From: Paludibacter sp.
GTDB lineage: Bacteria; Bacteroidota; Bacteroidia; Bacteroidales; Paludibacteraceae
Direction: 5' to 3'
Length of the DNA: 44,315 nt
Assembly (NCBI GenBank): GCA_010365115.1
Contig: JAAFGX010000026.1
Span: forward strand, 1 to 44,315
Under the pieces are notes generated by a model. The model searched no databases. It was not told the DNA's origin and saw only the letters and a program-made list of their open reading frames with translations. Of the stretch, positions 1 through 44,315 are shown piece after piece (position 1 is the first letter of the stretch; each line of letters opens with the position of its first letter). Position numbers and translations under genes: made by a program.

Positions 1-170
1 ATATTCAACATGTCCATTAATACTCGTATCGGAAATGATTAAAAATCAATAATGAAAGGGGTTTTAGAGTGCGCTCTAAACGCCTATACCAATTGATTTA
101 TTTCTTAAATCCCAATGTTGATTTCAGATGGTATAAGTGTGACAAACGAGTGAATATTGTATGAAAAGGT
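1..170. other. Left-edge stretch without a recognised gene
   Basis: No coding frame or RNA gene was recognised. The one clear structure is an inverted repeat at 63-80, with arms TTTAGAG and CTCTAAA around TGCG. It has no following T-run, so I do not call it a terminator. Confidence 0.4.
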
Positions 171-210
171 AAAAAAATTCTCAATCTCTCATTTTGAGTA
201 GATTGAGAAT
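171..210 (-). terminator. Intrinsic terminator of the tRNA-Arg gene
   Basis: On the minus strand, just past the 3' end of the tRNA, an 11-bp stem (200-210 with 177-187) closes a loop that itself contains a CTCA/TGAG stem. It is followed by a run of T (complement of the A-run 171-177). This is a textbook Rho-independent terminator and implies that the tRNA is a single-gene unit. Confidence 0.85.
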
Positions 211-218
211 TTACGATG

Positions 219-292
219 TGACCCCGGCGGGATTCTAACCCGCGACCTTCAGAACCGGAATCTGACGCTCTATACAGCTGAGCTACGGAGCC
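219..292 (-). tRNA. tRNA-Arg (anticodon CCG)
   Basis: The 74-nt cloverleaf folds fully: acceptor GGCTCCG/CGGGGTC, D stem GCTC/GAGC, anticodon stem TCAGA/TCTGA with loop TTCCGGT (anticodon CCG, reading CGG), T stem GCGGG/CCCGC, discriminator A. CCA is not encoded. A20, an arginine identity base in many bacteria, is present. Two normally invariant bases are changed together: G19 to T and C56 to A (T-loop TTAGAAT instead of TTCGAAT), which would swap the tertiary G19-C56 pair for U19-A56. The gene has its own promoter and terminator. Confidence 0.95.
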
Positions 293-306
293 ATTTTTAA
301 GAACTG

Positions 307-314
307 CAAAGTTA
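307..314 (-). promoter_or_regulatory. Promoter -7 box of tRNA-Arg
   Basis: TAACTTTG on the minus strand matches the Bacteroidetes -7 consensus TAnnTTTG and ends 15 bp before the tRNA 5' end, the right distance for a short leader. No convincing -33 element is visible. Confidence 0.6.
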
Positions 315-365
315 GCAAATAATTCCTATCTGTGAAAGGTGTTGTTGAAATATTGAGTGGACAAA

Positions 366-1316
366 CTATTCCAATACTTCGTTATCGTGCATTTCCTTCA
401 TAAAAGTCACGAAATCGTTTTTGTGATCGGAATCCATCCATTCCAGACTTCGACGAGGATGGGCGTTCAAAGCCCCGGAAATCAAATACGGAATGTGATA
501 ACCCCAGTCAATTTGGCTTTGCATTGGATGAACAAAATCCTGAATAACCTGCAACAAAGGCAACAAACGGTATTTTGGATTTTTCAAAAATGCAATTAAA
601 ATTTCAATTGGACAATTTCCAGCACCTCGTCCAAGGCCCATCAAAGTTGCATCAAGCATGGTGCAACCTTCCATAATGGATGTATAAGTATTCGACATAG
701 CCATTTGCATATTATTATGAGCATGTATTCCTATTTCTTTTCCAGGCAATGCAGCCGTATATTTCCGCACCAAATGCTGAATTGATTCCACGTACATGCT
801 ACCAAAACTATCCACAGCATAAAATACTTTCACACGCGATTTTGCAATGTCTTTCAATGCTTCGTCCAGTTCAAGTTCACCAACAGTAGAAACTGCCATT
901 AAATTAATACATGTTTCGTACCCTTTGTCCATACAATGGTGTGCCAATGCAATGGCTTTGTCAACCTGATGAACGTAACATGCCACACGAATCATATCTA
1001 ATGCACTTTCGTTAGCCATTGGGATATCGTCCAAATCGATGCGACCAATATCAGCCATAGCCGAAAGTTTGAGGTTAGTTTCGTTTTTGCCTACTATTCG
1101 TTCCAAGTCTTTTTGATGACAAAATTTCCATGGTCCCATTTCTTTACGGCTGAAGGCCTTTTCGCTGCTCAAATAACCGATTTCCATATAATCGATGCCA
1201 GCTTCAACGCAGGCGTTATAAACTCCACGAACGAAATCGTCCGAAAACTGCCATTTATTCATCAAACCACCGTCTCGTACGGTGCAATCCATTACTTTAA
1301 TTTCTTGTTTGTACAT
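366..1316 (-). CDS. Aldolase catalytic domain protein (DRE-TIM / HMGL-like)
   Basis: 316 residues. The N-terminal motif DCTVRDGG is the D-x-T-x-R-D signature of the DRE-TIM metallolyase superfamily (HMG-CoA lyase, isopropylmalate synthase, 4-hydroxy-2-oxovalerate aldolase). IGIHAHNNMQMA supplies the two metal-binding histidines late in the barrel, and GLGRGAGN is the usual glycine-rich loop. The substrate cannot be read from the sequence. A GTG 27 nt further upstream is also open, but it lies inside a 14-nt tandem duplication, so I chose the ATG at 1316. The next gene on this strand is a chorismate mutase 95 nt upstream, so cotranscription is possible. Confidence 0.8.
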   Translation of the reverse strand: MYKQEIKVMDCTVRDGGLMNKWQFSDDFVRGVYNACVEAGIDYMEIGYLSSEKAFSRKEMGPWKFCHQKDLERIVGKNETNLKLSAMADIGRIDLDDIPMANESALDMIRVACYVHQVDKAIALAHHCMDKGYETCINLMAVSTVGELELDEALKDIAKSRVKVFYAVDSFGSMYVESIQHLVRKYTAALPGKEIGIHAHNNMQMAMSNTYTSIMEGCTMLDATLMGLGRGAGNCPIEILIAFLKNPKYRLLPLLQVIQDFVHPMQSQIDWGYHIPYLISGALNAHPRRSLEWMDSDHKNDFVTFMKEMHDNEVLE

Positions 1317-1330
1317 TTTCTGAAGTCGAC

Positions 1331-1356
1331 AGTCAACGGTCACCAGTCAACGGTCA
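1331..1356. repeat. Two-copy direct repeat at the aldolase start
   Basis: AGTCAACGGTCA occurs at 1331-1342 and 1345-1356, a period of 14. It sits directly upstream of the chosen aldolase start and belongs to the gene-border microrepeats seen repeatedly in this window. Confidence 0.8.
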
Positions 1357-1411
1357 TTTTTTTATGTTGTTTTAATTTATGCTAATCTTATCGAATCATA
1401 TAAATTGAGAA

Positions 1412-1723
1412 TCAAACATCTATGCGTCCACTCAATATCTCCAATTCTTTTCCGATATTATGATCGACCAGAAAACGGTAAATCTGTTCAAAAGTTTCTT
1501 TGTCCAATCCATGTGCTTCTGCCCATTCACCACGGTCTTTGATTACCTGATTTTTTCTGCCCTGAGCCACCACACTTTTCACATCTGATTTGTATTTCAC
1601 TATTTCACTAACATATTGAAAGCGTTTGGCGAATAGTGCAATAATTTCTTTGTCGATAATATCAATTTGTGCACGAATCTCTTCTTTGCTTGTGCATTTG
1701 GAGGCAATTTTCAGTAATTCCAA
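1412..1723 (-). CDS. AroQ-fold chorismate mutase (possibly PchB-like)
   Basis: 103 residues, all helical. The motifs EEIRAQIDIIDKEI, KRFQYVSEIVKYK and RKNQVIKDR fit the AroQ chorismate mutase family, which converts chorismate to prephenate. The segment GEWAEAHGLD followed by a helix resembles isochorismate pyruvate lyase PchB as I remember it, so lyase activity is an alternative. The only possible start is TTG at 1723: an in-frame stop lies 12 nt upstream and there is no internal Met. A consensus promoter precedes it. The C-terminal tail ends in a short polar segment. Confidence 0.75.
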   Translation of the reverse strand: MELLKIASKCTSKEEIRAQIDIIDKEIIALFAKRFQYVSEIVKYKSDVKSVVAQGRKNQVIKDRGEWAEAHGLDKETFEQIYRFLVDHNIGKELEILSGRIDV

Positions 1724-1756
1724 GGCGAAATATTATTTGCAGGTTTTAAAATTACA

Positions 1757-1787
1757 CAAAAGTAATTATTTTTGTTCTATATTCAAA
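1757..1787 (-). promoter_or_regulatory. Promoter of the chorismate mutase gene
   Basis: On the minus strand TTTG (1784-1787), 19 bp spacing, then TACTTTTG (1757-1764). This is the best match to the full Bacteroidetes consensus TTTG-N19-TAnnTTTG in the window. It supports the TTG start at 1723. Confidence 0.7.
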
Positions 1788-1858
1788 GAATACAACCTCA
1801 TTTTCTATCAAATTAAAACACAATGAATAAACATACGAAAATAAAAAAAACTATTTAT

Positions 1859-1893
1859 AAAAAGAACCGAACGTTTGGCGTTCGGTTCTTTTT
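1859..1893 (-). terminator. Terminator after cysI
   Basis: A near-perfect stem of about 15 bp (1859-1873 with 1879-1893, core AGAACCGAACG) with a 5-nt loop and T-rich flank lies just downstream of the cysI stop. The flanks are A/T on both sides, so it may also act on transcription from the other strand. Confidence 0.85.
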
Positions 1894-1917
1894 ATGTTAT
1901 CTGCATTTTTATCTCCT

Positions 1918-3633
1918 TTATTTCTTTTGAAATTTCTTTATATTACTATGGAAATCAACACCTTCGTTAGTGGAGTTTACATATTCTTTACGCACTGCAA
2001 AGTCTCCGAATCGTTCACCATCATTTCTATTGGTTGCAAAATCTTTTAAAATGGGTTTAATCGCTGCCAGAATTTCGTCTTCGTTAAGTAATTCGGCATA
2101 AAGCTTATTGAGGCGATCGCCCGTAAATCCGGCACCCAAATACAAATTATACTTGCCGGGCGATTTTCCAACCAATCCAATCTCGCCTAGGTAAGGACGA
2201 GCACAACCGTTAGGACAACCGGTCATGCGAAGAATAATGTTTTCTTCTTCCAATTCAAGCGTTCTAAGTTCTTGTTCAATTTTATCAATTAGTGAAGGTA
2301 GATATCGTTCAGCTTCTGCAAAAGCCATTCCACACAATGGCAAGGCAACACAAGCCAAACTATTGCGGCGTAAACCACCGATACTTTTGTTTAAATTCCA
2401 TTTTTCGAGTAGTTTATCAATCTTTTCCTTATCTGCTTCATTTACATCGCCAATTACCAGATTTTGATTACCGGTAAGGATAAAACTCCCACTATGATTT
2501 TTTGCAATATCATTTAATGCCAATTTAAGTTGTAGTTTTTCATCGTTTTTTACTTTTCCGCCCTCAACAAAAAGTGTAAAATACCATTTCCCGTTATAAC
2601 CTTTTTTCCACCCAAAACTATCGCCGTTACTATCGAAATGGTAGGGTTTAACAGGTTGTAATTTATCGCCCAATATTTCTTTAATAGCTGTCTTGAATAC
2701 ATTCAATCCTAACCGGTCAATTGTGTATTTAAGTCGGGCATTTTTCCTGTCGGAACGATTACCGTTTTCTCGCTGCCATATCATTATGGCTTTTGCAGCT
2801 TCGAGTGTGTTCTCGGGGGTCACAAATCCAATCAAATCGGCCAAGCGTGGATAAGTGGTTTCAATGCCAAAAGTCATGCCCATGCCACCACCCGCTAAGA
2901 TATTGTAACCTATAAGTTTACCTTTTTCGGCAATGGCAATAAAACCTAAGTCGTTAGCATACACATCTACATCGTTGCGAGGAGGAATGGCTACCGCAAT
3001 TTTAAATTTACGGGGCAAATAGGTTTTACCGTAAAGCGGTTCAAAATCTTCTTTCTTTTCGCCGCCCGCCACCAAGTCATCGCCCACCCAAATTTCATGA
3101 TAAGCAGTAGTTTGGGGCGTTAAACCAGTATGCAGATTAAGTGCGTCTTTATAAACAAGTTGATGAATCTCTGTTTCCCACGGATTGGCCGAAGTCATTA
3201 CATTACGGTTTACATCACCACAAGCAGCCAGCGTATCCAGTAAGGTTTGGTTGATACCTTTAATGGTAGCTTTAAGCTTTCGTTTAACCACACCATGCAG
3301 TTCAAAAGCCTGACGAGTTGTCAGTTTTATGGTTGGATTTCCATACGTATCGGCCAGTTTATCAATATCTAACCATTGTTGCGCAGTAACAATTCCACCC
3401 GGAACCCGTACACGAATAAGGAAACTATAAAGCGGTTCCAGTTTTTGTTTACGACGTTCATCATCTAGGTCGCGGTCTTGTTGTTGGTATGCGCCGTGAA
3501 GTTTAATCAGTTGCTGATCATCCTCGCTTATACTTGCAGTAATTTGGTCGTTTAGACCTTCGCGAATTGTTCCACGGAGGTAGTTGCTATCTGTTTTGAT
3601 ACGTTCTACTTCGGATAATTTTTGGTTGTTCAT
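1918..3633 (-). CDS. cysI: Sulfite reductase hemoprotein beta subunit
   Basis: 571 residues, the usual CysI length. It reduces sulfite to sulfide with six electrons at a siroheme bridged to a [4Fe-4S] cluster. The cluster ligands are visible as C428/C434 (ACVALPLC) and C473/C477 (GCPNGC). RVRVPGG, TTRQAFELHG and NRNVMTSANPW are typical of the two ferredoxin-like and siroheme-binding halves. It lies 240 nt downstream of cysJ on the same strand with no promoter visible between them, so it is probably read from the cysJ promoter. It is the consumer of the siroheme made by the genes at 6241-12594. Confidence 0.95.
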   Translation of the reverse strand: MNNQKLSEVERIKTDSNYLRGTIREGLNDQITASISEDDQQLIKLHGAYQQQDRDLDDERRKQKLEPLYSFLIRVRVPGGIVTAQQWLDIDKLADTYGNPTIKLTTRQAFELHGVVKRKLKATIKGINQTLLDTLAACGDVNRNVMTSANPWETEIHQLVYKDALNLHTGLTPQTTAYHEIWVGDDLVAGGEKKEDFEPLYGKTYLPRKFKIAVAIPPRNDVDVYANDLGFIAIAEKGKLIGYNILAGGGMGMTFGIETTYPRLADLIGFVTPENTLEAAKAIMIWQRENGNRSDRKNARLKYTIDRLGLNVFKTAIKEILGDKLQPVKPYHFDSNGDSFGWKKGYNGKWYFTLFVEGGKVKNDEKLQLKLALNDIAKNHSGSFILTGNQNLVIGDVNEADKEKIDKLLEKWNLNKSIGGLRRNSLACVALPLCGMAFAEAERYLPSLIDKIEQELRTLELEEENIILRMTGCPNGCARPYLGEIGLVGKSPGKYNLYLGAGFTGDRLNKLYAELLNEDEILAAIKPILKDFATNRNDGERFGDFAVRKEYVNSTNEGVDFHSNIKKFQKK

Positions 3634-3747
3634 ATATAAATAGTTTAACCCTTAAATTCCACTACTGGGAACTTTTTAAGAGTTGTAAAATGAATTTGTT
3701 ATGTCAATACTATTTTGATACTTAAATTGTAAAGCGCTAATCACCGT

Positions 3748-3769
3748 ACAACCGCTTTAAGCGGTTTGT
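3748..3769 (-). other. Hairpin in the cysJ-cysI intercistronic gap
   Basis: AACCGC and GCGGTT (3750-3755, 3761-3766) form a stem with a 5-nt loop in the 240-nt gap between cysJ and cysI. No T-run follows on either strand. It may be an mRNA processing or stability element; I cannot tell. I found no TAnnTTTG box for cysI in this gap. Confidence 0.45.
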
Positions 3770-3873
3770 CGGATTCTAACTGATAATTTCTACTTAACAC
3801 AACACTAGTTGTCTAAATGTATGTATGTTTTAATTAGAATTTGTGGTTATCTTCGGGAAAATAGTTTCTGAAT

Positions 3874-5700
3874 TTAATATACATCTGTCTGATAACGTCG
3901 TTTTTGCTGTAAATCCAGTAAATATTCTTCTGAAGCTTCATTGCTCAAACCTCCATATTTCCCCACCACGTCCAAAAGCGAAGCGTGAACATCATGCGCC
4001 ATTTTTTTCATATCGCCGCAAACATAGAAATGTGCGCCATTTTCCAACCAATCATAAAGCCGTTTCCCGTGTTTATGAATTCGGTTTTGAACATACACCC
4101 TTTCTTTCGTGTCACGCGAAAAAGCTACATCCATATGAGTTAGCGAACCTTCTCGCAAATGACGTTGCCATTCAAGTTGATAAAGAAATTCGCTTTCGGA
4201 ATGACGATTGCCAAAAATGAGCCAACTGTTTCCTCTTTTTTCGTTCATTTCCCTATGTTGTACAAAAGCTCGGTATGGCGCAATGCCTGTACCCGCCCCT
4301 ACCATTATTATTGGAGTTTCTGGATTTTCGGGAAGTCTGAAATTATTGTTTTTTTCAACAAAAACTGGGGCACTTTCGTTTTCTTCGGTTCTTTCCGACA
4401 AAAATACTGAACACAGTCCGGTTTTGTCCCGTTCGCCATTTTTATACTTTACTACACCTACCGTCAAATGAACCTCATCGGGATAAGCCAATGGACTGGA
4501 GGAAATGGAATACAACCGCGGTTGAATAGGCCGTAACAAGGAAACAAATTGATTTACAGACAATTTTTCGGGAAAAGCGGTAAACATATCTACTAAATCC
4601 TTGCCATGAACAAACTCTTTCACCAAGTCGCGGGAGGTAAGTATTTGCTTTATTTTATCATTATCGGTGAGTTTCACAAACCGATTCAGTACGTCCGGAG
4701 TTAATTGTGTAAGTTCATAGTTATGAAAAAGAGCATCGTGCAATGTTGAAGTCCCATTTTCACTTGTCACACTATCTGACGGAGAAAGGTTTACCGTTTT
4801 TATTAAACTATCCACCAACTCGGGTGGATTGGTTGCAAAAACTCCAATGGAATCGCCTGGCTCATAAGTTAAACCCGAATTTTCCAGCGAGAACTCCACA
4901 TGCAATGTTTGGCGTTTGCTGCTTCTACCATGCAAAAAACTTTTTTCGAGAACTTGCGCCCTAAATGGGTTTGTTTTACCGTAAGTAGATTCATCCTTAT
5001 CCACCATTAACACACTGGAAGCAATCGAAGATGTAACCCCGCCTTCACCATTTTTCACAACATTCAAAGCATCGGCAATCCATTGAAATGCCTGTACACG
5101 AAAATTCACATCGCAATCTACTCGCTGAAGAATACTTTTTGCGCCTAATTCCAGAAGTCGATTTTCAATCTCAATGCCCGTCTGACAGAAATTCAGATAA
5201 GAACTATCGCCCAATGCCAAAATTGAATGATTAATATTTTCCAGACGTGGAGCTCGATTACTAAAAAGAAAATCGTAAAAATTTCGTGCTTGAAACGGTG
5301 GTTCTCCTTCGCCATGGGTACTTACGATGATCAATAAATTTGTTTCACCTTTAAGGTCATTATTTTTATAATTCTCCATACTTTTCAGCTTGACATCGAA
5401 TCCTGCATCTGTTGCATTTTTAAATGCTTGTTTGGCAATTCCCTCGCCATTCCCAGTTCGGGAACCGTATAGTATGGTCAAGGATTTTCCCTTTTCAATG
5501 GGTTTTGTATCTGCGGAAGGGTCAAATGAATATGTTTTGTGTGAATTTTCGGAGATGGTGGCAAGCTTTAAACCCTGAGCCGAAAGTCCTGTAAAATAAC
5601 CAGATATCCAATTGAGTTGTTCCGGCGATAACGACTTTGATAATTCGGTAAGTAAATTTAATTGTTCGGCCGACAAGGGAAGATAGTTATTTTTTTCCAT
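3874..5700 (-). CDS. cysJ: Sulfite reductase flavoprotein alpha subunit
   Basis: 608 residues. It passes electrons from NADPH through FAD and FMN to CysI. Order: a short N-terminal helical segment, a flavodoxin/FMN domain at about 73-215 (GSRTGNGEG, STHGEGEPP, LGDSSY), a connecting and FAD domain with RLYSISSS at 395-402, and an NADP-binding domain with GAGTGIAPYRAF at 468-479 and YVCGDMKKMAHDV. It ends in an aromatic residue, as in cytochrome P450 reductase-type diflavin enzymes. It is the first gene of the cysJ-cysI unit and is driven by the dyad-controlled promoter at 5725-5795. Confidence 0.95.
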   Translation of the reverse strand: MEKNNYLPLSAEQLNLLTELSKSLSPEQLNWISGYFTGLSAQGLKLATISENSHKTYSFDPSADTKPIEKGKSLTILYGSRTGNGEGIAKQAFKNATDAGFDVKLKSMENYKNNDLKGETNLLIIVSTHGEGEPPFQARNFYDFLFSNRAPRLENINHSILALGDSSYLNFCQTGIEIENRLLELGAKSILQRVDCDVNFRVQAFQWIADALNVVKNGEGGVTSSIASSVLMVDKDESTYGKTNPFRAQVLEKSFLHGRSSKRQTLHVEFSLENSGLTYEPGDSIGVFATNPPELVDSLIKTVNLSPSDSVTSENGTSTLHDALFHNYELTQLTPDVLNRFVKLTDNDKIKQILTSRDLVKEFVHGKDLVDMFTAFPEKLSVNQFVSLLRPIQPRLYSISSSPLAYPDEVHLTVGVVKYKNGERDKTGLCSVFLSERTEENESAPVFVEKNNNFRLPENPETPIIMVGAGTGIAPYRAFVQHREMNEKRGNSWLIFGNRHSESEFLYQLEWQRHLREGSLTHMDVAFSRDTKERVYVQNRIHKHGKRLYDWLENGAHFYVCGDMKKMAHDVHASLLDVVGKYGGLSNEASEEYLLDLQQKRRYQTDVY

Positions 5701-5724
5701 TCTAAGTTTCTAATTATTGTCTTG

Positions 5725-5772
5725 CAAAAGTATACTATGCTTCAAGTTATCACAATACCGCTATTATTGTAA
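5725..5772 (-). promoter_or_regulatory. cysJ promoter with proximal dyad O2
   Basis: Minus strand: -7 box TACTTTTG (5725-5732), then 22 bp that begin with TGTG at the -33 position, then the imperfect dyad TTACA-N8-GGTAT (5755-5772). The dyad centre is 35 bp from the -7 centre. The stronger dyad O1 (5778-5795) is centred 58 bp away. The same layout occurs at three other promoters of the sulfate and siroheme genes. Confidence 0.75.
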
Positions 5773-5777
5773 TTTAC

Positions 5778-5795
5778 ATACCATAATTAAGGTAT
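5778..5795. promoter_or_regulatory. Shared operator O1 (ATACC-N8-GGTAT)
   Basis: A perfect 5-bp inverted repeat with an 8-bp spacer, midway between the divergent cysJ and DUF2061 genes. Its centre (5786.5) is 58 bp from the -7 box of each promoter, so one regulator could serve both directions. Matching dyads occur at 7632-7649 and 12748-12765. Confidence 0.75.
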
Positions 5796-5800
5796 ATAAA

Positions 5801-5848
5801 ATCACTTAACAGAGGGATTTTGAAAATGATTGGAAATGCTGAATTTTG
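5801..5848 (+). promoter_or_regulatory. Promoter of the DUF2061-cysG-hemA unit with dyad O2
   Basis: The weak dyad ATCAC-N8-GGGAT (5801-5818) is followed at once by TTTG, an 18-bp spacer and the -7 box GAATTTTG (5841-5848, one mismatch to TAnnTTTG). O2 is centred 35 bp and the shared O1 58 bp upstream of the -7 box. The dyad is imperfect; the spacing is what makes it convincing. Confidence 0.65.
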
Positions 5849-5883
5849 CATTTTCAAATCTATTAATTTAAATCAGTACAAGA

Positions 5884-6132
5884 ATGAGTAAAAAAATCTA
5901 TACGGGAGAAAAGAATTATCGAAGCATAATTAAAGCTGCATCATGGCGAGTAATTGGAACTATTGACACCATAGCCATATCGTTTATTATTACAGGAAAT
6001 ATAAAATTCGCAGTGTCTATTGGAGGAGTGGAACTATTTACCAAAATGTTTCTATACTATCTTCATGAACGAGGTTGGAATAAAATATCTTTTGGGAAAA
6101 TTGAACAGAAACCTAATGATTATCAAATTTAA
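5884..6132 (+). CDS. DUF2061 family small membrane protein
   Basis: 82 residues. It matches DUF2061: RSIIKAASWRVIGTIDT, a membrane segment at about 27-44, a second hydrophobic stretch at about 44-60, then the family ending YYLHERGWNKI. The biochemical role is unknown. DUF2061 genes are known to occur beside sulfate assimilation genes, and here the gene shares an operator with cysJ, so a membrane role tied to sulfate metabolism is inferred. It is followed after 108 nt by the siroheme gene, with no clear promoter between. Confidence 0.85.
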   Translation: MSKKIYTGEKNYRSIIKAASWRVIGTIDTIAISFIITGNIKFAVSIGGVELFTKMFLYYLHERGWNKISFGKIEQKPNDYQI

Positions 6133-6240
6133 ATGTTGTCTAAACCCTTTAGGAGAATTAGAATGGCAATTTCATTTTTTAATACTATAATTAACAAATA
6201 AAACTAAAATAGTTCCTTTTTTTTGGGGCTAGTGTAACTT

Positions 6241-6717
6241 ATGACAAAAGCAGATCTACAATTTCTACCCATTTCGATAAACGTCACCAATAAAAAGATT
6301 TTAATGGTAGGCGGTGGAAAAATAGCCACCCATAAAGCTACTATTATGAAACGGTTTGTGGATAACGTTACAGTTCTTGCACCCGAAATCTCTCCCGAAA
6401 TTGAAGCATTGGGCTATACTTTGATATGTAAAGAGTACGAAGCAAGTGATTTGGAAGGCTTTTTCTTAGTATATGTTGTTACCGACAATCATGAGCTGAA
6501 CCGCCAAGTGAAACTTGATGCCGAAGCACGGGGAATTTTAACCAGCGTTTGCGATGCTCCATTGCTGTGCGACTTTGTTTCGCCAGCTATTCACAAAGAA
6601 GGTCATATCACAGTTTCAGTGGGCTCAAACGCACAAAACGTGTATCAATCAGTTGATATACGCAATCAGATTACAGAATTATTCGAAAATGGTACACTAC
6701 AAATCCGTCAACTTTAA
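6241..6717 (+). CDS. Precorrin-2 dehydrogenase / siroheme synthase N-terminal domain protein
   Basis: 158 residues, related to the N-terminal half of CysG and to Met8p. VGGGKIATHKA (23-33) is the NAD-binding loop. D105 in SVCDAPLLCDF corresponds to the catalytic Asp of CysG/Met8p, which oxidises precorrin-2 to sirohydrochlorin and may also insert iron. The family is usually about 200 residues or more; here the C-terminal helical dimerisation part is cut short. The final 29 nt overlap hemA, so the two are translationally coupled. No separate chelatase is seen, so this protein may perform both steps. Confidence 0.85.
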   Translation: MTKADLQFLPISINVTNKKILMVGGGKIATHKATIMKRFVDNVTVLAPEISPEIEALGYTLICKEYEASDLEGFFLVYVVTDNHELNRQVKLDAEARGILTSVCDAPLLCDFVSPAIHKEGHITVSVGSNAQNVYQSVDIRNQITELFENGTLQIRQL

Positions 6718-7597
6718 ACAATTCTGCCTGACAGAGCGCGAAGCATTTTTGCAGACGCTCATAGCTGTAGAAGCTGAACCCCAAGTGCTGCTGCAAACTT
6801 GTAGCCGTGTGGAACAATATTCTGGGAAAGGCAAAGTGGATGAAGAAGTGGCGCGCTATCTTTTTCGATTGGTATCTGGTTTGGAGTCGTCGTTTATAGG
6901 CGAAACAGCCATTCAGGGACAAGTAAAAAAGGCTTATCAGGAAGCAGCCTGCCGTTTTCAACTTTCAGCTTCGTTGCATAAATTATTTCAAACGGCATTG
7001 CGGGTTGGTAAACGTGTGCGAACTGAATCGGGCATTTCGAAAGGTGCCATGTCGCACAGTCAGGCTACCATTGAGATTTTACAGAAAGAAAATATAGACT
7101 TATCTACATCAATTATCAGCATTATAGGCGCCAATAAACTGAATGAAGACATTATTCGGTTTTTACAATCTAAAGGTGCTTATTCCCTTTTTCTGAGTAA
7201 CCGGAGTTACGATAAAGCGGAGGAATTGGCCAATAAATTCGCATGTAGCTCATTCCGATTGGTTGATAAACGCGAGTTCTTTTCGTTCAGCGATGTGCTT
7301 ATTTCAGCCACTTCTGCGCCACACCTTATTGTAAAGTCAGAACATATTGACCCCGACAAAAAAATATTAATTCTTGACCTTGCTTTCCCGCGCGATGTAG
7401 ATGTAAATATTGGTCTTTTACCCAACGTTACACTTTATAATTTGGAAGATATTAAAGTTCAGGTGAGTGAAAACATTGAAGCAAGAAATAAAAAAGTGGA
7501 ACTGGCCATGCAAATTATTGACGAAGAAGTAGCGCTTTTTTGTGCCAAAATAAATAAGATGCAGCCCAAGATGGGTGAGTTCCAAGTTGCCCTGTAA
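6689..7597 (+). CDS. hemA: Glutamyl-tRNA reductase, compact form
   Basis: 302 residues against about 420 in the usual enzyme. It reduces Glu-tRNA to glutamate-1-semialdehyde. Visible: the catalytic cysteine C38 in QTCSRVEQY (usual TCNRxE), RLVSGLESSFIGE and GQVKKAY (usual VASGLDSxxxGE, QVKxA), KRVRTESGI, a dehydrogenase domain from about 140 with a degenerate nucleotide loop (IIGANK), and DLAFPRDV. The chain ends on the spinal helix, so the C-terminal dimerisation domain is missing; about 20-25 residues are also missing between the Cys motif and VSGL, where E. coli has His99. An upstream in-frame Met (6554) is rejected because those residues are antisense-like and overlap the preceding gene. 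Confidence 0.85.
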   Translation: MVHYKSVNFKQFCLTEREAFLQTLIAVEAEPQVLLQTCSRVEQYSGKGKVDEEVARYLFRLVSGLESSFIGETAIQGQVKKAYQEAACRFQLSASLHKLFQTALRVGKRVRTESGISKGAMSHSQATIEILQKENIDLSTSIISIIGANKLNEDIIRFLQSKGAYSLFLSNRSYDKAEELANKFACSSFRLVDKREFFSFSDVLISATSAPHLIVKSEHIDPDKKILILDLAFPRDVDVNIGLLPNVTLYNLEDIKVQVSENIEARNKKVELAMQIIDEEVALFCAKINKMQPKMGEFQVAL

Positions 7598-7631
7598 GTT
7601 TGGGATGGTGGAATTCCAACACACGAAAAGC

Positions 7632-7701
7632 ATACCGCTTTTGAGGTATAAATTTACCCTATTAAAGCGATTGTGCAGATGAACAGAAATGTAGAATTTT
7701 G
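7632..7701 (+). promoter_or_regulatory. Promoter and operators of the hydrolase-hemCD-hemB-hemL operon
   Basis: O1 is ATACC-N8-GGTAT (7632-7649), perfect. O2 is TTACC-N8-GCGAT (7654-7671), its second arm weak. TGTG follows at 7672, then 18 bp, then the -7 box GAATTTTG (7694-7701), identical to that of the DUF2061 promoter. O1 and O2 centres are 57 and 35 bp upstream of the -7 centre, as at the cysD promoter. Confidence 0.7.
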
Positions 7702-7731
7702 TATCGTAATTTTACTACAATTTTAAACGAT

Positions 7732-8259
7732 ATGACAAACTACTTTATTATCCCCGGTTATGGCGGCTCAGGTTCTGACCACTGGCAAACATATTTTGAA
7801 AATACTCAGGAAAATTTTCAGCGCATAGAGCAAAAAGATTGGGATAAACCGGTCATTGACGAATGGGTAGAAAATGTGGATAAAGCTATTTCCGGTTACG
7901 ATCCGGAGACAGTAGTATTGGTGGCGCACAGTTTGGGTTGCTGGACCGTGGCTGAATGGGCAAAACGTTATAATCGGAAAATTAAAGGTGCATTATTGGT
8001 TGCACCACCGGATGCCGACTTGGTTCGCGAGAAACTTCAACATCGGTTATTCAACGAAATTCCTAGACAGAAGATTAATGCCAAAACCATTCTAGTTGCA
8101 AGTACCAACGATCATTGGGCTACTATTGATACAGCTAAAACCTATGCTGAAAGTTGGGGAAGCGAATTTGTAAATATTGGCGAGGCTGGTCATATCAATA
8201 ATCTTTCGGGATATGGCGAGTGGAATGAAGGTTTGGAAATTTTAAAAAGATTAGCATAA
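7732..8259 (+). CDS. RBBP9/YdeN-type alpha/beta hydrolase
   Basis: 175 residues. Small serine hydrolase of the RBBP9/YdeN family: IIPGYGGSGSDHWQ at the N-terminus, nucleophile elbow AHSLG, acid in ASTNDHW and base in GEAGHIN. The natural substrate of this family is not known. A TTG at 7699 is open upstream, but it falls on the promoter -7 box, so the ATG at 7732 is the start. The stop codon abuts the ATG of the hemC fusion with no gap, so this is the first gene of the tetrapyrrole operon. A role in siroheme or sulfur metabolism is inferred only from operon and promoter. Confidence 0.8.
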   Translation: MTNYFIIPGYGGSGSDHWQTYFENTQENFQRIEQKDWDKPVIDEWVENVDKAISGYDPETVVLVAHSLGCWTVAEWAKRYNRKIKGALLVAPPDADLVREKLQHRLFNEIPRQKINAKTILVASTNDHWATIDTAKTYAESWGSEFVNIGEAGHINNLSGYGEWNEGLEILKRLA

Positions 8260-10239
8260 ATGAGAGTAATCAGCCGTAACAGCAAATTGGCTTTGGTACA
8301 AGTGGACGAGTGTTTTGCACTTTATCCCGAATTGGCTTATGAGCTGGTTTCGGTTGCGTCGTTTGGCGATAAGCGGAAAGATATTTCACTGTTGGAAAAT
8401 CCACCTGCCGATATTTTTACCCGCGAACTGGATGCTGCTTTACTAGATGGAACAGCTGATATTGCTGTCCATTCGGCAAAAGATTTGCAGTATCCAATTA
8501 CAAAAGGACTCGAAGTTATTGCGTTGTTCGAAGCATTTGATCAAACCGATTCGTTGGTGAGCCGTAAAAACCTGATTTTAAGAAGTTTACCGTCCGGCGC
8601 TCGAGTAGGAACGAGTTCGCCCACTCGTCGCCGTGAACTTTTGATAATTCGCCCTGATGTAGAGGTTGTTAGTATACGTGGAACTATTGAGGAACGTATT
8701 GCATTAGTCGATTCAGGTGAAATAGATGCGCTCATTGTTGCATCTTGTGCTTTGACTCGCTTAGGATTATCGCACCGGGTTGCCGAAGTGTTGCCTTTTG
8801 AAACGCATCCGCTGCAAGGAAATTTGGCCATAGTGGCAAAAGTATACAGTGAAGATTTGAAAGTATTGTTTGCGGATAAAGATATTCGACGCAATTATGG
8901 GAAAGTGACACTTGTGGGCTTTGGTCCTGGAAATCCCGATTTATTGACCATAGGCGGCGAAAAAGCCATTGCGCAAGCAGATACCATTTTTTACGACGAT
9001 TTATTAGACAAAGATTTCTTACAAAAATATACTGCCAAATTGGTGTATGTTGGCAAACGAAAAGGTCAACACAGCGCAGAACAAGCTGAAATAAACCGTT
9101 TGTTGCTCAATGAAGCCAAAGACGGAAAACGTGTGGTGCGCCTTAAAGGTGGTGACCCAATGATTTTTGCACATGGTGGCGAGGAAGTGGAATTTCTAAA
9201 AAGTAATTTTATAGAGGTGAAAGTTATTCCGGGTATTACTACTGCCCTTGCTTTGGCTTCGCTCACGCAAATTCCCCTCACGCATCGCGGCATTGCTTCT
9301 TCGGTGGCATTTGTTTCCGGTCAAGCTGCCGAAATAAAATTGCCTGATACTGACACCGTGGTTTGTTATATGGCAGGTTACAATATCCCACTTATTGCCA
9401 CCAAAGCCATTGCCGAAGGCAGAAATCCTCAAACTCCGGTGCTGCTGGTGTCGAAAGTTTCGTCGCCAGAGCAACAGGAATTTTTCTATACTTTGGAATC
9501 GCTTAGCCGTGAAACAGAGCCTTTCCCAACTCCGATTATCAGTATTATTGGAGATGTGGTTGGTTTGCGAAATAAATCGGAACAGGATGTAAAACGCCCG
9601 ACCTATTTGGTAACAGGCACTCAAAAAGAACATTATGATAAAATAGGACGGGTGATTCATCAGCCGTTAATCAGCATAGAAGCCATTTCGCCCAATCCAG
9701 GTTTGGAAACAGAATTGAATCGGCTCGACTCATACGATTGGCTGTTTTTTACAAGTCGTTATACTGTGAAATTCTTTTTTGAAGCATTAGAAAATTCAGG
9801 TAAAGATACCCGTTATTTAGCCAAATTGAAAATAGCTTCGGTTGGAAAGATTACTTCTCAGGAACTGAAACTTCACGGTATTACTCCAGATGTACAGGCA
9901 GAAGAAGAATCCTCTGTCGGACTTTTAAAAAATTTTGAAAGGAATAATTTCACCGTTGGAAAAGTATTTATACCTCGTTCGGATATTGGATTGTCGGTTT
10001 TGCCCGACGGACTTAAGAAACTTGGTTGGAAAGTTAGCACTGTAAAGGTTTATCACAATACATATCCTGAAAATCTGAAACCGCTCGACTTGACAAATAT
10101 TCCCAATATTGTGTTTTCATCACCTTCGTGCGTTACTAACTTTTTACGTTTATACGGAACATTTCCAACGAATAAAAATTACATTTTCAGGGGAAAAGAA
10201 ACGGAGAAAAGGTTTAATGAAGCCACCAAAATCCCCTGA
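8260..10239 (+). CDS. Fused HemC (truncated) - CobA - HemD
   Basis: 659 residues in three parts. Residues 1-213 resemble porphobilinogen deaminase domains 1-2: SRNSKLALVQ, catalytic Asp at D75 (AVHSAKD), VGTSSPTRRR, SIRGTIEERI. Domain 3, with the cofactor-bearing Cys of the GGC motif (Cys242 in E. coli), is absent, and the position of E. coli Arg131 is Thr. Residues about 216-450 are a complete uroporphyrinogen-III methyltransferase (VGFGPGNPDLLT, VRLKGGDPMIF, TPVLLVSKVSSPEQQ) that makes precorrin-2. Residues about 455-659 resemble uroporphyrinogen-III synthase (LFFTSRYTVKFF, VFSSPSCVTNF) but end early at a repeat-like hairpin containing the stop codon. Together they would take porphobilinogen to precorrin-2 without releasing intermediates. 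Confidence 0.85.
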   Translation: MRVISRNSKLALVQVDECFALYPELAYELVSVASFGDKRKDISLLENPPADIFTRELDAALLDGTADIAVHSAKDLQYPITKGLEVIALFEAFDQTDSLVSRKNLILRSLPSGARVGTSSPTRRRELLIIRPDVEVVSIRGTIEERIALVDSGEIDALIVASCALTRLGLSHRVAEVLPFETHPLQGNLAIVAKVYSEDLKVLFADKDIRRNYGKVTLVGFGPGNPDLLTIGGEKAIAQADTIFYDDLLDKDFLQKYTAKLVYVGKRKGQHSAEQAEINRLLLNEAKDGKRVVRLKGGDPMIFAHGGEEVEFLKSNFIEVKVIPGITTALALASLTQIPLTHRGIASSVAFVSGQAAEIKLPDTDTVVCYMAGYNIPLIATKAIAEGRNPQTPVLLVSKVSSPEQQEFFYTLESLSRETEPFPTPIISIIGDVVGLRNKSEQDVKRPTYLVTGTQKEHYDKIGRVIHQPLISIEAISPNPGLETELNRLDSYDWLFFTSRYTVKFFFEALENSGKDTRYLAKLKIASVGKITSQELKLHGITPDVQAEEESSVGLLKNFERNNFTVGKVFIPRSDIGLSVLPDGLKKLGWKVSTVKVYHNTYPENLKPLDLTNIPNIVFSSPSCVTNFLRLYGTFPTNKNYIFRGKETEKRFNEATKIP

Positions 10240-10245
10240 TGGGGA
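10232..10245. repeat. CCCC/GGGG hairpin at the hemD stop codon
   Basis: TCCCC-TGAT-GGGGA forms a 5-bp stem, and the TGA in its loop is the stop codon of the HemC-CobA-HemD gene. It resembles the C/G-run repeat remnants at 15150-15168, 15242-15273 and 16054-16085. The HemD domain seems to end about 20 residues early here, which would fit a repeat insertion. Confidence 0.5.
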
Positions 10246-10298
10246 CTTAAAAACGGAGTAACTAAAAAAGAAAATATTAGTTTAAAATAAAAGAAAAT

Positions 10299-11348
10299 AT
10301 GAATGGATTATCAAATAGAATTATGTCGGAATCTTCTTTGAAACCACTTTTGGAGGACAAGGTGGCTGGAAAAGAGGCTATATTTTCCCGTTTTCGTCAA
10401 TACAGAATCGATGCCGCCACCCGCGAGTTTTATGCCGATGTGCGAGTTTCAGCTACTGATTTTATTTATCCATATTTTATTGTGGATGGCGAAAACGAAA
10501 TACAACCTATTCGAACGCTAAAAGGCATTTCACGGTTTTCAATTGATCAATTATTGATTGATTTGGAAGAAACGGTGGCATTAGGTATTGATAAAATATT
10601 ACTTTTTGGAGTTATTACAGATAACTTAAAGGATGAAATCGGCTCAGCAGGTTACAATCCCGATTCGCTCGTATGCCGTGCTGTCCGAGCAATCAAAAAG
10701 CATTTTCCGCAGGTTGTGATCTTTACAGATGTTTGCTTGTGCGAATATACTTCACACGGACATTGCGGATTGTTGGACGGAGAAAAAATTGATAATGACA
10801 GTTCATTACCGCTTTTAGCAAAAATCGCGCTGGTTCATGCGCAGGCTGGAGCCGATTTTGTAGCGCCGTCGGCCATGATGGATGGACAGATTCAGGCTTT
10901 AAAAGAAATTTTAAAAGCACATAAACTCGACACGAAAGTGCTGGCGTATTCGGCCAAATACTCTTCAAACTTTTACGGTCCTTTTCGCGATGCGGCGGGT
11001 TCTGCTCCAAGTTTTGGCGACCGTAAAACCTACCAAATGGATTACCGCACTAGTCATCAGGGAATTGAAGAAATTGCTGCCGACATTGAAGAAGGTGCCG
11101 ATTGGGTAATGGTGAAACCGGCGCAGGCCTATCTGGATATTATTCAGCGGGCGAGTGTAGCGTTTCCCACGGTTACGTTGGCTGCCTATCAGGTTTCAGG
11201 CGAATATGCCTTGCTCAAAAATGGAGCCGATGCAGGATTGATAAACGAGGAACAAGGATTTTTAGAATCGCTTACGGCCATAAAACGTGCCGGAGCAAAC
11301 TTTATAATAACGTATTATGCAAAGGACTTTGTCAGAAAAGGCTTATAA
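10299..11348 (+). CDS. hemB: Delta-aminolevulinic acid dehydratase (porphobilinogen synthase)
   Basis: 349 residues. It condenses two 5-aminolevulinate molecules to porphobilinogen. The two Schiff-base lysines are K220 (YSAKYSSNFYGPFRDA) and K273 (VMVKPA). The zinc-cysteine set C146/C148/C156 (DVCLCEYTSHGHCG) marks the zinc-dependent type. The N-terminal arm is about 30 residues longer than usual; an internal ATG at 10323 is an alternative start. The gene overlaps hemL by 32 nt, so the two are translationally coupled. Full length otherwise, unlike its neighbours HemA and HemC. Confidence 0.95.
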   Translation: MNGLSNRIMSESSLKPLLEDKVAGKEAIFSRFRQYRIDAATREFYADVRVSATDFIYPYFIVDGENEIQPIRTLKGISRFSIDQLLIDLEETVALGIDKILLFGVITDNLKDEIGSAGYNPDSLVCRAVRAIKKHFPQVVIFTDVCLCEYTSHGHCGLLDGEKIDNDSSLPLLAKIALVHAQAGADFVAPSAMMDGQIQALKEILKAHKLDTKVLAYSAKYSSNFYGPFRDAAGSAPSFGDRKTYQMDYRTSHQGIEEIAADIEEGADWVMVKPAQAYLDIIQRASVAFPTVTLAAYQVSGEYALLKNGADAGLINEEQGFLESLTAIKRAGANFIITYYAKDFVRKGL

Positions 11349-12594
11349 CGAAGCTTCAAAATATATTCCCGGTGGCGTAAACAGTCCGGTGCGCGCTCTC
11401 CTAAGTGTGGGCGAAGCGCCATTGTTTGTATCCAAAGCCGATGGCGTGAATTTTACCGATGTGGATGGCAATGTATTTACTGATTTTTGCCTTTCGTGGG
11501 GAGTTTTTATACTCGGGCACAATCACAAAACGGTAAACAAAGCTGTAAAAGCGGCTATTGACAATGGCACTAGTTACGGAATTCCCACCTTGCTGGAAAC
11601 GCAATTAGCCAGATTATTGGTCGAATCTGTTCCGTCACTTGAAAAAGTACGGTTTGTGAGTTCGGGAACCGAAGCCGTGATGAGTGCTGTACGTGTGGCT
11701 CGCGGATTTACCGGACGCAATATCATTGTAAAATTCGATGGTTGCTACCACGGTCATGCCGATCATTTATTGGTTTCGGCAGGTTCGGGAGTTGCTACGC
11801 TTAGTGGAAGTTCGTCGAGTGGTATTCCTGTTGATTTTACGAAACATACTTTAAGTTTGCCTTACAATGATTTTGAGGCTGTAAAAATAGTTTTTGAAAA
11901 GTATGGCAATGATATTGCGGCTGTAATTTTAGAACCAGTAGCGGCCAATATGGGTGTTATTGTTCCTGAGAAACAGTTTCTGTCTGGTTTGCGTGAAATA
12001 ACCAAACAATACGGCTCGTTATTGATTTTTGATGAGGTAATCACAGGTTTTCGTTTAGCGTTGGGCGGAGCTCAGCAACGATTTGGCATTACTCCCGACC
12101 TATCCGCTTTTGGTAAAATTATTGGCGGTGGTTTTCCGGCTGCCGCTTTTGGTGGTCGTGCCGAAATAATGGACATGTTGTCACCCAATGGCCCTGTTTA
12201 TCAAGCCGGAACGCTCTCGGGCAATCCTATTGCAATGACAGCCGGTATTGAAACCATTCAATTACTCAGTCAGCCTGGTTTTTATTCGCGTTTGGAAACA
12301 AAAAGTGAAACTTTTATTGCTGAACTTAAAGAGATTATTAAAGGGAAAGACATTGTGCTGAATCACATTGGTTCTATGTTTACACTTTTTTTCTCCGATC
12401 ATGAAATTCGAAATTTCAATGATGTAAAAAACAGCGATACCGAGCGTTTTGCCCGATTCTTCAGAGCATTAATCCGTGAAAATATCTATTTCTCACCATC
12501 GGCCTACGAAGCAAGTTTTATCTCCGAAGCACATACCGAGGTGCAATTGAAACAAGTTTTGCAAACAATAAAAAAGGAATTAGAAAAAATCTAA
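11317..12594 (+). CDS. hemL: Glutamate-1-semialdehyde 2,1-aminomutase
   Basis: 425 residues, normal length. A PLP-dependent class III aminotransferase-fold enzyme that converts glutamate-1-semialdehyde to 5-aminolevulinate. The PLP lysine is K267 in SAFGKIIGGGFP; IFDEVITGFR, SSGTEAVMSAVR and GCYHGHADHLL are family motifs. Together with hemA it shows the C5 route to aminolevulinate. It is the last gene of the operon and is followed by a hairpin terminator. Confidence 0.95.
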   Translation: MQRTLSEKAYNEASKYIPGGVNSPVRALLSVGEAPLFVSKADGVNFTDVDGNVFTDFCLSWGVFILGHNHKTVNKAVKAAIDNGTSYGIPTLLETQLARLLVESVPSLEKVRFVSSGTEAVMSAVRVARGFTGRNIIVKFDGCYHGHADHLLVSAGSGVATLSGSSSSGIPVDFTKHTLSLPYNDFEAVKIVFEKYGNDIAAVILEPVAANMGVIVPEKQFLSGLREITKQYGSLLIFDEVITGFRLALGGAQQRFGITPDLSAFGKIIGGGFPAAAFGGRAEIMDMLSPNGPVYQAGTLSGNPIAMTAGIETIQLLSQPGFYSRLETKSETFIAELKEIIKGKDIVLNHIGSMFTLFFSDHEIRNFNDVKNSDTERFARFFRALIRENIYFSPSAYEASFISEAHTEVQLKQVLQTIKKELEKI

Positions 12595-12633
12595 ACTTAC
12601 CTTACAAAAAATCAATGAAGAAAAATCGGAGTA

Positions 12634-12690
12634 AGAAATCCTATCTTTCACTTACCTCATCCTAAGTAAATGATAGGACTTTCTATTTTT
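12634..12690 (+). terminator. Terminator after hemL
   Basis: 12634-12645 pairs with 12672-12684 (12 bp with a one-base bulge, core TCCTATC/GATAGGA). A second short stem lies inside the loop and ATTTTT follows. This separates the hem operon from the cysD promoter. Confidence 0.7.
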
Positions 12691-12747
12691 AAGCCAGATA
12701 TCAAAATGATTCTATCGTACCATTGAGCCAGTTTATTTCAAAATTAA

Positions 12748-12817
12748 ATACCTCATTCATGGTACACATTTACTCACATTGTGGTATTCTTTGGCATTGA
12801 TGTTAGCTGTAATTTTG
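12748..12817 (+). promoter_or_regulatory. cysD promoter with operators O1 and O2
   Basis: O1 is ATACC-N8-GGTAC (12748-12765, four of five pairs). O2 is TTACT-N8-GGTAT (12770-12787). TTTG lies at 12790 and the -7 box TAATTTTG at 12810-12817. O1 and O2 centres are 57 and 35 bp upstream of the -7 centre, identical to the hydrolase-hem promoter. It drives cysD-cysN-cysH. Confidence 0.75.
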
Positions 12818-12865
12818 CACTATAAATAATACAGCCAGTTCTCACATAATAATCAAAGAAATTAC

Positions 12866-13768
12866 ATGAGTTACAAATTAACCCATCTCAAAGAATTAGA
12901 GTCCGAATCTATATATATTCTGCGCGAAGTGGCAGCACAGTTCGAAAAACCTGCTTTGCTTTTTTCGGGCGGAAAAGATTCAATCGTAATGGCCTATTTG
13001 GCTTACAAAGCATTTTATCCAGCTGCCATTCCGTTTCCGTTTGTACATATCGACACCGGACATAACTTCGAAGAAACGCTGACTTATCGTGACGATTTGG
13101 TAAAGCTTCTTGGAGCAAATCTGATTATAGGATCGGTAGAAGAATCTATTGCTCAAGGCCGTGCGGTAGAAGAAAAGGGCTATACTGCCAGTCGAAATAA
13201 ATTGCAAACAATTACACTATTGGATACGCTCGAAAAATACAAATTTGATGCTGCTTTGGGTGGTGCTCGTCGTGACGAAGAAAAAGCCCGTGCCAAAGAG
13301 CGTTTCTTTTCACACCGCGATGAATTTGGACAATGGGATCCAAAAAATCAACGTCCCGAATTGTGGAATATCTTCAACGGAAAAAAACAACTGGGCGAGC
13401 ATTTTCGCATTTTTCCAATAAGTAACTGGACGGAGATGGATGTATGGCAATATATTTTACAAGAAAATATTCCATTACCGTCGTTGTATTACACACACAA
13501 ACGAGAAGTATTTGAGCGCGATGGGGTAATATATGCAGCCTTAGATGCAATTCCCCGTAAGTCAACTGAGACAGTAGAGCTAAAACAAGTTCGTTGCCGT
13601 ACTATCGGCGATATTACGTGTACCGGTTTAACACTATCAACTGCTAATTCGTTGGTTGATATTATTGACGAAATAGCCAGCTCACGTGTTACCGAACGTG
13701 GTGGTCGATCGGACGATAAACGCTCTGAAGCTGCCATGGAAGACAGAAAAAAGGCGGGATATTTTTAA
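12866..13768 (+). CDS. cysD: Sulfate adenylyltransferase subunit 2
   Basis: 300 residues. Catalytic subunit of ATP sulfurylase, which makes adenosine 5'-phosphosulfate (APS) from ATP and sulfate. PP-loop SGGKDS at 34-39. RRDEEKARAKERFFSHRD and the C-terminal GRSDDKRSEAAMEDRKKAGYF are strongly conserved in CysD. It is the first gene of cysD-cysN-cysH, and the gap to cysN contains only an AT-rich microrepeat. Confidence 0.97.
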   Translation: MSYKLTHLKELESESIYILREVAAQFEKPALLFSGGKDSIVMAYLAYKAFYPAAIPFPFVHIDTGHNFEETLTYRDDLVKLLGANLIIGSVEESIAQGRAVEEKGYTASRNKLQTITLLDTLEKYKFDAALGGARRDEEKARAKERFFSHRDEFGQWDPKNQRPELWNIFNGKKQLGEHFRIFPISNWTEMDVWQYILQENIPLPSLYYTHKREVFERDGVIYAALDAIPRKSTETVELKQVRCRTIGDITCTGLTLSTANSLVDIIDEIASSRVTERGGRSDDKRSEAAMEDRKKAGYF

Positions 13769-13769
13769 T

Positions 13770-13803
13770 CAATTCATAATTCATAATTGATAATTCACAA
13801 TTG
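13770..13803. repeat. AT-rich microrepeat between cysD and cysN
   Basis: About 3.5 units of the pattern AATTCATAATT / AATTGATAATTCAC fill most of the 50-nt gap. Similar arrays sit at 25780-25810, 30167-30194, 35164-35193 and 40842-40881, nearly always touching a start or stop codon. Confidence 0.75.
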
Positions 13804-13818
13804 AACAAAAACAAGATT

Positions 13819-15135
13819 ATGTTAACGCAAACAAAAGATACAACAGGATATTTAGACATGGAATTGCTGCGATTTAGTACCGCAGGAAGTGTGGATGACG
13901 GCAAAAGTACGCTTATAGGGCGATTACTTTACGATAGCAAATCTATATTCGAAGATCAAATGCAAGCTGTAAAAGATGCAAGCAAACGCCTTGGCCTTGG
14001 CGATGAAGTAAACCTCGCGTTGCTCACCGATGGCCTTCGTGCAGAGCGCGAACAAGGCATTACTATCGATGTGGCTTATCGCTATTTTGCAACTCCTAAG
14101 CGTAAATTTATTATTGCCGACACTCCGGGACATATTGAATATACCCGAAACATGGTTACCGGTGCTTCCACTGCGGATGTTGCCATTATTCTTATCGATG
14201 CCCGGCATGGAATTATCGAGCAAAGTAAACGCCACTCGTATATTGCTTCGTTATTGCAAATACCTAATGTGGTGGTGGCAATAAACAAAATGGATTTGAT
14301 CGATTTTTCCGAAGTTGTTTTCAATTCTATTAAAAGGGAATACGAAGAAATATCCAAAATATTAAAGTTGAAAAATGTCATTTTTATTCCAATTTCGGCA
14401 TTGAATGGCGATAATGTGGTGGATGCTTCAAATAAAACACCTTGGTACAAAGGCGAAACTCTGCTACATTTGCTGGAAACACTTCCGGTACGTGTTGACG
14501 AAACCAAACTTCCAGCTCGTTTCCCGGTCCAATTGGTCATTCGTCCGCGTAGCGATGAATTTCATGATTATCGCGGTTATGCCGGTCGACTTTCGGGTGG
14601 TAGTTATAAAGTAGGCGATGAAGTAACGATTTTACCTTCAAAAACACAGTCGAAAATTGTTGCAATTGACGAAGGTGATAAGTCATTAAATGAAGCTTTT
14701 ACTCCTCAATCTGTTTCCATACGTCTAGCCGACAATGTAGATGTGAGCCGTGGAGATATCATTGTAAAAAGTTCGGAACAAAAGCCAACTGTAAGTGCCA
14801 ATGTGTCGCTACTAGTTTGCTGGTTGAATCATAGACCACTAAACGAAGGGGGTAAATATATTATTCGTCATGCAACGGAAGAGACAAGAGCAATAATACA
14901 AAACATTCATTTTAAGGTAAATATCAATACACTTGAGAATATATTGGATGATAAAACAGTGAAAGTAAATGATATTGCACATATCTCCATTAAAACATTA
15001 AAGCCATTGAAATATGATTCGTACAGCGAAAACCGTACCACCGGAAGTTTGGTGCTCATAGATGAAAATACCTTCGAAACTGTGGGTGCTGGAATGATTG
15101 TACATAATTTGGAAGATGAAACGTTTACTATTTGA
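13819..15135 (+). CDS. cysN: Sulfate adenylyltransferase subunit 1 (GTPase)
   Basis: 438 residues. EF-Tu-like GTPase subunit that drives APS synthesis by CysD. G1 is GSVDDGKST (about 23-31), G3 DTPGHIEYTRNM, G4 NKMD, G5 SAL; two beta-barrel domains follow. There is no APS kinase (CysC) fusion at the C-terminus. A TTG at 13801 is open, but it lies in the microrepeat, so the ATG at 13819 is chosen. It is followed after 85 nt by cysH. Confidence 0.96.
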   Translation: MLTQTKDTTGYLDMELLRFSTAGSVDDGKSTLIGRLLYDSKSIFEDQMQAVKDASKRLGLGDEVNLALLTDGLRAEREQGITIDVAYRYFATPKRKFIIADTPGHIEYTRNMVTGASTADVAIILIDARHGIIEQSKRHSYIASLLQIPNVVVAINKMDLIDFSEVVFNSIKREYEEISKILKLKNVIFIPISALNGDNVVDASNKTPWYKGETLLHLLETLPVRVDETKLPARFPVQLVIRPRSDEFHDYRGYAGRLSGGSYKVGDEVTILPSKTQSKIVAIDEGDKSLNEAFTPQSVSIRLADNVDVSRGDIIVKSSEQKPTVSANVSLLVCWLNHRPLNEGGKYIIRHATEETRAIIQNIHFKVNINTLENILDDKTVKVNDIAHISIKTLKPLKYDSYSENRTTGSLVLIDENTFETVGAGMIVHNLEDETFTI

Positions 15136-15149
15136 TGGGTACTGTCTCT

Positions 15150-15168
15150 GACCTACCCCTAGCCCCTA
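15150..15168. repeat. C-run repeat remnant before cysH
   Basis: ACCTACCCCTAGCCCCT resembles the reverse complement of the G-rich stretch at 15242-15273, about 80 nt downstream. The two look like remnants of the same dispersed repeat type. Confidence 0.4.
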
Positions 15169-15220
15169 TACAGCCAACTAAATTACTACAGTCTATAATT
15201 AAAAGTAGAATAATGACAAA

Positions 15221-15982
15221 ATGAATAAACAAGATGAAACTAACTCCAACTTACCTTTAGGGGTTGGGGGTCATATTGAAGCTCTCAATGAGGAATTCGA
15301 AGGTAAATCTCCTGAAGAAATTCTTACTTATTTTCTCAATGAATTCAAAGGAAAAATTGCCCTTTCGTCGAGTTTGAGCATCGAAGATCAAGTATTGACC
15401 GATTTGATTGTCAGGATAGATAAAGATGCACGAATTTTCACACTCGATACCGGAAGGCTTTTCCCCGAAACTTATTCACTTATCGACAAAACTAACAATA
15501 AGTATGACATTGCCATCGAAGTTTTTTTTCCCGAGAGTTCCAAAGTTGAAAAAATGGTAAAGACAAATGGCATTAACCTGTTTTACGACAGTATTGAAAA
15601 GCGGAAACAATGCTGTCAGGTTCGAAAACTTGAACCACTAAAAAGAGCATTTCAGGGATTGGAAGTTTGGATTTGTGGCCTCCGTCAAGAACAATCTATC
15701 ACTCGTATGGGCGCTAAAACTGTAGAATGGGACGAAGCAAATGGTATCATAAAAATAAATCCATTGGTTCATTGGCTCGAAAAAGAGGTTTGGGAATATA
15801 TTAAAACTAATAAAGTTCCTTATAACGAATTGCACGACAAAGGTTTCCCAAGCATTGGTTGCCAGCCTTGCACACGTGCTGTGAAGCTGGGCGAAGATTT
15901 ACGTGCAGGACGCTGGTGGTGGGAAGATCCTGAACACAAAGAATGCGGATTGCATAACAGACCAACAAAGATGACCCCCTAA
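15221..15982 (+). CDS. cysH: Adenylyl-sulfate (APS) reductase
   Basis: 253 residues. The catalytic Cys is C242 in KECGLH. Two further pairs, C131-C132 (KQCCQVRK) and C214/C217 (GCQPC), are the [4Fe-4S] ligands that distinguish APS reductases from PAPS reductases. With no APS kinase in the window, the direct path APS to sulfite is inferred. FTLDTGRLFPETY and ICGLRQEQS are family motifs. Residues 8-18 (NSNLPLGVGGH) are encoded by a G/C-run repeat at 15242-15273 and are not typical of the family, so the gene appears to have absorbed a repeat at its 5' end. Confidence 0.93.
   Translation: MNKQDETNSNLPLGVGGHIEALNEEFEGKSPEEILTYFLNEFKGKIALSSSLSIEDQVLTDLIVRIDKDARIFTLDTGRLFPETYSLIDKTNNKYDIAIEVFFPESSKVEKMVKTNGINLFYDSIEKRKQCCQVRKLEPLKRAFQGLEVWICGLRQEQSITRMGAKTVEWDEANGIIKINPLVHWLEKEVWEYIKTNKVPYNELHDKGFPSIGCQPCTRAVKLGEDLRAGRWWWEDPEHKECGLHNRPTKMTP
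15242..15273. repeat. Dispersed repeat remnant inside the cysH 5' end
   Basis: A 32-nt stretch with core CCTTTAGGGGTTGGGGG lies within the coding sequence and encodes the atypical residues 8-18 of CysH. Related C/G-run pieces lie at 15150-15168, 15973-15990 and 16054-16085, all in the cysN-htpG interval. Confidence 0.45.
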
Positions 15983-16002
15983 ATTCCCCGAGAAGTAAAA
16001 GC

Positions 16003-16044
16003 AACAAAGACCGAACATAATTGCTCGGTCTTTGTTTGTTTTTT
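16003..16044 (+). terminator. Terminator after cysH
   Basis: AACAAAGACCGA (16003-16014) pairs with TCGGTCTTTGTT (16025-16036), 12 bp with a 10-nt loop, followed by GTTTTTT. It closes the cysD-cysN-cysH operon. Confidence 0.9.
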
Positions 16045-16053
16045 ACAGTTTCC

Positions 16054-16085
16054 ATCTCCACAAGGAGAGGGGTCAGGGGTAAGGT
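16054..16085. repeat. C/G-run repeat remnant after cysH
   Basis: CTCCACAAGGAG followed by AGGGGTCAGGGGTAAGG: a short palindrome plus G-runs, just past the htpG stop. It belongs with the other repeat remnants near cysH. Confidence 0.45.
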
Positions 16086-16087
16086 TC

Positions 16088-18142
16088 TTAAAGCAATTCC
16101 ACGCTTCTTTTCACAAAATTTGCCAACGCTTCGCCTTTCAACATATTGTTTGCCAAAAGAGCTAAATCAATTAGTTGACGAACTTGTTTATTGTCAGTAG
16201 CAAACGATTTTAAAACTGCCTTTTTCTTATCGGTCAGTTCTGTAATTTGTTTGTCCAATTCCTCAATCTGAGCTTTTTCTTCAGTTGGAATTTCTTCGTC
16301 CTTTTTGCCTTTATGATTGTCTTTCAGAGTAGATTTTTCGTTTTCGGCAATGGCAATTTCGGTAATATATGGTGCAACACTTGCACTGCATGCAGCTTCT
16401 TCTTCACCCAATAACTTTTCAATGATTGGATGAGCTGTATTCACCACCAAGTTGTAACTATCGGGCATTTCGCCATAGAAACTCATCATGCCACCTTGCA
16501 AAGATGACATTTCTTTCATCCTGCGCATAAACTCGTTTTGTGTTACGAAAACCGGATTGGCGGTAGGTGCAAGTTGCTCGAAGGTTATTATAAAGTTGGT
16601 TTTTTCTAATACAGGAACTTGCGATTCGAAAACAGTCACCAATGCATCGCGTTGATCGTTAGAAAGCGTTACTTTGCTTTCATCATCTTTTTGAATGATT
16701 TTGTCAATTACATCGCTATCCACACGTACAAAACGGGTTTTCTCAAATTTCTGTTCCAATTGGCTTACTACATGCACATCCAACTGTCCATCCATAATCA
16801 ACACATCGTACCCTTTTTCCTGAGCGTGTTGAATATAGCTGTATTGTTCGTCGGAATTATTGGCATATAAATAAATTACATCGCCATTTTTGTCTTTTTG
16901 GTTTTCACCAACCAACGTTTTGTATTCATCGAAAGTGAAATACTTGCCATCCACATTTTTAAGTAATGCAAATTTTTCTCCTTTTTCGTAAAATTTCTCA
17001 TCGCTCAACATTCCGTATTGAATGAACACTTTCATATTGTCCCATTTTTCTTCGAATTGTGTCCGGTCGGCTTTGAAAATTTCGGCCAAACGGTCGGCTA
17101 CTTTTTTGGTAATATGGCTCGATATCTTTTTTACGTTCCCATCACTTTGTAAATAGCTGCGCGAAACATTGAGCGGAATATCTGGTGAATCAATCACCCC
17201 ATGAAGCAGGGTAAGGTATTCAGGAACAATGTTTTCTACATGGTCGGTAACATACACCTGATTGCAATACAACTGGATTTTATTGCGTTGCATGTCGATG
17301 TTATTCTTAATTTTTGGGAAATAAAGAATACCGGTGAGGTTAAAAGGATAATCAACATTTAAATGAATGTGGAAAAGTGGATCTTCACCCATTGGATTCA
17401 ACTCGCGATAGAATGCGTTGTAATCTTCGTCTTTCAGGTCGGCAGGTTTGCGTGTCCAGGCGGGGTTAGTGTTGTTGATGATGTTGTCATCCTCAGTTTC
17501 AACATTTTTACCGTCTTTCCATTCTTTTTTCTTGCCAAAAGCAATTTCTATTGGAAGAAATTTACAGTATTTAGTCAATAATTCCTGAATTTTAGATTCT
17601 TCAAGGAAGTCTTTGTTTTCGTCATCAATGTGTAAAACAATATCAGTTCCACGGTCAGCTTTAATAGAATCTTCCAATGTGTATTCGGGATCACCTTTAC
17701 ATGACCAGTGTTGAGCTGTAGCTCCTTCTTTACTCGATTGTGTAAATATTTCCACTTTTTTAGACACCATAAACGAAGAATAAAAACCTAAACCGAAATG
17801 ACCGATAATGGCTTGCGCATCGTTTTTGTATTTTTCCAAAAACTCTTCGGCTCCCGAAAAAGCTATCTGGTTGATATACTTTTCAATCTCTTCGGCTGTC
17901 ATACCAATTCCATGATCTGAAATGGTCAATGTACCTTTCTTTTTATCCACCGCCACTCGTACAGTAAGGTCACCCAGTTCGCTTTTGTATTCGCCCACAG
18001 CAGCCAATGTTTTTAGCTTTTGTGTGGCGTCCACTGCATTCGACACTAATTCACGCAAAAAAATCTCATGATCACTGTACAGAAATTTTTTAATAACGGG
18101 GAAAATATTTGCACTTGTTACCCCAATGTTTCCTTTTGACAT
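16088..18142 (-). CDS. htpG: Molecular chaperone HtpG (Hsp90)
   Basis: 684 residues, slightly longer than the E. coli protein. ATP-dependent cytosolic chaperone. N-terminal GHKL ATPase: ELVSNAVDA, SDHGIGMT, GHFGLGFYSSFMV. The middle domain carries NVSRSYLQ with the catalytic-loop arginine. The C-terminal dimerisation part contains a charged insertion with KEEIPTEEKAQIEEL-like composition. It is convergent with the cysH operon. Its upstream region shows a candidate sigma-54-type promoter and a TGACAG direct repeat. Confidence 0.97.
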   Translation of the reverse strand: MSKGNIGVTSANIFPVIKKFLYSDHEIFLRELVSNAVDATQKLKTLAAVGEYKSELGDLTVRVAVDKKKGTLTISDHGIGMTAEEIEKYINQIAFSGAEEFLEKYKNDAQAIIGHFGLGFYSSFMVSKKVEIFTQSSKEGATAQHWSCKGDPEYTLEDSIKADRGTDIVLHIDDENKDFLEESKIQELLTKYCKFLPIEIAFGKKKEWKDGKNVETEDDNIINNTNPAWTRKPADLKDEDYNAFYRELNPMGEDPLFHIHLNVDYPFNLTGILYFPKIKNNIDMQRNKIQLYCNQVYVTDHVENIVPEYLTLLHGVIDSPDIPLNVSRSYLQSDGNVKKISSHITKKVADRLAEIFKADRTQFEEKWDNMKVFIQYGMLSDEKFYEKGEKFALLKNVDGKYFTFDEYKTLVGENQKDKNGDVIYLYANNSDEQYSYIQHAQEKGYDVLIMDGQLDVHVVSQLEQKFEKTRFVRVDSDVIDKIIQKDDESKVTLSNDQRDALVTVFESQVPVLEKTNFIITFEQLAPTANPVFVTQNEFMRRMKEMSSLQGGMMSFYGEMPDSYNLVVNTAHPIIEKLLGEEEAACSASVAPYITEIAIAENEKSTLKDNHKGKKDEEIPTEEKAQIEELDKQITELTDKKKAVLKSFATDNKQVRQLIDLALLANNMLKGEALANFVKRSVELL

Positions 18143-18197
18143 TTTTCTTTATATGTTAAATGGTTAATTATTGTTTTGTTTTACGGTTAGTGCAGTA

Positions 18198-18239
18198 GTC
18201 AAAAAAGATACCAACCTGAATTTGGTGACAGAATGACAG
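18198..18239 (-). promoter_or_regulatory. Candidate htpG promoter (sigma-54-like) with upstream direct repeat
   Basis: On the minus strand GTTGGTATCTTTTTTGAC has GG and GA exactly 10 nt apart, the -24/-12 spacing of sigma-54 promoters (consensus GG-N10-GC, one mismatch). About 10 bp further upstream lies CTGTCA-TT-CTGTCA (18226-18239), a direct repeat that could bind an activator. No TAnnTTTG box with good spacing was seen for htpG. This is an inference from short motifs. Confidence 0.4.
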
Positions 18240-18454
18240 TTTGCATATCAATTTAAAGTGACATTCATGAAGATTTTGTCTGTTTTTTTGGAATACAAGC
18301 TCTAGACTATTGTGAATCTAAAATATAATCAATCAAATTTCTAGTTTTAAAACATATTTTAAAGTGAAGTTAGATTATTTCGCTACTTTTGCAATTGAAA
18401 TAGTTTTGAAATAATTTATAAATTCAATAGCGCAACTCTTAAATCAATATATTT
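18240..18454. other. Intergenic region between htpG and the VTC operon
   Basis: The divergent region between htpG and the first gene of the envelope operon. Apart from the htpG elements and the -7 box TACTTTTG at 18384-18391, only AT-rich sequence is seen. Confidence 0.5.
18384..18391 (+). promoter_or_regulatory. Promoter -7 box of the VTC operon
   Basis: TACTTTTG followed by CA, a good match to TAnnTTTG, 64 nt upstream of the first start codon. No clear TTTG at -33. Confidence 0.6.
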
Positions 18455-19165
18455 GTGAAAAAAAAGAACTTATTATTTATATTAGCATCATTTCTCTTGT
18501 TCTCGTGTATTAACGAAGAAGGTGAAGGTGGAATCTCAGTTGTTCAAGGTCATATCTTCAAAGTACTTCATGAAGATGACATTTACAGTTTTGATGCAGA
18601 TACTTTCCCTGCAGCAAAAACTGATGTGTATATAGTTTACGGCGATGAACCTATTTACGGCGATAAAATGGAAACGGGCTACGATGGATATTACAGATTC
18701 AGATACCTCACCGACGGAACTTATAAAGTGTTTGCCTACAGTACATTTCCAAATTCCAGAAAAGTGGCTGTGATTGACTCAGTTACTGTGGCAAAAGGCG
18801 AAACTAAAACAGTAAATGATATTTATATCCACGAAGGTAAGTCACTTGAAACATCCTATATTAAAGGCAGAGTTCTTGCAACTTATTACAACAAAGGTTA
18901 TGCGATTACGGCGCCTATAACCGCTTATGGCGTTCGGGTTTATATACGTTTGGTCGGCACACTTTATCATTTTGATGAAGTAAGAACAGGATTGGATGGC
19001 GTATTTATGTTCCAAAAATTGGACCCGGGTGAATATGAAGTCTTTACATTTACTGAAAATAAAATTACAGAAGTATTGTCGCCTGTGATACAAACAGTTA
19101 CAATTTCCGATAAAGGAATTATCAAAACAATTGATACTCCATTTCAAATTATTATTACTACTTAA
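18455..19165 (+). CDS. Lipoprotein with two carboxypeptidase-regulatory-like domains
   Basis: 236 residues from a GTG start that gives an ideal signal peptide MKKKNLLFILASFLLFSC; the lipobox cysteine is C18. Two repeats of a beta-sandwich follow (about 27-125 and 135-236). Each carries the pattern tGxDGxYxFxxLxxGxYxVxxF (for example TGYDGYYRFRYLTDGTYKVF and TGLDGVFMFQKLDPGEYEVF), as in CarboxypepD_reg-like or SdrD-like domains. These often anchor or present surface material. First gene of a five-gene operon; the next start is 11 nt downstream. Ligand unknown. Confidence 0.7.
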   Translation: MKKKNLLFILASFLLFSCINEEGEGGISVVQGHIFKVLHEDDIYSFDADTFPAAKTDVYIVYGDEPIYGDKMETGYDGYYRFRYLTDGTYKVFAYSTFPNSRKVAVIDSVTVAKGETKTVNDIYIHEGKSLETSYIKGRVLATYYNKGYAITAPITAYGVRVYIRLVGTLYHFDEVRTGLDGVFMFQKLDPGEYEVFTFTENKITEVLSPVIQTVTISDKGIIKTIDTPFQIIITT

Positions 19166-19176
19166 TTTTTAGTTGA

Positions 19177-19605
19177 ATGAAAAAAATCACATTACGTTCA
19201 AAAGCAATAACACTTTTATTACTTGGAGTAATTTCTATCGCTTGTGCCCAATCCTCACCTGAATCATTGATTGACAAGCGCGAACGAAAAAAAAACATGA
19301 CCATTAATGAATACAATACCGATGCAAATGGTAAAAATCGTTGGCTAGATCACACCACAGTTTATAACGCAAGAGGCAATAAAATTGAAGAAATTGAATA
19401 TGCAACTTACGGTATGCGCGAAAGAGTTCTGTTTGAATATGACACAACTGACTTTTGCATCAAAGAGGTAGTTTATGACGATCGGAACAAGGTAAGTAGA
19501 ATTAGAAAGTACGCTTACAACCCCGACGGAACGAAAAAAACTCAATACAATTACTTGCCAAATGGACGATTATATTCTACAAAACAATACCAGTACTCTA
19601 AATAA
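19177..19605 (+). CDS. Exported small protein with YD/RHS-like beta repeats
   Basis: 142 residues with a signal peptide; C23 in SIACAQ could be a lipobox cysteine or part of a signal peptidase I site. The mature part has short strands with alternating Tyr and turns: TTVYNARGNKIEE, VLFEYDTTDFCIKE, RKYAYNPDGTKKT, YNYLPNGRLY, which resemble YD (RHS) repeats. No enzyme motif is seen. The last 44 nt overlap the VTC gene. Confidence 0.6.
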   Translation: MKKITLRSKAITLLLLGVISIACAQSSPESLIDKRERKKNMTINEYNTDANGKNRWLDHTTVYNARGNKIEEIEYATYGMRERVLFEYDTTDFCIKEVVYDDRNKVSRIRKYAYNPDGTKKTQYNYLPNGRLYSTKQYQYSK

Positions 19606-20410
19606 TACGGTCAAAAATGAAAGCAGAGCAAATGATTCACTTTTAGATTTATTTGCCCGTTTTGATTCTATTCCACTTGAGGAGATGGATAATGTGAAGT
19701 TGATGAACAGAGTGGATACAAAGTTCCTCCTCAACATTGCACATTTACCTTTTTTGATGAGCAAAGCTGTGGATCATTATCGTATTGTTGAAATTGATGG
19801 ACATAGAATTTCGCCCTACTCCACCATTTACTTCGATACCGACGATGCGGATATGTACATAATGCATCACAACGGAAAGTTAAATCGCTTTAAAATAAGG
19901 ATGCGATCGTATGTCAATTCTAAGATTAGCTTTCTGGAAATTAAAAGGAAAAACAATAAAGGTAGAACGTCAAAAAAAAGAGTTGAAATAAATGTGGATC
20001 AATTTCTATCAATGACATTTTCCGATGATGAAAACCATTTTATTACCACAAAATCACCTTATCTTCCCTCTGGATTAAAACCTCAGCTTCAAAATTTCTT
20101 TCAACGAATTACACTTGTAGATAAAAATTTGACAGAACGCGTCACTCTCGATACAAGTTTGGTTTATCGGGATTTGGCGAATGGAAACGACAAAAGCATT
20201 GATGGTCTGGTAATTGTAGAAATGAAGCAAGATGGGGCATACAAATCTTACTTTAAGGAATATCTGAACGAATTGAAGATTTTGCCCGGAAGCATGAGTA
20301 AATATTGTTTGGGAATGGTGCTTCTATATCCCGATTTGAAAAAGAACCGATTTAAAAAGAAACTAAGAATTATTAATAAAATTACAAATAATAACCATGG
20401 TACAATCTGA
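19562..20410 (+). CDS. VTC-domain (polyphosphate polymerase-like) protein
   Basis: 282 residues. Matches the VTC domain of the CYTH-like tunnel-fold superfamily, the catalytic part of yeast Vtc4, which makes polyphosphate from ATP. Basic tunnel residues in order: RVDTKFL (50-56), KIRMRSY (111-117), FLEIKRK (124-130), KKR (138-140). An acidic metal-binding site is suggested by VEMK (E220). The N-terminal 40 residues look unstructured. It overlaps its neighbours by 44 and 14 nt. Bacterial VTC proteins with DUF4956 partners are a known pair; the product of this one is unproven. Confidence 0.85.
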   Translation: MDDYILQNNTSTLNNTVKNESRANDSLLDLFARFDSIPLEEMDNVKLMNRVDTKFLLNIAHLPFLMSKAVDHYRIVEIDGHRISPYSTIYFDTDDADMYIMHHNGKLNRFKIRMRSYVNSKISFLEIKRKNNKGRTSKKRVEINVDQFLSMTFSDDENHFITTKSPYLPSGLKPQLQNFFQRITLVDKNLTERVTLDTSLVYRDLANGNDKSIDGLVIVEMKQDGAYKSYFKEYLNELKILPGSMSKYCLGMVLLYPDLKKNRFKKKLRIINKITNNNHGTI

Positions 20411-21119
20411 TTTTCCTGAATTTGACCCAACCATAGCCAAAGAATATGGCACCGAAGGTTTTACTGGCCCCGATTTTATGGGTGTTCCAATTTTTCAAGA
20501 CGACGCCTTACTTCAACTATTGATTCGTTTCGGATTCAATATACTGATATGCTGGATAATAATACGATATTTCTATTATAAGAAAAATGGTCGTCGAGAA
20601 TTTTTGTTTACCTACACGCTTTTTGCTGTAACAATATTTTTGCTCATTTTTATGTTAGATTCTGTTAAGTTGCAAATTGGTATGGCTTTAGGGCTTTTTG
20701 CCATATTTGGAATTCTCCGATACAGAACCGAGCAGGTGTCCATTCGTGAAATGACTTATTTATTTGTAATTATCGGCGTTTCTGTTATTAATGGTTTAGC
20801 TATGACCATTAGTATTTCGGAAGTCATAGCAGCAAATGTGCTTTTTGTAGGCGCAATAGCCATGATGGAGAGCCGAAGATTTATCAAGCACACATCAACT
20901 AAAGCTATACTTTATGAAAAGATTGATCTCGTAAAGCCTGAAAAATACGAAGAACTAAAAGCTGATTTGGAAAAACGAACCGGACTGAAAATTATCAGAG
21001 CTGAGGTTGGTCATATTGATTTTTTACGCGACATTGCATTTATTAAAATTTACTACAGTCCGGCAGGGAATGAACCGAATTCAATCGATACAATTACAAG
21101 ACTTAGCGATTTTTCTTAA
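20397..21119 (+). CDS. DUF4956 membrane protein
   Basis: 240 residues. Four or five hydrophobic segments between about 38 and 160 (LLQLLIRFGFNILICWII, FLFTYTLFAVTIFLLIFML, MALGLFAIFGIL, YLFVIIGVSVINGLAM, VIAANVLFVGAIAMM), then a soluble domain of about 80 residues. FGILRYRTEQVSIREMTYLF is the family signature. DUF4956 proteins are typical partners of VTC proteins and may pass the polymer across the inner membrane (inference). Its stop overlaps the next start as TAATG. Confidence 0.85.
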   Translation: MVQSDFPEFDPTIAKEYGTEGFTGPDFMGVPIFQDDALLQLLIRFGFNILICWIIIRYFYYKKNGRREFLFTYTLFAVTIFLLIFMLDSVKLQIGMALGLFAIFGILRYRTEQVSIREMTYLFVIIGVSVINGLAMTISISEVIAANVLFVGAIAMMESRRFIKHTSTKAILYEKIDLVKPEKYEELKADLEKRTGLKIIRAEVGHIDFLRDIAFIKIYYSPAGNEPNSIDTITRLSDFS

Positions 21120-21799
21120 TGATAAAATTCACCTACATACTATCATTTTTATTTCTCTGCTTATTGATTCCATTTTCTTCGTCCGCCCAAACGAATGATT
21201 TTGGAGCAATTGGCTCTGTTTCAATATCGAAAGATTTCGGTCGTTTTTCAGGTGCAAAGTTGGAGCAGGAATTAAGGTTCGACCAAAATGTATCGAGTTT
21301 TAATCGTTCACTTACATCGTTAGGCATCAATTACTCTCTTCTCAGAAAGTTGTTGATGGCAGAGATGGATTACGACTTCATATATCAGCACAAAAAAGAT
21401 AGGTATGAATTCAGGCATCGCGCTACATTGGGCCTTTCTAGTGAACTGAAGTTGCGCACTTTAGAAATAGGGCTGCGCACACGGGGACAATCCACCTGGC
21501 GTGACGAACTAAGAGGTAGCTATAATTACAATCCAAAATACGTTTGGCGCAATAAACTGGAATGTGCTTACGACATATTCGGTTCTCCACTAAAACCGTT
21601 TATTTCCGGCGAATTATTTTGTCCGATTAATGGAGCAAAAGGTTTTTATCTGGATAGTTATCGGGCGACTTTAGGTTTGAAATATCGAATTTCACGCCAT
21701 ACTTCTGTGCAGGTTCAGTTGCGTTACGATCAGGAAATTCAACAAGCAAATCCCAAAAGCATAATGTATGCCGGTGTAGGTTGGAATTATAAATTGTAG
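21119..21799 (+). CDS. DUF2490 outer-membrane beta-barrel protein
   Basis: 226 residues. Cleavable signal peptide ending SSSAQ, then a run of amphipathic strands with many aromatic and arginine residues (FRHRATLGLSS, LEIGLRTRG, YRATLGLKYRI, QVQLRYDQEI) and a terminal strand ending YKL, typical of outer-membrane barrels. It matches DUF2490. As the last gene of the VTC operon it could be the outer-membrane end of a polymer export or anchoring route; this is inference. No terminator is visible after it. Confidence 0.8.
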   Translation: MIKFTYILSFLFLCLLIPFSSSAQTNDFGAIGSVSISKDFGRFSGAKLEQELRFDQNVSSFNRSLTSLGINYSLLRKLLMAEMDYDFIYQHKKDRYEFRHRATLGLSSELKLRTLEIGLRTRGQSTWRDELRGSYNYNPKYVWRNKLECAYDIFGSPLKPFISGELFCPINGAKGFYLDSYRATLGLKYRISRHTSVQVQLRYDQEIQQANPKSIMYAGVGWNYKL

Positions 21800-22069
21800 T
21801 TATTATTCATTTACATGCTTCACAATCTGAATTAAATCAAACTCCAAAACTTATCAATCTTAAGGCATTTTATGTCCTGAGGTTTCCAATTCTCTGCGAA
21901 AATCTATTTTTATACCTTTTTAGCTGTATCATTTATCAACAGTTTGGAAGTCGATAAAAACAGATTAATATATAGTTTATTGACATTTTTGCTTTATTTT
22001 AGATTAAAGTCAATGAACAAATCAGGAAGTTGGTGATATAAAATTACAAATTCATTTAGAATATCAAAA
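21800..22069. other. Intergenic region before the unknown 471-residue gene
   Basis: 270 nt of AT-rich sequence. No terminator, convincing -7 box or repeat was identified. A loose inverted repeat ATTGAC/GTCAAT lies around 21977-22015. Confidence 0.4.
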
Positions 22070-23485
22070 ATGGAAAAATACGCACAAATTATTAGCTCTC
22101 TTACTTCAGAACAAAAAATTGATTTTCTTGAAAAAGTATTGGAGAATTCCAAAGAGTTACAATCTCAATTTGTTTTATACTTTACTAATAATCAGAAAGA
22201 TAAAATTAGCAAGGCAATCAATTTCAACGAGAAAGTAATAGAAATGGCAAATGAATATCAAGAAACTTTAGAAGCACTTGACCTTAATGAACCTGACTAT
22301 GAACGCTATCACAACAGGAACGACAGGTATTATGAAGAATGGGAAATGGCACAAGAGGCTGTGGAAGAAGAAGTGGCTGAATTATTCCAGTCTTTTAAAA
22401 TAGAAATGATTGGACAAATTTCGCAAGGAAATATTGAAATGGTAATGGCTCAATTTACGGGCTTATTGATAGCCTGTTACGAAGCTGACATAGATGATGA
22501 TTATGACAATTTAGGTGATTCGCAAGAGTATTTTTCTAATTGCCTTAAAGAAATAGAAAAGGAAATTGAAATTGTAATCAACCGCACAATTCTCAACAAT
22601 AAAGCCCTTTCAGAAACAATTAAAGACACAATGCTTTGTTTCAGAACAGGAGAAGCAAATCTATTTTCAACCGAAATCCATGATTTGATAATGACTGCAC
22701 TTTTGAAAAATAACAGTGAAAGTTGCTCAACTGTTTATGTTGATTGTAAACAAAATACAAATAATATCGAACTTTTCCCTAATACATATCTGCAAGCAAC
22801 TCGCTTTGTTAATGCCGAATCATGGGTTTCTGAAGCCGAAAAACTGTGCACATTGAATGTTGGTGTGGCTACTGAATTGCTCAATTATCAATCAACAACC
22901 GATAAATCTGCATTTCATAAAAATGCAAAATTGCTTTTCCCGCTTTTTGAAAATAAATTGGTGAATCTAATAGCAAGTGCTATGGATGATGATTATGATA
23001 ATGAATTTAGCAAGAAGGTATTAGTTTACAAAACAAATGCGCAATATAAAATTGATGACTATAAAAGACTAGCAGGTTTGCTTACTCGGAATGAGAGAAT
23101 CCAATATATTGAAACACATAGAAATGGCTATTCATACAATTTCTATATACAAATGTTGGAAGTAGAAAAAATGCATACTGAGATTTTGAATTTTGCTAAA
23201 AGTTACAATGGTTATCTGTCAAACTTAACAATTATAATGTGTTCAATCATTAATAAATACCCAACTGATTGTTTTGAAATTTCAAAAACAAAAATTGCTG
23301 AATCGCTCGAAAAAAACATGGGCCGAAATTACTACCATGAAGTTGCTGTATTGTTGAAATTTCTTAGTTCTGAAGAAACAATTATTAATTCTGTCAATGC
23401 TGTAGTTCAGGAAATTTGTATACTTTACTCTCGTAGACCTGCTTTGCGTGATGAGCTTAGGCAAATTGGATTATTGAAAAAATAG
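22070..23485 (+). CDS. Unrecognised all-helical acidic protein
   Basis: 471 residues, no signal peptide or membrane segment. Almost entirely predicted helix, with TPR/HEAT-like irregular periodicity. The acidic motif DDDYDN occurs twice (in EADIDDDYDNLG and SAMDDDYDNEFS). The C-terminus LYSRRPALRDELRQIGL resembles the end of SWIM zinc-finger family proteins as I remember it, but the CxCx(n)CxH finger itself is absent, so it could be a related helical domain without the finger. The gene stands alone and is more AT-rich than its neighbours, which suggests an accessory gene. Function unknown. Confidence 0.6.
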   Translation: MEKYAQIISSLTSEQKIDFLEKVLENSKELQSQFVLYFTNNQKDKISKAINFNEKVIEMANEYQETLEALDLNEPDYERYHNRNDRYYEEWEMAQEAVEEEVAELFQSFKIEMIGQISQGNIEMVMAQFTGLLIACYEADIDDDYDNLGDSQEYFSNCLKEIEKEIEIVINRTILNNKALSETIKDTMLCFRTGEANLFSTEIHDLIMTALLKNNSESCSTVYVDCKQNTNNIELFPNTYLQATRFVNAESWVSEAEKLCTLNVGVATELLNYQSTTDKSAFHKNAKLLFPLFENKLVNLIASAMDDDYDNEFSKKVLVYKTNAQYKIDDYKRLAGLLTRNERIQYIETHRNGYSYNFYIQMLEVEKMHTEILNFAKSYNGYLSNLTIIMCSIINKYPTDCFEISKTKIAESLEKNMGRNYYHEVAVLLKFLSSEETIINSVNAVVQEICILYSRRPALRDELRQIGLLKK

Positions 23486-23580
23486 TTAGTCCTCTAAGAA
23501 TCACATTTTTTCAACACATATCAATCCCCAAAAAATGAGTAAATTAGTCTGGATATGGATATTTTTTCAGAAAAATATTG

Positions 23581-23588
23581 TATCTTTG
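23581..23588 (+). promoter_or_regulatory. Promoter -7 box of pnp
   Basis: TATCTTTG, an exact TAnnTTTG match, 43 nt upstream of the pnp ATG. No matching -33 element at the usual distance. Confidence 0.6.
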
Positions 23589-23631
23589 TGCCCGAAAATA
23601 TAGATGTTTAAAACAAGAAAAATGTAATTTT

Positions 23632-25773
23632 ATGAATGTAGTTACAAAAACTATCACATTGGGTGATGGACGCACCATTACTATTGAAACAGGAAAATTG
23701 GCGAAACAAGCCGATGGCTCTGTAATGGTTCGCATGGGCGACACCATGCTGCTTGCTACCGTTTGTTCGGCACAAGACGCAACACCAGGATCGGATTTTA
23801 TGCCGCTCTCGGTTGATTATAAAGAAAAATATGCCGCATTTGGCCGTTATCCAGGAGGTTTCCTTCGTCGTGAAGGTCGTGCATCGGATTATGAAATCCT
23901 TGTATCTCGTATAGTTGATCGCGCATTGCGCCCTTTGTTTCCAGATGATTATCATGCAGACACTTTTGTAAATGTTATGCTTGTTTCTTCTGATGGCGAA
24001 GATATGCCGGATGCTTTGGCTGGTTTAGCTGCTTCTGCTGCTTTGGCTGTTTCTGATGTTCCTTTCAACGGACCAATTTCTGAAGTACGTGTTGCACGTA
24101 TCGATGGTCAATTCGTTGTAAATCCAACTTTTGCACAATTGAAAACTGCTGATATGGAAATCATTGTAGCTGCTACTATCGATAATATTATGATGGTAGA
24201 AGGAGAAATGAAAGAAGTAAGTGAGGATGATTTATTGAATGCAATGAAAGTAGCTCACGAAGCCATTAAAGTACATTGCCAAGTACAATTGGAATTGATG
24301 GAAGCAGTCGGAAAAACAGTGAAACGTACTTATTGTCACGAAGAAAATGACGAAGATCTGAAAAAAGATATTTGGGCAAAAACGTATGACAAAGTGCTTG
24401 TTGTTGCTTCAGCCTGTAATGCTGACAAACACTCACGCAGTGATAATTTTAAAGCTGTAAAAGCTGAATATATTGCCGGATTAGAACCTGAAGTTGCTGC
24501 GGCAAAAAATGGTCTTATTAGCAAATACTACCACCAAGTTGAAAAAGAAGCCATGCGTCGTTCAATTTTGGATGAAGGCAAACGCCTTGATGGTCGTAAA
24601 ACTACTGAAATTCGTCCTATCTGGTCTGAAGTTGATTATTTACCGGGAGCTCACGGTTCTGCTGTATTTACTCGCGGTGAAACTCAGTCATTAACTACCG
24701 TAACATTGGGTACCAAAATGGATGAGAAATTGATTGATGATGCTCTTTTCAAAGGTAAAGAACGTTTCATGTTGCATTATAACTTCCCTCCATTTGCTAC
24801 AGGAGAAGCGCGCGCTTCACGTGGCGTAGGTCGTCGCGAAGTAGGTCATGGAAACTTGGCATTACGTGCGTTGAAAAACATGATGCCTGAAAATTATCCT
24901 TATGTAGTGCGTATTGTTTCTGATATTTTGGAATCAAACGGTTCATCTTCAATGGCAACAGTTTGTGCCGGAACATTGGCTTTGATGGATGCAGGTGTTG
25001 AAATTAAAAAACCAGTTTCGGGTATTGCAATGGGATTGATTTCTGAAAATAAAGGTAAAAACTTTGCTGTTCTTTCTGATATTTTGGGTGATGAAGATCA
25101 CTTGGGAGATATGGACTTCAAGGTTACTGGAACAAAAGATGGTATCACTGCTACGCAAATGGACATTAAAGTGGACGGACTTTCGTTTGAAATTCTTGAA
25201 ACTGCATTGAACCAAGCAAAAGCCGGTCGTCTGCATATTTTGGGAAAAATTCAGGAAACACTGGAGGCTCCACGTGAAGAAATGAAACCAAACGCTCCTC
25301 GTATTGTGGTGATGTTTATACCAAAAGAAATGATTGGTGCAATTATCGGACCTGGTGGAAAAATTATTCAAAACATGCAAGCTGAAACAGGTGCTGTGAT
25401 TACGATTGAAGAAATTGGTGATCAAGGACGTGTGGAAATTGCTGCAAATAATAAAACGGCGATTGATGCTGCTATTGCTAAAATTAAAGGTATTGTTGCT
25501 ATTCCTGAAATAGGTGATACTTATCCTTCAAAAGTAAAATCGGTAATGCCTTACGGCGCATTTGTCGAATTTATGCCAGGAAAAGAAGGTTTGTTGCACA
25601 TATCTGAAATTGACTGGAAACGTATCGAAACAATGGACGAATCAGGTATCAAAGAAGGTGACATTATTGATGTAAAACTGCTGGAAATTGATCAAAAGAC
25701 TGGTAAATTCAAACTTTCACGTAAAGCTTTGATGCCACGTCCTCCAAGAGAAGAAAAACCAAAAGCTGAATAA
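23632..25773 (+). CDS. pnp: Polyribonucleotide nucleotidyltransferase (PNPase)
   Basis: 713 residues. Phosphorolytic 3'-5' exoribonuclease. Two RNase PH domains (about 10-230 and 325-540; [23 protein letters not shown] and [16 protein letters not shown]) with the alpha-helical linker between them, a KH domain with IGPGGK near residue 575, and an S1 domain starting at [13 protein letters not shown]. An upstream in-frame start at 23578 falls on the promoter box, so the ATG at 23632 is chosen. Single-gene unit with a strong terminator. Confidence 0.97.
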
Positions 25774-25779
25774 AATAAC

Positions 25780-25810
25780 TTGACAGTTCATAATTGACAG
25801 TTGACAATTA
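25780..25810. repeat. AT-rich microrepeat after pnp
   Basis: TTGACAGTTCATAATTGACAGTTGACAATT: related units of about 10 nt lie between the pnp stop and its terminator. It belongs to the same family of gene-border microrepeats. Confidence 0.6.
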
Positions 25811-25812
25811 AA

Positions 25813-25846
25813 AAAAAGCTGCAAACCTTTAGGGTTGCAGCTTTTT
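25813..25846 (+). terminator. Terminator after pnp
   Basis: AAAAAGCTGCAA (25813-25824) pairs with TTGCAGCTTTTT (25835-25846) around a 10-nt loop and runs into T-rich sequence. Strong intrinsic terminator. Confidence 0.92.
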
Positions 25847-25933
25847 CTTTCTATAAACTACCCACTATATACAACGAGTTTGTATATCTGACATAATAAT
25901 TTGTAATGTAATTGACAGTGTGCACTTTACATC

Positions 25934-25989
25934 TTGGCTCTTGGCTCTTGGCTCTTGGCTCTTGGCTCTTGATTCTTGGCTCTTGATTC
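25934..25989. repeat. Heptamer tandem repeat (TTGGCTC/TTGATTC)
   Basis: Eight consecutive 7-nt units: five TTGGCTC, then TTGATTC, TTGGCTC, TTGATTC. It lies just downstream of the lipoprotein gene on the minus strand. The same heptamer pattern TTGNNTC occurs in four copies, inverted, at 41890-41917. It is non-coding as far as I can tell. Confidence 0.9.
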
Positions 25990-26004
25990 TTGCGGTCTAT
26001 ATAT

Positions 26005-26508
26005 TTACTTTTTCAATTTTCCTTCCCATTTTAACTCTTCAATAAATCGAGTCCAAGCCATTGAGCGTTTTTCTTTGTTCAGAATTCGCATATTTACATC
26101 TGCGGTGTTATTGATTAAAGGGGGATAACCATCCAGAAAGTAATATTTACCATCATACAAATTATGATTTAAAACCAAATCATTCACTATCGACGACATA
26201 ATGTCTGATGTCACTCTAAAGGCAAACAGTGAATCACTTTCCAAATAACATACTATCCTTCTGTATGAATTTAGTTTCGAAATGGTCATTGAATCCGCAA
26301 ATGCAACTTCACCAGTTGTTCCATTAAACGATTTAATATTTTTCCCGTTAAATACAATAGTATCGGTAGTTGCTACTTTTTCGCCAATAACAGCGGCTTT
26401 GAAAGTGAGTTTTGAAGAACCTGATTGTAATTCTGTTATTAAATCGCATGAAATCAACAAAAATAAGATAGGAAGTGCTGTAATTAAATGGGAAACCATT
26501 TTGTTCAT
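26005..26508 (-). CDS. Lipoprotein of unknown function
   Basis: 167 residues. Lipoprotein signal peptide with LLISC, cysteine C21. The mature part has no motif I recognise; it mixes beta-type stretches (KLTFKAAVIGEKVATTDTIVFNG) with a helical, basic end. It stands alone, divergent from dacB, with its own -7 box and no terminator seen. It could be a small envelope protein confined to this group. Confidence 0.6.
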   Translation of the reverse strand: MNKMVSHLITALPILFLLISCDLITELQSGSSKLTFKAAVIGEKVATTDTIVFNGKNIKSFNGTTGEVAFADSMTISKLNSYRRIVCYLESDSLFAFRVTSDIMSSIVNDLVLNHNLYDGKYYFLDGYPPLINNTADVNMRILNKEKRSMAWTRFIEELKWEGKLKK

Positions 26509-26580
26509 AATCGTAGGTTTTAATTTATTAAACTAATTAAGAAGTTATTAATCAGATAAAATACAGATAGTTTCAACATG

Positions 26581-26588
26581 CAAATATA
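26581..26588 (-). promoter_or_regulatory. Promoter -7 box of the lipoprotein gene
   Basis: TATATTTG on the minus strand matches TAnnTTTG, 72 nt upstream of the start codon. Confidence 0.5.
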
Positions 26589-26675
26589 AATAATGTATTT
26601 GAAAACTGCATGAATTTTAATAAATTATTTTCAGAATGGAATGTTTATTATAGCACTCAATACGTTTTTTATTTT

Positions 26676-26683
26676 TACTTTTG
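26676..26683 (+). promoter_or_regulatory. Promoter -7 box of dacB
   Basis: TACTTTTG followed by CAC, an exact TAnnTTTG match, 48 nt upstream of the dacB ATG. Confidence 0.6.
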
Positions 26684-26731
26684 CACAAATGCATTTGCAA
26701 TTTCAGTCTTGCTACATAAATCATATTAACA

Positions 26732-28138
26732 ATGAGAAAACATATTTTAATTGCCGTTTTAATTATTACAAACTCGGTAATTGCGGTTAATCCGGTAGAA
26801 AATTTCAGGAACAACAAACTACTTGAAAATGCGAATATAAGCATGTTAGTCAGGGACTTAAAAAACGGTCAAACAATTAGCGAATTTCGTTCAAAAAATA
26901 GTGTGATCCCTGCGTCAACCATGAAGTTGGTTACAACAGCTACAGCATTTGAAATTCTTGGTGCAGATTTTCGTTTCGAAACAAAACTTGAAGTTGACGG
27001 CAAAGTAAGTCTGGATAGTGTCTTGAATGGCAATATATATATTCGGGGTGGTGGCGATCCAACTTTGGGTTCTGAAAAAGTGGGCGATCCTGATTTTCTT
27101 TCGAAATGGATACGAGCTTTAAGAAACGCTGGAATAAAAATCATCAAAGGTCAAATTATCGTGGATGAAAGTATTTATGATGATGAAGGAGTAAACCCGC
27201 GCTGGTCTTGGGAAGACATTGGAAATTATTATGCACCAGGCATTTACGGATTATCTTTTCTCGACAACACCTGTAAAGTTGTATTGCGTTCAGGGGCAAT
27301 TGGTAGTACGCCAATAATTTTAAAAACCATTCCGTCAATTCCTGAATTTTCATTCAATAATCAACTGAAAAGTACAGCAATACGTTTTGATAGTGCCTAT
27401 TTTTATGGTGCGCCTCACTCCTATCAACGCAGCATTTATGGAGAAATTCCAGCCAACCGGAATGAATTTACAGTAAAAAGTGATATTCCGAATCCAGGAT
27501 TATTATTAGCTAAGACTTTTCAAGAAAAATTGCTGCAAAACGGTTTTTCAATAAGTAAAACTCCAACTGATAAATTCGACATATCAATTAAACGAAAGTT
27601 GATATTCACAAATTATTCAGCACCTTTAAGAGAAATAATTACTGAAACCAATATCAAAAGCAATAATCATTATGCCGAACATATTTTCCGTTATCTTGGA
27701 TTGAAATACAGTTCAACAGGAACCACCACTTCTTCCCTACAAGTCATTAAAGATTTTTGGAAATCAAAAGGATTGTCAGTGGATCAATTATTTATGTATG
27801 ATGGTTCGGGTTTATCACCTTCCAATGCCGTTTCAGCTCAATTTTTCGTTGAATTACTTACTTATATGAATAATAAAAGTATTAACAAAACTATTTTTTA
27901 CAATTCATTACCTGTTTCGGGAGAAAGCGGCACTTTATCCAACTTTTTGAAAATCACACCTTTACAAGGTAAAGTCCATGCTAAAAGCGGATCCATCTCT
28001 CGAGTAAGGTGCTATGCCGGATTTATCAACTCAGGCACAAAAAAATATGTGTTCGCTTTGATGGTGAATAATGCAAATGGAACTTCAAAAGCAGTAAATC
28101 AGAAAATGGAAGAATTTCTTTTGAATATTGCAAAATAA
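26732..28138 (+). CDS. dacB: D-alanyl-D-alanine carboxypeptidase / endopeptidase (PBP4, peptidase S13)
   Basis: 468 residues with an N-terminal signal peptide, so it acts in the periplasm on peptidoglycan peptides. The three penicillin-binding motifs are present: STMK (S62-K65), SNN (S310-N312) and KSG (K418-G420). GGGDPTLGS and MYDGSGLSPSN are typical of S13 enzymes, and the large insertion between the first two motifs is the DacB-specific domain. It is followed closely by birA and may be cotranscribed with it. Confidence 0.93.
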   Translation: MRKHILIAVLIITNSVIAVNPVENFRNNKLLENANISMLVRDLKNGQTISEFRSKNSVIPASTMKLVTTATAFEILGADFRFETKLEVDGKVSLDSVLNGNIYIRGGGDPTLGSEKVGDPDFLSKWIRALRNAGIKIIKGQIIVDESIYDDEGVNPRWSWEDIGNYYAPGIYGLSFLDNTCKVVLRSGAIGSTPIILKTIPSIPEFSFNNQLKSTAIRFDSAYFYGAPHSYQRSIYGEIPANRNEFTVKSDIPNPGLLLAKTFQEKLLQNGFSISKTPTDKFDISIKRKLIFTNYSAPLREIITETNIKSNNHYAEHIFRYLGLKYSSTGTTTSSLQVIKDFWKSKGLSVDQLFMYDGSGLSPSNAVSAQFFVELLTYMNNKSINKTIFYNSLPVSGESGTLSNFLKITPLQGKVHAKSGSISRVRCYAGFINSGTKKYVFALMVNNANGTSKAVNQKMEEFLLNIAK

Positions 28139-28181
28139 AAACAAAATAAAAGATCTTTATTACTCCCTCAAGTTTATCTTT

Positions 28182-28901
28182 ATGAAAAACCTATTTTTTA
28201 TTAATCAAACCCACTCAACTAATTCACTTTTATGGGAAATGCTTCGAGAGAAACAATTACCAGAAGGTTTTGTGATGCAAACTGATTTTCAAACGGTTGG
28301 GAAGGGACAAATCGGTAATGCGTGGGAATCTGAAGCGAAAAAAAATTTACTTTTCAGTATAGCGCTTTATCCACATCAAATTCCTGTGGATGAACAGTTT
28401 CTGATTTCGCAAATTGCAAGTTTAGCAATAAAAAAAACCTTGGATGAATTGACTGACGATATAACTATAAAATGGCCAAACGATATCTATTGGAAAAATA
28501 AAAAACTAGCTGGAATTTTGATTGAGAATTCACTACAAGGTCGAAAAATAAAATCGGTGGTGATTGGAATTGGGTTGAATATAAATCAGAAAAAATTTAC
28601 GAGTAAAGCACCTAATCCTGTTTCCTTAATGCAAATTATTGGAAAACGTCAAAACAGAAAAAAAATTCTAAGTTCCATTTGTACAAATTTAATGGAGTTG
28701 TATCGTAATTTAGACATTACAAAAATCAGGACTGAATATGCGGATTCATTATACTATAAATCTGGTTTTCACTCATTTCAAACGGAAAGTGAGCAATTTC
28801 AGGCAGAAATAATTGCAATTCATCCGGACGGACAATTGGAACTTGCAACAAAAAATGGTGAACGAAAAGGATTTTATTTTAAGGAAGTACAATTCTTATA
28901 A
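28182..28901 (+). CDS. birA: Biotin-[acetyl-CoA-carboxylase] ligase (no DNA-binding domain)
   Basis: 239 residues. Attaches biotin to carboxylase carrier proteins through biotinyl-AMP. GKGQIG (40-45) replaces the classic GRGRxG loop; KWPND (97-101), KLAGILIE and VVIGIGLNIN are present. There is no N-terminal helix-turn-helix, so it cannot act as the E. coli-type repressor. An upstream TTG frame overlapping dacB was rejected in favour of the ATG at 28182, which precedes the conserved core at the usual distance. Confidence 0.93.
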   Translation: MKNLFFINQTHSTNSLLWEMLREKQLPEGFVMQTDFQTVGKGQIGNAWESEAKKNLLFSIALYPHQIPVDEQFLISQIASLAIKKTLDELTDDITIKWPNDIYWKNKKLAGILIENSLQGRKIKSVVIGIGLNINQKKFTSKAPNPVSLMQIIGKRQNRKKILSSICTNLMELYRNLDITKIRTEYADSLYYKSGFHSFQTESEQFQAEIIAIHPDGQLELATKNGERKGFYFKEVQFL

Positions 28902-28940
28902 TTTATTTTCAAAAAAAAAATAAGAATCCTGGCTTTGGAA

Positions 28941-29156
28941 TTATTCTACTTCTTCATAATCAACATATTCCCCTTCTTTCTTATCAAATACCTTTGACTT
29001 CGACGAGGACTGTTCAAATTGATCTGAAGGTTGATCATTTAATGGATTTTTTGGTTTTCCGAAATTAAAAAGCGAACGCACAAATCCCAATATGGCTAAT
29101 AAAATAAATAAGCCGATAAAAAGAATGAATATGAAAATTGCAAAAATAAAACTCAT
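28941..29156 (-). CDS. DUF4834 family small membrane protein
   Basis: 71 residues. One N-terminal hydrophobic segment (about 2-27), then a polar, acidic tail ending EGEYVDYEEVE. The form and the tyrosine/acid-rich tail fit DUF4834, a family found in Bacteroidetes. Function unknown. It lies 60 nt upstream of the metF stop codon region, on the same strand. Confidence 0.7.
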   Translation of the reverse strand: MSFIFAIFIFILFIGLFILLAILGFVRSLFNFGKPKNPLNDQPSDQFEQSSSKSKVFDKKEGEYVDYEEVE

Positions 29157-29216
29157 AATTGAATAAAAAAAGAATTGAGATAAAAGTAAAACTGTTTCGC
29201 TTTTTGGGCGGGATAC

Positions 29217-30164
29217 TTAAAACACTTCCTTTGCCACGCGTTTTACGCTTTGTGTAGCCATCATACTGTAAAAATGAATACTTGGTACTCCGTAAGTTAT
29301 TAAATCCTTAGCTTGCTTCGTACACCACTCCACTCCAACCTCAACAGCTTCTGCATCTGAGTTACATTTTTTCAATTCAGTTGCAAATTCCTCGGGTATT
29401 TCAGAACGAAAAATCTTTGGCAAAACGGTTAACTGATTTTTAAGTGTAATGGGTTTAATTCCCGGAATTATTGGTACATTAATGCCCTGAGCCCTACATT
29501 TTTCAACAAAATCATAATATTTTTGATTATCGAAAAACATCTGGGTTACAAGATATTCAGCTCCTGCATCAACTTTTTGTTTAGCATAAAATAAATCCGA
29601 CTCCATGTTCGGCGCTTCCTCGTGTTTTTCTGGATAGCAAGCCATTCCGTACGAAAAAGGGACAATGGGCGATTTCATTTTCGTTTCATCTAAAAACAGT
29701 CCTTTGTTGAAATTGTTTACCTGACCTTGCAATTCAGTTGCAAATCTATGACCGGTTGGCGAAAAATCACGTTCGTGTCTGGCTTTATCACCTCGTAAAA
29801 GAAGCAAATCCGTTATTCCAAGAAACTGCAAATCAATGAGTGCATATTCCGTTTCCTCGCGTGTAAATCCACTGCAAATAACGTGAGGAACTACTGATAT
29901 TTTATATTTATTCTGAATAGCTGCTGCAATGGCAACTGTTCCCGGACGGTGACGTTCGGCAACTTGTTCAAAAAGCCCTTGTGCATTTTCTTTGAATGCC
30001 AATTCGCTACGATGCGTTGTAATATTTATATATTTGGGATCGAATTCCAACAATGCATCAATGGTTCTATGAACCATTTCAATGCCATTTCCTTTTAATG
30101 GAGGCAATAATTCGAACGAAAAAGCAGTCGACTTAGCACTTTTAATTTTTTCTACAACACTCAT
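29217..30164 (-). CDS. metF: Methylenetetrahydrofolate reductase
   Basis: 315 residues. FAD-dependent TIM barrel that makes 5-methyl-THF for methionine synthesis. FSFELLPP carries the catalytic Glu (E18), LLLRGDKARHERD the flavin-contacting Asp, and YLVTQMFFDNQKYYDFVEKC and PIIPGIKPI follow. An upstream ATG at 30191 lies inside an AT-rich microrepeat and adds nine atypical residues, so the ATG at 30164 is preferred. It has its own -7 box at 30232-30239. Confidence 0.94.
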   Translation of the reverse strand: MSVVEKIKSAKSTAFSFELLPPLKGNGIEMVHRTIDALLEFDPKYINITTHRSELAFKENAQGLFEQVAERHRPGTVAIAAAIQNKYKISVVPHVICSGFTREETEYALIDLQFLGITDLLLLRGDKARHERDFSPTGHRFATELQGQVNNFNKGLFLDETKMKSPIVPFSYGMACYPEKHEEAPNMESDLFYAKQKVDAGAEYLVTQMFFDNQKYYDFVEKCRAQGINVPIIPGIKPITLKNQLTVLPKIFRSEIPEEFATELKKCNSDAEAVEVGVEWCTKQAKDLITYGVPSIHFYSMMATQSVKRVAKEVF

Positions 30165-30166
30165 CT

Positions 30167-30194
30167 TCAATTCACAATTTTCAATTTTCAATTA
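30167..30194. repeat. AT-rich microrepeat at the metF start
   Basis: CAATTCACAATTTTCAATTTTCAATT: three units of about 9-10 nt touching the metF start codon, similar to those at 13770-13803 and 40842-40881. Confidence 0.7.
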
Positions 30195-30231
30195 ATAGGA
30201 GTAAATTGATATTTTTTTTTCAATTCGAGTG

Positions 30232-30239
30232 CAAAAGTA
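30232..30239 (-). promoter_or_regulatory. Promoter -7 box of metF
   Basis: TACTTTTG followed by CAC on the minus strand, an exact TAnnTTTG match, 67 nt upstream of the chosen metF start, with the microrepeat in the leader. Confidence 0.6.
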
Positions 30240-30339
30240 CTAATTATTTTCAAAATTGAAGACAAAACGGTAATATTGTTAACAAGCTATATTAAAAATT
30301 GTCAGTAATTTGGCTGAATTATATCAAATTCATTCAATT

Positions 30340-31308
30340 TTAAATAAATATTTCGCTGATATTCCCGGCAACTTCCAGTCCTGCATTTCTTCCGGTATCA
30401 TTTAGTAAAACGAGATTAGCTTTTTTATCAAAAAGAATGACATCAATTTTTGAAGTCATGCTTTCTTCTATGCGACCATCCATAAAACCAGAAATTGGAG
30501 AAGCGAGTTTTGTAGCTTTTTCGCGATGTGCAAGAATTTCTAATTTGTAGTTTTTGTTTTCCATTACCAATTCCACTTTTTCCTTGTCGGCAAAGGATTT
30601 TTTAAGTTTGCTTCCATTGTAAGTTGTGAATTGGTATAATTTATTGTTTAACCAAATACCTGCAATACAACCAACAAATGAACTTCCTAACCACGGGATA
30701 TTGGCCACCGAAGCTTTTAATGAAATTCCTGAGGCACTAAAATGATTTGTTTGCATCCAAAAGTAGGCACTTGGAAATGAATGTCCCCAATCTTTTTCCA
30801 TATAACCCCTTCCATTTGTAAAATCAATTAACTCTCCATTAATATTGAGCTCCCCTTCAATTTTGTGATCAAGACTTAAAATTCCATGATAGCATTCCAT
30901 AAAGGGTACAAAAGTAAACGGTCCCATAATCCCTGGAGAATACCATGAATTTGGCCATGGAACAAGCGATGAAAAAATTAATTTTCCCTGAACATTGGGT
31001 AAATTAAGTTGGATTGAATCCTTAGTGAAAAAATTATTTTGAATTTGAATTTCAAATTTCCCAACCGATGGTTTGAAAGAAATTGTTTCGAATTTATGAT
31101 ATTCAGCAGTTTGTTTATTGCCATCAAGCACCTGAATAAAAGCTTGTTTATTGCCATTTTCATCCATGGCAATACCTGGGATAAATGCAAAAGCTTTGGT
31201 TTCATCGGCATTTACGACTTTATAATACCAACCTTCGAAATAGCGTTTCGTTTTTCCCCAGCCTTGAAATTGTTCAGGATGAAAAAGAGATTGAAGCTTT
31301 CTAATCAT
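30340..31308 (-). CDS. Tocopherol cyclase-like protein
   Basis: 322 residues, no signal peptide. YFEGWYYK near the N-terminus, GYMEKDWGHSFPSAYFWMQ in the middle and DTGRNAGLEVAG at the end match the tocopherol cyclase-like family. In plants and cyanobacteria the family closes the chromanol ring. Here no other tocopherol pathway gene is visible, so the true substrate is unknown. It lies 41 nt upstream of the SDR gene's stop on the same strand, so a two-gene redox or lipid unit is possible. Confidence 0.8.
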   Translation of the reverse strand: MIRKLQSLFHPEQFQGWGKTKRYFEGWYYKVVNADETKAFAFIPGIAMDENGNKQAFIQVLDGNKQTAEYHKFETISFKPSVGKFEIQIQNNFFTKDSIQLNLPNVQGKLIFSSLVPWPNSWYSPGIMGPFTFVPFMECYHGILSLDHKIEGELNINGELIDFTNGRGYMEKDWGHSFPSAYFWMQTNHFSASGISLKASVANIPWLGSSFVGCIAGIWLNNKLYQFTTYNGSKLKKSFADKEKVELVMENKNYKLEILAHREKATKLASPISGFMDGRIEESMTSKIDVILFDKKANLVLLNDTGRNAGLEVAGNISEIFI

Positions 31309-31349
31309 TATTAAACACGATGATAATAGATTGAGTGAATGAAAAAGTG

Positions 31350-32273
31350 TTAATTATAAGAAATATGGGTAAGTTTTTCTGACAATTCCCAAAGTTTTTT
31401 AGCATCATCTTTATTAATTGCACTTTTTGTGGGTTGAACCAAAACAGGATAACCTTTCATTTCTCGTGATCCATCTGGTCCATAATACTCACTTCCCTTT
31501 GCTTTGGGATCAGTGGCTGCACGTAATTCAGGCAATGCTCCCATATAAGCTGGCTGAGTCATTAACGAAAACACTGGTTTTAATATACTCATCACCCATT
31601 TTGGGGCAACATGATCAAACAAATTAGTATCTGAAACACCTGGATGAGCTGCTATGGCAATAGAATCTATTTTATTTAATTCAAAAAAACGCTGAAGTTC
31701 GTACGTAAACAACAAATTGGAAAGTTTTGAACGACCATACGCTTTCATGGGCGAGTAATCTTTTCCATTAGTATAAAGTAAATTGTTAAAATCCATAACA
31801 CCTGATTTATGGGCAATACTACTTACATTTACAACTCGTGATTTTGGAGTGTTCTTCAAAACTCCCAACAACAAGCCTGTCAGGGCATAATGTCCTAAAT
31901 GATTGGTTCCAACTTGTTTTTCAAAACCATCGTTCGTCTGACCAAAAGGAACCATCATTATCCCTGCATTATTGATTAAAACATCGAGTTGAGTATGTTT
32001 TTGCGTATAATTTGCAGCAAATTTATCTATGGATTTAAGATCGGCCAAATCGAGTTCCATAACCTCTACATCTGAAGTTGGATTTAAGTTAACAATTCTA
32101 GCTCTTGCTTCCTCGCCTTTTTTTCGATTTCTACAAGCTAAAATGACATGCGCATTTTTTTGTGCCAATGCTTTTACAGCTTCAAATCCAAGTCCGCTAT
32201 TTCCTCCAGTAACTATAATTTGTTTTCCTCTTAAATCAGGAATATCTTTTGTTGACCAATTATTCGTTTTCAT
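31350..32273 (-). CDS. Short-chain dehydrogenase/reductase (SDR)
   Basis: 307 residues. NAD(P)-binding TGGNSGLG (22-29), NNAG, the serine in VNVSSIAHKS and the catalytic YGRSK are all present. The length and the C-terminal half resemble the retinol dehydrogenase / protochlorophyllide reductase-like branch of SDRs. Substrate unknown. Confidence 0.9.
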   Translation of the reverse strand: MKTNNWSTKDIPDLRGKQIIVTGGNSGLGFEAVKALAQKNAHVILACRNRKKGEEARARIVNLNPTSDVEVMELDLADLKSIDKFAANYTQKHTQLDVLINNAGIMMVPFGQTNDGFEKQVGTNHLGHYALTGLLLGVLKNTPKSRVVNVSSIAHKSGVMDFNNLLYTNGKDYSPMKAYGRSKLSNLLFTYELQRFFELNKIDSIAIAAHPGVSDTNLFDHVAPKWVMSILKPVFSLMTQPAYMGALPELRAATDPKAKGSEYYGPDGSREMKGYPVLVQPTKSAINKDDAKKLWELSEKLTHISYN

Positions 32274-32379
32274 TTTAAGTTTAATTTATATTGTTTATTA
32301 AAAGTCATAAAGATTAACATAAATATAGGAGAAAAGTTCATTCTACTATAACATAAAACAATTATATCTTTACAACTAA

Positions 32380-33012
32380 TTAGAATTCAATAAAATAAGC
32401 CACCAATCCAAGTAGAATTAAAATTATCCCCGTAAAACTTTTCGAGTGGTTTTCAAGGAAATGAAGATTAAATTTATTTACACCTTTAAGACCCAAATAT
32501 ACCAAAATAAACAAAAACAAAAGAGTCATAACCAAATATACAGCAGAAACTACAAAAATTCCAGCCCATCCAAAATTGGCGGCTTGAAAATAAAACACTT
32601 CAATTTCGATACAAGGAGCAAAAAACATGGCTAAACTCAACGAAGTAATAATTGCAGTTTTAGATTTCTTACTTTTATTCAGATCACTGTTTATGTCAAA
32701 ATGACGATGATTATGTGTTGAACGGAAATCCAATAGAACAAATATAATTCCCATTAAAAGCAGTATGGTTGGTGCTGCAAATGTTGTAATTGAGCTATAG
32801 CTTTCGGAAAGTTTGATACCTACAAAACCAACAATAATCCCAATGATGATGGTACTTATCATGTGTGAAAAGCCAGTAACAAATGTTGCAAAAAGCGTTT
32901 CTTTTGTAGTCCATTTCTCTGACTTTGAAATGGCAATTAAAGGAATCCAGTGATGGGGAATTAATGCATGAATTAAACTCAACAGTAAGCTACCTAAAAA
33001 TATCTGCCACAT
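32380..33012 (-). CDS. NicO/RcnA-like integral membrane protein
   Basis: 210 residues with about six membrane segments. HALIPHHWIPLIAIS near the N-terminus recalls the LHALxPDH signature of NicO/RcnA nickel-cobalt permeases; a His/Asp-rich loop follows at about 98-106 (RSTHNHRHFD), then APCIEIEVFYFQA inside a membrane segment. Metal transport is a reasonable guess but not certain; TauE/SafE-like or other relatives are alternatives. Confidence 0.6.
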   Translation of the reverse strand: MWQIFLGSLLLSLIHALIPHHWIPLIAISKSEKWTTKETLFATFVTGFSHMISTIIIGIIVGFVGIKLSESYSSITTFAAPTILLLMGIIFVLLDFRSTHNHRHFDINSDLNKSKKSKTAIITSLSLAMFFAPCIEIEVFYFQAANFGWAGIFVVSAVYLVMTLLFLFILVYLGLKGVNKFNLHFLENHSKSFTGIILILLGLVAYFIEF

Positions 33013-33118
33013 TCTATTTTTCTTTTATTAATTTGAATCTTGAAAATTTTTATTCTTTAGTTGTCAATTACTACGAATTCTTAAACAACAATTATTCGGT
33101 TTTGTTCTTTTAATAAGT

Positions 33119-33653
33119 TTAAACCAGAAATCTAATACTCGTATTTTCTTTAAATTTATACATATTAAAATCTATATTTTCCCAAAGGACCAACTGGGTT
33201 GAATTATTCACTAAAATTGTACTTGCCATCCCCGATGCTAATGCCGGAAAATAGGTACAAGCTGCAATAATGTCAGCAATAGAAAAATCGATAAGAACCG
33301 ATGACAAAACACTGATTTTTTTATTTATCTGCTCAATATTGTTCCAGCCAAAATCTAATATCAATGGTTTCTTTGAAGGAAAAACAGGTTTTGTCAACAC
33401 TTCATTCGACAAATCAATATATTGATAATCAACGCATAATTTTATTAGTACCGCCTCTTCTAAATTTTTGTTTCAAAGAAATGAATTCTGATGAAATAAT
33501 TCCATTAAAAAACGAAGTTTGAGCCGACTCAGCAACACTTTCGTCAAGGCTAAAAATCCGTGTAATTGTGTTTTTTTCGTTTTGTTCTATCACCGTTCTT
33601 CGCAAAATTTGTTGTGGAGAACAAAAAACAAGTTGACTTGCAAATCGAATCAT
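33119..33653 (-). pseudogene. Frameshifted relic of an amidohydrolase-like protein
   Basis: Two adjacent frames make one protein if about one base is removed near 33455-33466. The first part (from 33653, MIRFASQLVF... ending SLKQKF) joins the second (EEAVLIKLCVDYQYIDLS... LVLWENIDF...RFLV). The ends resemble the two halves of the composite beta-sandwich of amidohydrolases (N-terminal FFNGIIS like the usual xxGILxPG; C-terminal LVLWENIDF like LVLxexxDl), but the metal-binding catalytic barrel between them is missing. So it is either a shortened domain-only protein with a frameshift or an assembly error. It lies behind the DUF4296 gene. Confidence 0.55.
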
Positions 33654-33674
33654 TGAATAGTTGGCTTTGAATTC

Positions 33675-34574
33675 TTATCCTTCTTTTTTAGGAGGAGAAA
33701 CCTTTTTTACCTTCAATATTGAATCAGGTTGCTGTTTTTTTTGAGAATTGTATTTTTTCTGATCTGCCTTTTCAACCATATTTCTCAAACTATCTTGCAA
33801 ATCAGATCTATATTCACGAATAAGTGAAATGCTGTCTATTCTGGCATGAAATGTACCTTTATACACAGAACTACTTAGTAACTCGCCTGATATTGATTTT
33901 ATTTTCAATTTTTTACGAACTGGAATCCGAAAAGTGAAACGACGTAATAAACTATCGTTGTGAGTTTTTTGAATAACGCTGTCAACTTTACCATTAGCAT
34001 AATTGATTCGAAATATAATTTGTGGATTTTTTGACGAATCCTGAGGCGCAATTTGTTGTAAAAAGCGAAGAATATACACATCTCCAAATAATAAACTACT
34101 GTCTTTTATTTCAAATCCCAAACGTGTTCGAATTGAATCTTTGGAATAAACAAAGCGTGTCTCTTTGTTCCAGATATTCTTTTTTACTGTGTAGAATTCT
34201 ATTGAATCAACAGGATGATATTTTCCTTTTTTCACTTCTTCATTTAAAAGTGTCAGTTGAGCAAAAACGTCTTCATATATTTTTGTGTATTTCTTTGGAT
34301 TTTTAGTGTACCAAACAACAGATGAATCAAAGTCAGCTTGTGAAATTTCGTATTTTTCTAATAATGCAGTATAGTATTTATCCTTTTCTCCGTTCTGATT
34401 GTATAATAAGCCATTAGCATCCAACGAGCCGTCCAATTTGTGCATTTCCACTAAAATATCAGTCATTTCGGATTTGCTCAAAACTCCTTTGGGCCTTTCA
34501 TTACAGGCCGAAAAAAACCAAAGAATTACAATCAAGAAAAAATGTTGAAATGATATTTTAGTTAACCGGCTCAT
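33675..34574 (-). CDS. DUF4296 lipoprotein
   Basis: 299 residues. Lipobox FFSAC with C24. The N-terminal half has the DUF4296 pattern (LSKSEMTDILVEMHKLDGSL, YYTALLEKYEISQADFDSSVVWYTKNPK), found in Bacteroidetes. The C-terminal half is a separate beta-rich, then basic low-complexity part ending KKVSPPKKEG. Function unknown. It overlaps lspA by 17 nt. Confidence 0.75.
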   Translation of the reverse strand: MSRLTKISFQHFFLIVILWFFSACNERPKGVLSKSEMTDILVEMHKLDGSLDANGLLYNQNGEKDKYYTALLEKYEISQADFDSSVVWYTKNPKKYTKIYEDVFAQLTLLNEEVKKGKYHPVDSIEFYTVKKNIWNKETRFVYSKDSIRTRLGFEIKDSSLLFGDVYILRFLQQIAPQDSSKNPQIIFRINYANGKVDSVIQKTHNDSLLRRFTFRIPVRKKLKIKSISGELLSSSVYKGTFHARIDSISLIREYRSDLQDSLRNMVEKADQKKYNSQKKQQPDSILKVKKVSPPKKEG

Positions 34575-35163
34575 CCTGTTTTTCTTTTTTTGATTCGAGG
34601 CTATCGTTGAGTTCTTTGCGGTAAAAAAAGAGGATTATAGCCACCGCTACACTAATAGCAGAATCAGCAATATTAAAAATTGGACTAAAAAAAATAGTTT
34701 CGCCAGCACTGTTTTGAATAATTGGAAAATATAACATATCCACCACTTTACCATAAAACAAAGAAGAATAACCCCCACCATAAGGTAAAAAAGTAGCTAC
34801 TTGACCCAAACTATCACTAAAAATAACGCCGTAAAATAACGAATCGAGAATATTTCCTGCGGCACCTGCTAATACCAATGAAATAGTTAGAACGTAACCC
34901 TGACGAACCTCTTTTTTGATAAGCATATGGATATAATAAGCCAACGCTCCCACAGCAACAATTCTAAAGAGAGTAAGAAACAATTTCCCAATAATTTCCA
35001 TGCCGAATGCCATTCCATTATTCTCAATAAAATATATTTTAAACCAACTAAAAACTTCGATATTGTCGCCCAAAGCAAAATTTAGTTTAATATAAATTTT
35101 AGAAGCCTGATCGACAAGCAAAACTAGAAAAATTAAAAGGATTGACTTTTTTGTTATAGACAT
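34558..35163 (-). CDS. lspA: Lipoprotein signal peptidase (signal peptidase II)
   Basis: 201 residues with four membrane segments. Cleaves diacylglyceryl-modified prolipoproteins. The two catalytic aspartates are in GNILDSLFYG and FNIADSAIS. The loop between them is about 40 residues longer than in E. coli and is rich in Gly/Tyr/Phe. The start chosen is the ATG at 35163; a TTG at 35184 lies in a microrepeat. A gene for another lipoprotein (DUF4296) overlaps its 3' end. Confidence 0.93.
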   Translation of the reverse strand: MSITKKSILLIFLVLLVDQASKIYIKLNFALGDNIEVFSWFKIYFIENNGMAFGMEIIGKLFLTLFRIVAVGALAYYIHMLIKKEVRQGYVLTISLVLAGAAGNILDSLFYGVIFSDSLGQVATFLPYGGGYSSLFYGKVVDMLYFPIIQNSAGETIFFSPIFNIADSAISVAVAIILFFYRKELNDSLESKKEKQDEPVN

Positions 35164-35193
35164 TTTTAAATTAAAAATTTGCAATTTACAATT
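35164..35193. repeat. AT-rich microrepeat at the lspA start
   Basis: Units of the AATTTGCAATTTACAATTT type abut the lspA start codon. It is a degenerate member of the gene-border microrepeats. Confidence 0.45.
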
Positions 35194-35229
35194 TCTCTAA
35201 ATGAAAAAGAGCAAATTAAATTAAATACA

Positions 35230-35264
35230 AATTCGGCAACAGACAATTGTCCCGTTGCCGAATT
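35230..35264 (-). terminator. Terminator after the DksA/TraR gene
   Basis: AATTCGGCAAC and GTTGCCGAATT (35230-35240, 35254-35264) form an 11-bp stem. On the minus strand it is followed by TTGTATTT. It separates the DksA-like gene from lspA. Confidence 0.8.
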
Positions 35265-35281
35265 AATTATGATTCGTTTGA

Positions 35282-35659
35282 TTATTTTTTATCGTTTTTT
35301 GCTTCTATGCTTAACGTGGCGTGTGGAACTGCCCGCAAACGCTCTTTAGGAATCAACTTTCCTGTTTCGCGGCAAATACCATAAGTTTTATTTTCAATGC
35401 GAATCAAAGCCGATTGTAAATGTTGTATAAACTTCATTTGTCGTTGAGCAAGTCGTCCCGACTCTTCCTTTGAAAGCGTAGCTGCACCCTCTTCCAACAC
35501 TTTGAAGGTTGGTGAGGTATCCATTACATCATTTCCATCTAAATTGGTTATGCCATTGCGCAACGCTTCGTATTCTTTCTGAGCTTTATCAAGCTTTACG
35601 GAGATGAGTTGACGAAATTCGTCTAATTCAACATCCGTGTATCTGGTTTTCTCCGCCAT
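35282..35659 (-). CDS. DksA/TraR-type transcription factor, cysteine-poor
   Basis: 125 residues. Coiled-coil N-terminal half, then the DksA finger region YGICRETGKLIPKERLRAVPHA. Of the four zinc cysteines of classic DksA only C96 remains, as in many Bacteroidetes members. Such proteins bind in the RNA polymerase secondary channel and act with ppGpp or alone. Single-gene unit with a terminator. Confidence 0.88.
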   Translation of the reverse strand: MAEKTRYTDVELDEFRQLISVKLDKAQKEYEALRNGITNLDGNDVMDTSPTFKVLEEGAATLSKEESGRLAQRQMKFIQHLQSALIRIENKTYGICRETGKLIPKERLRAVPHATLSIEAKNDKK

Positions 35660-35883
35660 AGCTTTTTTTTTAGAGGTTTATAAAGTATATTTCACATTAA
35701 ACAAATGTTTTTATGTGATTCTAATAATGCCTGCGAAAATAAGAATTTTGTTTCAGTTAAACAATTATTTTTGCAATTATATTTTAATAATTATGAAAGA
35801 AATTTACAATTTGATGATCTACACAAAGCACAATTTATTTAGTTCATCAATTTAATTGTTATCAAATTCTCTTTATCAATCAC

Positions 35884-38800
35884 TTACACCTTTTTTACAG
35901 AAACTTTCACAATATAATCGTCAAACTCAAGCTCTGTGGCATCAGTGATATTTGAAGACAGCAAAACTGAATTTGCCAACGTTTGAGTTGCAATATAGCC
36001 TGCATATTCATTAACAGCTTCATTTATTTCATCGCGAGATTCAATTTCAACCACAATTTTATCAACAATTTCATAACCATTTGATTTCCTGATATTTTGA
36101 ATTCGATTTACTAATTCGCGAGCAATACCTTCACGGAGTAATGCATCTGTGATTGTAATATCAAGTGCCACAGTAAGTTTACCCTCGTTGGCAACTAACC
36201 ATCCCGGCATATCTTCGGTAATGATTTCTACATCTTCTGGAGTCAATTCAACTTCACCGGTTGCTAATGTCATCAGATATTTACCGTTTTGTTCAATTTC
36301 TGCTATTTCATGGTTCCCAAAAGAGTTCATTACTTGTGCAATTTCTTTCATTTGTTTGCCATATTTTTTTCCCAATGTTTTAAAATTTGGTTTAATTTTT
36401 TTTACCAAATTTTTCATATCATTGTCCGGTGAAATAACTTCCAGTTCTTTCACGTTTACTTCTGCCTTTACCAAATCGGCAATATAGCTTAATTGCTTGA
36501 AGGTTATTTCGTCGGGTGCAGGCACAACGGCTTTTGTAAGTGGCTGGCGAACTTTTTTGTCGGCTTTACGGCGTAATGCCAATATCATCGAAGAAGTTTG
36601 TTGTGCCAATTGCATACATTCTTCCAAATTGCTATCAATCAACGATTCATCGAAATCCGGGAAATCTGCCAGATGAACTGACTCCGTTTTATCTTTTCCA
36701 GTAACAGCATTTAGATCCAGAAACAATTGGTCTGCAAAGAATGGAGCAATTGGAGCCATAAGTCTTGCAACTGTTTCCAAACAAGTGTAAAGCGTTTGAT
36801 ACGCAGAAATTTTATCTTCATTGTATTCTCCTCCCCAGTAGCGTTTTCGATTTAAACGGACATACCAGTTGCTCAGGTTTTCGCCTACAAAATCAGAAAT
36901 GGCACGTCCTGCACGAGTCGGCTCGTAGGTTTCATAATATTCTGTTACATCTTTCACCAAGGTATTCAACAATGAAATAATCCATCGGTCGATTTCCGAA
37001 CGTTTTTCCATAGGAATTTCAGCTTCAGCGTAGATGAATTTGTCTACATTGGCATAAAGTGAAAAGAATGAATAGGTATTGTAAAGTGTTCCGAAAAATT
37101 TACGACGAACTTCTTCCACGCCTTCAATATCAAATTTCAAATTATCCCAAGGCGATGCATTGGTCATCATGTACCAACGAAGCGGGTCGGAACCATATTT
37201 TTCGATGGCAGAAAATGGATCAACCCCATTTCCTAGTCGTTTCGACATTTTATTGCCGTTTTTATCAAGAACCAAACCGTTTGAAATAACATTTTTGAAT
37301 GCTACCGAACCACGAACCATTGTACTGATGGCATGAAGTGTAAAAAACCAACCTCTCGTTTGATCCACGCCTTCAGAAATAAAGTCGGCAGGAAAATTTG
37401 TTTGATTATCAATCATCTCCTTATTTTCAAATGGATAATGCAATTGGGCATAAGGCATTGCGCCAGAATCAAACCAAACATCAATAAGATCCAGTTCTCG
37501 TTTCATCGGCTTTCCAGTTTTTGAAACCAGAACAATGCCATCTACATACGGACGGTGTAAATCGATATTTTTTACAGAATAATTATCTGCTGTATTTTCA
37601 CCAACTTTAAAATTTTTGTATGGATTTTCAGCCATAAATCCTGCGGTAATTGATTTTCCGATCTCCAAAATCAATTCTTCAACAGATCCGATGCAGATTT
37701 CTTCTGTTCCATCTTCACTGCGCCAAATAGGAAGCGGTGTTCCCCAATAGCGACTACGGCTCAAGTTCCAGTCTTGCAGATTTTCCAGCCATTTTCCAAA
37801 ACGGCCTGTTCCTGTAGAAACGGGTTTCCAATTTATGGTATCATTCAACGCCATCATTTCTTCGCGACAAGCCGTTGTTTTTACGAACCAACTGTCTAAC
37901 GGATAATATAATACCGGTTTATCTGTTCGCCAGCAATGTGGATAACTGTGTATATGTTTTTCAATTTTAAATGCTAAACCTTGTAGCTTCAACATTACAC
38001 AAAGATCAACATCCAAGGTTGAATCTTCTTCTGTAAGACTAGTGTCGTAAGCATTTTTCACAAATCGACCTGCATATTCCGAATATAATTCCGTGTTAAC
38101 ATTGGATGTCACAAAATCGGAACTTAAATCTTCTATTTTAAAGAATTTTCCAGTTCTATCCACCATTGGTTGGCGATTTCCATCCTTGTCAATCAATAAC
38201 AATGCAGGAACACCATTTTGTTTAGCTACACGGTCATCATCTGCTCCAAAAGTAGGAGCAATATGCACAATTCCTGTTCCGTCTTCGGTAGTAACAAAAT
38301 CGCCGGTGATAACTTTGAAAGCGCCTTCACCAGGATTTACCCAAGGAATAAGTTGCTCGTATTCAATTCCTTCCAAATCTGCACCTTTTTTTCGGTCGAT
38401 TATTTCAAACTCATTTTTACCAATTACAGATTCGAGTAAGTTCTCAGCAAAAATAAGATTGCATTCACTTTTAGTATATGGATTATGTGTTTTTACTTTA
38501 ATATAATCTATGTTAGAACCAACACATAAGGCTGTATTAGAAGGCAATGTCCATGGAGTTGTTGTCCATGCCAAAAAATAAGTATTCTCTTCGCTTTTGA
38601 GCTTAAACTGTGCTACACAAGTGGTGTCTTTTACATCGCGATAGCAACCTGGCTGGTTGAGTTCGTGCGTAGAAAGTCCGGTTCCGGCAGCAGGCGAAAA
38701 AGGTTGAATAGTATAACCTTTATAAAGTAAGTTTTTATTGTAGAGTTGTTTAAGCAACCACCACAGCGATTCGATGTAACGATTGTCGTATGTTATATAC

Positions 38801-39243
38801 GGATCGTTCATATCCACCCAATAGCCCATTTTGGTTGTCAGGTCTTCCCATTCTTTGGTGTATTTCAACACATCGTGGCGACAAGCAGCATTGTAATCGT
38901 CCACGCTGATTGTTTTACCAATGTCTTCCTTTGTAATCCCCAATGCTTTTTCTACTCCAAGTTCCACCGGAAGTCCGTGCGTATCCCAACCGGCTTTTCG
39001 TTTTACCTGAAAGCCCTGCATGGTTTTATAACGGCAAAAAACATCCTTAATGGTACGTCCCATCACATGATGAATACCCGGCAAGCCGTTTGCCGAAGGT
39101 GGTCCTTCATAAAATACGAAAGATGGTTTGCCCTCGCGGGTTTCAATACTTTTATGGAAAACATCAAGTTCATCCCAACGTTTCAACAATTGTTTGTTTA
39201 CATCGGATAAATTAAGTCCGGAATATTCTTTAAATTTTTTCAT
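35884..39243 (-). CDS. ileS: Isoleucyl-tRNA synthetase
   Basis: 1119 residues, the long type. The HIGH motif is GIHH in SANGLPGIHHVMGR; the KMSKS motif is KMSKRLGN. The CP1 editing domain is intact (TTPWTLPSNTAL). LDVWFDSGAMPYAQ is the usual region before the KMSKS loop. A further upstream start (39321) overlaps the promoter side; the ATG at 39243 gives the conserved MKKFKEYSGLNL start. Confidence 0.97.
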   Translation of the reverse strand: MKKFKEYSGLNLSDVNKQLLKRWDELDVFHKSIETREGKPSFVFYEGPPSANGLPGIHHVMGRTIKDVFCRYKTMQGFQVKRKAGWDTHGLPVELGVEKALGITKEDIGKTISVDDYNAACRHDVLKYTKEWEDLTTKMGYWVDMNDPYITYDNRYIESLWWLLKQLYNKNLLYKGYTIQPFSPAAGTGLSTHELNQPGCYRDVKDTTCVAQFKLKSEENTYFLAWTTTPWTLPSNTALCVGSNIDYIKVKTHNPYTKSECNLIFAENLLESVIGKNEFEIIDRKKGADLEGIEYEQLIPWVNPGEGAFKVITGDFVTTEDGTGIVHIAPTFGADDDRVAKQNGVPALLLIDKDGNRQPMVDRTGKFFKIEDLSSDFVTSNVNTELYSEYAGRFVKNAYDTSLTEEDSTLDVDLCVMLKLQGLAFKIEKHIHSYPHCWRTDKPVLYYPLDSWFVKTTACREEMMALNDTINWKPVSTGTGRFGKWLENLQDWNLSRSRYWGTPLPIWRSEDGTEEICIGSVEELILEIGKSITAGFMAENPYKNFKVGENTADNYSVKNIDLHRPYVDGIVLVSKTGKPMKRELDLIDVWFDSGAMPYAQLHYPFENKEMIDNQTNFPADFISEGVDQTRGWFFTLHAISTMVRGSVAFKNVISNGLVLDKNGNKMSKRLGNGVDPFSAIEKYGSDPLRWYMMTNASPWDNLKFDIEGVEEVRRKFFGTLYNTYSFFSLYANVDKFIYAEAEIPMEKRSEIDRWIISLLNTLVKDVTEYYETYEPTRAGRAISDFVGENLSNWYVRLNRKRYWGGEYNEDKISAYQTLYTCLETVARLMAPIAPFFADQLFLDLNAVTGKDKTESVHLADFPDFDESLIDSNLEECMQLAQQTSSMILALRRKADKKVRQPLTKAVVPAPDEITFKQLSYIADLVKAEVNVKELEVISPDNDMKNLVKKIKPNFKTLGKKYGKQMKEIAQVMNSFGNHEIAEIEQNGKYLMTLATGEVELTPEDVEIITEDMPGWLVANEGKLTVALDITITDALLREGIARELVNRIQNIRKSNGYEIVDKIVVEIESRDEINEAVNEYAGYIATQTLANSVLLSSNITDATELEFDDYIVKVSVKKV

Positions 39244-39338
39244 TAGAAAATACAAATTTAATCTTACTACGTTCATTGAGAATATATTTCTGTACATTCT
39301 TTCAATAAACGAATCAACCAATAACTAATTCAGGGGTG

Positions 39339-39346
39339 CAAAATTA
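39339..39346 (-). promoter_or_regulatory. Promoter -7 box of ileS
   Basis: TAATTTTG followed by CACC on the minus strand, an exact TAnnTTTG match, 95 nt upstream of the ileS ATG. The leader of about 90 nt has no recognised T-box or other riboswitch. Confidence 0.55.
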
Positions 39347-39420
39347 CAAAAAATAACTGGAAACAGAAAGTGAAATCATGAATGAATATTTAAGACATTT
39401 ATGATTCAATTATCTAATAA

Positions 39421-39454
39421 AATAAGCCACTAACGAATTCGATAGTGGCTTATT
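39421..39454 (-). terminator. Terminator after pgi
   Basis: AATAAGCCACTA (39421-39432) pairs with TAGTGGCTTATT (39443-39454), 12 bp with a 10-nt loop, followed on the minus strand by TTATTAG. It ends the pgi transcript before ileS. Confidence 0.75.
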
Positions 39455-39492
39455 ATATTTCGAAAAATGTGTCGACTCTATGTCAACTCATT

Positions 39493-40836
39493 TTATAATC
39501 TTGCTTTAATTGCTTTTGTTTCGGCTTCGAAACCGGGTTTTTCCAACAAAGCAAACATGTTTTTCTTATACGCTTCAACACCAGGTTGATCAAATGGATT
39601 AACGCCTAATAAATAGCCACTTATACCACAAGCTTTTTCGAAGAAGTAGAGTAATTCACCTAAATAATACTCATTTAATTGTGGTAATTCTATTTTTAAA
39701 TTTGGAACTCCACCATCGATATGAGCAATCATTGTTCCCAATTCTGCCATTTTATTTACTTCATCTACACGTTTTCCTGCAAGAAAGTTTAAACCATCCA
39801 AATTATCGGCTGAAGTAGGGAATATCTTTGTATAATTACTTTCCTGAATCGAAATTACAGTTTCGAAAATTGTACGCTCGCCTTCCTGAATCCATTGACC
39901 CATAGAGTGTAAATCGGAAGTAAGATCAACAGAAGCAGGAAAAATTCCCAAATTGTCTTTTCCTTCGCTTTCGCCGTAAAGTTGTTTCCACCATTCACCG
40001 ATAAAGTGTAATTTAGGATGAAAATTCACAAGAATTTCAATTTTTTTTCCACTTTTATATAATTCATTACGAACTGCAGCATATTGAGCAGCAGGATTTT
40101 CTTCGAATGATGTTTCCAAACCACATTTTGTTTCCATTGTTGATGCTCCAGCTACTAACTGACGAATATCAAACCCGGCAACTGCTATAGGAAGCAAACC
40201 GACTGGTGTTAAAAATGAGTAACGTCCACCAATATTATCTTCAATTACATAGGTTTTGTAACCTTCCTGAACAGCCAACGTGCGCAAAGCTCCACGTGCT
40301 TTATCAGTGACTGCAACAATTAGTTTTTGAGCAGCCTCTTTTCCTTGTTGTTCTTCCAATTGTGATTTCAAAAGACGAAAAGCCAATGCAGGTTCGGTAG
40401 TAGTTCCAGATTTTGATATAGAAATGATACCAAACTTTTTGTTTTTCAACAATTCCTGTAATTCATAAAGGTAATCTTCGCCAATATTTTGTCCGGCATA
40501 AACCACCGCCGGTGATTTACGTTCTGTTTGCAACCAATCAAAGCTATTTGAAAGGGCGTCAATAACAGCTTTTGCTCCTAAATAACTTCCACCAATTCCA
40601 ATAATAACAACCACTTCGCAATTATCACGAAGAATTTTTGCAGTATTTTCCAAATCGCTTAACTGTGCATCATCAATTGATGATGGTAAATTTAACCAAC
40701 CCAAAAAATCACTTCCTTTACCTGTTCCATTATGTAAGGCAGCATTTGCAGCAGCTACTTCTGATTTGTAGCCGGCTACATTTTGTTCGGATACAAATCT
40801 AAACGCTTTGTCGATAGATAATTTAATATTTTTCAT
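39493..40836 (-). CDS. pgi: Glucose-6-phosphate isomerase
   Basis: 447 residues, the shorter bacterial type. SIS fold with [11 protein letters not shown] and [26 protein letters not shown] is the family signature. It interconverts glucose-6-phosphate and fructose-6-phosphate in the cytosol. It follows gpsA on the same strand with only a microrepeat between, so a gpsA-pgi transcript is likely. Confidence 0.97.
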
Positions 40837-40841
40837 CTTAT

Positions 40842-40881
40842 AATTATGAATTATGAATTTTCAATTATGAATTATGAATTA
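40842..40881. repeat. AT-rich microrepeat between gpsA and pgi
   Basis: The unit AATTATGA(ATT) is repeated about four times with one TTTTCAATT variant. It fills the gap between the gpsA stop and the pgi start and includes the gpsA stop codon. Confidence 0.75.
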
Positions 40882-41874
40882 TTTAAGTTTTTCCGTCAAT
40901 TTTCTAATTTCCATAATTGGCGAGCAGCGATTATAGAGGATCTCGTAAACGGAATCAACAATTGGCATATTTATTTGATATTTTTCGTTTATTTCATGAA
41001 TACACTTGGTGGCATAGTACCCTTCAGCAATCATTTCCATTTCTATCTGTGCTGTTTTTACAGAATATCCTTTTCCAATCATAGTTCCAAATAGTCGGTT
41101 ACGACTAAATTTAGAATATGCGGTCACCAATAAATCGCCTAAATAAGCTGATTCATTAATATCACGGTGCAAAGGATTTGTAGCATTGCAAAACCGATTC
41201 ATTTCCTGTATTGCATTAGATATTAGTACTGCCTGAAAATTATCGCCATATTTTAAACCATGGCAAATTCCTGCAGCAATTGAATAAATATTCTTCATTA
41301 CGGATGAATATTCAATACCCAAAATATCATCGCTAATTGAAGTACGAATAAAACTTGAAGCGAACTTTTGTGCTAACATGCGTGCTTTCTCACGCGAACT
41401 ACAACCAAAAGTCAAATATGATAAGCGTTCCAGAGCCACTTCCTCAGCATGACATGGTCCTGCTAATACGGCAATATTATCTTTTGGAACGCCATAATAC
41501 TCTTCAAAATAATCAGAAATAATCAGATTTTCATCTGGCACAATTCCTTTTATAGCCGATACAATAATCTTATTGTCAAGTTTACGTCTTAATTTCTTTA
41601 AATGTTGTTTCAGAAAAGGAGAAGGAGTTGCAAATATCAAAATATCAGATGTGCGAACCAACTTATTAATATCGTTAGTAAAATGAATCCGATCTGTGTC
41701 GAATTTCACTCCTGTTAGATAGGATGGATTTTTACTTAACCGGATAAATTCATCAATTTGCTCCTGACGGCGCATGTACCAATTGATTTCTTCTGCATTT
41801 GTAAGTGCTATTTTTGCAATAGCTGTTGCCCAACTACCGCCACCAATTACACCTATCTTACTTTTATCGTTCAT
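40879..41874 (-). CDS. gpsA: Glycerol-3-phosphate dehydrogenase [NAD(P)+]
   Basis: 331 residues. Makes sn-glycerol-3-phosphate for phospholipids. Rossmann motif GVIGGGSWATAIAK at the start; substrate-binding lysine region VMKNIYSIAAG and GDLLVTAYSKFSRNRLFG. Its last codon lies in an AT-rich microrepeat, so the C-terminal residues may have been changed by repeat growth. lysS lies 80 nt upstream and could be cotranscribed. Confidence 0.95.
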   Translation of the reverse strand: MNDKSKIGVIGGGSWATAIAKIALTNAEEINWYMRRQEQIDEFIRLSKNPSYLTGVKFDTDRIHFTNDINKLVRTSDILIFATPSPFLKQHLKKLRRKLDNKIIVSAIKGIVPDENLIISDYFEEYYGVPKDNIAVLAGPCHAEEVALERLSYLTFGCSSREKARMLAQKFASSFIRTSISDDILGIEYSSVMKNIYSIAAGICHGLKYGDNFQAVLISNAIQEMNRFCNATNPLHRDINESAYLGDLLVTAYSKFSRNRLFGTMIGKGYSVKTAQIEMEMIAEGYYATKCIHEINEKYQINMPIVDSVYEILYNRCSPIMEIRKLTEKLK

Positions 41875-41889
41875 TTTTTAAAGATTTTA

Positions 41890-41917
41890 GAACCAAGAAT
41901 CAAGATTCAAGACCCAA
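41890..41917. repeat. Heptamer repeat (GANNCAA x4) between lysS and gpsA
   Basis: Four contiguous 7-nt units GAACCAA, GAATCAA, GATTCAA, GACCCAA. Read on the other strand they are TTGNNTC, the same family as the eight-unit array at 25934-25989. Confidence 0.8.
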
Positions 41918-41954
41918 AACAATTTTCTTATTAACAAATTATCCAATTAACTTT

Positions 41955-43676
41955 CTATGCTTTAGCAATCCACTCTCCTACTTCCTCTTTTGTGGGATTA
42001 GTCAGTTCCATTTTATGTTTTTTGTTCAATCCGCAAATATCCTGATGAAATTTATTTGGATTCAATCCTTTTAAATTTTCAACCATCACAATCCCAGCTT
42101 TTTGTAACACTTCAACCCAAACCTCAGGGACTCCGAGCGCCACAAATTTTTCAGGACTATCTTTTTTTGCCACTTTTTCAGCTTTCATTTGAGGAAAGAA
42201 AAGGACTTCCTGAATAGCAACCTGACCTGTAATCAACATTACTAACCGATCCATTCCAATTCCCATTCCAGAAGTTGGTGGCATACCATATTCCAACGAA
42301 CGAACAAAATCCATATCAATAAACATGGCTTCATCATCGCCTTTTTCGCTGAGTTTGAGTTGTTCCTGAAAACGTCCTAACTGATCAATTGGGTCATTCA
42401 ATTCGGAATAAGCATTGGCAAGTTCTTTTCCATTTACCATCAATTCGAAACGTTCGGTTAGTTCCGGATTATCGCGGTGGCGCTTGCACAATGGTGACAT
42501 TTCGCGAGGATAATCGGTAACAAATGTAGGTTGAATGTAATTACCTTCGCATTTTTCACCAAATATTTCGTCAATCATTTTGCCTTTTCCCATTGTTTCG
42601 TCAGCTTCTATGTGCAATTGTTTGCACACATCACGAAGTTGCACTTCATCCATCCCATTAATATCAATGCCTGTATATTCTTTGATGGCATCAATCATGG
42701 TAATACGTTTGAAAGGTGTTTTAAAACTAATGGTTTTTTCACCTACAGTTATTTCGTTGGTTCCATTCACGTCCATACAGATTTTTTCAATCATATTCTC
42801 AGTGAAAGTCATCATCCAGTTGTAGTCTTTATAAGCTACATATATTTCCATGGCTGTAAACTCGGGATTGTGTGTGCGGTCCATCCCTTCATTTCGGAAG
42901 TTTTTGGAAAATTCATATACGCCTTCAAAACCTCCTACAATAAGTCTTTTCAGATATAATTCGTCAGCAACACGAAGATAAAGTGGCATATCCAATGCAT
43001 TGTGATGCGTTGTAAATGGACGCGCAGATGCTCCACCTGGGATGGATTGTAAGATTGGAGTTTCAACTTCTACGTACCCTTCTGCATTAAAATAATCGCG
43101 CATCGATTGATATACTTTAGTGCGTTTCATGAAAATATCTTTTACACCTTCATTCACCACTAAATCAACATAACGTTGGCGATACCGTTGTTCAGGATCT
43201 TCGAAAGCATCGAAAGCAACACCATCTTTATATTTAACAATAGGAAGTGGTCGAAGTGCTTTACTAAGAACAGTAAGTTCTTGTGTATGAATACTTATTT
43301 CGCCAGTTTGAGTACGGAAAACAAAACCTTTTATTCCCACAAAATCACCAATATCCAATAAGCGCTTAAAAACTGTATTGTACATTTCGGGCTGCGCTTC
43401 TGTATTTATGTCATCGCGACTAATATATACCTGAATTCGTCCTTTAGAGTCCTGAAGTTCAATGAAAGAAGCTTTTCCCATGATGCGGCGACTCATAATA
43501 CGACCGGCAACACAAACTTGCTTTCCGCTTTCTTCGTCTTTAAATTCCGCTTTTATATCGATTGAAAATGCATTGGTGGGGTAAAGTGCTGCGGGATAAG
43601 GGTCAATGCCCAAATTTCGTAATTCGTCCAGACTCTGACGTCTAAATTGTTCTTGTTCACTAAGTTCTATACTCAT
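41955..43676 (-). CDS. lysS: Lysyl-tRNA synthetase (class II)
   Basis: 573 residues. Anticodon-binding OB domain (about 60-165) then the class II catalytic core: motif 2 FRNEGMDRTHNPEFTAME, motif 3 GMGIGMDRLVML. The chain is about 65 residues longer than E. coli LysS; the extra C-terminal part (AEKVAKKDSPEKF... onward) is seen in other Bacteroidetes. ATG at 43676 chosen; the upstream frame overlaps the promoter. Confidence 0.97.
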   Translation of the reverse strand: MSIELSEQEQFRRQSLDELRNLGIDPYPAALYPTNAFSIDIKAEFKDEESGKQVCVAGRIMSRRIMGKASFIELQDSKGRIQVYISRDDINTEAQPEMYNTVFKRLLDIGDFVGIKGFVFRTQTGEISIHTQELTVLSKALRPLPIVKYKDGVAFDAFEDPEQRYRQRYVDLVVNEGVKDIFMKRTKVYQSMRDYFNAEGYVEVETPILQSIPGGASARPFTTHHNALDMPLYLRVADELYLKRLIVGGFEGVYEFSKNFRNEGMDRTHNPEFTAMEIYVAYKDYNWMMTFTENMIEKICMDVNGTNEITVGEKTISFKTPFKRITMIDAIKEYTGIDINGMDEVQLRDVCKQLHIEADETMGKGKMIDEIFGEKCEGNYIQPTFVTDYPREMSPLCKRHRDNPELTERFELMVNGKELANAYSELNDPIDQLGRFQEQLKLSEKGDDEAMFIDMDFVRSLEYGMPPTSGMGIGMDRLVMLITGQVAIQEVLFFPQMKAEKVAKKDSPEKFVALGVPEVWVEVLQKAGIVMVENLKGLNPNKFHQDICGLNKKHKMELTNPTKEEVGEWIAKA

Positions 43677-43701
43677 AATCTTATTTATATACAAATTGCT
43701 G

Positions 43702-43709
43702 CAAAAGTA
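43702..43709 (-). promoter_or_regulatory. Promoter -7 box of lysS
   Basis: TACTTTTG followed by CAGC on the minus strand, an exact TAnnTTTG match, 25 nt upstream of the lysS ATG. A second possible box (TAAATTTG, around 43838-43850) lies further upstream. Confidence 0.55.
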
Positions 43710-43712
43710 CAA

Positions 43713-44013
43713 AAAAATGATGAATAATTAATATTAGAAACCTCAAGTGTATTGACAAACAGTATAGAAATTGATTAATATCAATAAAATAATTATACAA
43801 TTCTACTTTTAACCTTTTTACTAAAAAGTTCATTTTTTGCAAATTTACAATTTTTATTTATATCAAAAAGTCAAAAGAAGAAATCTAAATTTCAAAAATA
43901 CTGTAAAATTAAAACCAGTTACATTGAAATAAAAGCTTGAATATCATATATTCGAGTAAACTTGTACGCTTGTATAATTGTTTGAAACAACATACATTTC
44001 AAGATTTGAATAT
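43713..44013. other. Intergenic region before the immunity-gene fragment
   Basis: About 300 nt of strongly AT-rich sequence. Apart from the possible second lysS -7 box near 43838-43850 and a palindrome GAATATCATATATTC (around 43939), nothing recognisable. No gene seen. Confidence 0.4.
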
Positions 44014-44181
44014 ATGAGAGATAAACGATTTGTTGCTGAGCATCGCGGCGGACTACTTAAAAAAGAGCAACACAAACAATTAATCAGTTGGGCGATATGC
44101 TGCGCTGAACATGTTTTGCCGCTTTTTGGGAAGGACATGAATGAACGTCTGAGAAACGTTTTATACCAACTGTACATTTAA
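44014..44181 (+). pseudogene. 5' fragment of a putative immunity protein (Imm-5-like)
   Basis: 55 residues starting MRDKRFVAEHRGG. RFVAEHRGGLLKKEQHKQL, WAICCAEHVLPLF and ERLRNVL match the N-terminal part of the putative immunity protein family, which is normally about 150-200 residues. The frame stops soon after ERLRNVL inside an inverted repeat (44174-44205), so the gene is truncated. No toxin gene is seen in the window. The ATG at 44014 is preferred to an upstream TTG. Confidence 0.6.
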
Positions 44182-44205
44182 AACAGTCCAATCTGTTTTA
44201 AATGT
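44174..44205. repeat. 13-bp perfect inverted repeat at the truncation point
   Basis: ACATTTAAAACAG (44174-44186) and CTGTTTTAAATGT (44193-44205) with a 6-nt loop. The loop and its edge (AGTCCAAT, 44185-44192) are complementary to ATTGGACT at 44302-44309, so the sequence could fold into a larger structure or mark a mobile repeat. The stop codon of the immunity fragment lies in the left arm. Confidence 0.7.
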
Positions 44206-44231
44206 CTACTGTTGTTAATTTCGATTGCAAA

Positions 44232-44245
44232 TTCCGCCTGCGGAA
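44232..44245. repeat. REP-like palindrome
   Basis: TTCCGCCTGCGGAA, 6-bp arms around CT. It shares the core CCTGCGG with the palindrome at 44279-44293. Such GC-rich palindromes in AT-rich flanks are typical of REP-type elements. Confidence 0.6.
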
Positions 44246-44278
44246 GGCTTTCAAACAAATAGTACAATTAGACATACT

Positions 44279-44293
44279 TGCCTGCGGCAGGCA
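44279..44293. repeat. REP-like palindrome
   Basis: TGCCTGCGGCAGGCA, 5-bp arms around GCGGC, close to the right edge of the window. Related to the palindrome at 44232-44245; together they may form a two-unit REP element. Confidence 0.6.
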
Positions 44294-44315
44294 GGGTCGA
44301 CATTGGACTATATTG

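What the first reader, a model, noticed from the sequence alone, without database searches (positions are those of the whole stretch)
5725..12817. Unreported-looking regulon: four sulfate/siroheme promoters share the same two-dyad architecture
Each of the four promoters in the cluster has O1 (ATACC-N8-GGTAT), then O2 (TTACN-N8-GGTAT, weaker), then T[GT]TG, then a -7 box. Centre distances to the -7 centre: cysJ 58 and 35; DUF2061 58 and 35; hydrolase-hem operon 57 and 35; cysD 57 and 35. O1 and O2 centres are 22-23 bp apart, two helical turns. O1 sites: 5778-5795 (serving two promoters), 7632-7649, 12748-12765. O2 sites: 5755-5772, 5801-5818, 7654-7671, 12770-12787. A strong upstream dyad near -64 and a weak one abutting -33 is the geometry of an activator; LysR-type regulators use a similar layout, though the half-sites do not fit the T-N11-A rule, so the family is open. 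The site set links CysJ/I, CysD/N/H, the siroheme enzymes, DUF2061 and a hydrolase.
Basis: partly seen in the sequence, partly recalled or inferred. Interest (0 to 1): 0.93.

Follow-up and report, generated by a model that had tools for sequence, protein, structure and literature searches.

The report
NarL-type sulfur regulon in Bacteroidales
In Paludibacter and some related bacteria, one shared two-site promoter design stands in front of genes for taking up and building in sulfur, and it is likely switched on by a NarL-type regulatory protein that none of the papers found in our searches ties to sulfur supply.

Summary
All four window promoters carry two tandem dyads at fixed distance from the -7 box; 200 shuffles of the window give none. 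O1 alone is near chance (125 places with up to one mismatch vs 105 control). A profile of 47 such promoters has six strong hits in the own genome: cysJ, DUF2061, hydrolase-siroheme operon, cysD, cysK, and a DUF4395 gene of unknown role; the next is weaker by five orders. 39 of 39 close cysK orthologues carry the site. In relatives it also precedes metY-like, phosphate-type ABC transporter, cysE-like and SusCD/sulfatase genes.

The likely regulator is a NarL/LuxR-type protein: beside sites in six loci of three families, and tracking the motif in 100 genomes (45 both, 7 motif only, 2 protein only, 46 neither). Two Paludibacter genomes have cysK but neither site nor protein. Crp and Rrf2 proteins do not track the motif; the dyads break the LysR rule. 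TACC-N8-GGTA has 7-2-7 inverted-repeat spacing, as NarL uses; paired NarL sites drive E. coli ogt. Own copy: contig C138, with cysK, just upstream of mnmA. Binding, activation and signal are inferred. No report of this regulon was found.

The parts
5778..5795 (.). O1 dyad ATACCATAATTAAGGTAT, shared by cysJ (-) and DUF2061 (+) promoters
   Evidence: part of R1 hits E 2.6e-13 and 1.2e-13
5755..5772 (-). O2 of cysJ, TTACAATAATAGCGGTAT
5725..5732 (-). -7 box of cysJ, TACTTTTG
   Evidence: one search place 5725-5794 (-)
5801..5818 (+). O2 of DUF2061, ATCACTTAACAGAGGGAT (weak)
5841..5848 (+). -7 box of DUF2061 (GAATTTTG, one mismatch)
7632..7649 (+). O1 of hydrolase-siroheme operon, ATACCGCTTTTGAGGTAT
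   Evidence: R1 hit E 1.9e-10
7654..7671 (+). O2 of hydrolase operon, TTACCCTATTAAAGCGAT
7694..7701 (+). -7 box of hydrolase operon (GAATTTTG, one mismatch)
12748..12765 (+). O1 of cysD, ATACCTCATTCATGGTAC
   Evidence: R1 hit E 5.5e-10
12770..12787 (+). O2 of cysD, TTACTCACATTGTGGTAT
12810..12817 (+). -7 box of cysD, TAATTTTG
1918..3633 (-). cysI, sulfite reductase hemoprotein (downstream of cysJ)
   Evidence: TIGR02041
3874..5700 (-). cysJ, sulfite reductase flavoprotein
   Evidence: TIGR01931
5884..6132 (+). DUF2061 membrane protein
   Evidence: PF09834
6241..6717 (+). siroheme synthase N-terminal-type protein
   Evidence: TIGR01470
6554..7597 (+). hemA-like glutamyl-tRNA reductase (ORF as listed; true start likely later)
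   Evidence: TIGR01035, 196.9 bits, under its cut-off of 209.55
7732..8259 (+). serine hydrolase PF06821, recurring regulon member
   Evidence: relatives
8260..10239 (+). hemC-cobA-hemD fusion
10299..11348 (+). hemB
11317..12594 (+). hemL
12866..13768 (+). cysD
13801..15135 (+). cysN
15221..15982 (+). PAPS-reductase-type protein (cysH-like)
   Evidence: PF01507

Best explanation
The four promoters share one architecture and likely belong to one sulfur-acquisition regulon: each carries two tandem 18-bp dyads that are likely bound by dimers of a NarL/LuxR-type response-regulator-like protein, which would switch the promoter on. In the own genome that protein is encoded on contig C138 (35717-36364, minus; L265:1498-2175), 23 bp upstream of mnmA and on the contig that also carries cysK with its own site. 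Shown: the sites, their fixed distance to the -7 box, their conservation before cysK, cysD, cysJ/DUF2061, DUF4395 and the hydrolase in Paludibacter, the protein's repeated position beside sites, and its co-occurrence with the motif. Inferred: that it binds TACC-N8-GGTA as a 7-2-7 inverted repeat; that O1 (about -64) is the strong site and O2 (about -42) abuts the -33 region, where the protein touches RNA polymerase; that it activates when sulfur or cysteine runs short. Untested: the signal, and whether the conserved Asp62 is phosphorylated.
For: (1) Six strong profile hits in the own genome, five at sulfate, cysteine or siroheme genes or in their cluster and one at DUF4395; next best E 2.3e-4 (all six were in the 47-promoter training set). 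(2) 39 of 39 cysK orthologues of 80% identity or more (38 Paludibacter, 1 sister genus) have the site at E<=1.3e-12; 22 of these promoters were not in the training set. (3) Targets in relatives: cysD operons, cysK, metY-like, cysE-like, phosphate-type ABC operons, DUF4395, PF06821 hydrolase, anaerobic sulfatase maturase, sulfatases behind SusCD. (4) Regulator beside sites in six loci of four genera and three families: L227, L217, L218, L209, L237, L235; site E-values 1.6e-9, 4.2e-9, 9.5e-7, 1.0e-10, 3.7e-8, 1.6e-7. (5) Co-occurrence over 100 genomes 45/7/2/46; outside the genus 5/1/2/44, Fisher p 4.7e-5; other families 3/1/2/34, p 0.004. (6) G003 and G006, Paludibacter 94-95% complete with cysK, lack a site before cysK, a strong site anywhere, and the protein. 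(7) 37 of 40 core copies in Paludibacter lie with mnmA in the fetched DNA. (8) Sequence and fold match LiaR/VraR/RcsB/NarL. (9) Tandem 7-2-7 NarL sites, one abutting -35, activate E. coli ogt (PMC7419079: abstract, introduction and discussion read).
Against: Six motif-bearing Paludibacter genomes gave no protein above 140 bits: G004, G008, G026, G035, G036, G038 (completeness 87, 76, 87, 97, 68, 82%); G035 is nearly complete. G061 has four sites below E 1e-8 but only a 168-bit homologue. G088 and G089 have the protein but best motif scores of 1.6e-7 and 5e-5, under my cut, which was set after seeing the scores. Two of the six 'beside a site' cases (L218, L235) rest on sites weaker than that cut. 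Genomes in one genus are not independent, so the overall p value is inflated. The own copy has no site upstream of it. Only the first four bases of each half (TACC) match the NarL heptamer. One acidic-pocket residue of the receiver is Asn in most copies, so ordinary phosphorylation is not assured. Other regulator families were not tested for co-occurrence beyond Crp and Rrf2. Nothing here measures binding or expression.
Confidence: 0.75

Rival explanations
1. A Crp/Fnr-family activator binds the two dyads (class II site near -42, class I site near -64).
For: The spacing would suit Crp-type activation (recalled), and the own genome has four good Crp/Fnr matches.
Against: Crp/Fnr proteins occur in 98 of 100 genomes, including G003 and G006 that lack a strong site, so the family as a whole does not track the motif; single paralogues were not sorted. 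No such promoter was found in the loci around the four own genes. The one pair near sulfur genes sits beside TusA/DsrE/YeeE-like genes (labels by reading) with a different, FNR-like box.
Confidence: 0.08
2. An Rrf2-type regulator (CymR/IscR-like) controls the promoters.
For: CymR controls cysteine metabolism in Firmicutes (recalled); Rrf2 matches exist in 44 of 60 genomes searched.
Against: G007 (94% complete), G025 (98%) and G031 (82%) carry the cysK site but gave no Rrf2 match.
Confidence: 0.03
3. A LysR-type activator (CysB-like) with recognition and activation sites binds at -64 and -42.
For: Layout is similar to LysR promoters (recalled); sulfur control by LysR proteins is known (recalled).
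Against: Dyads are even-centred and break T-N11-A. LysR genes were not searched for, so their absence is not claimed.
Confidence: 0.05
4. The NarL-type protein binds here but represses, or works at O1 only, with O2 a promoter element.
For: O2's right half is degenerate (GCGAT at many cysK promoters) and overlaps the -33 region.
Against: A phase of 57-59 bp to the -7 box (56-59 was allowed by my own selection), a -33 region that is TTTG in only 10 of 47 promoters, and a strong site upstream of the promoter fit an activator better.
Confidence: 0.09

Closest known systems
NarL of E. coli at the ogt promoter (PMC7419079)
   Same: Response-regulator fold with LuxR-type HTH; 7-2-7 inverted repeats; two tandem sites, one abutting the -35/-33 region.
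   Different: Sites centred at -44.5 and -77.5 at ogt, about -42 and -64 here; signal there is nitrate or nitrite via NarX/NarQ; here the targets are sulfur genes under the Bacteroidetes -33/-7 promoter and no kinase gene is seen beside the own copy in the 2.5 kb read.
LiaR/VraR response regulators (5hev, 4gvp)
   Same: Best sequence and fold matches of the regulator, full length.
   Different: Cell-envelope stress systems (recalled); 22-23% identity in the fold alignment.
CysB (LysR) sulfur regulon of E. coli
   Same: Similar gene set in function: cysDN, cysJI, cysK, sulfate uptake (recalled).
   Different: Unrelated protein family and site; this regulon also takes in siroheme genes and, in some species, sulfatase/SusCD loci.
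CymR (Rrf2) of Bacillus and CysR (Crp family) of cyanobacteria
   Same: Control sulfur/cysteine genes (recalled).
   Different: Other families; neither family tracks the motif here.

Membership tests
NarL/FixJ-type response regulator (LuxR-HTH output) | C-terminal GerE/LuxR HTH domain | tested here: met
   PF00196 E 5.8e-14 in the own protein; also L227, L217, L209, L235
NarL/FixJ-type response regulator (LuxR-HTH output) | N-terminal receiver domain | tested here: met
   Pfam Response_reg was not reported for the own copy, L217 or L209, was under its cut-off in L235 and over it in L227; full-length alignment of the own copy to LiaR/VraR/NarL and fold match
NarL/FixJ-type response regulator (LuxR-HTH output) | Receiver active site: acidic pair, phospho-Asp, Thr/Ser, Lys | tested here: inconclusive
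   Of 59 rows (2 are fragments with gaps there): Asp62 in 57, Lys113 in 56, Ser90 in 49; second acidic residue is Asn in 49
NarL/FixJ-type response regulator (LuxR-HTH output) | Cognate histidine kinase / phosphorylation | not testable with these tools
   No kinase among the ORFs of L265, 2.5 kb around the own copy; kinases were not searched for elsewhere
NarL-type DNA site (7-2-7) | Two heptamers TACYYMT as inverted repeat with 2 bp between | tested here: inconclusive
   TACC...GGTA halves at 7-2-7 spacing are nearly fixed in the 47 promoters, but by my selection; bases 5-7 of the heptamer mostly read A-T-A. TACYYMT is recalled; the 7-2-7 arrangement is in PMC7419079
LysR-type regulator site | T-N11-A within an odd-centred dyad (recalled) | tested here: not met
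   Dyads are 18 bp, even-centred
Rrf2-controlled regulon | An Rrf2 gene in every genome with the site | tested here: not met
   No match in G007, G025, G031
Crp/Fnr-controlled regulon | A Crp paralogue whose presence tracks the site | tested here: inconclusive
   PF13545 in 98 of 100 genomes with or without the site; paralogues were not sorted into orthologue groups

The most novel reading that the evidence does not exclude
An orphan NarL-type regulator encoded with the tRNA-thiolation gene mnmA is the master switch of sulfur acquisition in part of the Bacteroidales. It controls sulfate uptake and reduction, cysteine and methionine synthesis, siroheme supply and, in some species, sulfatase-bearing glycan-use loci through paired 7-2-7 sites: another kind of bacterial sulfur regulon that takes the place of CysB and CymR, with duplicated copies of the regulator captured by individual sulfatase/SusCD clusters.
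Probability: 0.6. Interest if true: 0.75.

Novelty: new variant of a known kind. Interest (0 to 1): 0.64.

Why it matters
How Bacteroidota regulate sulfur supply appears to be open: my searches of the open-licence paper library listed nothing on it. This gives a candidate protein, its site and a predicted regulon: 6 strong promoters in the own genome, and 10 below E 1e-8 (15 below 1e-6) in the cultivated type strain P. propionicigenes. It ties DUF2061, DUF4395 and a PF06821 hydrolase to sulfur metabolism by regulation, and puts sulfatase/SusCD loci behind the same site in some species, so that glycan use may in part be sulfur foraging.

Tried and rejected
Rrf2: searched in 60 genomes, rejected because three motif-bearing genomes gave no match. 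Crp/Fnr: my own first favourite because of the -42/-64 spacing; set aside because the family does not track the motif, no such promoter lies around the four own genes, and the sulfur-linked pair sits by a different box. A tandem-dyad pattern that was too strict found nothing, not even the known sites. O1 alone as a genome-wide probe was useless. Four of the eight exact O1 dyads in the genome (L001, L002, L006, L007) are not among the strong profile hits. Weaker profile hits in P. propionicigenes (for example 320967, a partial match with no clear target) are not counted as targets. The hydrolase reference in my scripts was off by one base, so the scripts did not label it; it was recognised by reading and then by Pfam. 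The named-genome scan returned only three loci. One paper search led to the NarL site literature; those for a Bacteroidota sulfur regulator led nowhere.
Full report
WHERE WE ARE. The window is contig C107 of a 4.79-Mb, 207-contig genome. The three named loci with the closest CysJ (70-71%) are Paludibacter MAGs, and 47 of the 99 relatives used are in the window's genus. I take the genus to be Paludibacter (order Bacteroidales). G016 is a single contig of 3,685,504 bp, exactly the size printed for P. propionicigenes WB4 (PMC3072083, abstract read).

THE GENES. The window carries cysI, cysJ, DUF2061, a siroheme-synthase N-terminal protein, hemA, a PF06821 serine hydrolase, a hemC-cobA-hemD fusion, hemB, hemL, cysD, cysN and a PAPS-reductase-type gene. 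So the siroheme supply of sulfite reductase is packed with sulfate reduction.

THE OBSERVATION. The seven dyads are at the stated places and the stated distances are right. The O2 consensus in the finding is too tidy: two of four O2 sites keep only one good half or less. In the window the architecture occurs 4 times and in 200 dinucleotide shuffles 0 times. O1 by itself is close to chance genome-wide.

IT IS CONSERVED. A pattern that fixes O1, TnTG and TAnnTTTG, but says nothing of O2, hit 36 of 100 genomes at 47 places, against 5 places for the reversed control. I read 31 of these places. 16 stand before cysK, 4 before a DUF4395 gene and 1 before cysJ; all 21 show the O2 left half at the right distance, against 1 of the 10 other places. 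From 47 promoters, selected for the architecture and so not an unbiased sample, I built a sequence-only profile R1. In the own genome R1 gives cysK 1.5e-16, DUF2061 1.2e-13, cysJ 2.6e-13, hydrolase 1.9e-10, DUF4395 2.0e-10, cysD 5.5e-10, then nothing better than 2.3e-4. All six were in the training set, so it is the gap that counts; the model's E-values are rough (one search uses a shortened calibration). For cysK I took all 39 orthologues of 80% identity or more that one search listed: 39 of 39 carry the site, E at most 1.3e-12; 22 were not in the training set. Of 27 upstream regions of cysK-like genes from 27 genomes without the regulator (a part of those that one search listed), none matched even at E 10. 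Of four regions from G061, G088 and G089, two matched weakly (L357, L358).

THE REGULON. With the same site in relatives: cysD (L133-L135, L144, L205), DUF2061/cysJ (L128, L129, L131, L134, L136, L137, L144), the PF06821 hydrolase (L133, L134, L208, L223, L233; L133 by reading, the others by Pfam), cysK (G016 has two with a strong site), metY-like genes (L140, L234 by family model; L211, L226, L228, L235 by reading), a cysE-like gene (L239, by reading), phosphate-type binding proteins and ABC permeases (L144 and L227 beside cys genes; also L207, L209, L241), and SusCD (by reading) with sulfatases behind a site (L142, L237). In P. propionicigenes one cysK operon goes on with ThiS-like, MoeB-like, DsrE-like, TusA-like, JAB-domain and cysE-like genes (the MoeB, DsrE and TusA labels are by reading, and cysE is below its NCBIfam cut-off). 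The ABC proteins that I tested match phosphate-type models below their cut-offs; that they carry sulfate is inferred from their neighbours.

THE REGULATOR. Reading genes around sites turned up a LuxR/NarL-type protein again and again: directly upstream of the site of a cysK-ABC-cysH-like operon (L227, family f7); divergent from metY-cysK with the site between (L217, genus g4); behind a site and metY (L218); after a site and before an anaerobic sulfatase maturase and a binding protein (L209, P. propionicigenes); between two sites (L237); and behind metY and the PF06821 hydrolase (L235, family f30). The sites at L218 and L235 are weak (9.5e-7, 1.6e-7). Six of the proteins were aligned and searched in 100 genomes. 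Scores fall in two groups with a gap: 218 bits and up, then 168 (G061), then 150 and down. The own copy scores 246 bits, at C138:35717-36364 (minus), on the contig with cysK. It lies 23 bp before mnmA; 37 of 40 core copies in Paludibacter lie with mnmA in the fetched DNA.

CO-OCCURRENCE. Taking motif as best R1 E below 1e-8 (cut chosen after seeing the gap from 1.7e-9 to 1.4e-7) and regulator as 218 bits or more: 45 genomes have both, 7 motif only, 2 regulator only, 46 neither, Fisher p 1.9e-18. Outside the genus 5/1/2/44, p 4.7e-5; in other families 3/1/2/34, p 0.004; Paludibacter of 90% completeness or more 25/1/0/2, p 0.008. Kinship inflates the first value; the outside-genus tables are the fairer ones. 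G003 and G006 are the natural test: they have cysK (73-74% identity) but neither the regulator nor a site before cysK, and no strong site elsewhere (best 3.4e-5 and 9.3e-4). Against: six Paludibacter genomes of 68-97% completeness have the site without the protein, G035 (97%) being the most awkward.

WHAT THE PROTEIN IS. The own copy has the GerE HTH (PF00196). Full length it matches LiaR/VraR and NarL in sequence, and an AlphaFold2 model (mean pLDDT 81.5, pTM 0.60) finds LiaR, VraR, ChrA and RcsB first, with NarL at rank 34. Over 59 rows, two of them fragments, the phospho-Asp position is Asp in 57 and the Lys is kept in 56; one acidic-pocket residue is Asn in 49. No kinase gene is seen in the 2.5 kb around the own copy; none was searched for elsewhere. 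Whether it is phosphorylated or senses a metabolite is open. Source names for its relatives are generic (NarL/FixJ family response regulator).

HOW IT LIKELY WORKS. TACC-N8-GGTA is two heptamers in inverted repeat with 2 bp between (TACCATA-AA-CATGGTA), the 7-2-7 form that dimeric NarL binds (PMC7419079, introduction read; the heptamer letters TACYYMT are recalled). At E. coli ogt two tandem 7-2-7 sites at -44.5 and -77.5 activate, the authors argue by contact with the alpha C-terminal domain, and NarL also works from -67.5 (abstract and discussion read). Here, if the -7 box is centred at -7, O2 lies near -42 and O1 near -64. The -7 TAnnTTTG and -33 TTTG elements are the primary-sigma consensus of Bacteroides (PMC7366714, passages read). 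The -33 region of the 47 promoters is TTTG in 10, another TnTG in 27 and neither in 10, which suits promoters that need an activator. I therefore propose that a strong dimer at O1 helps a weaker one at O2, which recruits RNA polymerase when sulfur is scarce. The mechanism in this paragraph is inference.

NOVELTY. Response regulators and paired 7-2-7 sites are known; sulfur regulons are known with LysR, Rrf2 and Crp-type proteins (recalled). A NarL-type sulfur regulon in Bacteroidota is not in any paper that my searches listed (open-licence library only; 25 of 45, 0, 1 of 1, 8 of 8, 12 of 24 and 5 of 5 papers listed; titles and abstract starts seen). I call it a new variant of a known kind.

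Noticed in passing
L209:1534-2196, L237:13345-14007, L248 (G033), L250 (G024), L257 (G012): A second, diverged copy of the regulator (C-terminus ...FALKNGLVDLTEYYI or similar) recurs in several Paludibacter genomes; in the two loci read (L209, L237) it lies with sites and an anaerobic sulfatase maturase-like gene.
   Followed up: partly
G000:C43:78002-78506 (L050, L051): Two convergent Crp/Fnr genes lie between a DsrE-like gene and TusA/YeeE-like genes (labels by reading); an FNR-like box (TTGATATACATCA) precedes tusA. Perhaps a separate thiosulfate or sulfane-sulfur circuit.
   Followed up: partly
window 7732-8259; L223, L233, L235, L208, L134: A PF06821 serine hydrolase of unknown role recurs with the site in genomes of four families; worth a biochemical look.
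   Followed up: partly
G000:C47 (L003:955-1419) and relatives: A DUF4395 membrane protein gene is a recurring target of the site in Paludibacter.
   Followed up: partly
window 6241-12594: A set of C5-pathway genes (hemA, hemL, hemB, hemC-cobA-hemD fusion) is packed with siroheme and sulfate genes; the listed hemA ORF overlaps the siroheme gene by 164 bases, so its true start is probably later.
   Followed up: no
L302 (G041:C152:8002-8646): The mnmA-linked regulator copy of G041 is interrupted by a TAG, in a genome with many sites that has an intact second copy elsewhere.
   Followed up: no
L128 (G061:C15): A genome of another family holds a cys cluster with CysD 82% and DUF2061 76% identical to the window's and the same kind of site, which looks like transfer of the cluster between families.
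   Followed up: no
window 19562-21119: A VTC-domain gene followed by a DUF4956 gene.
   Followed up: no
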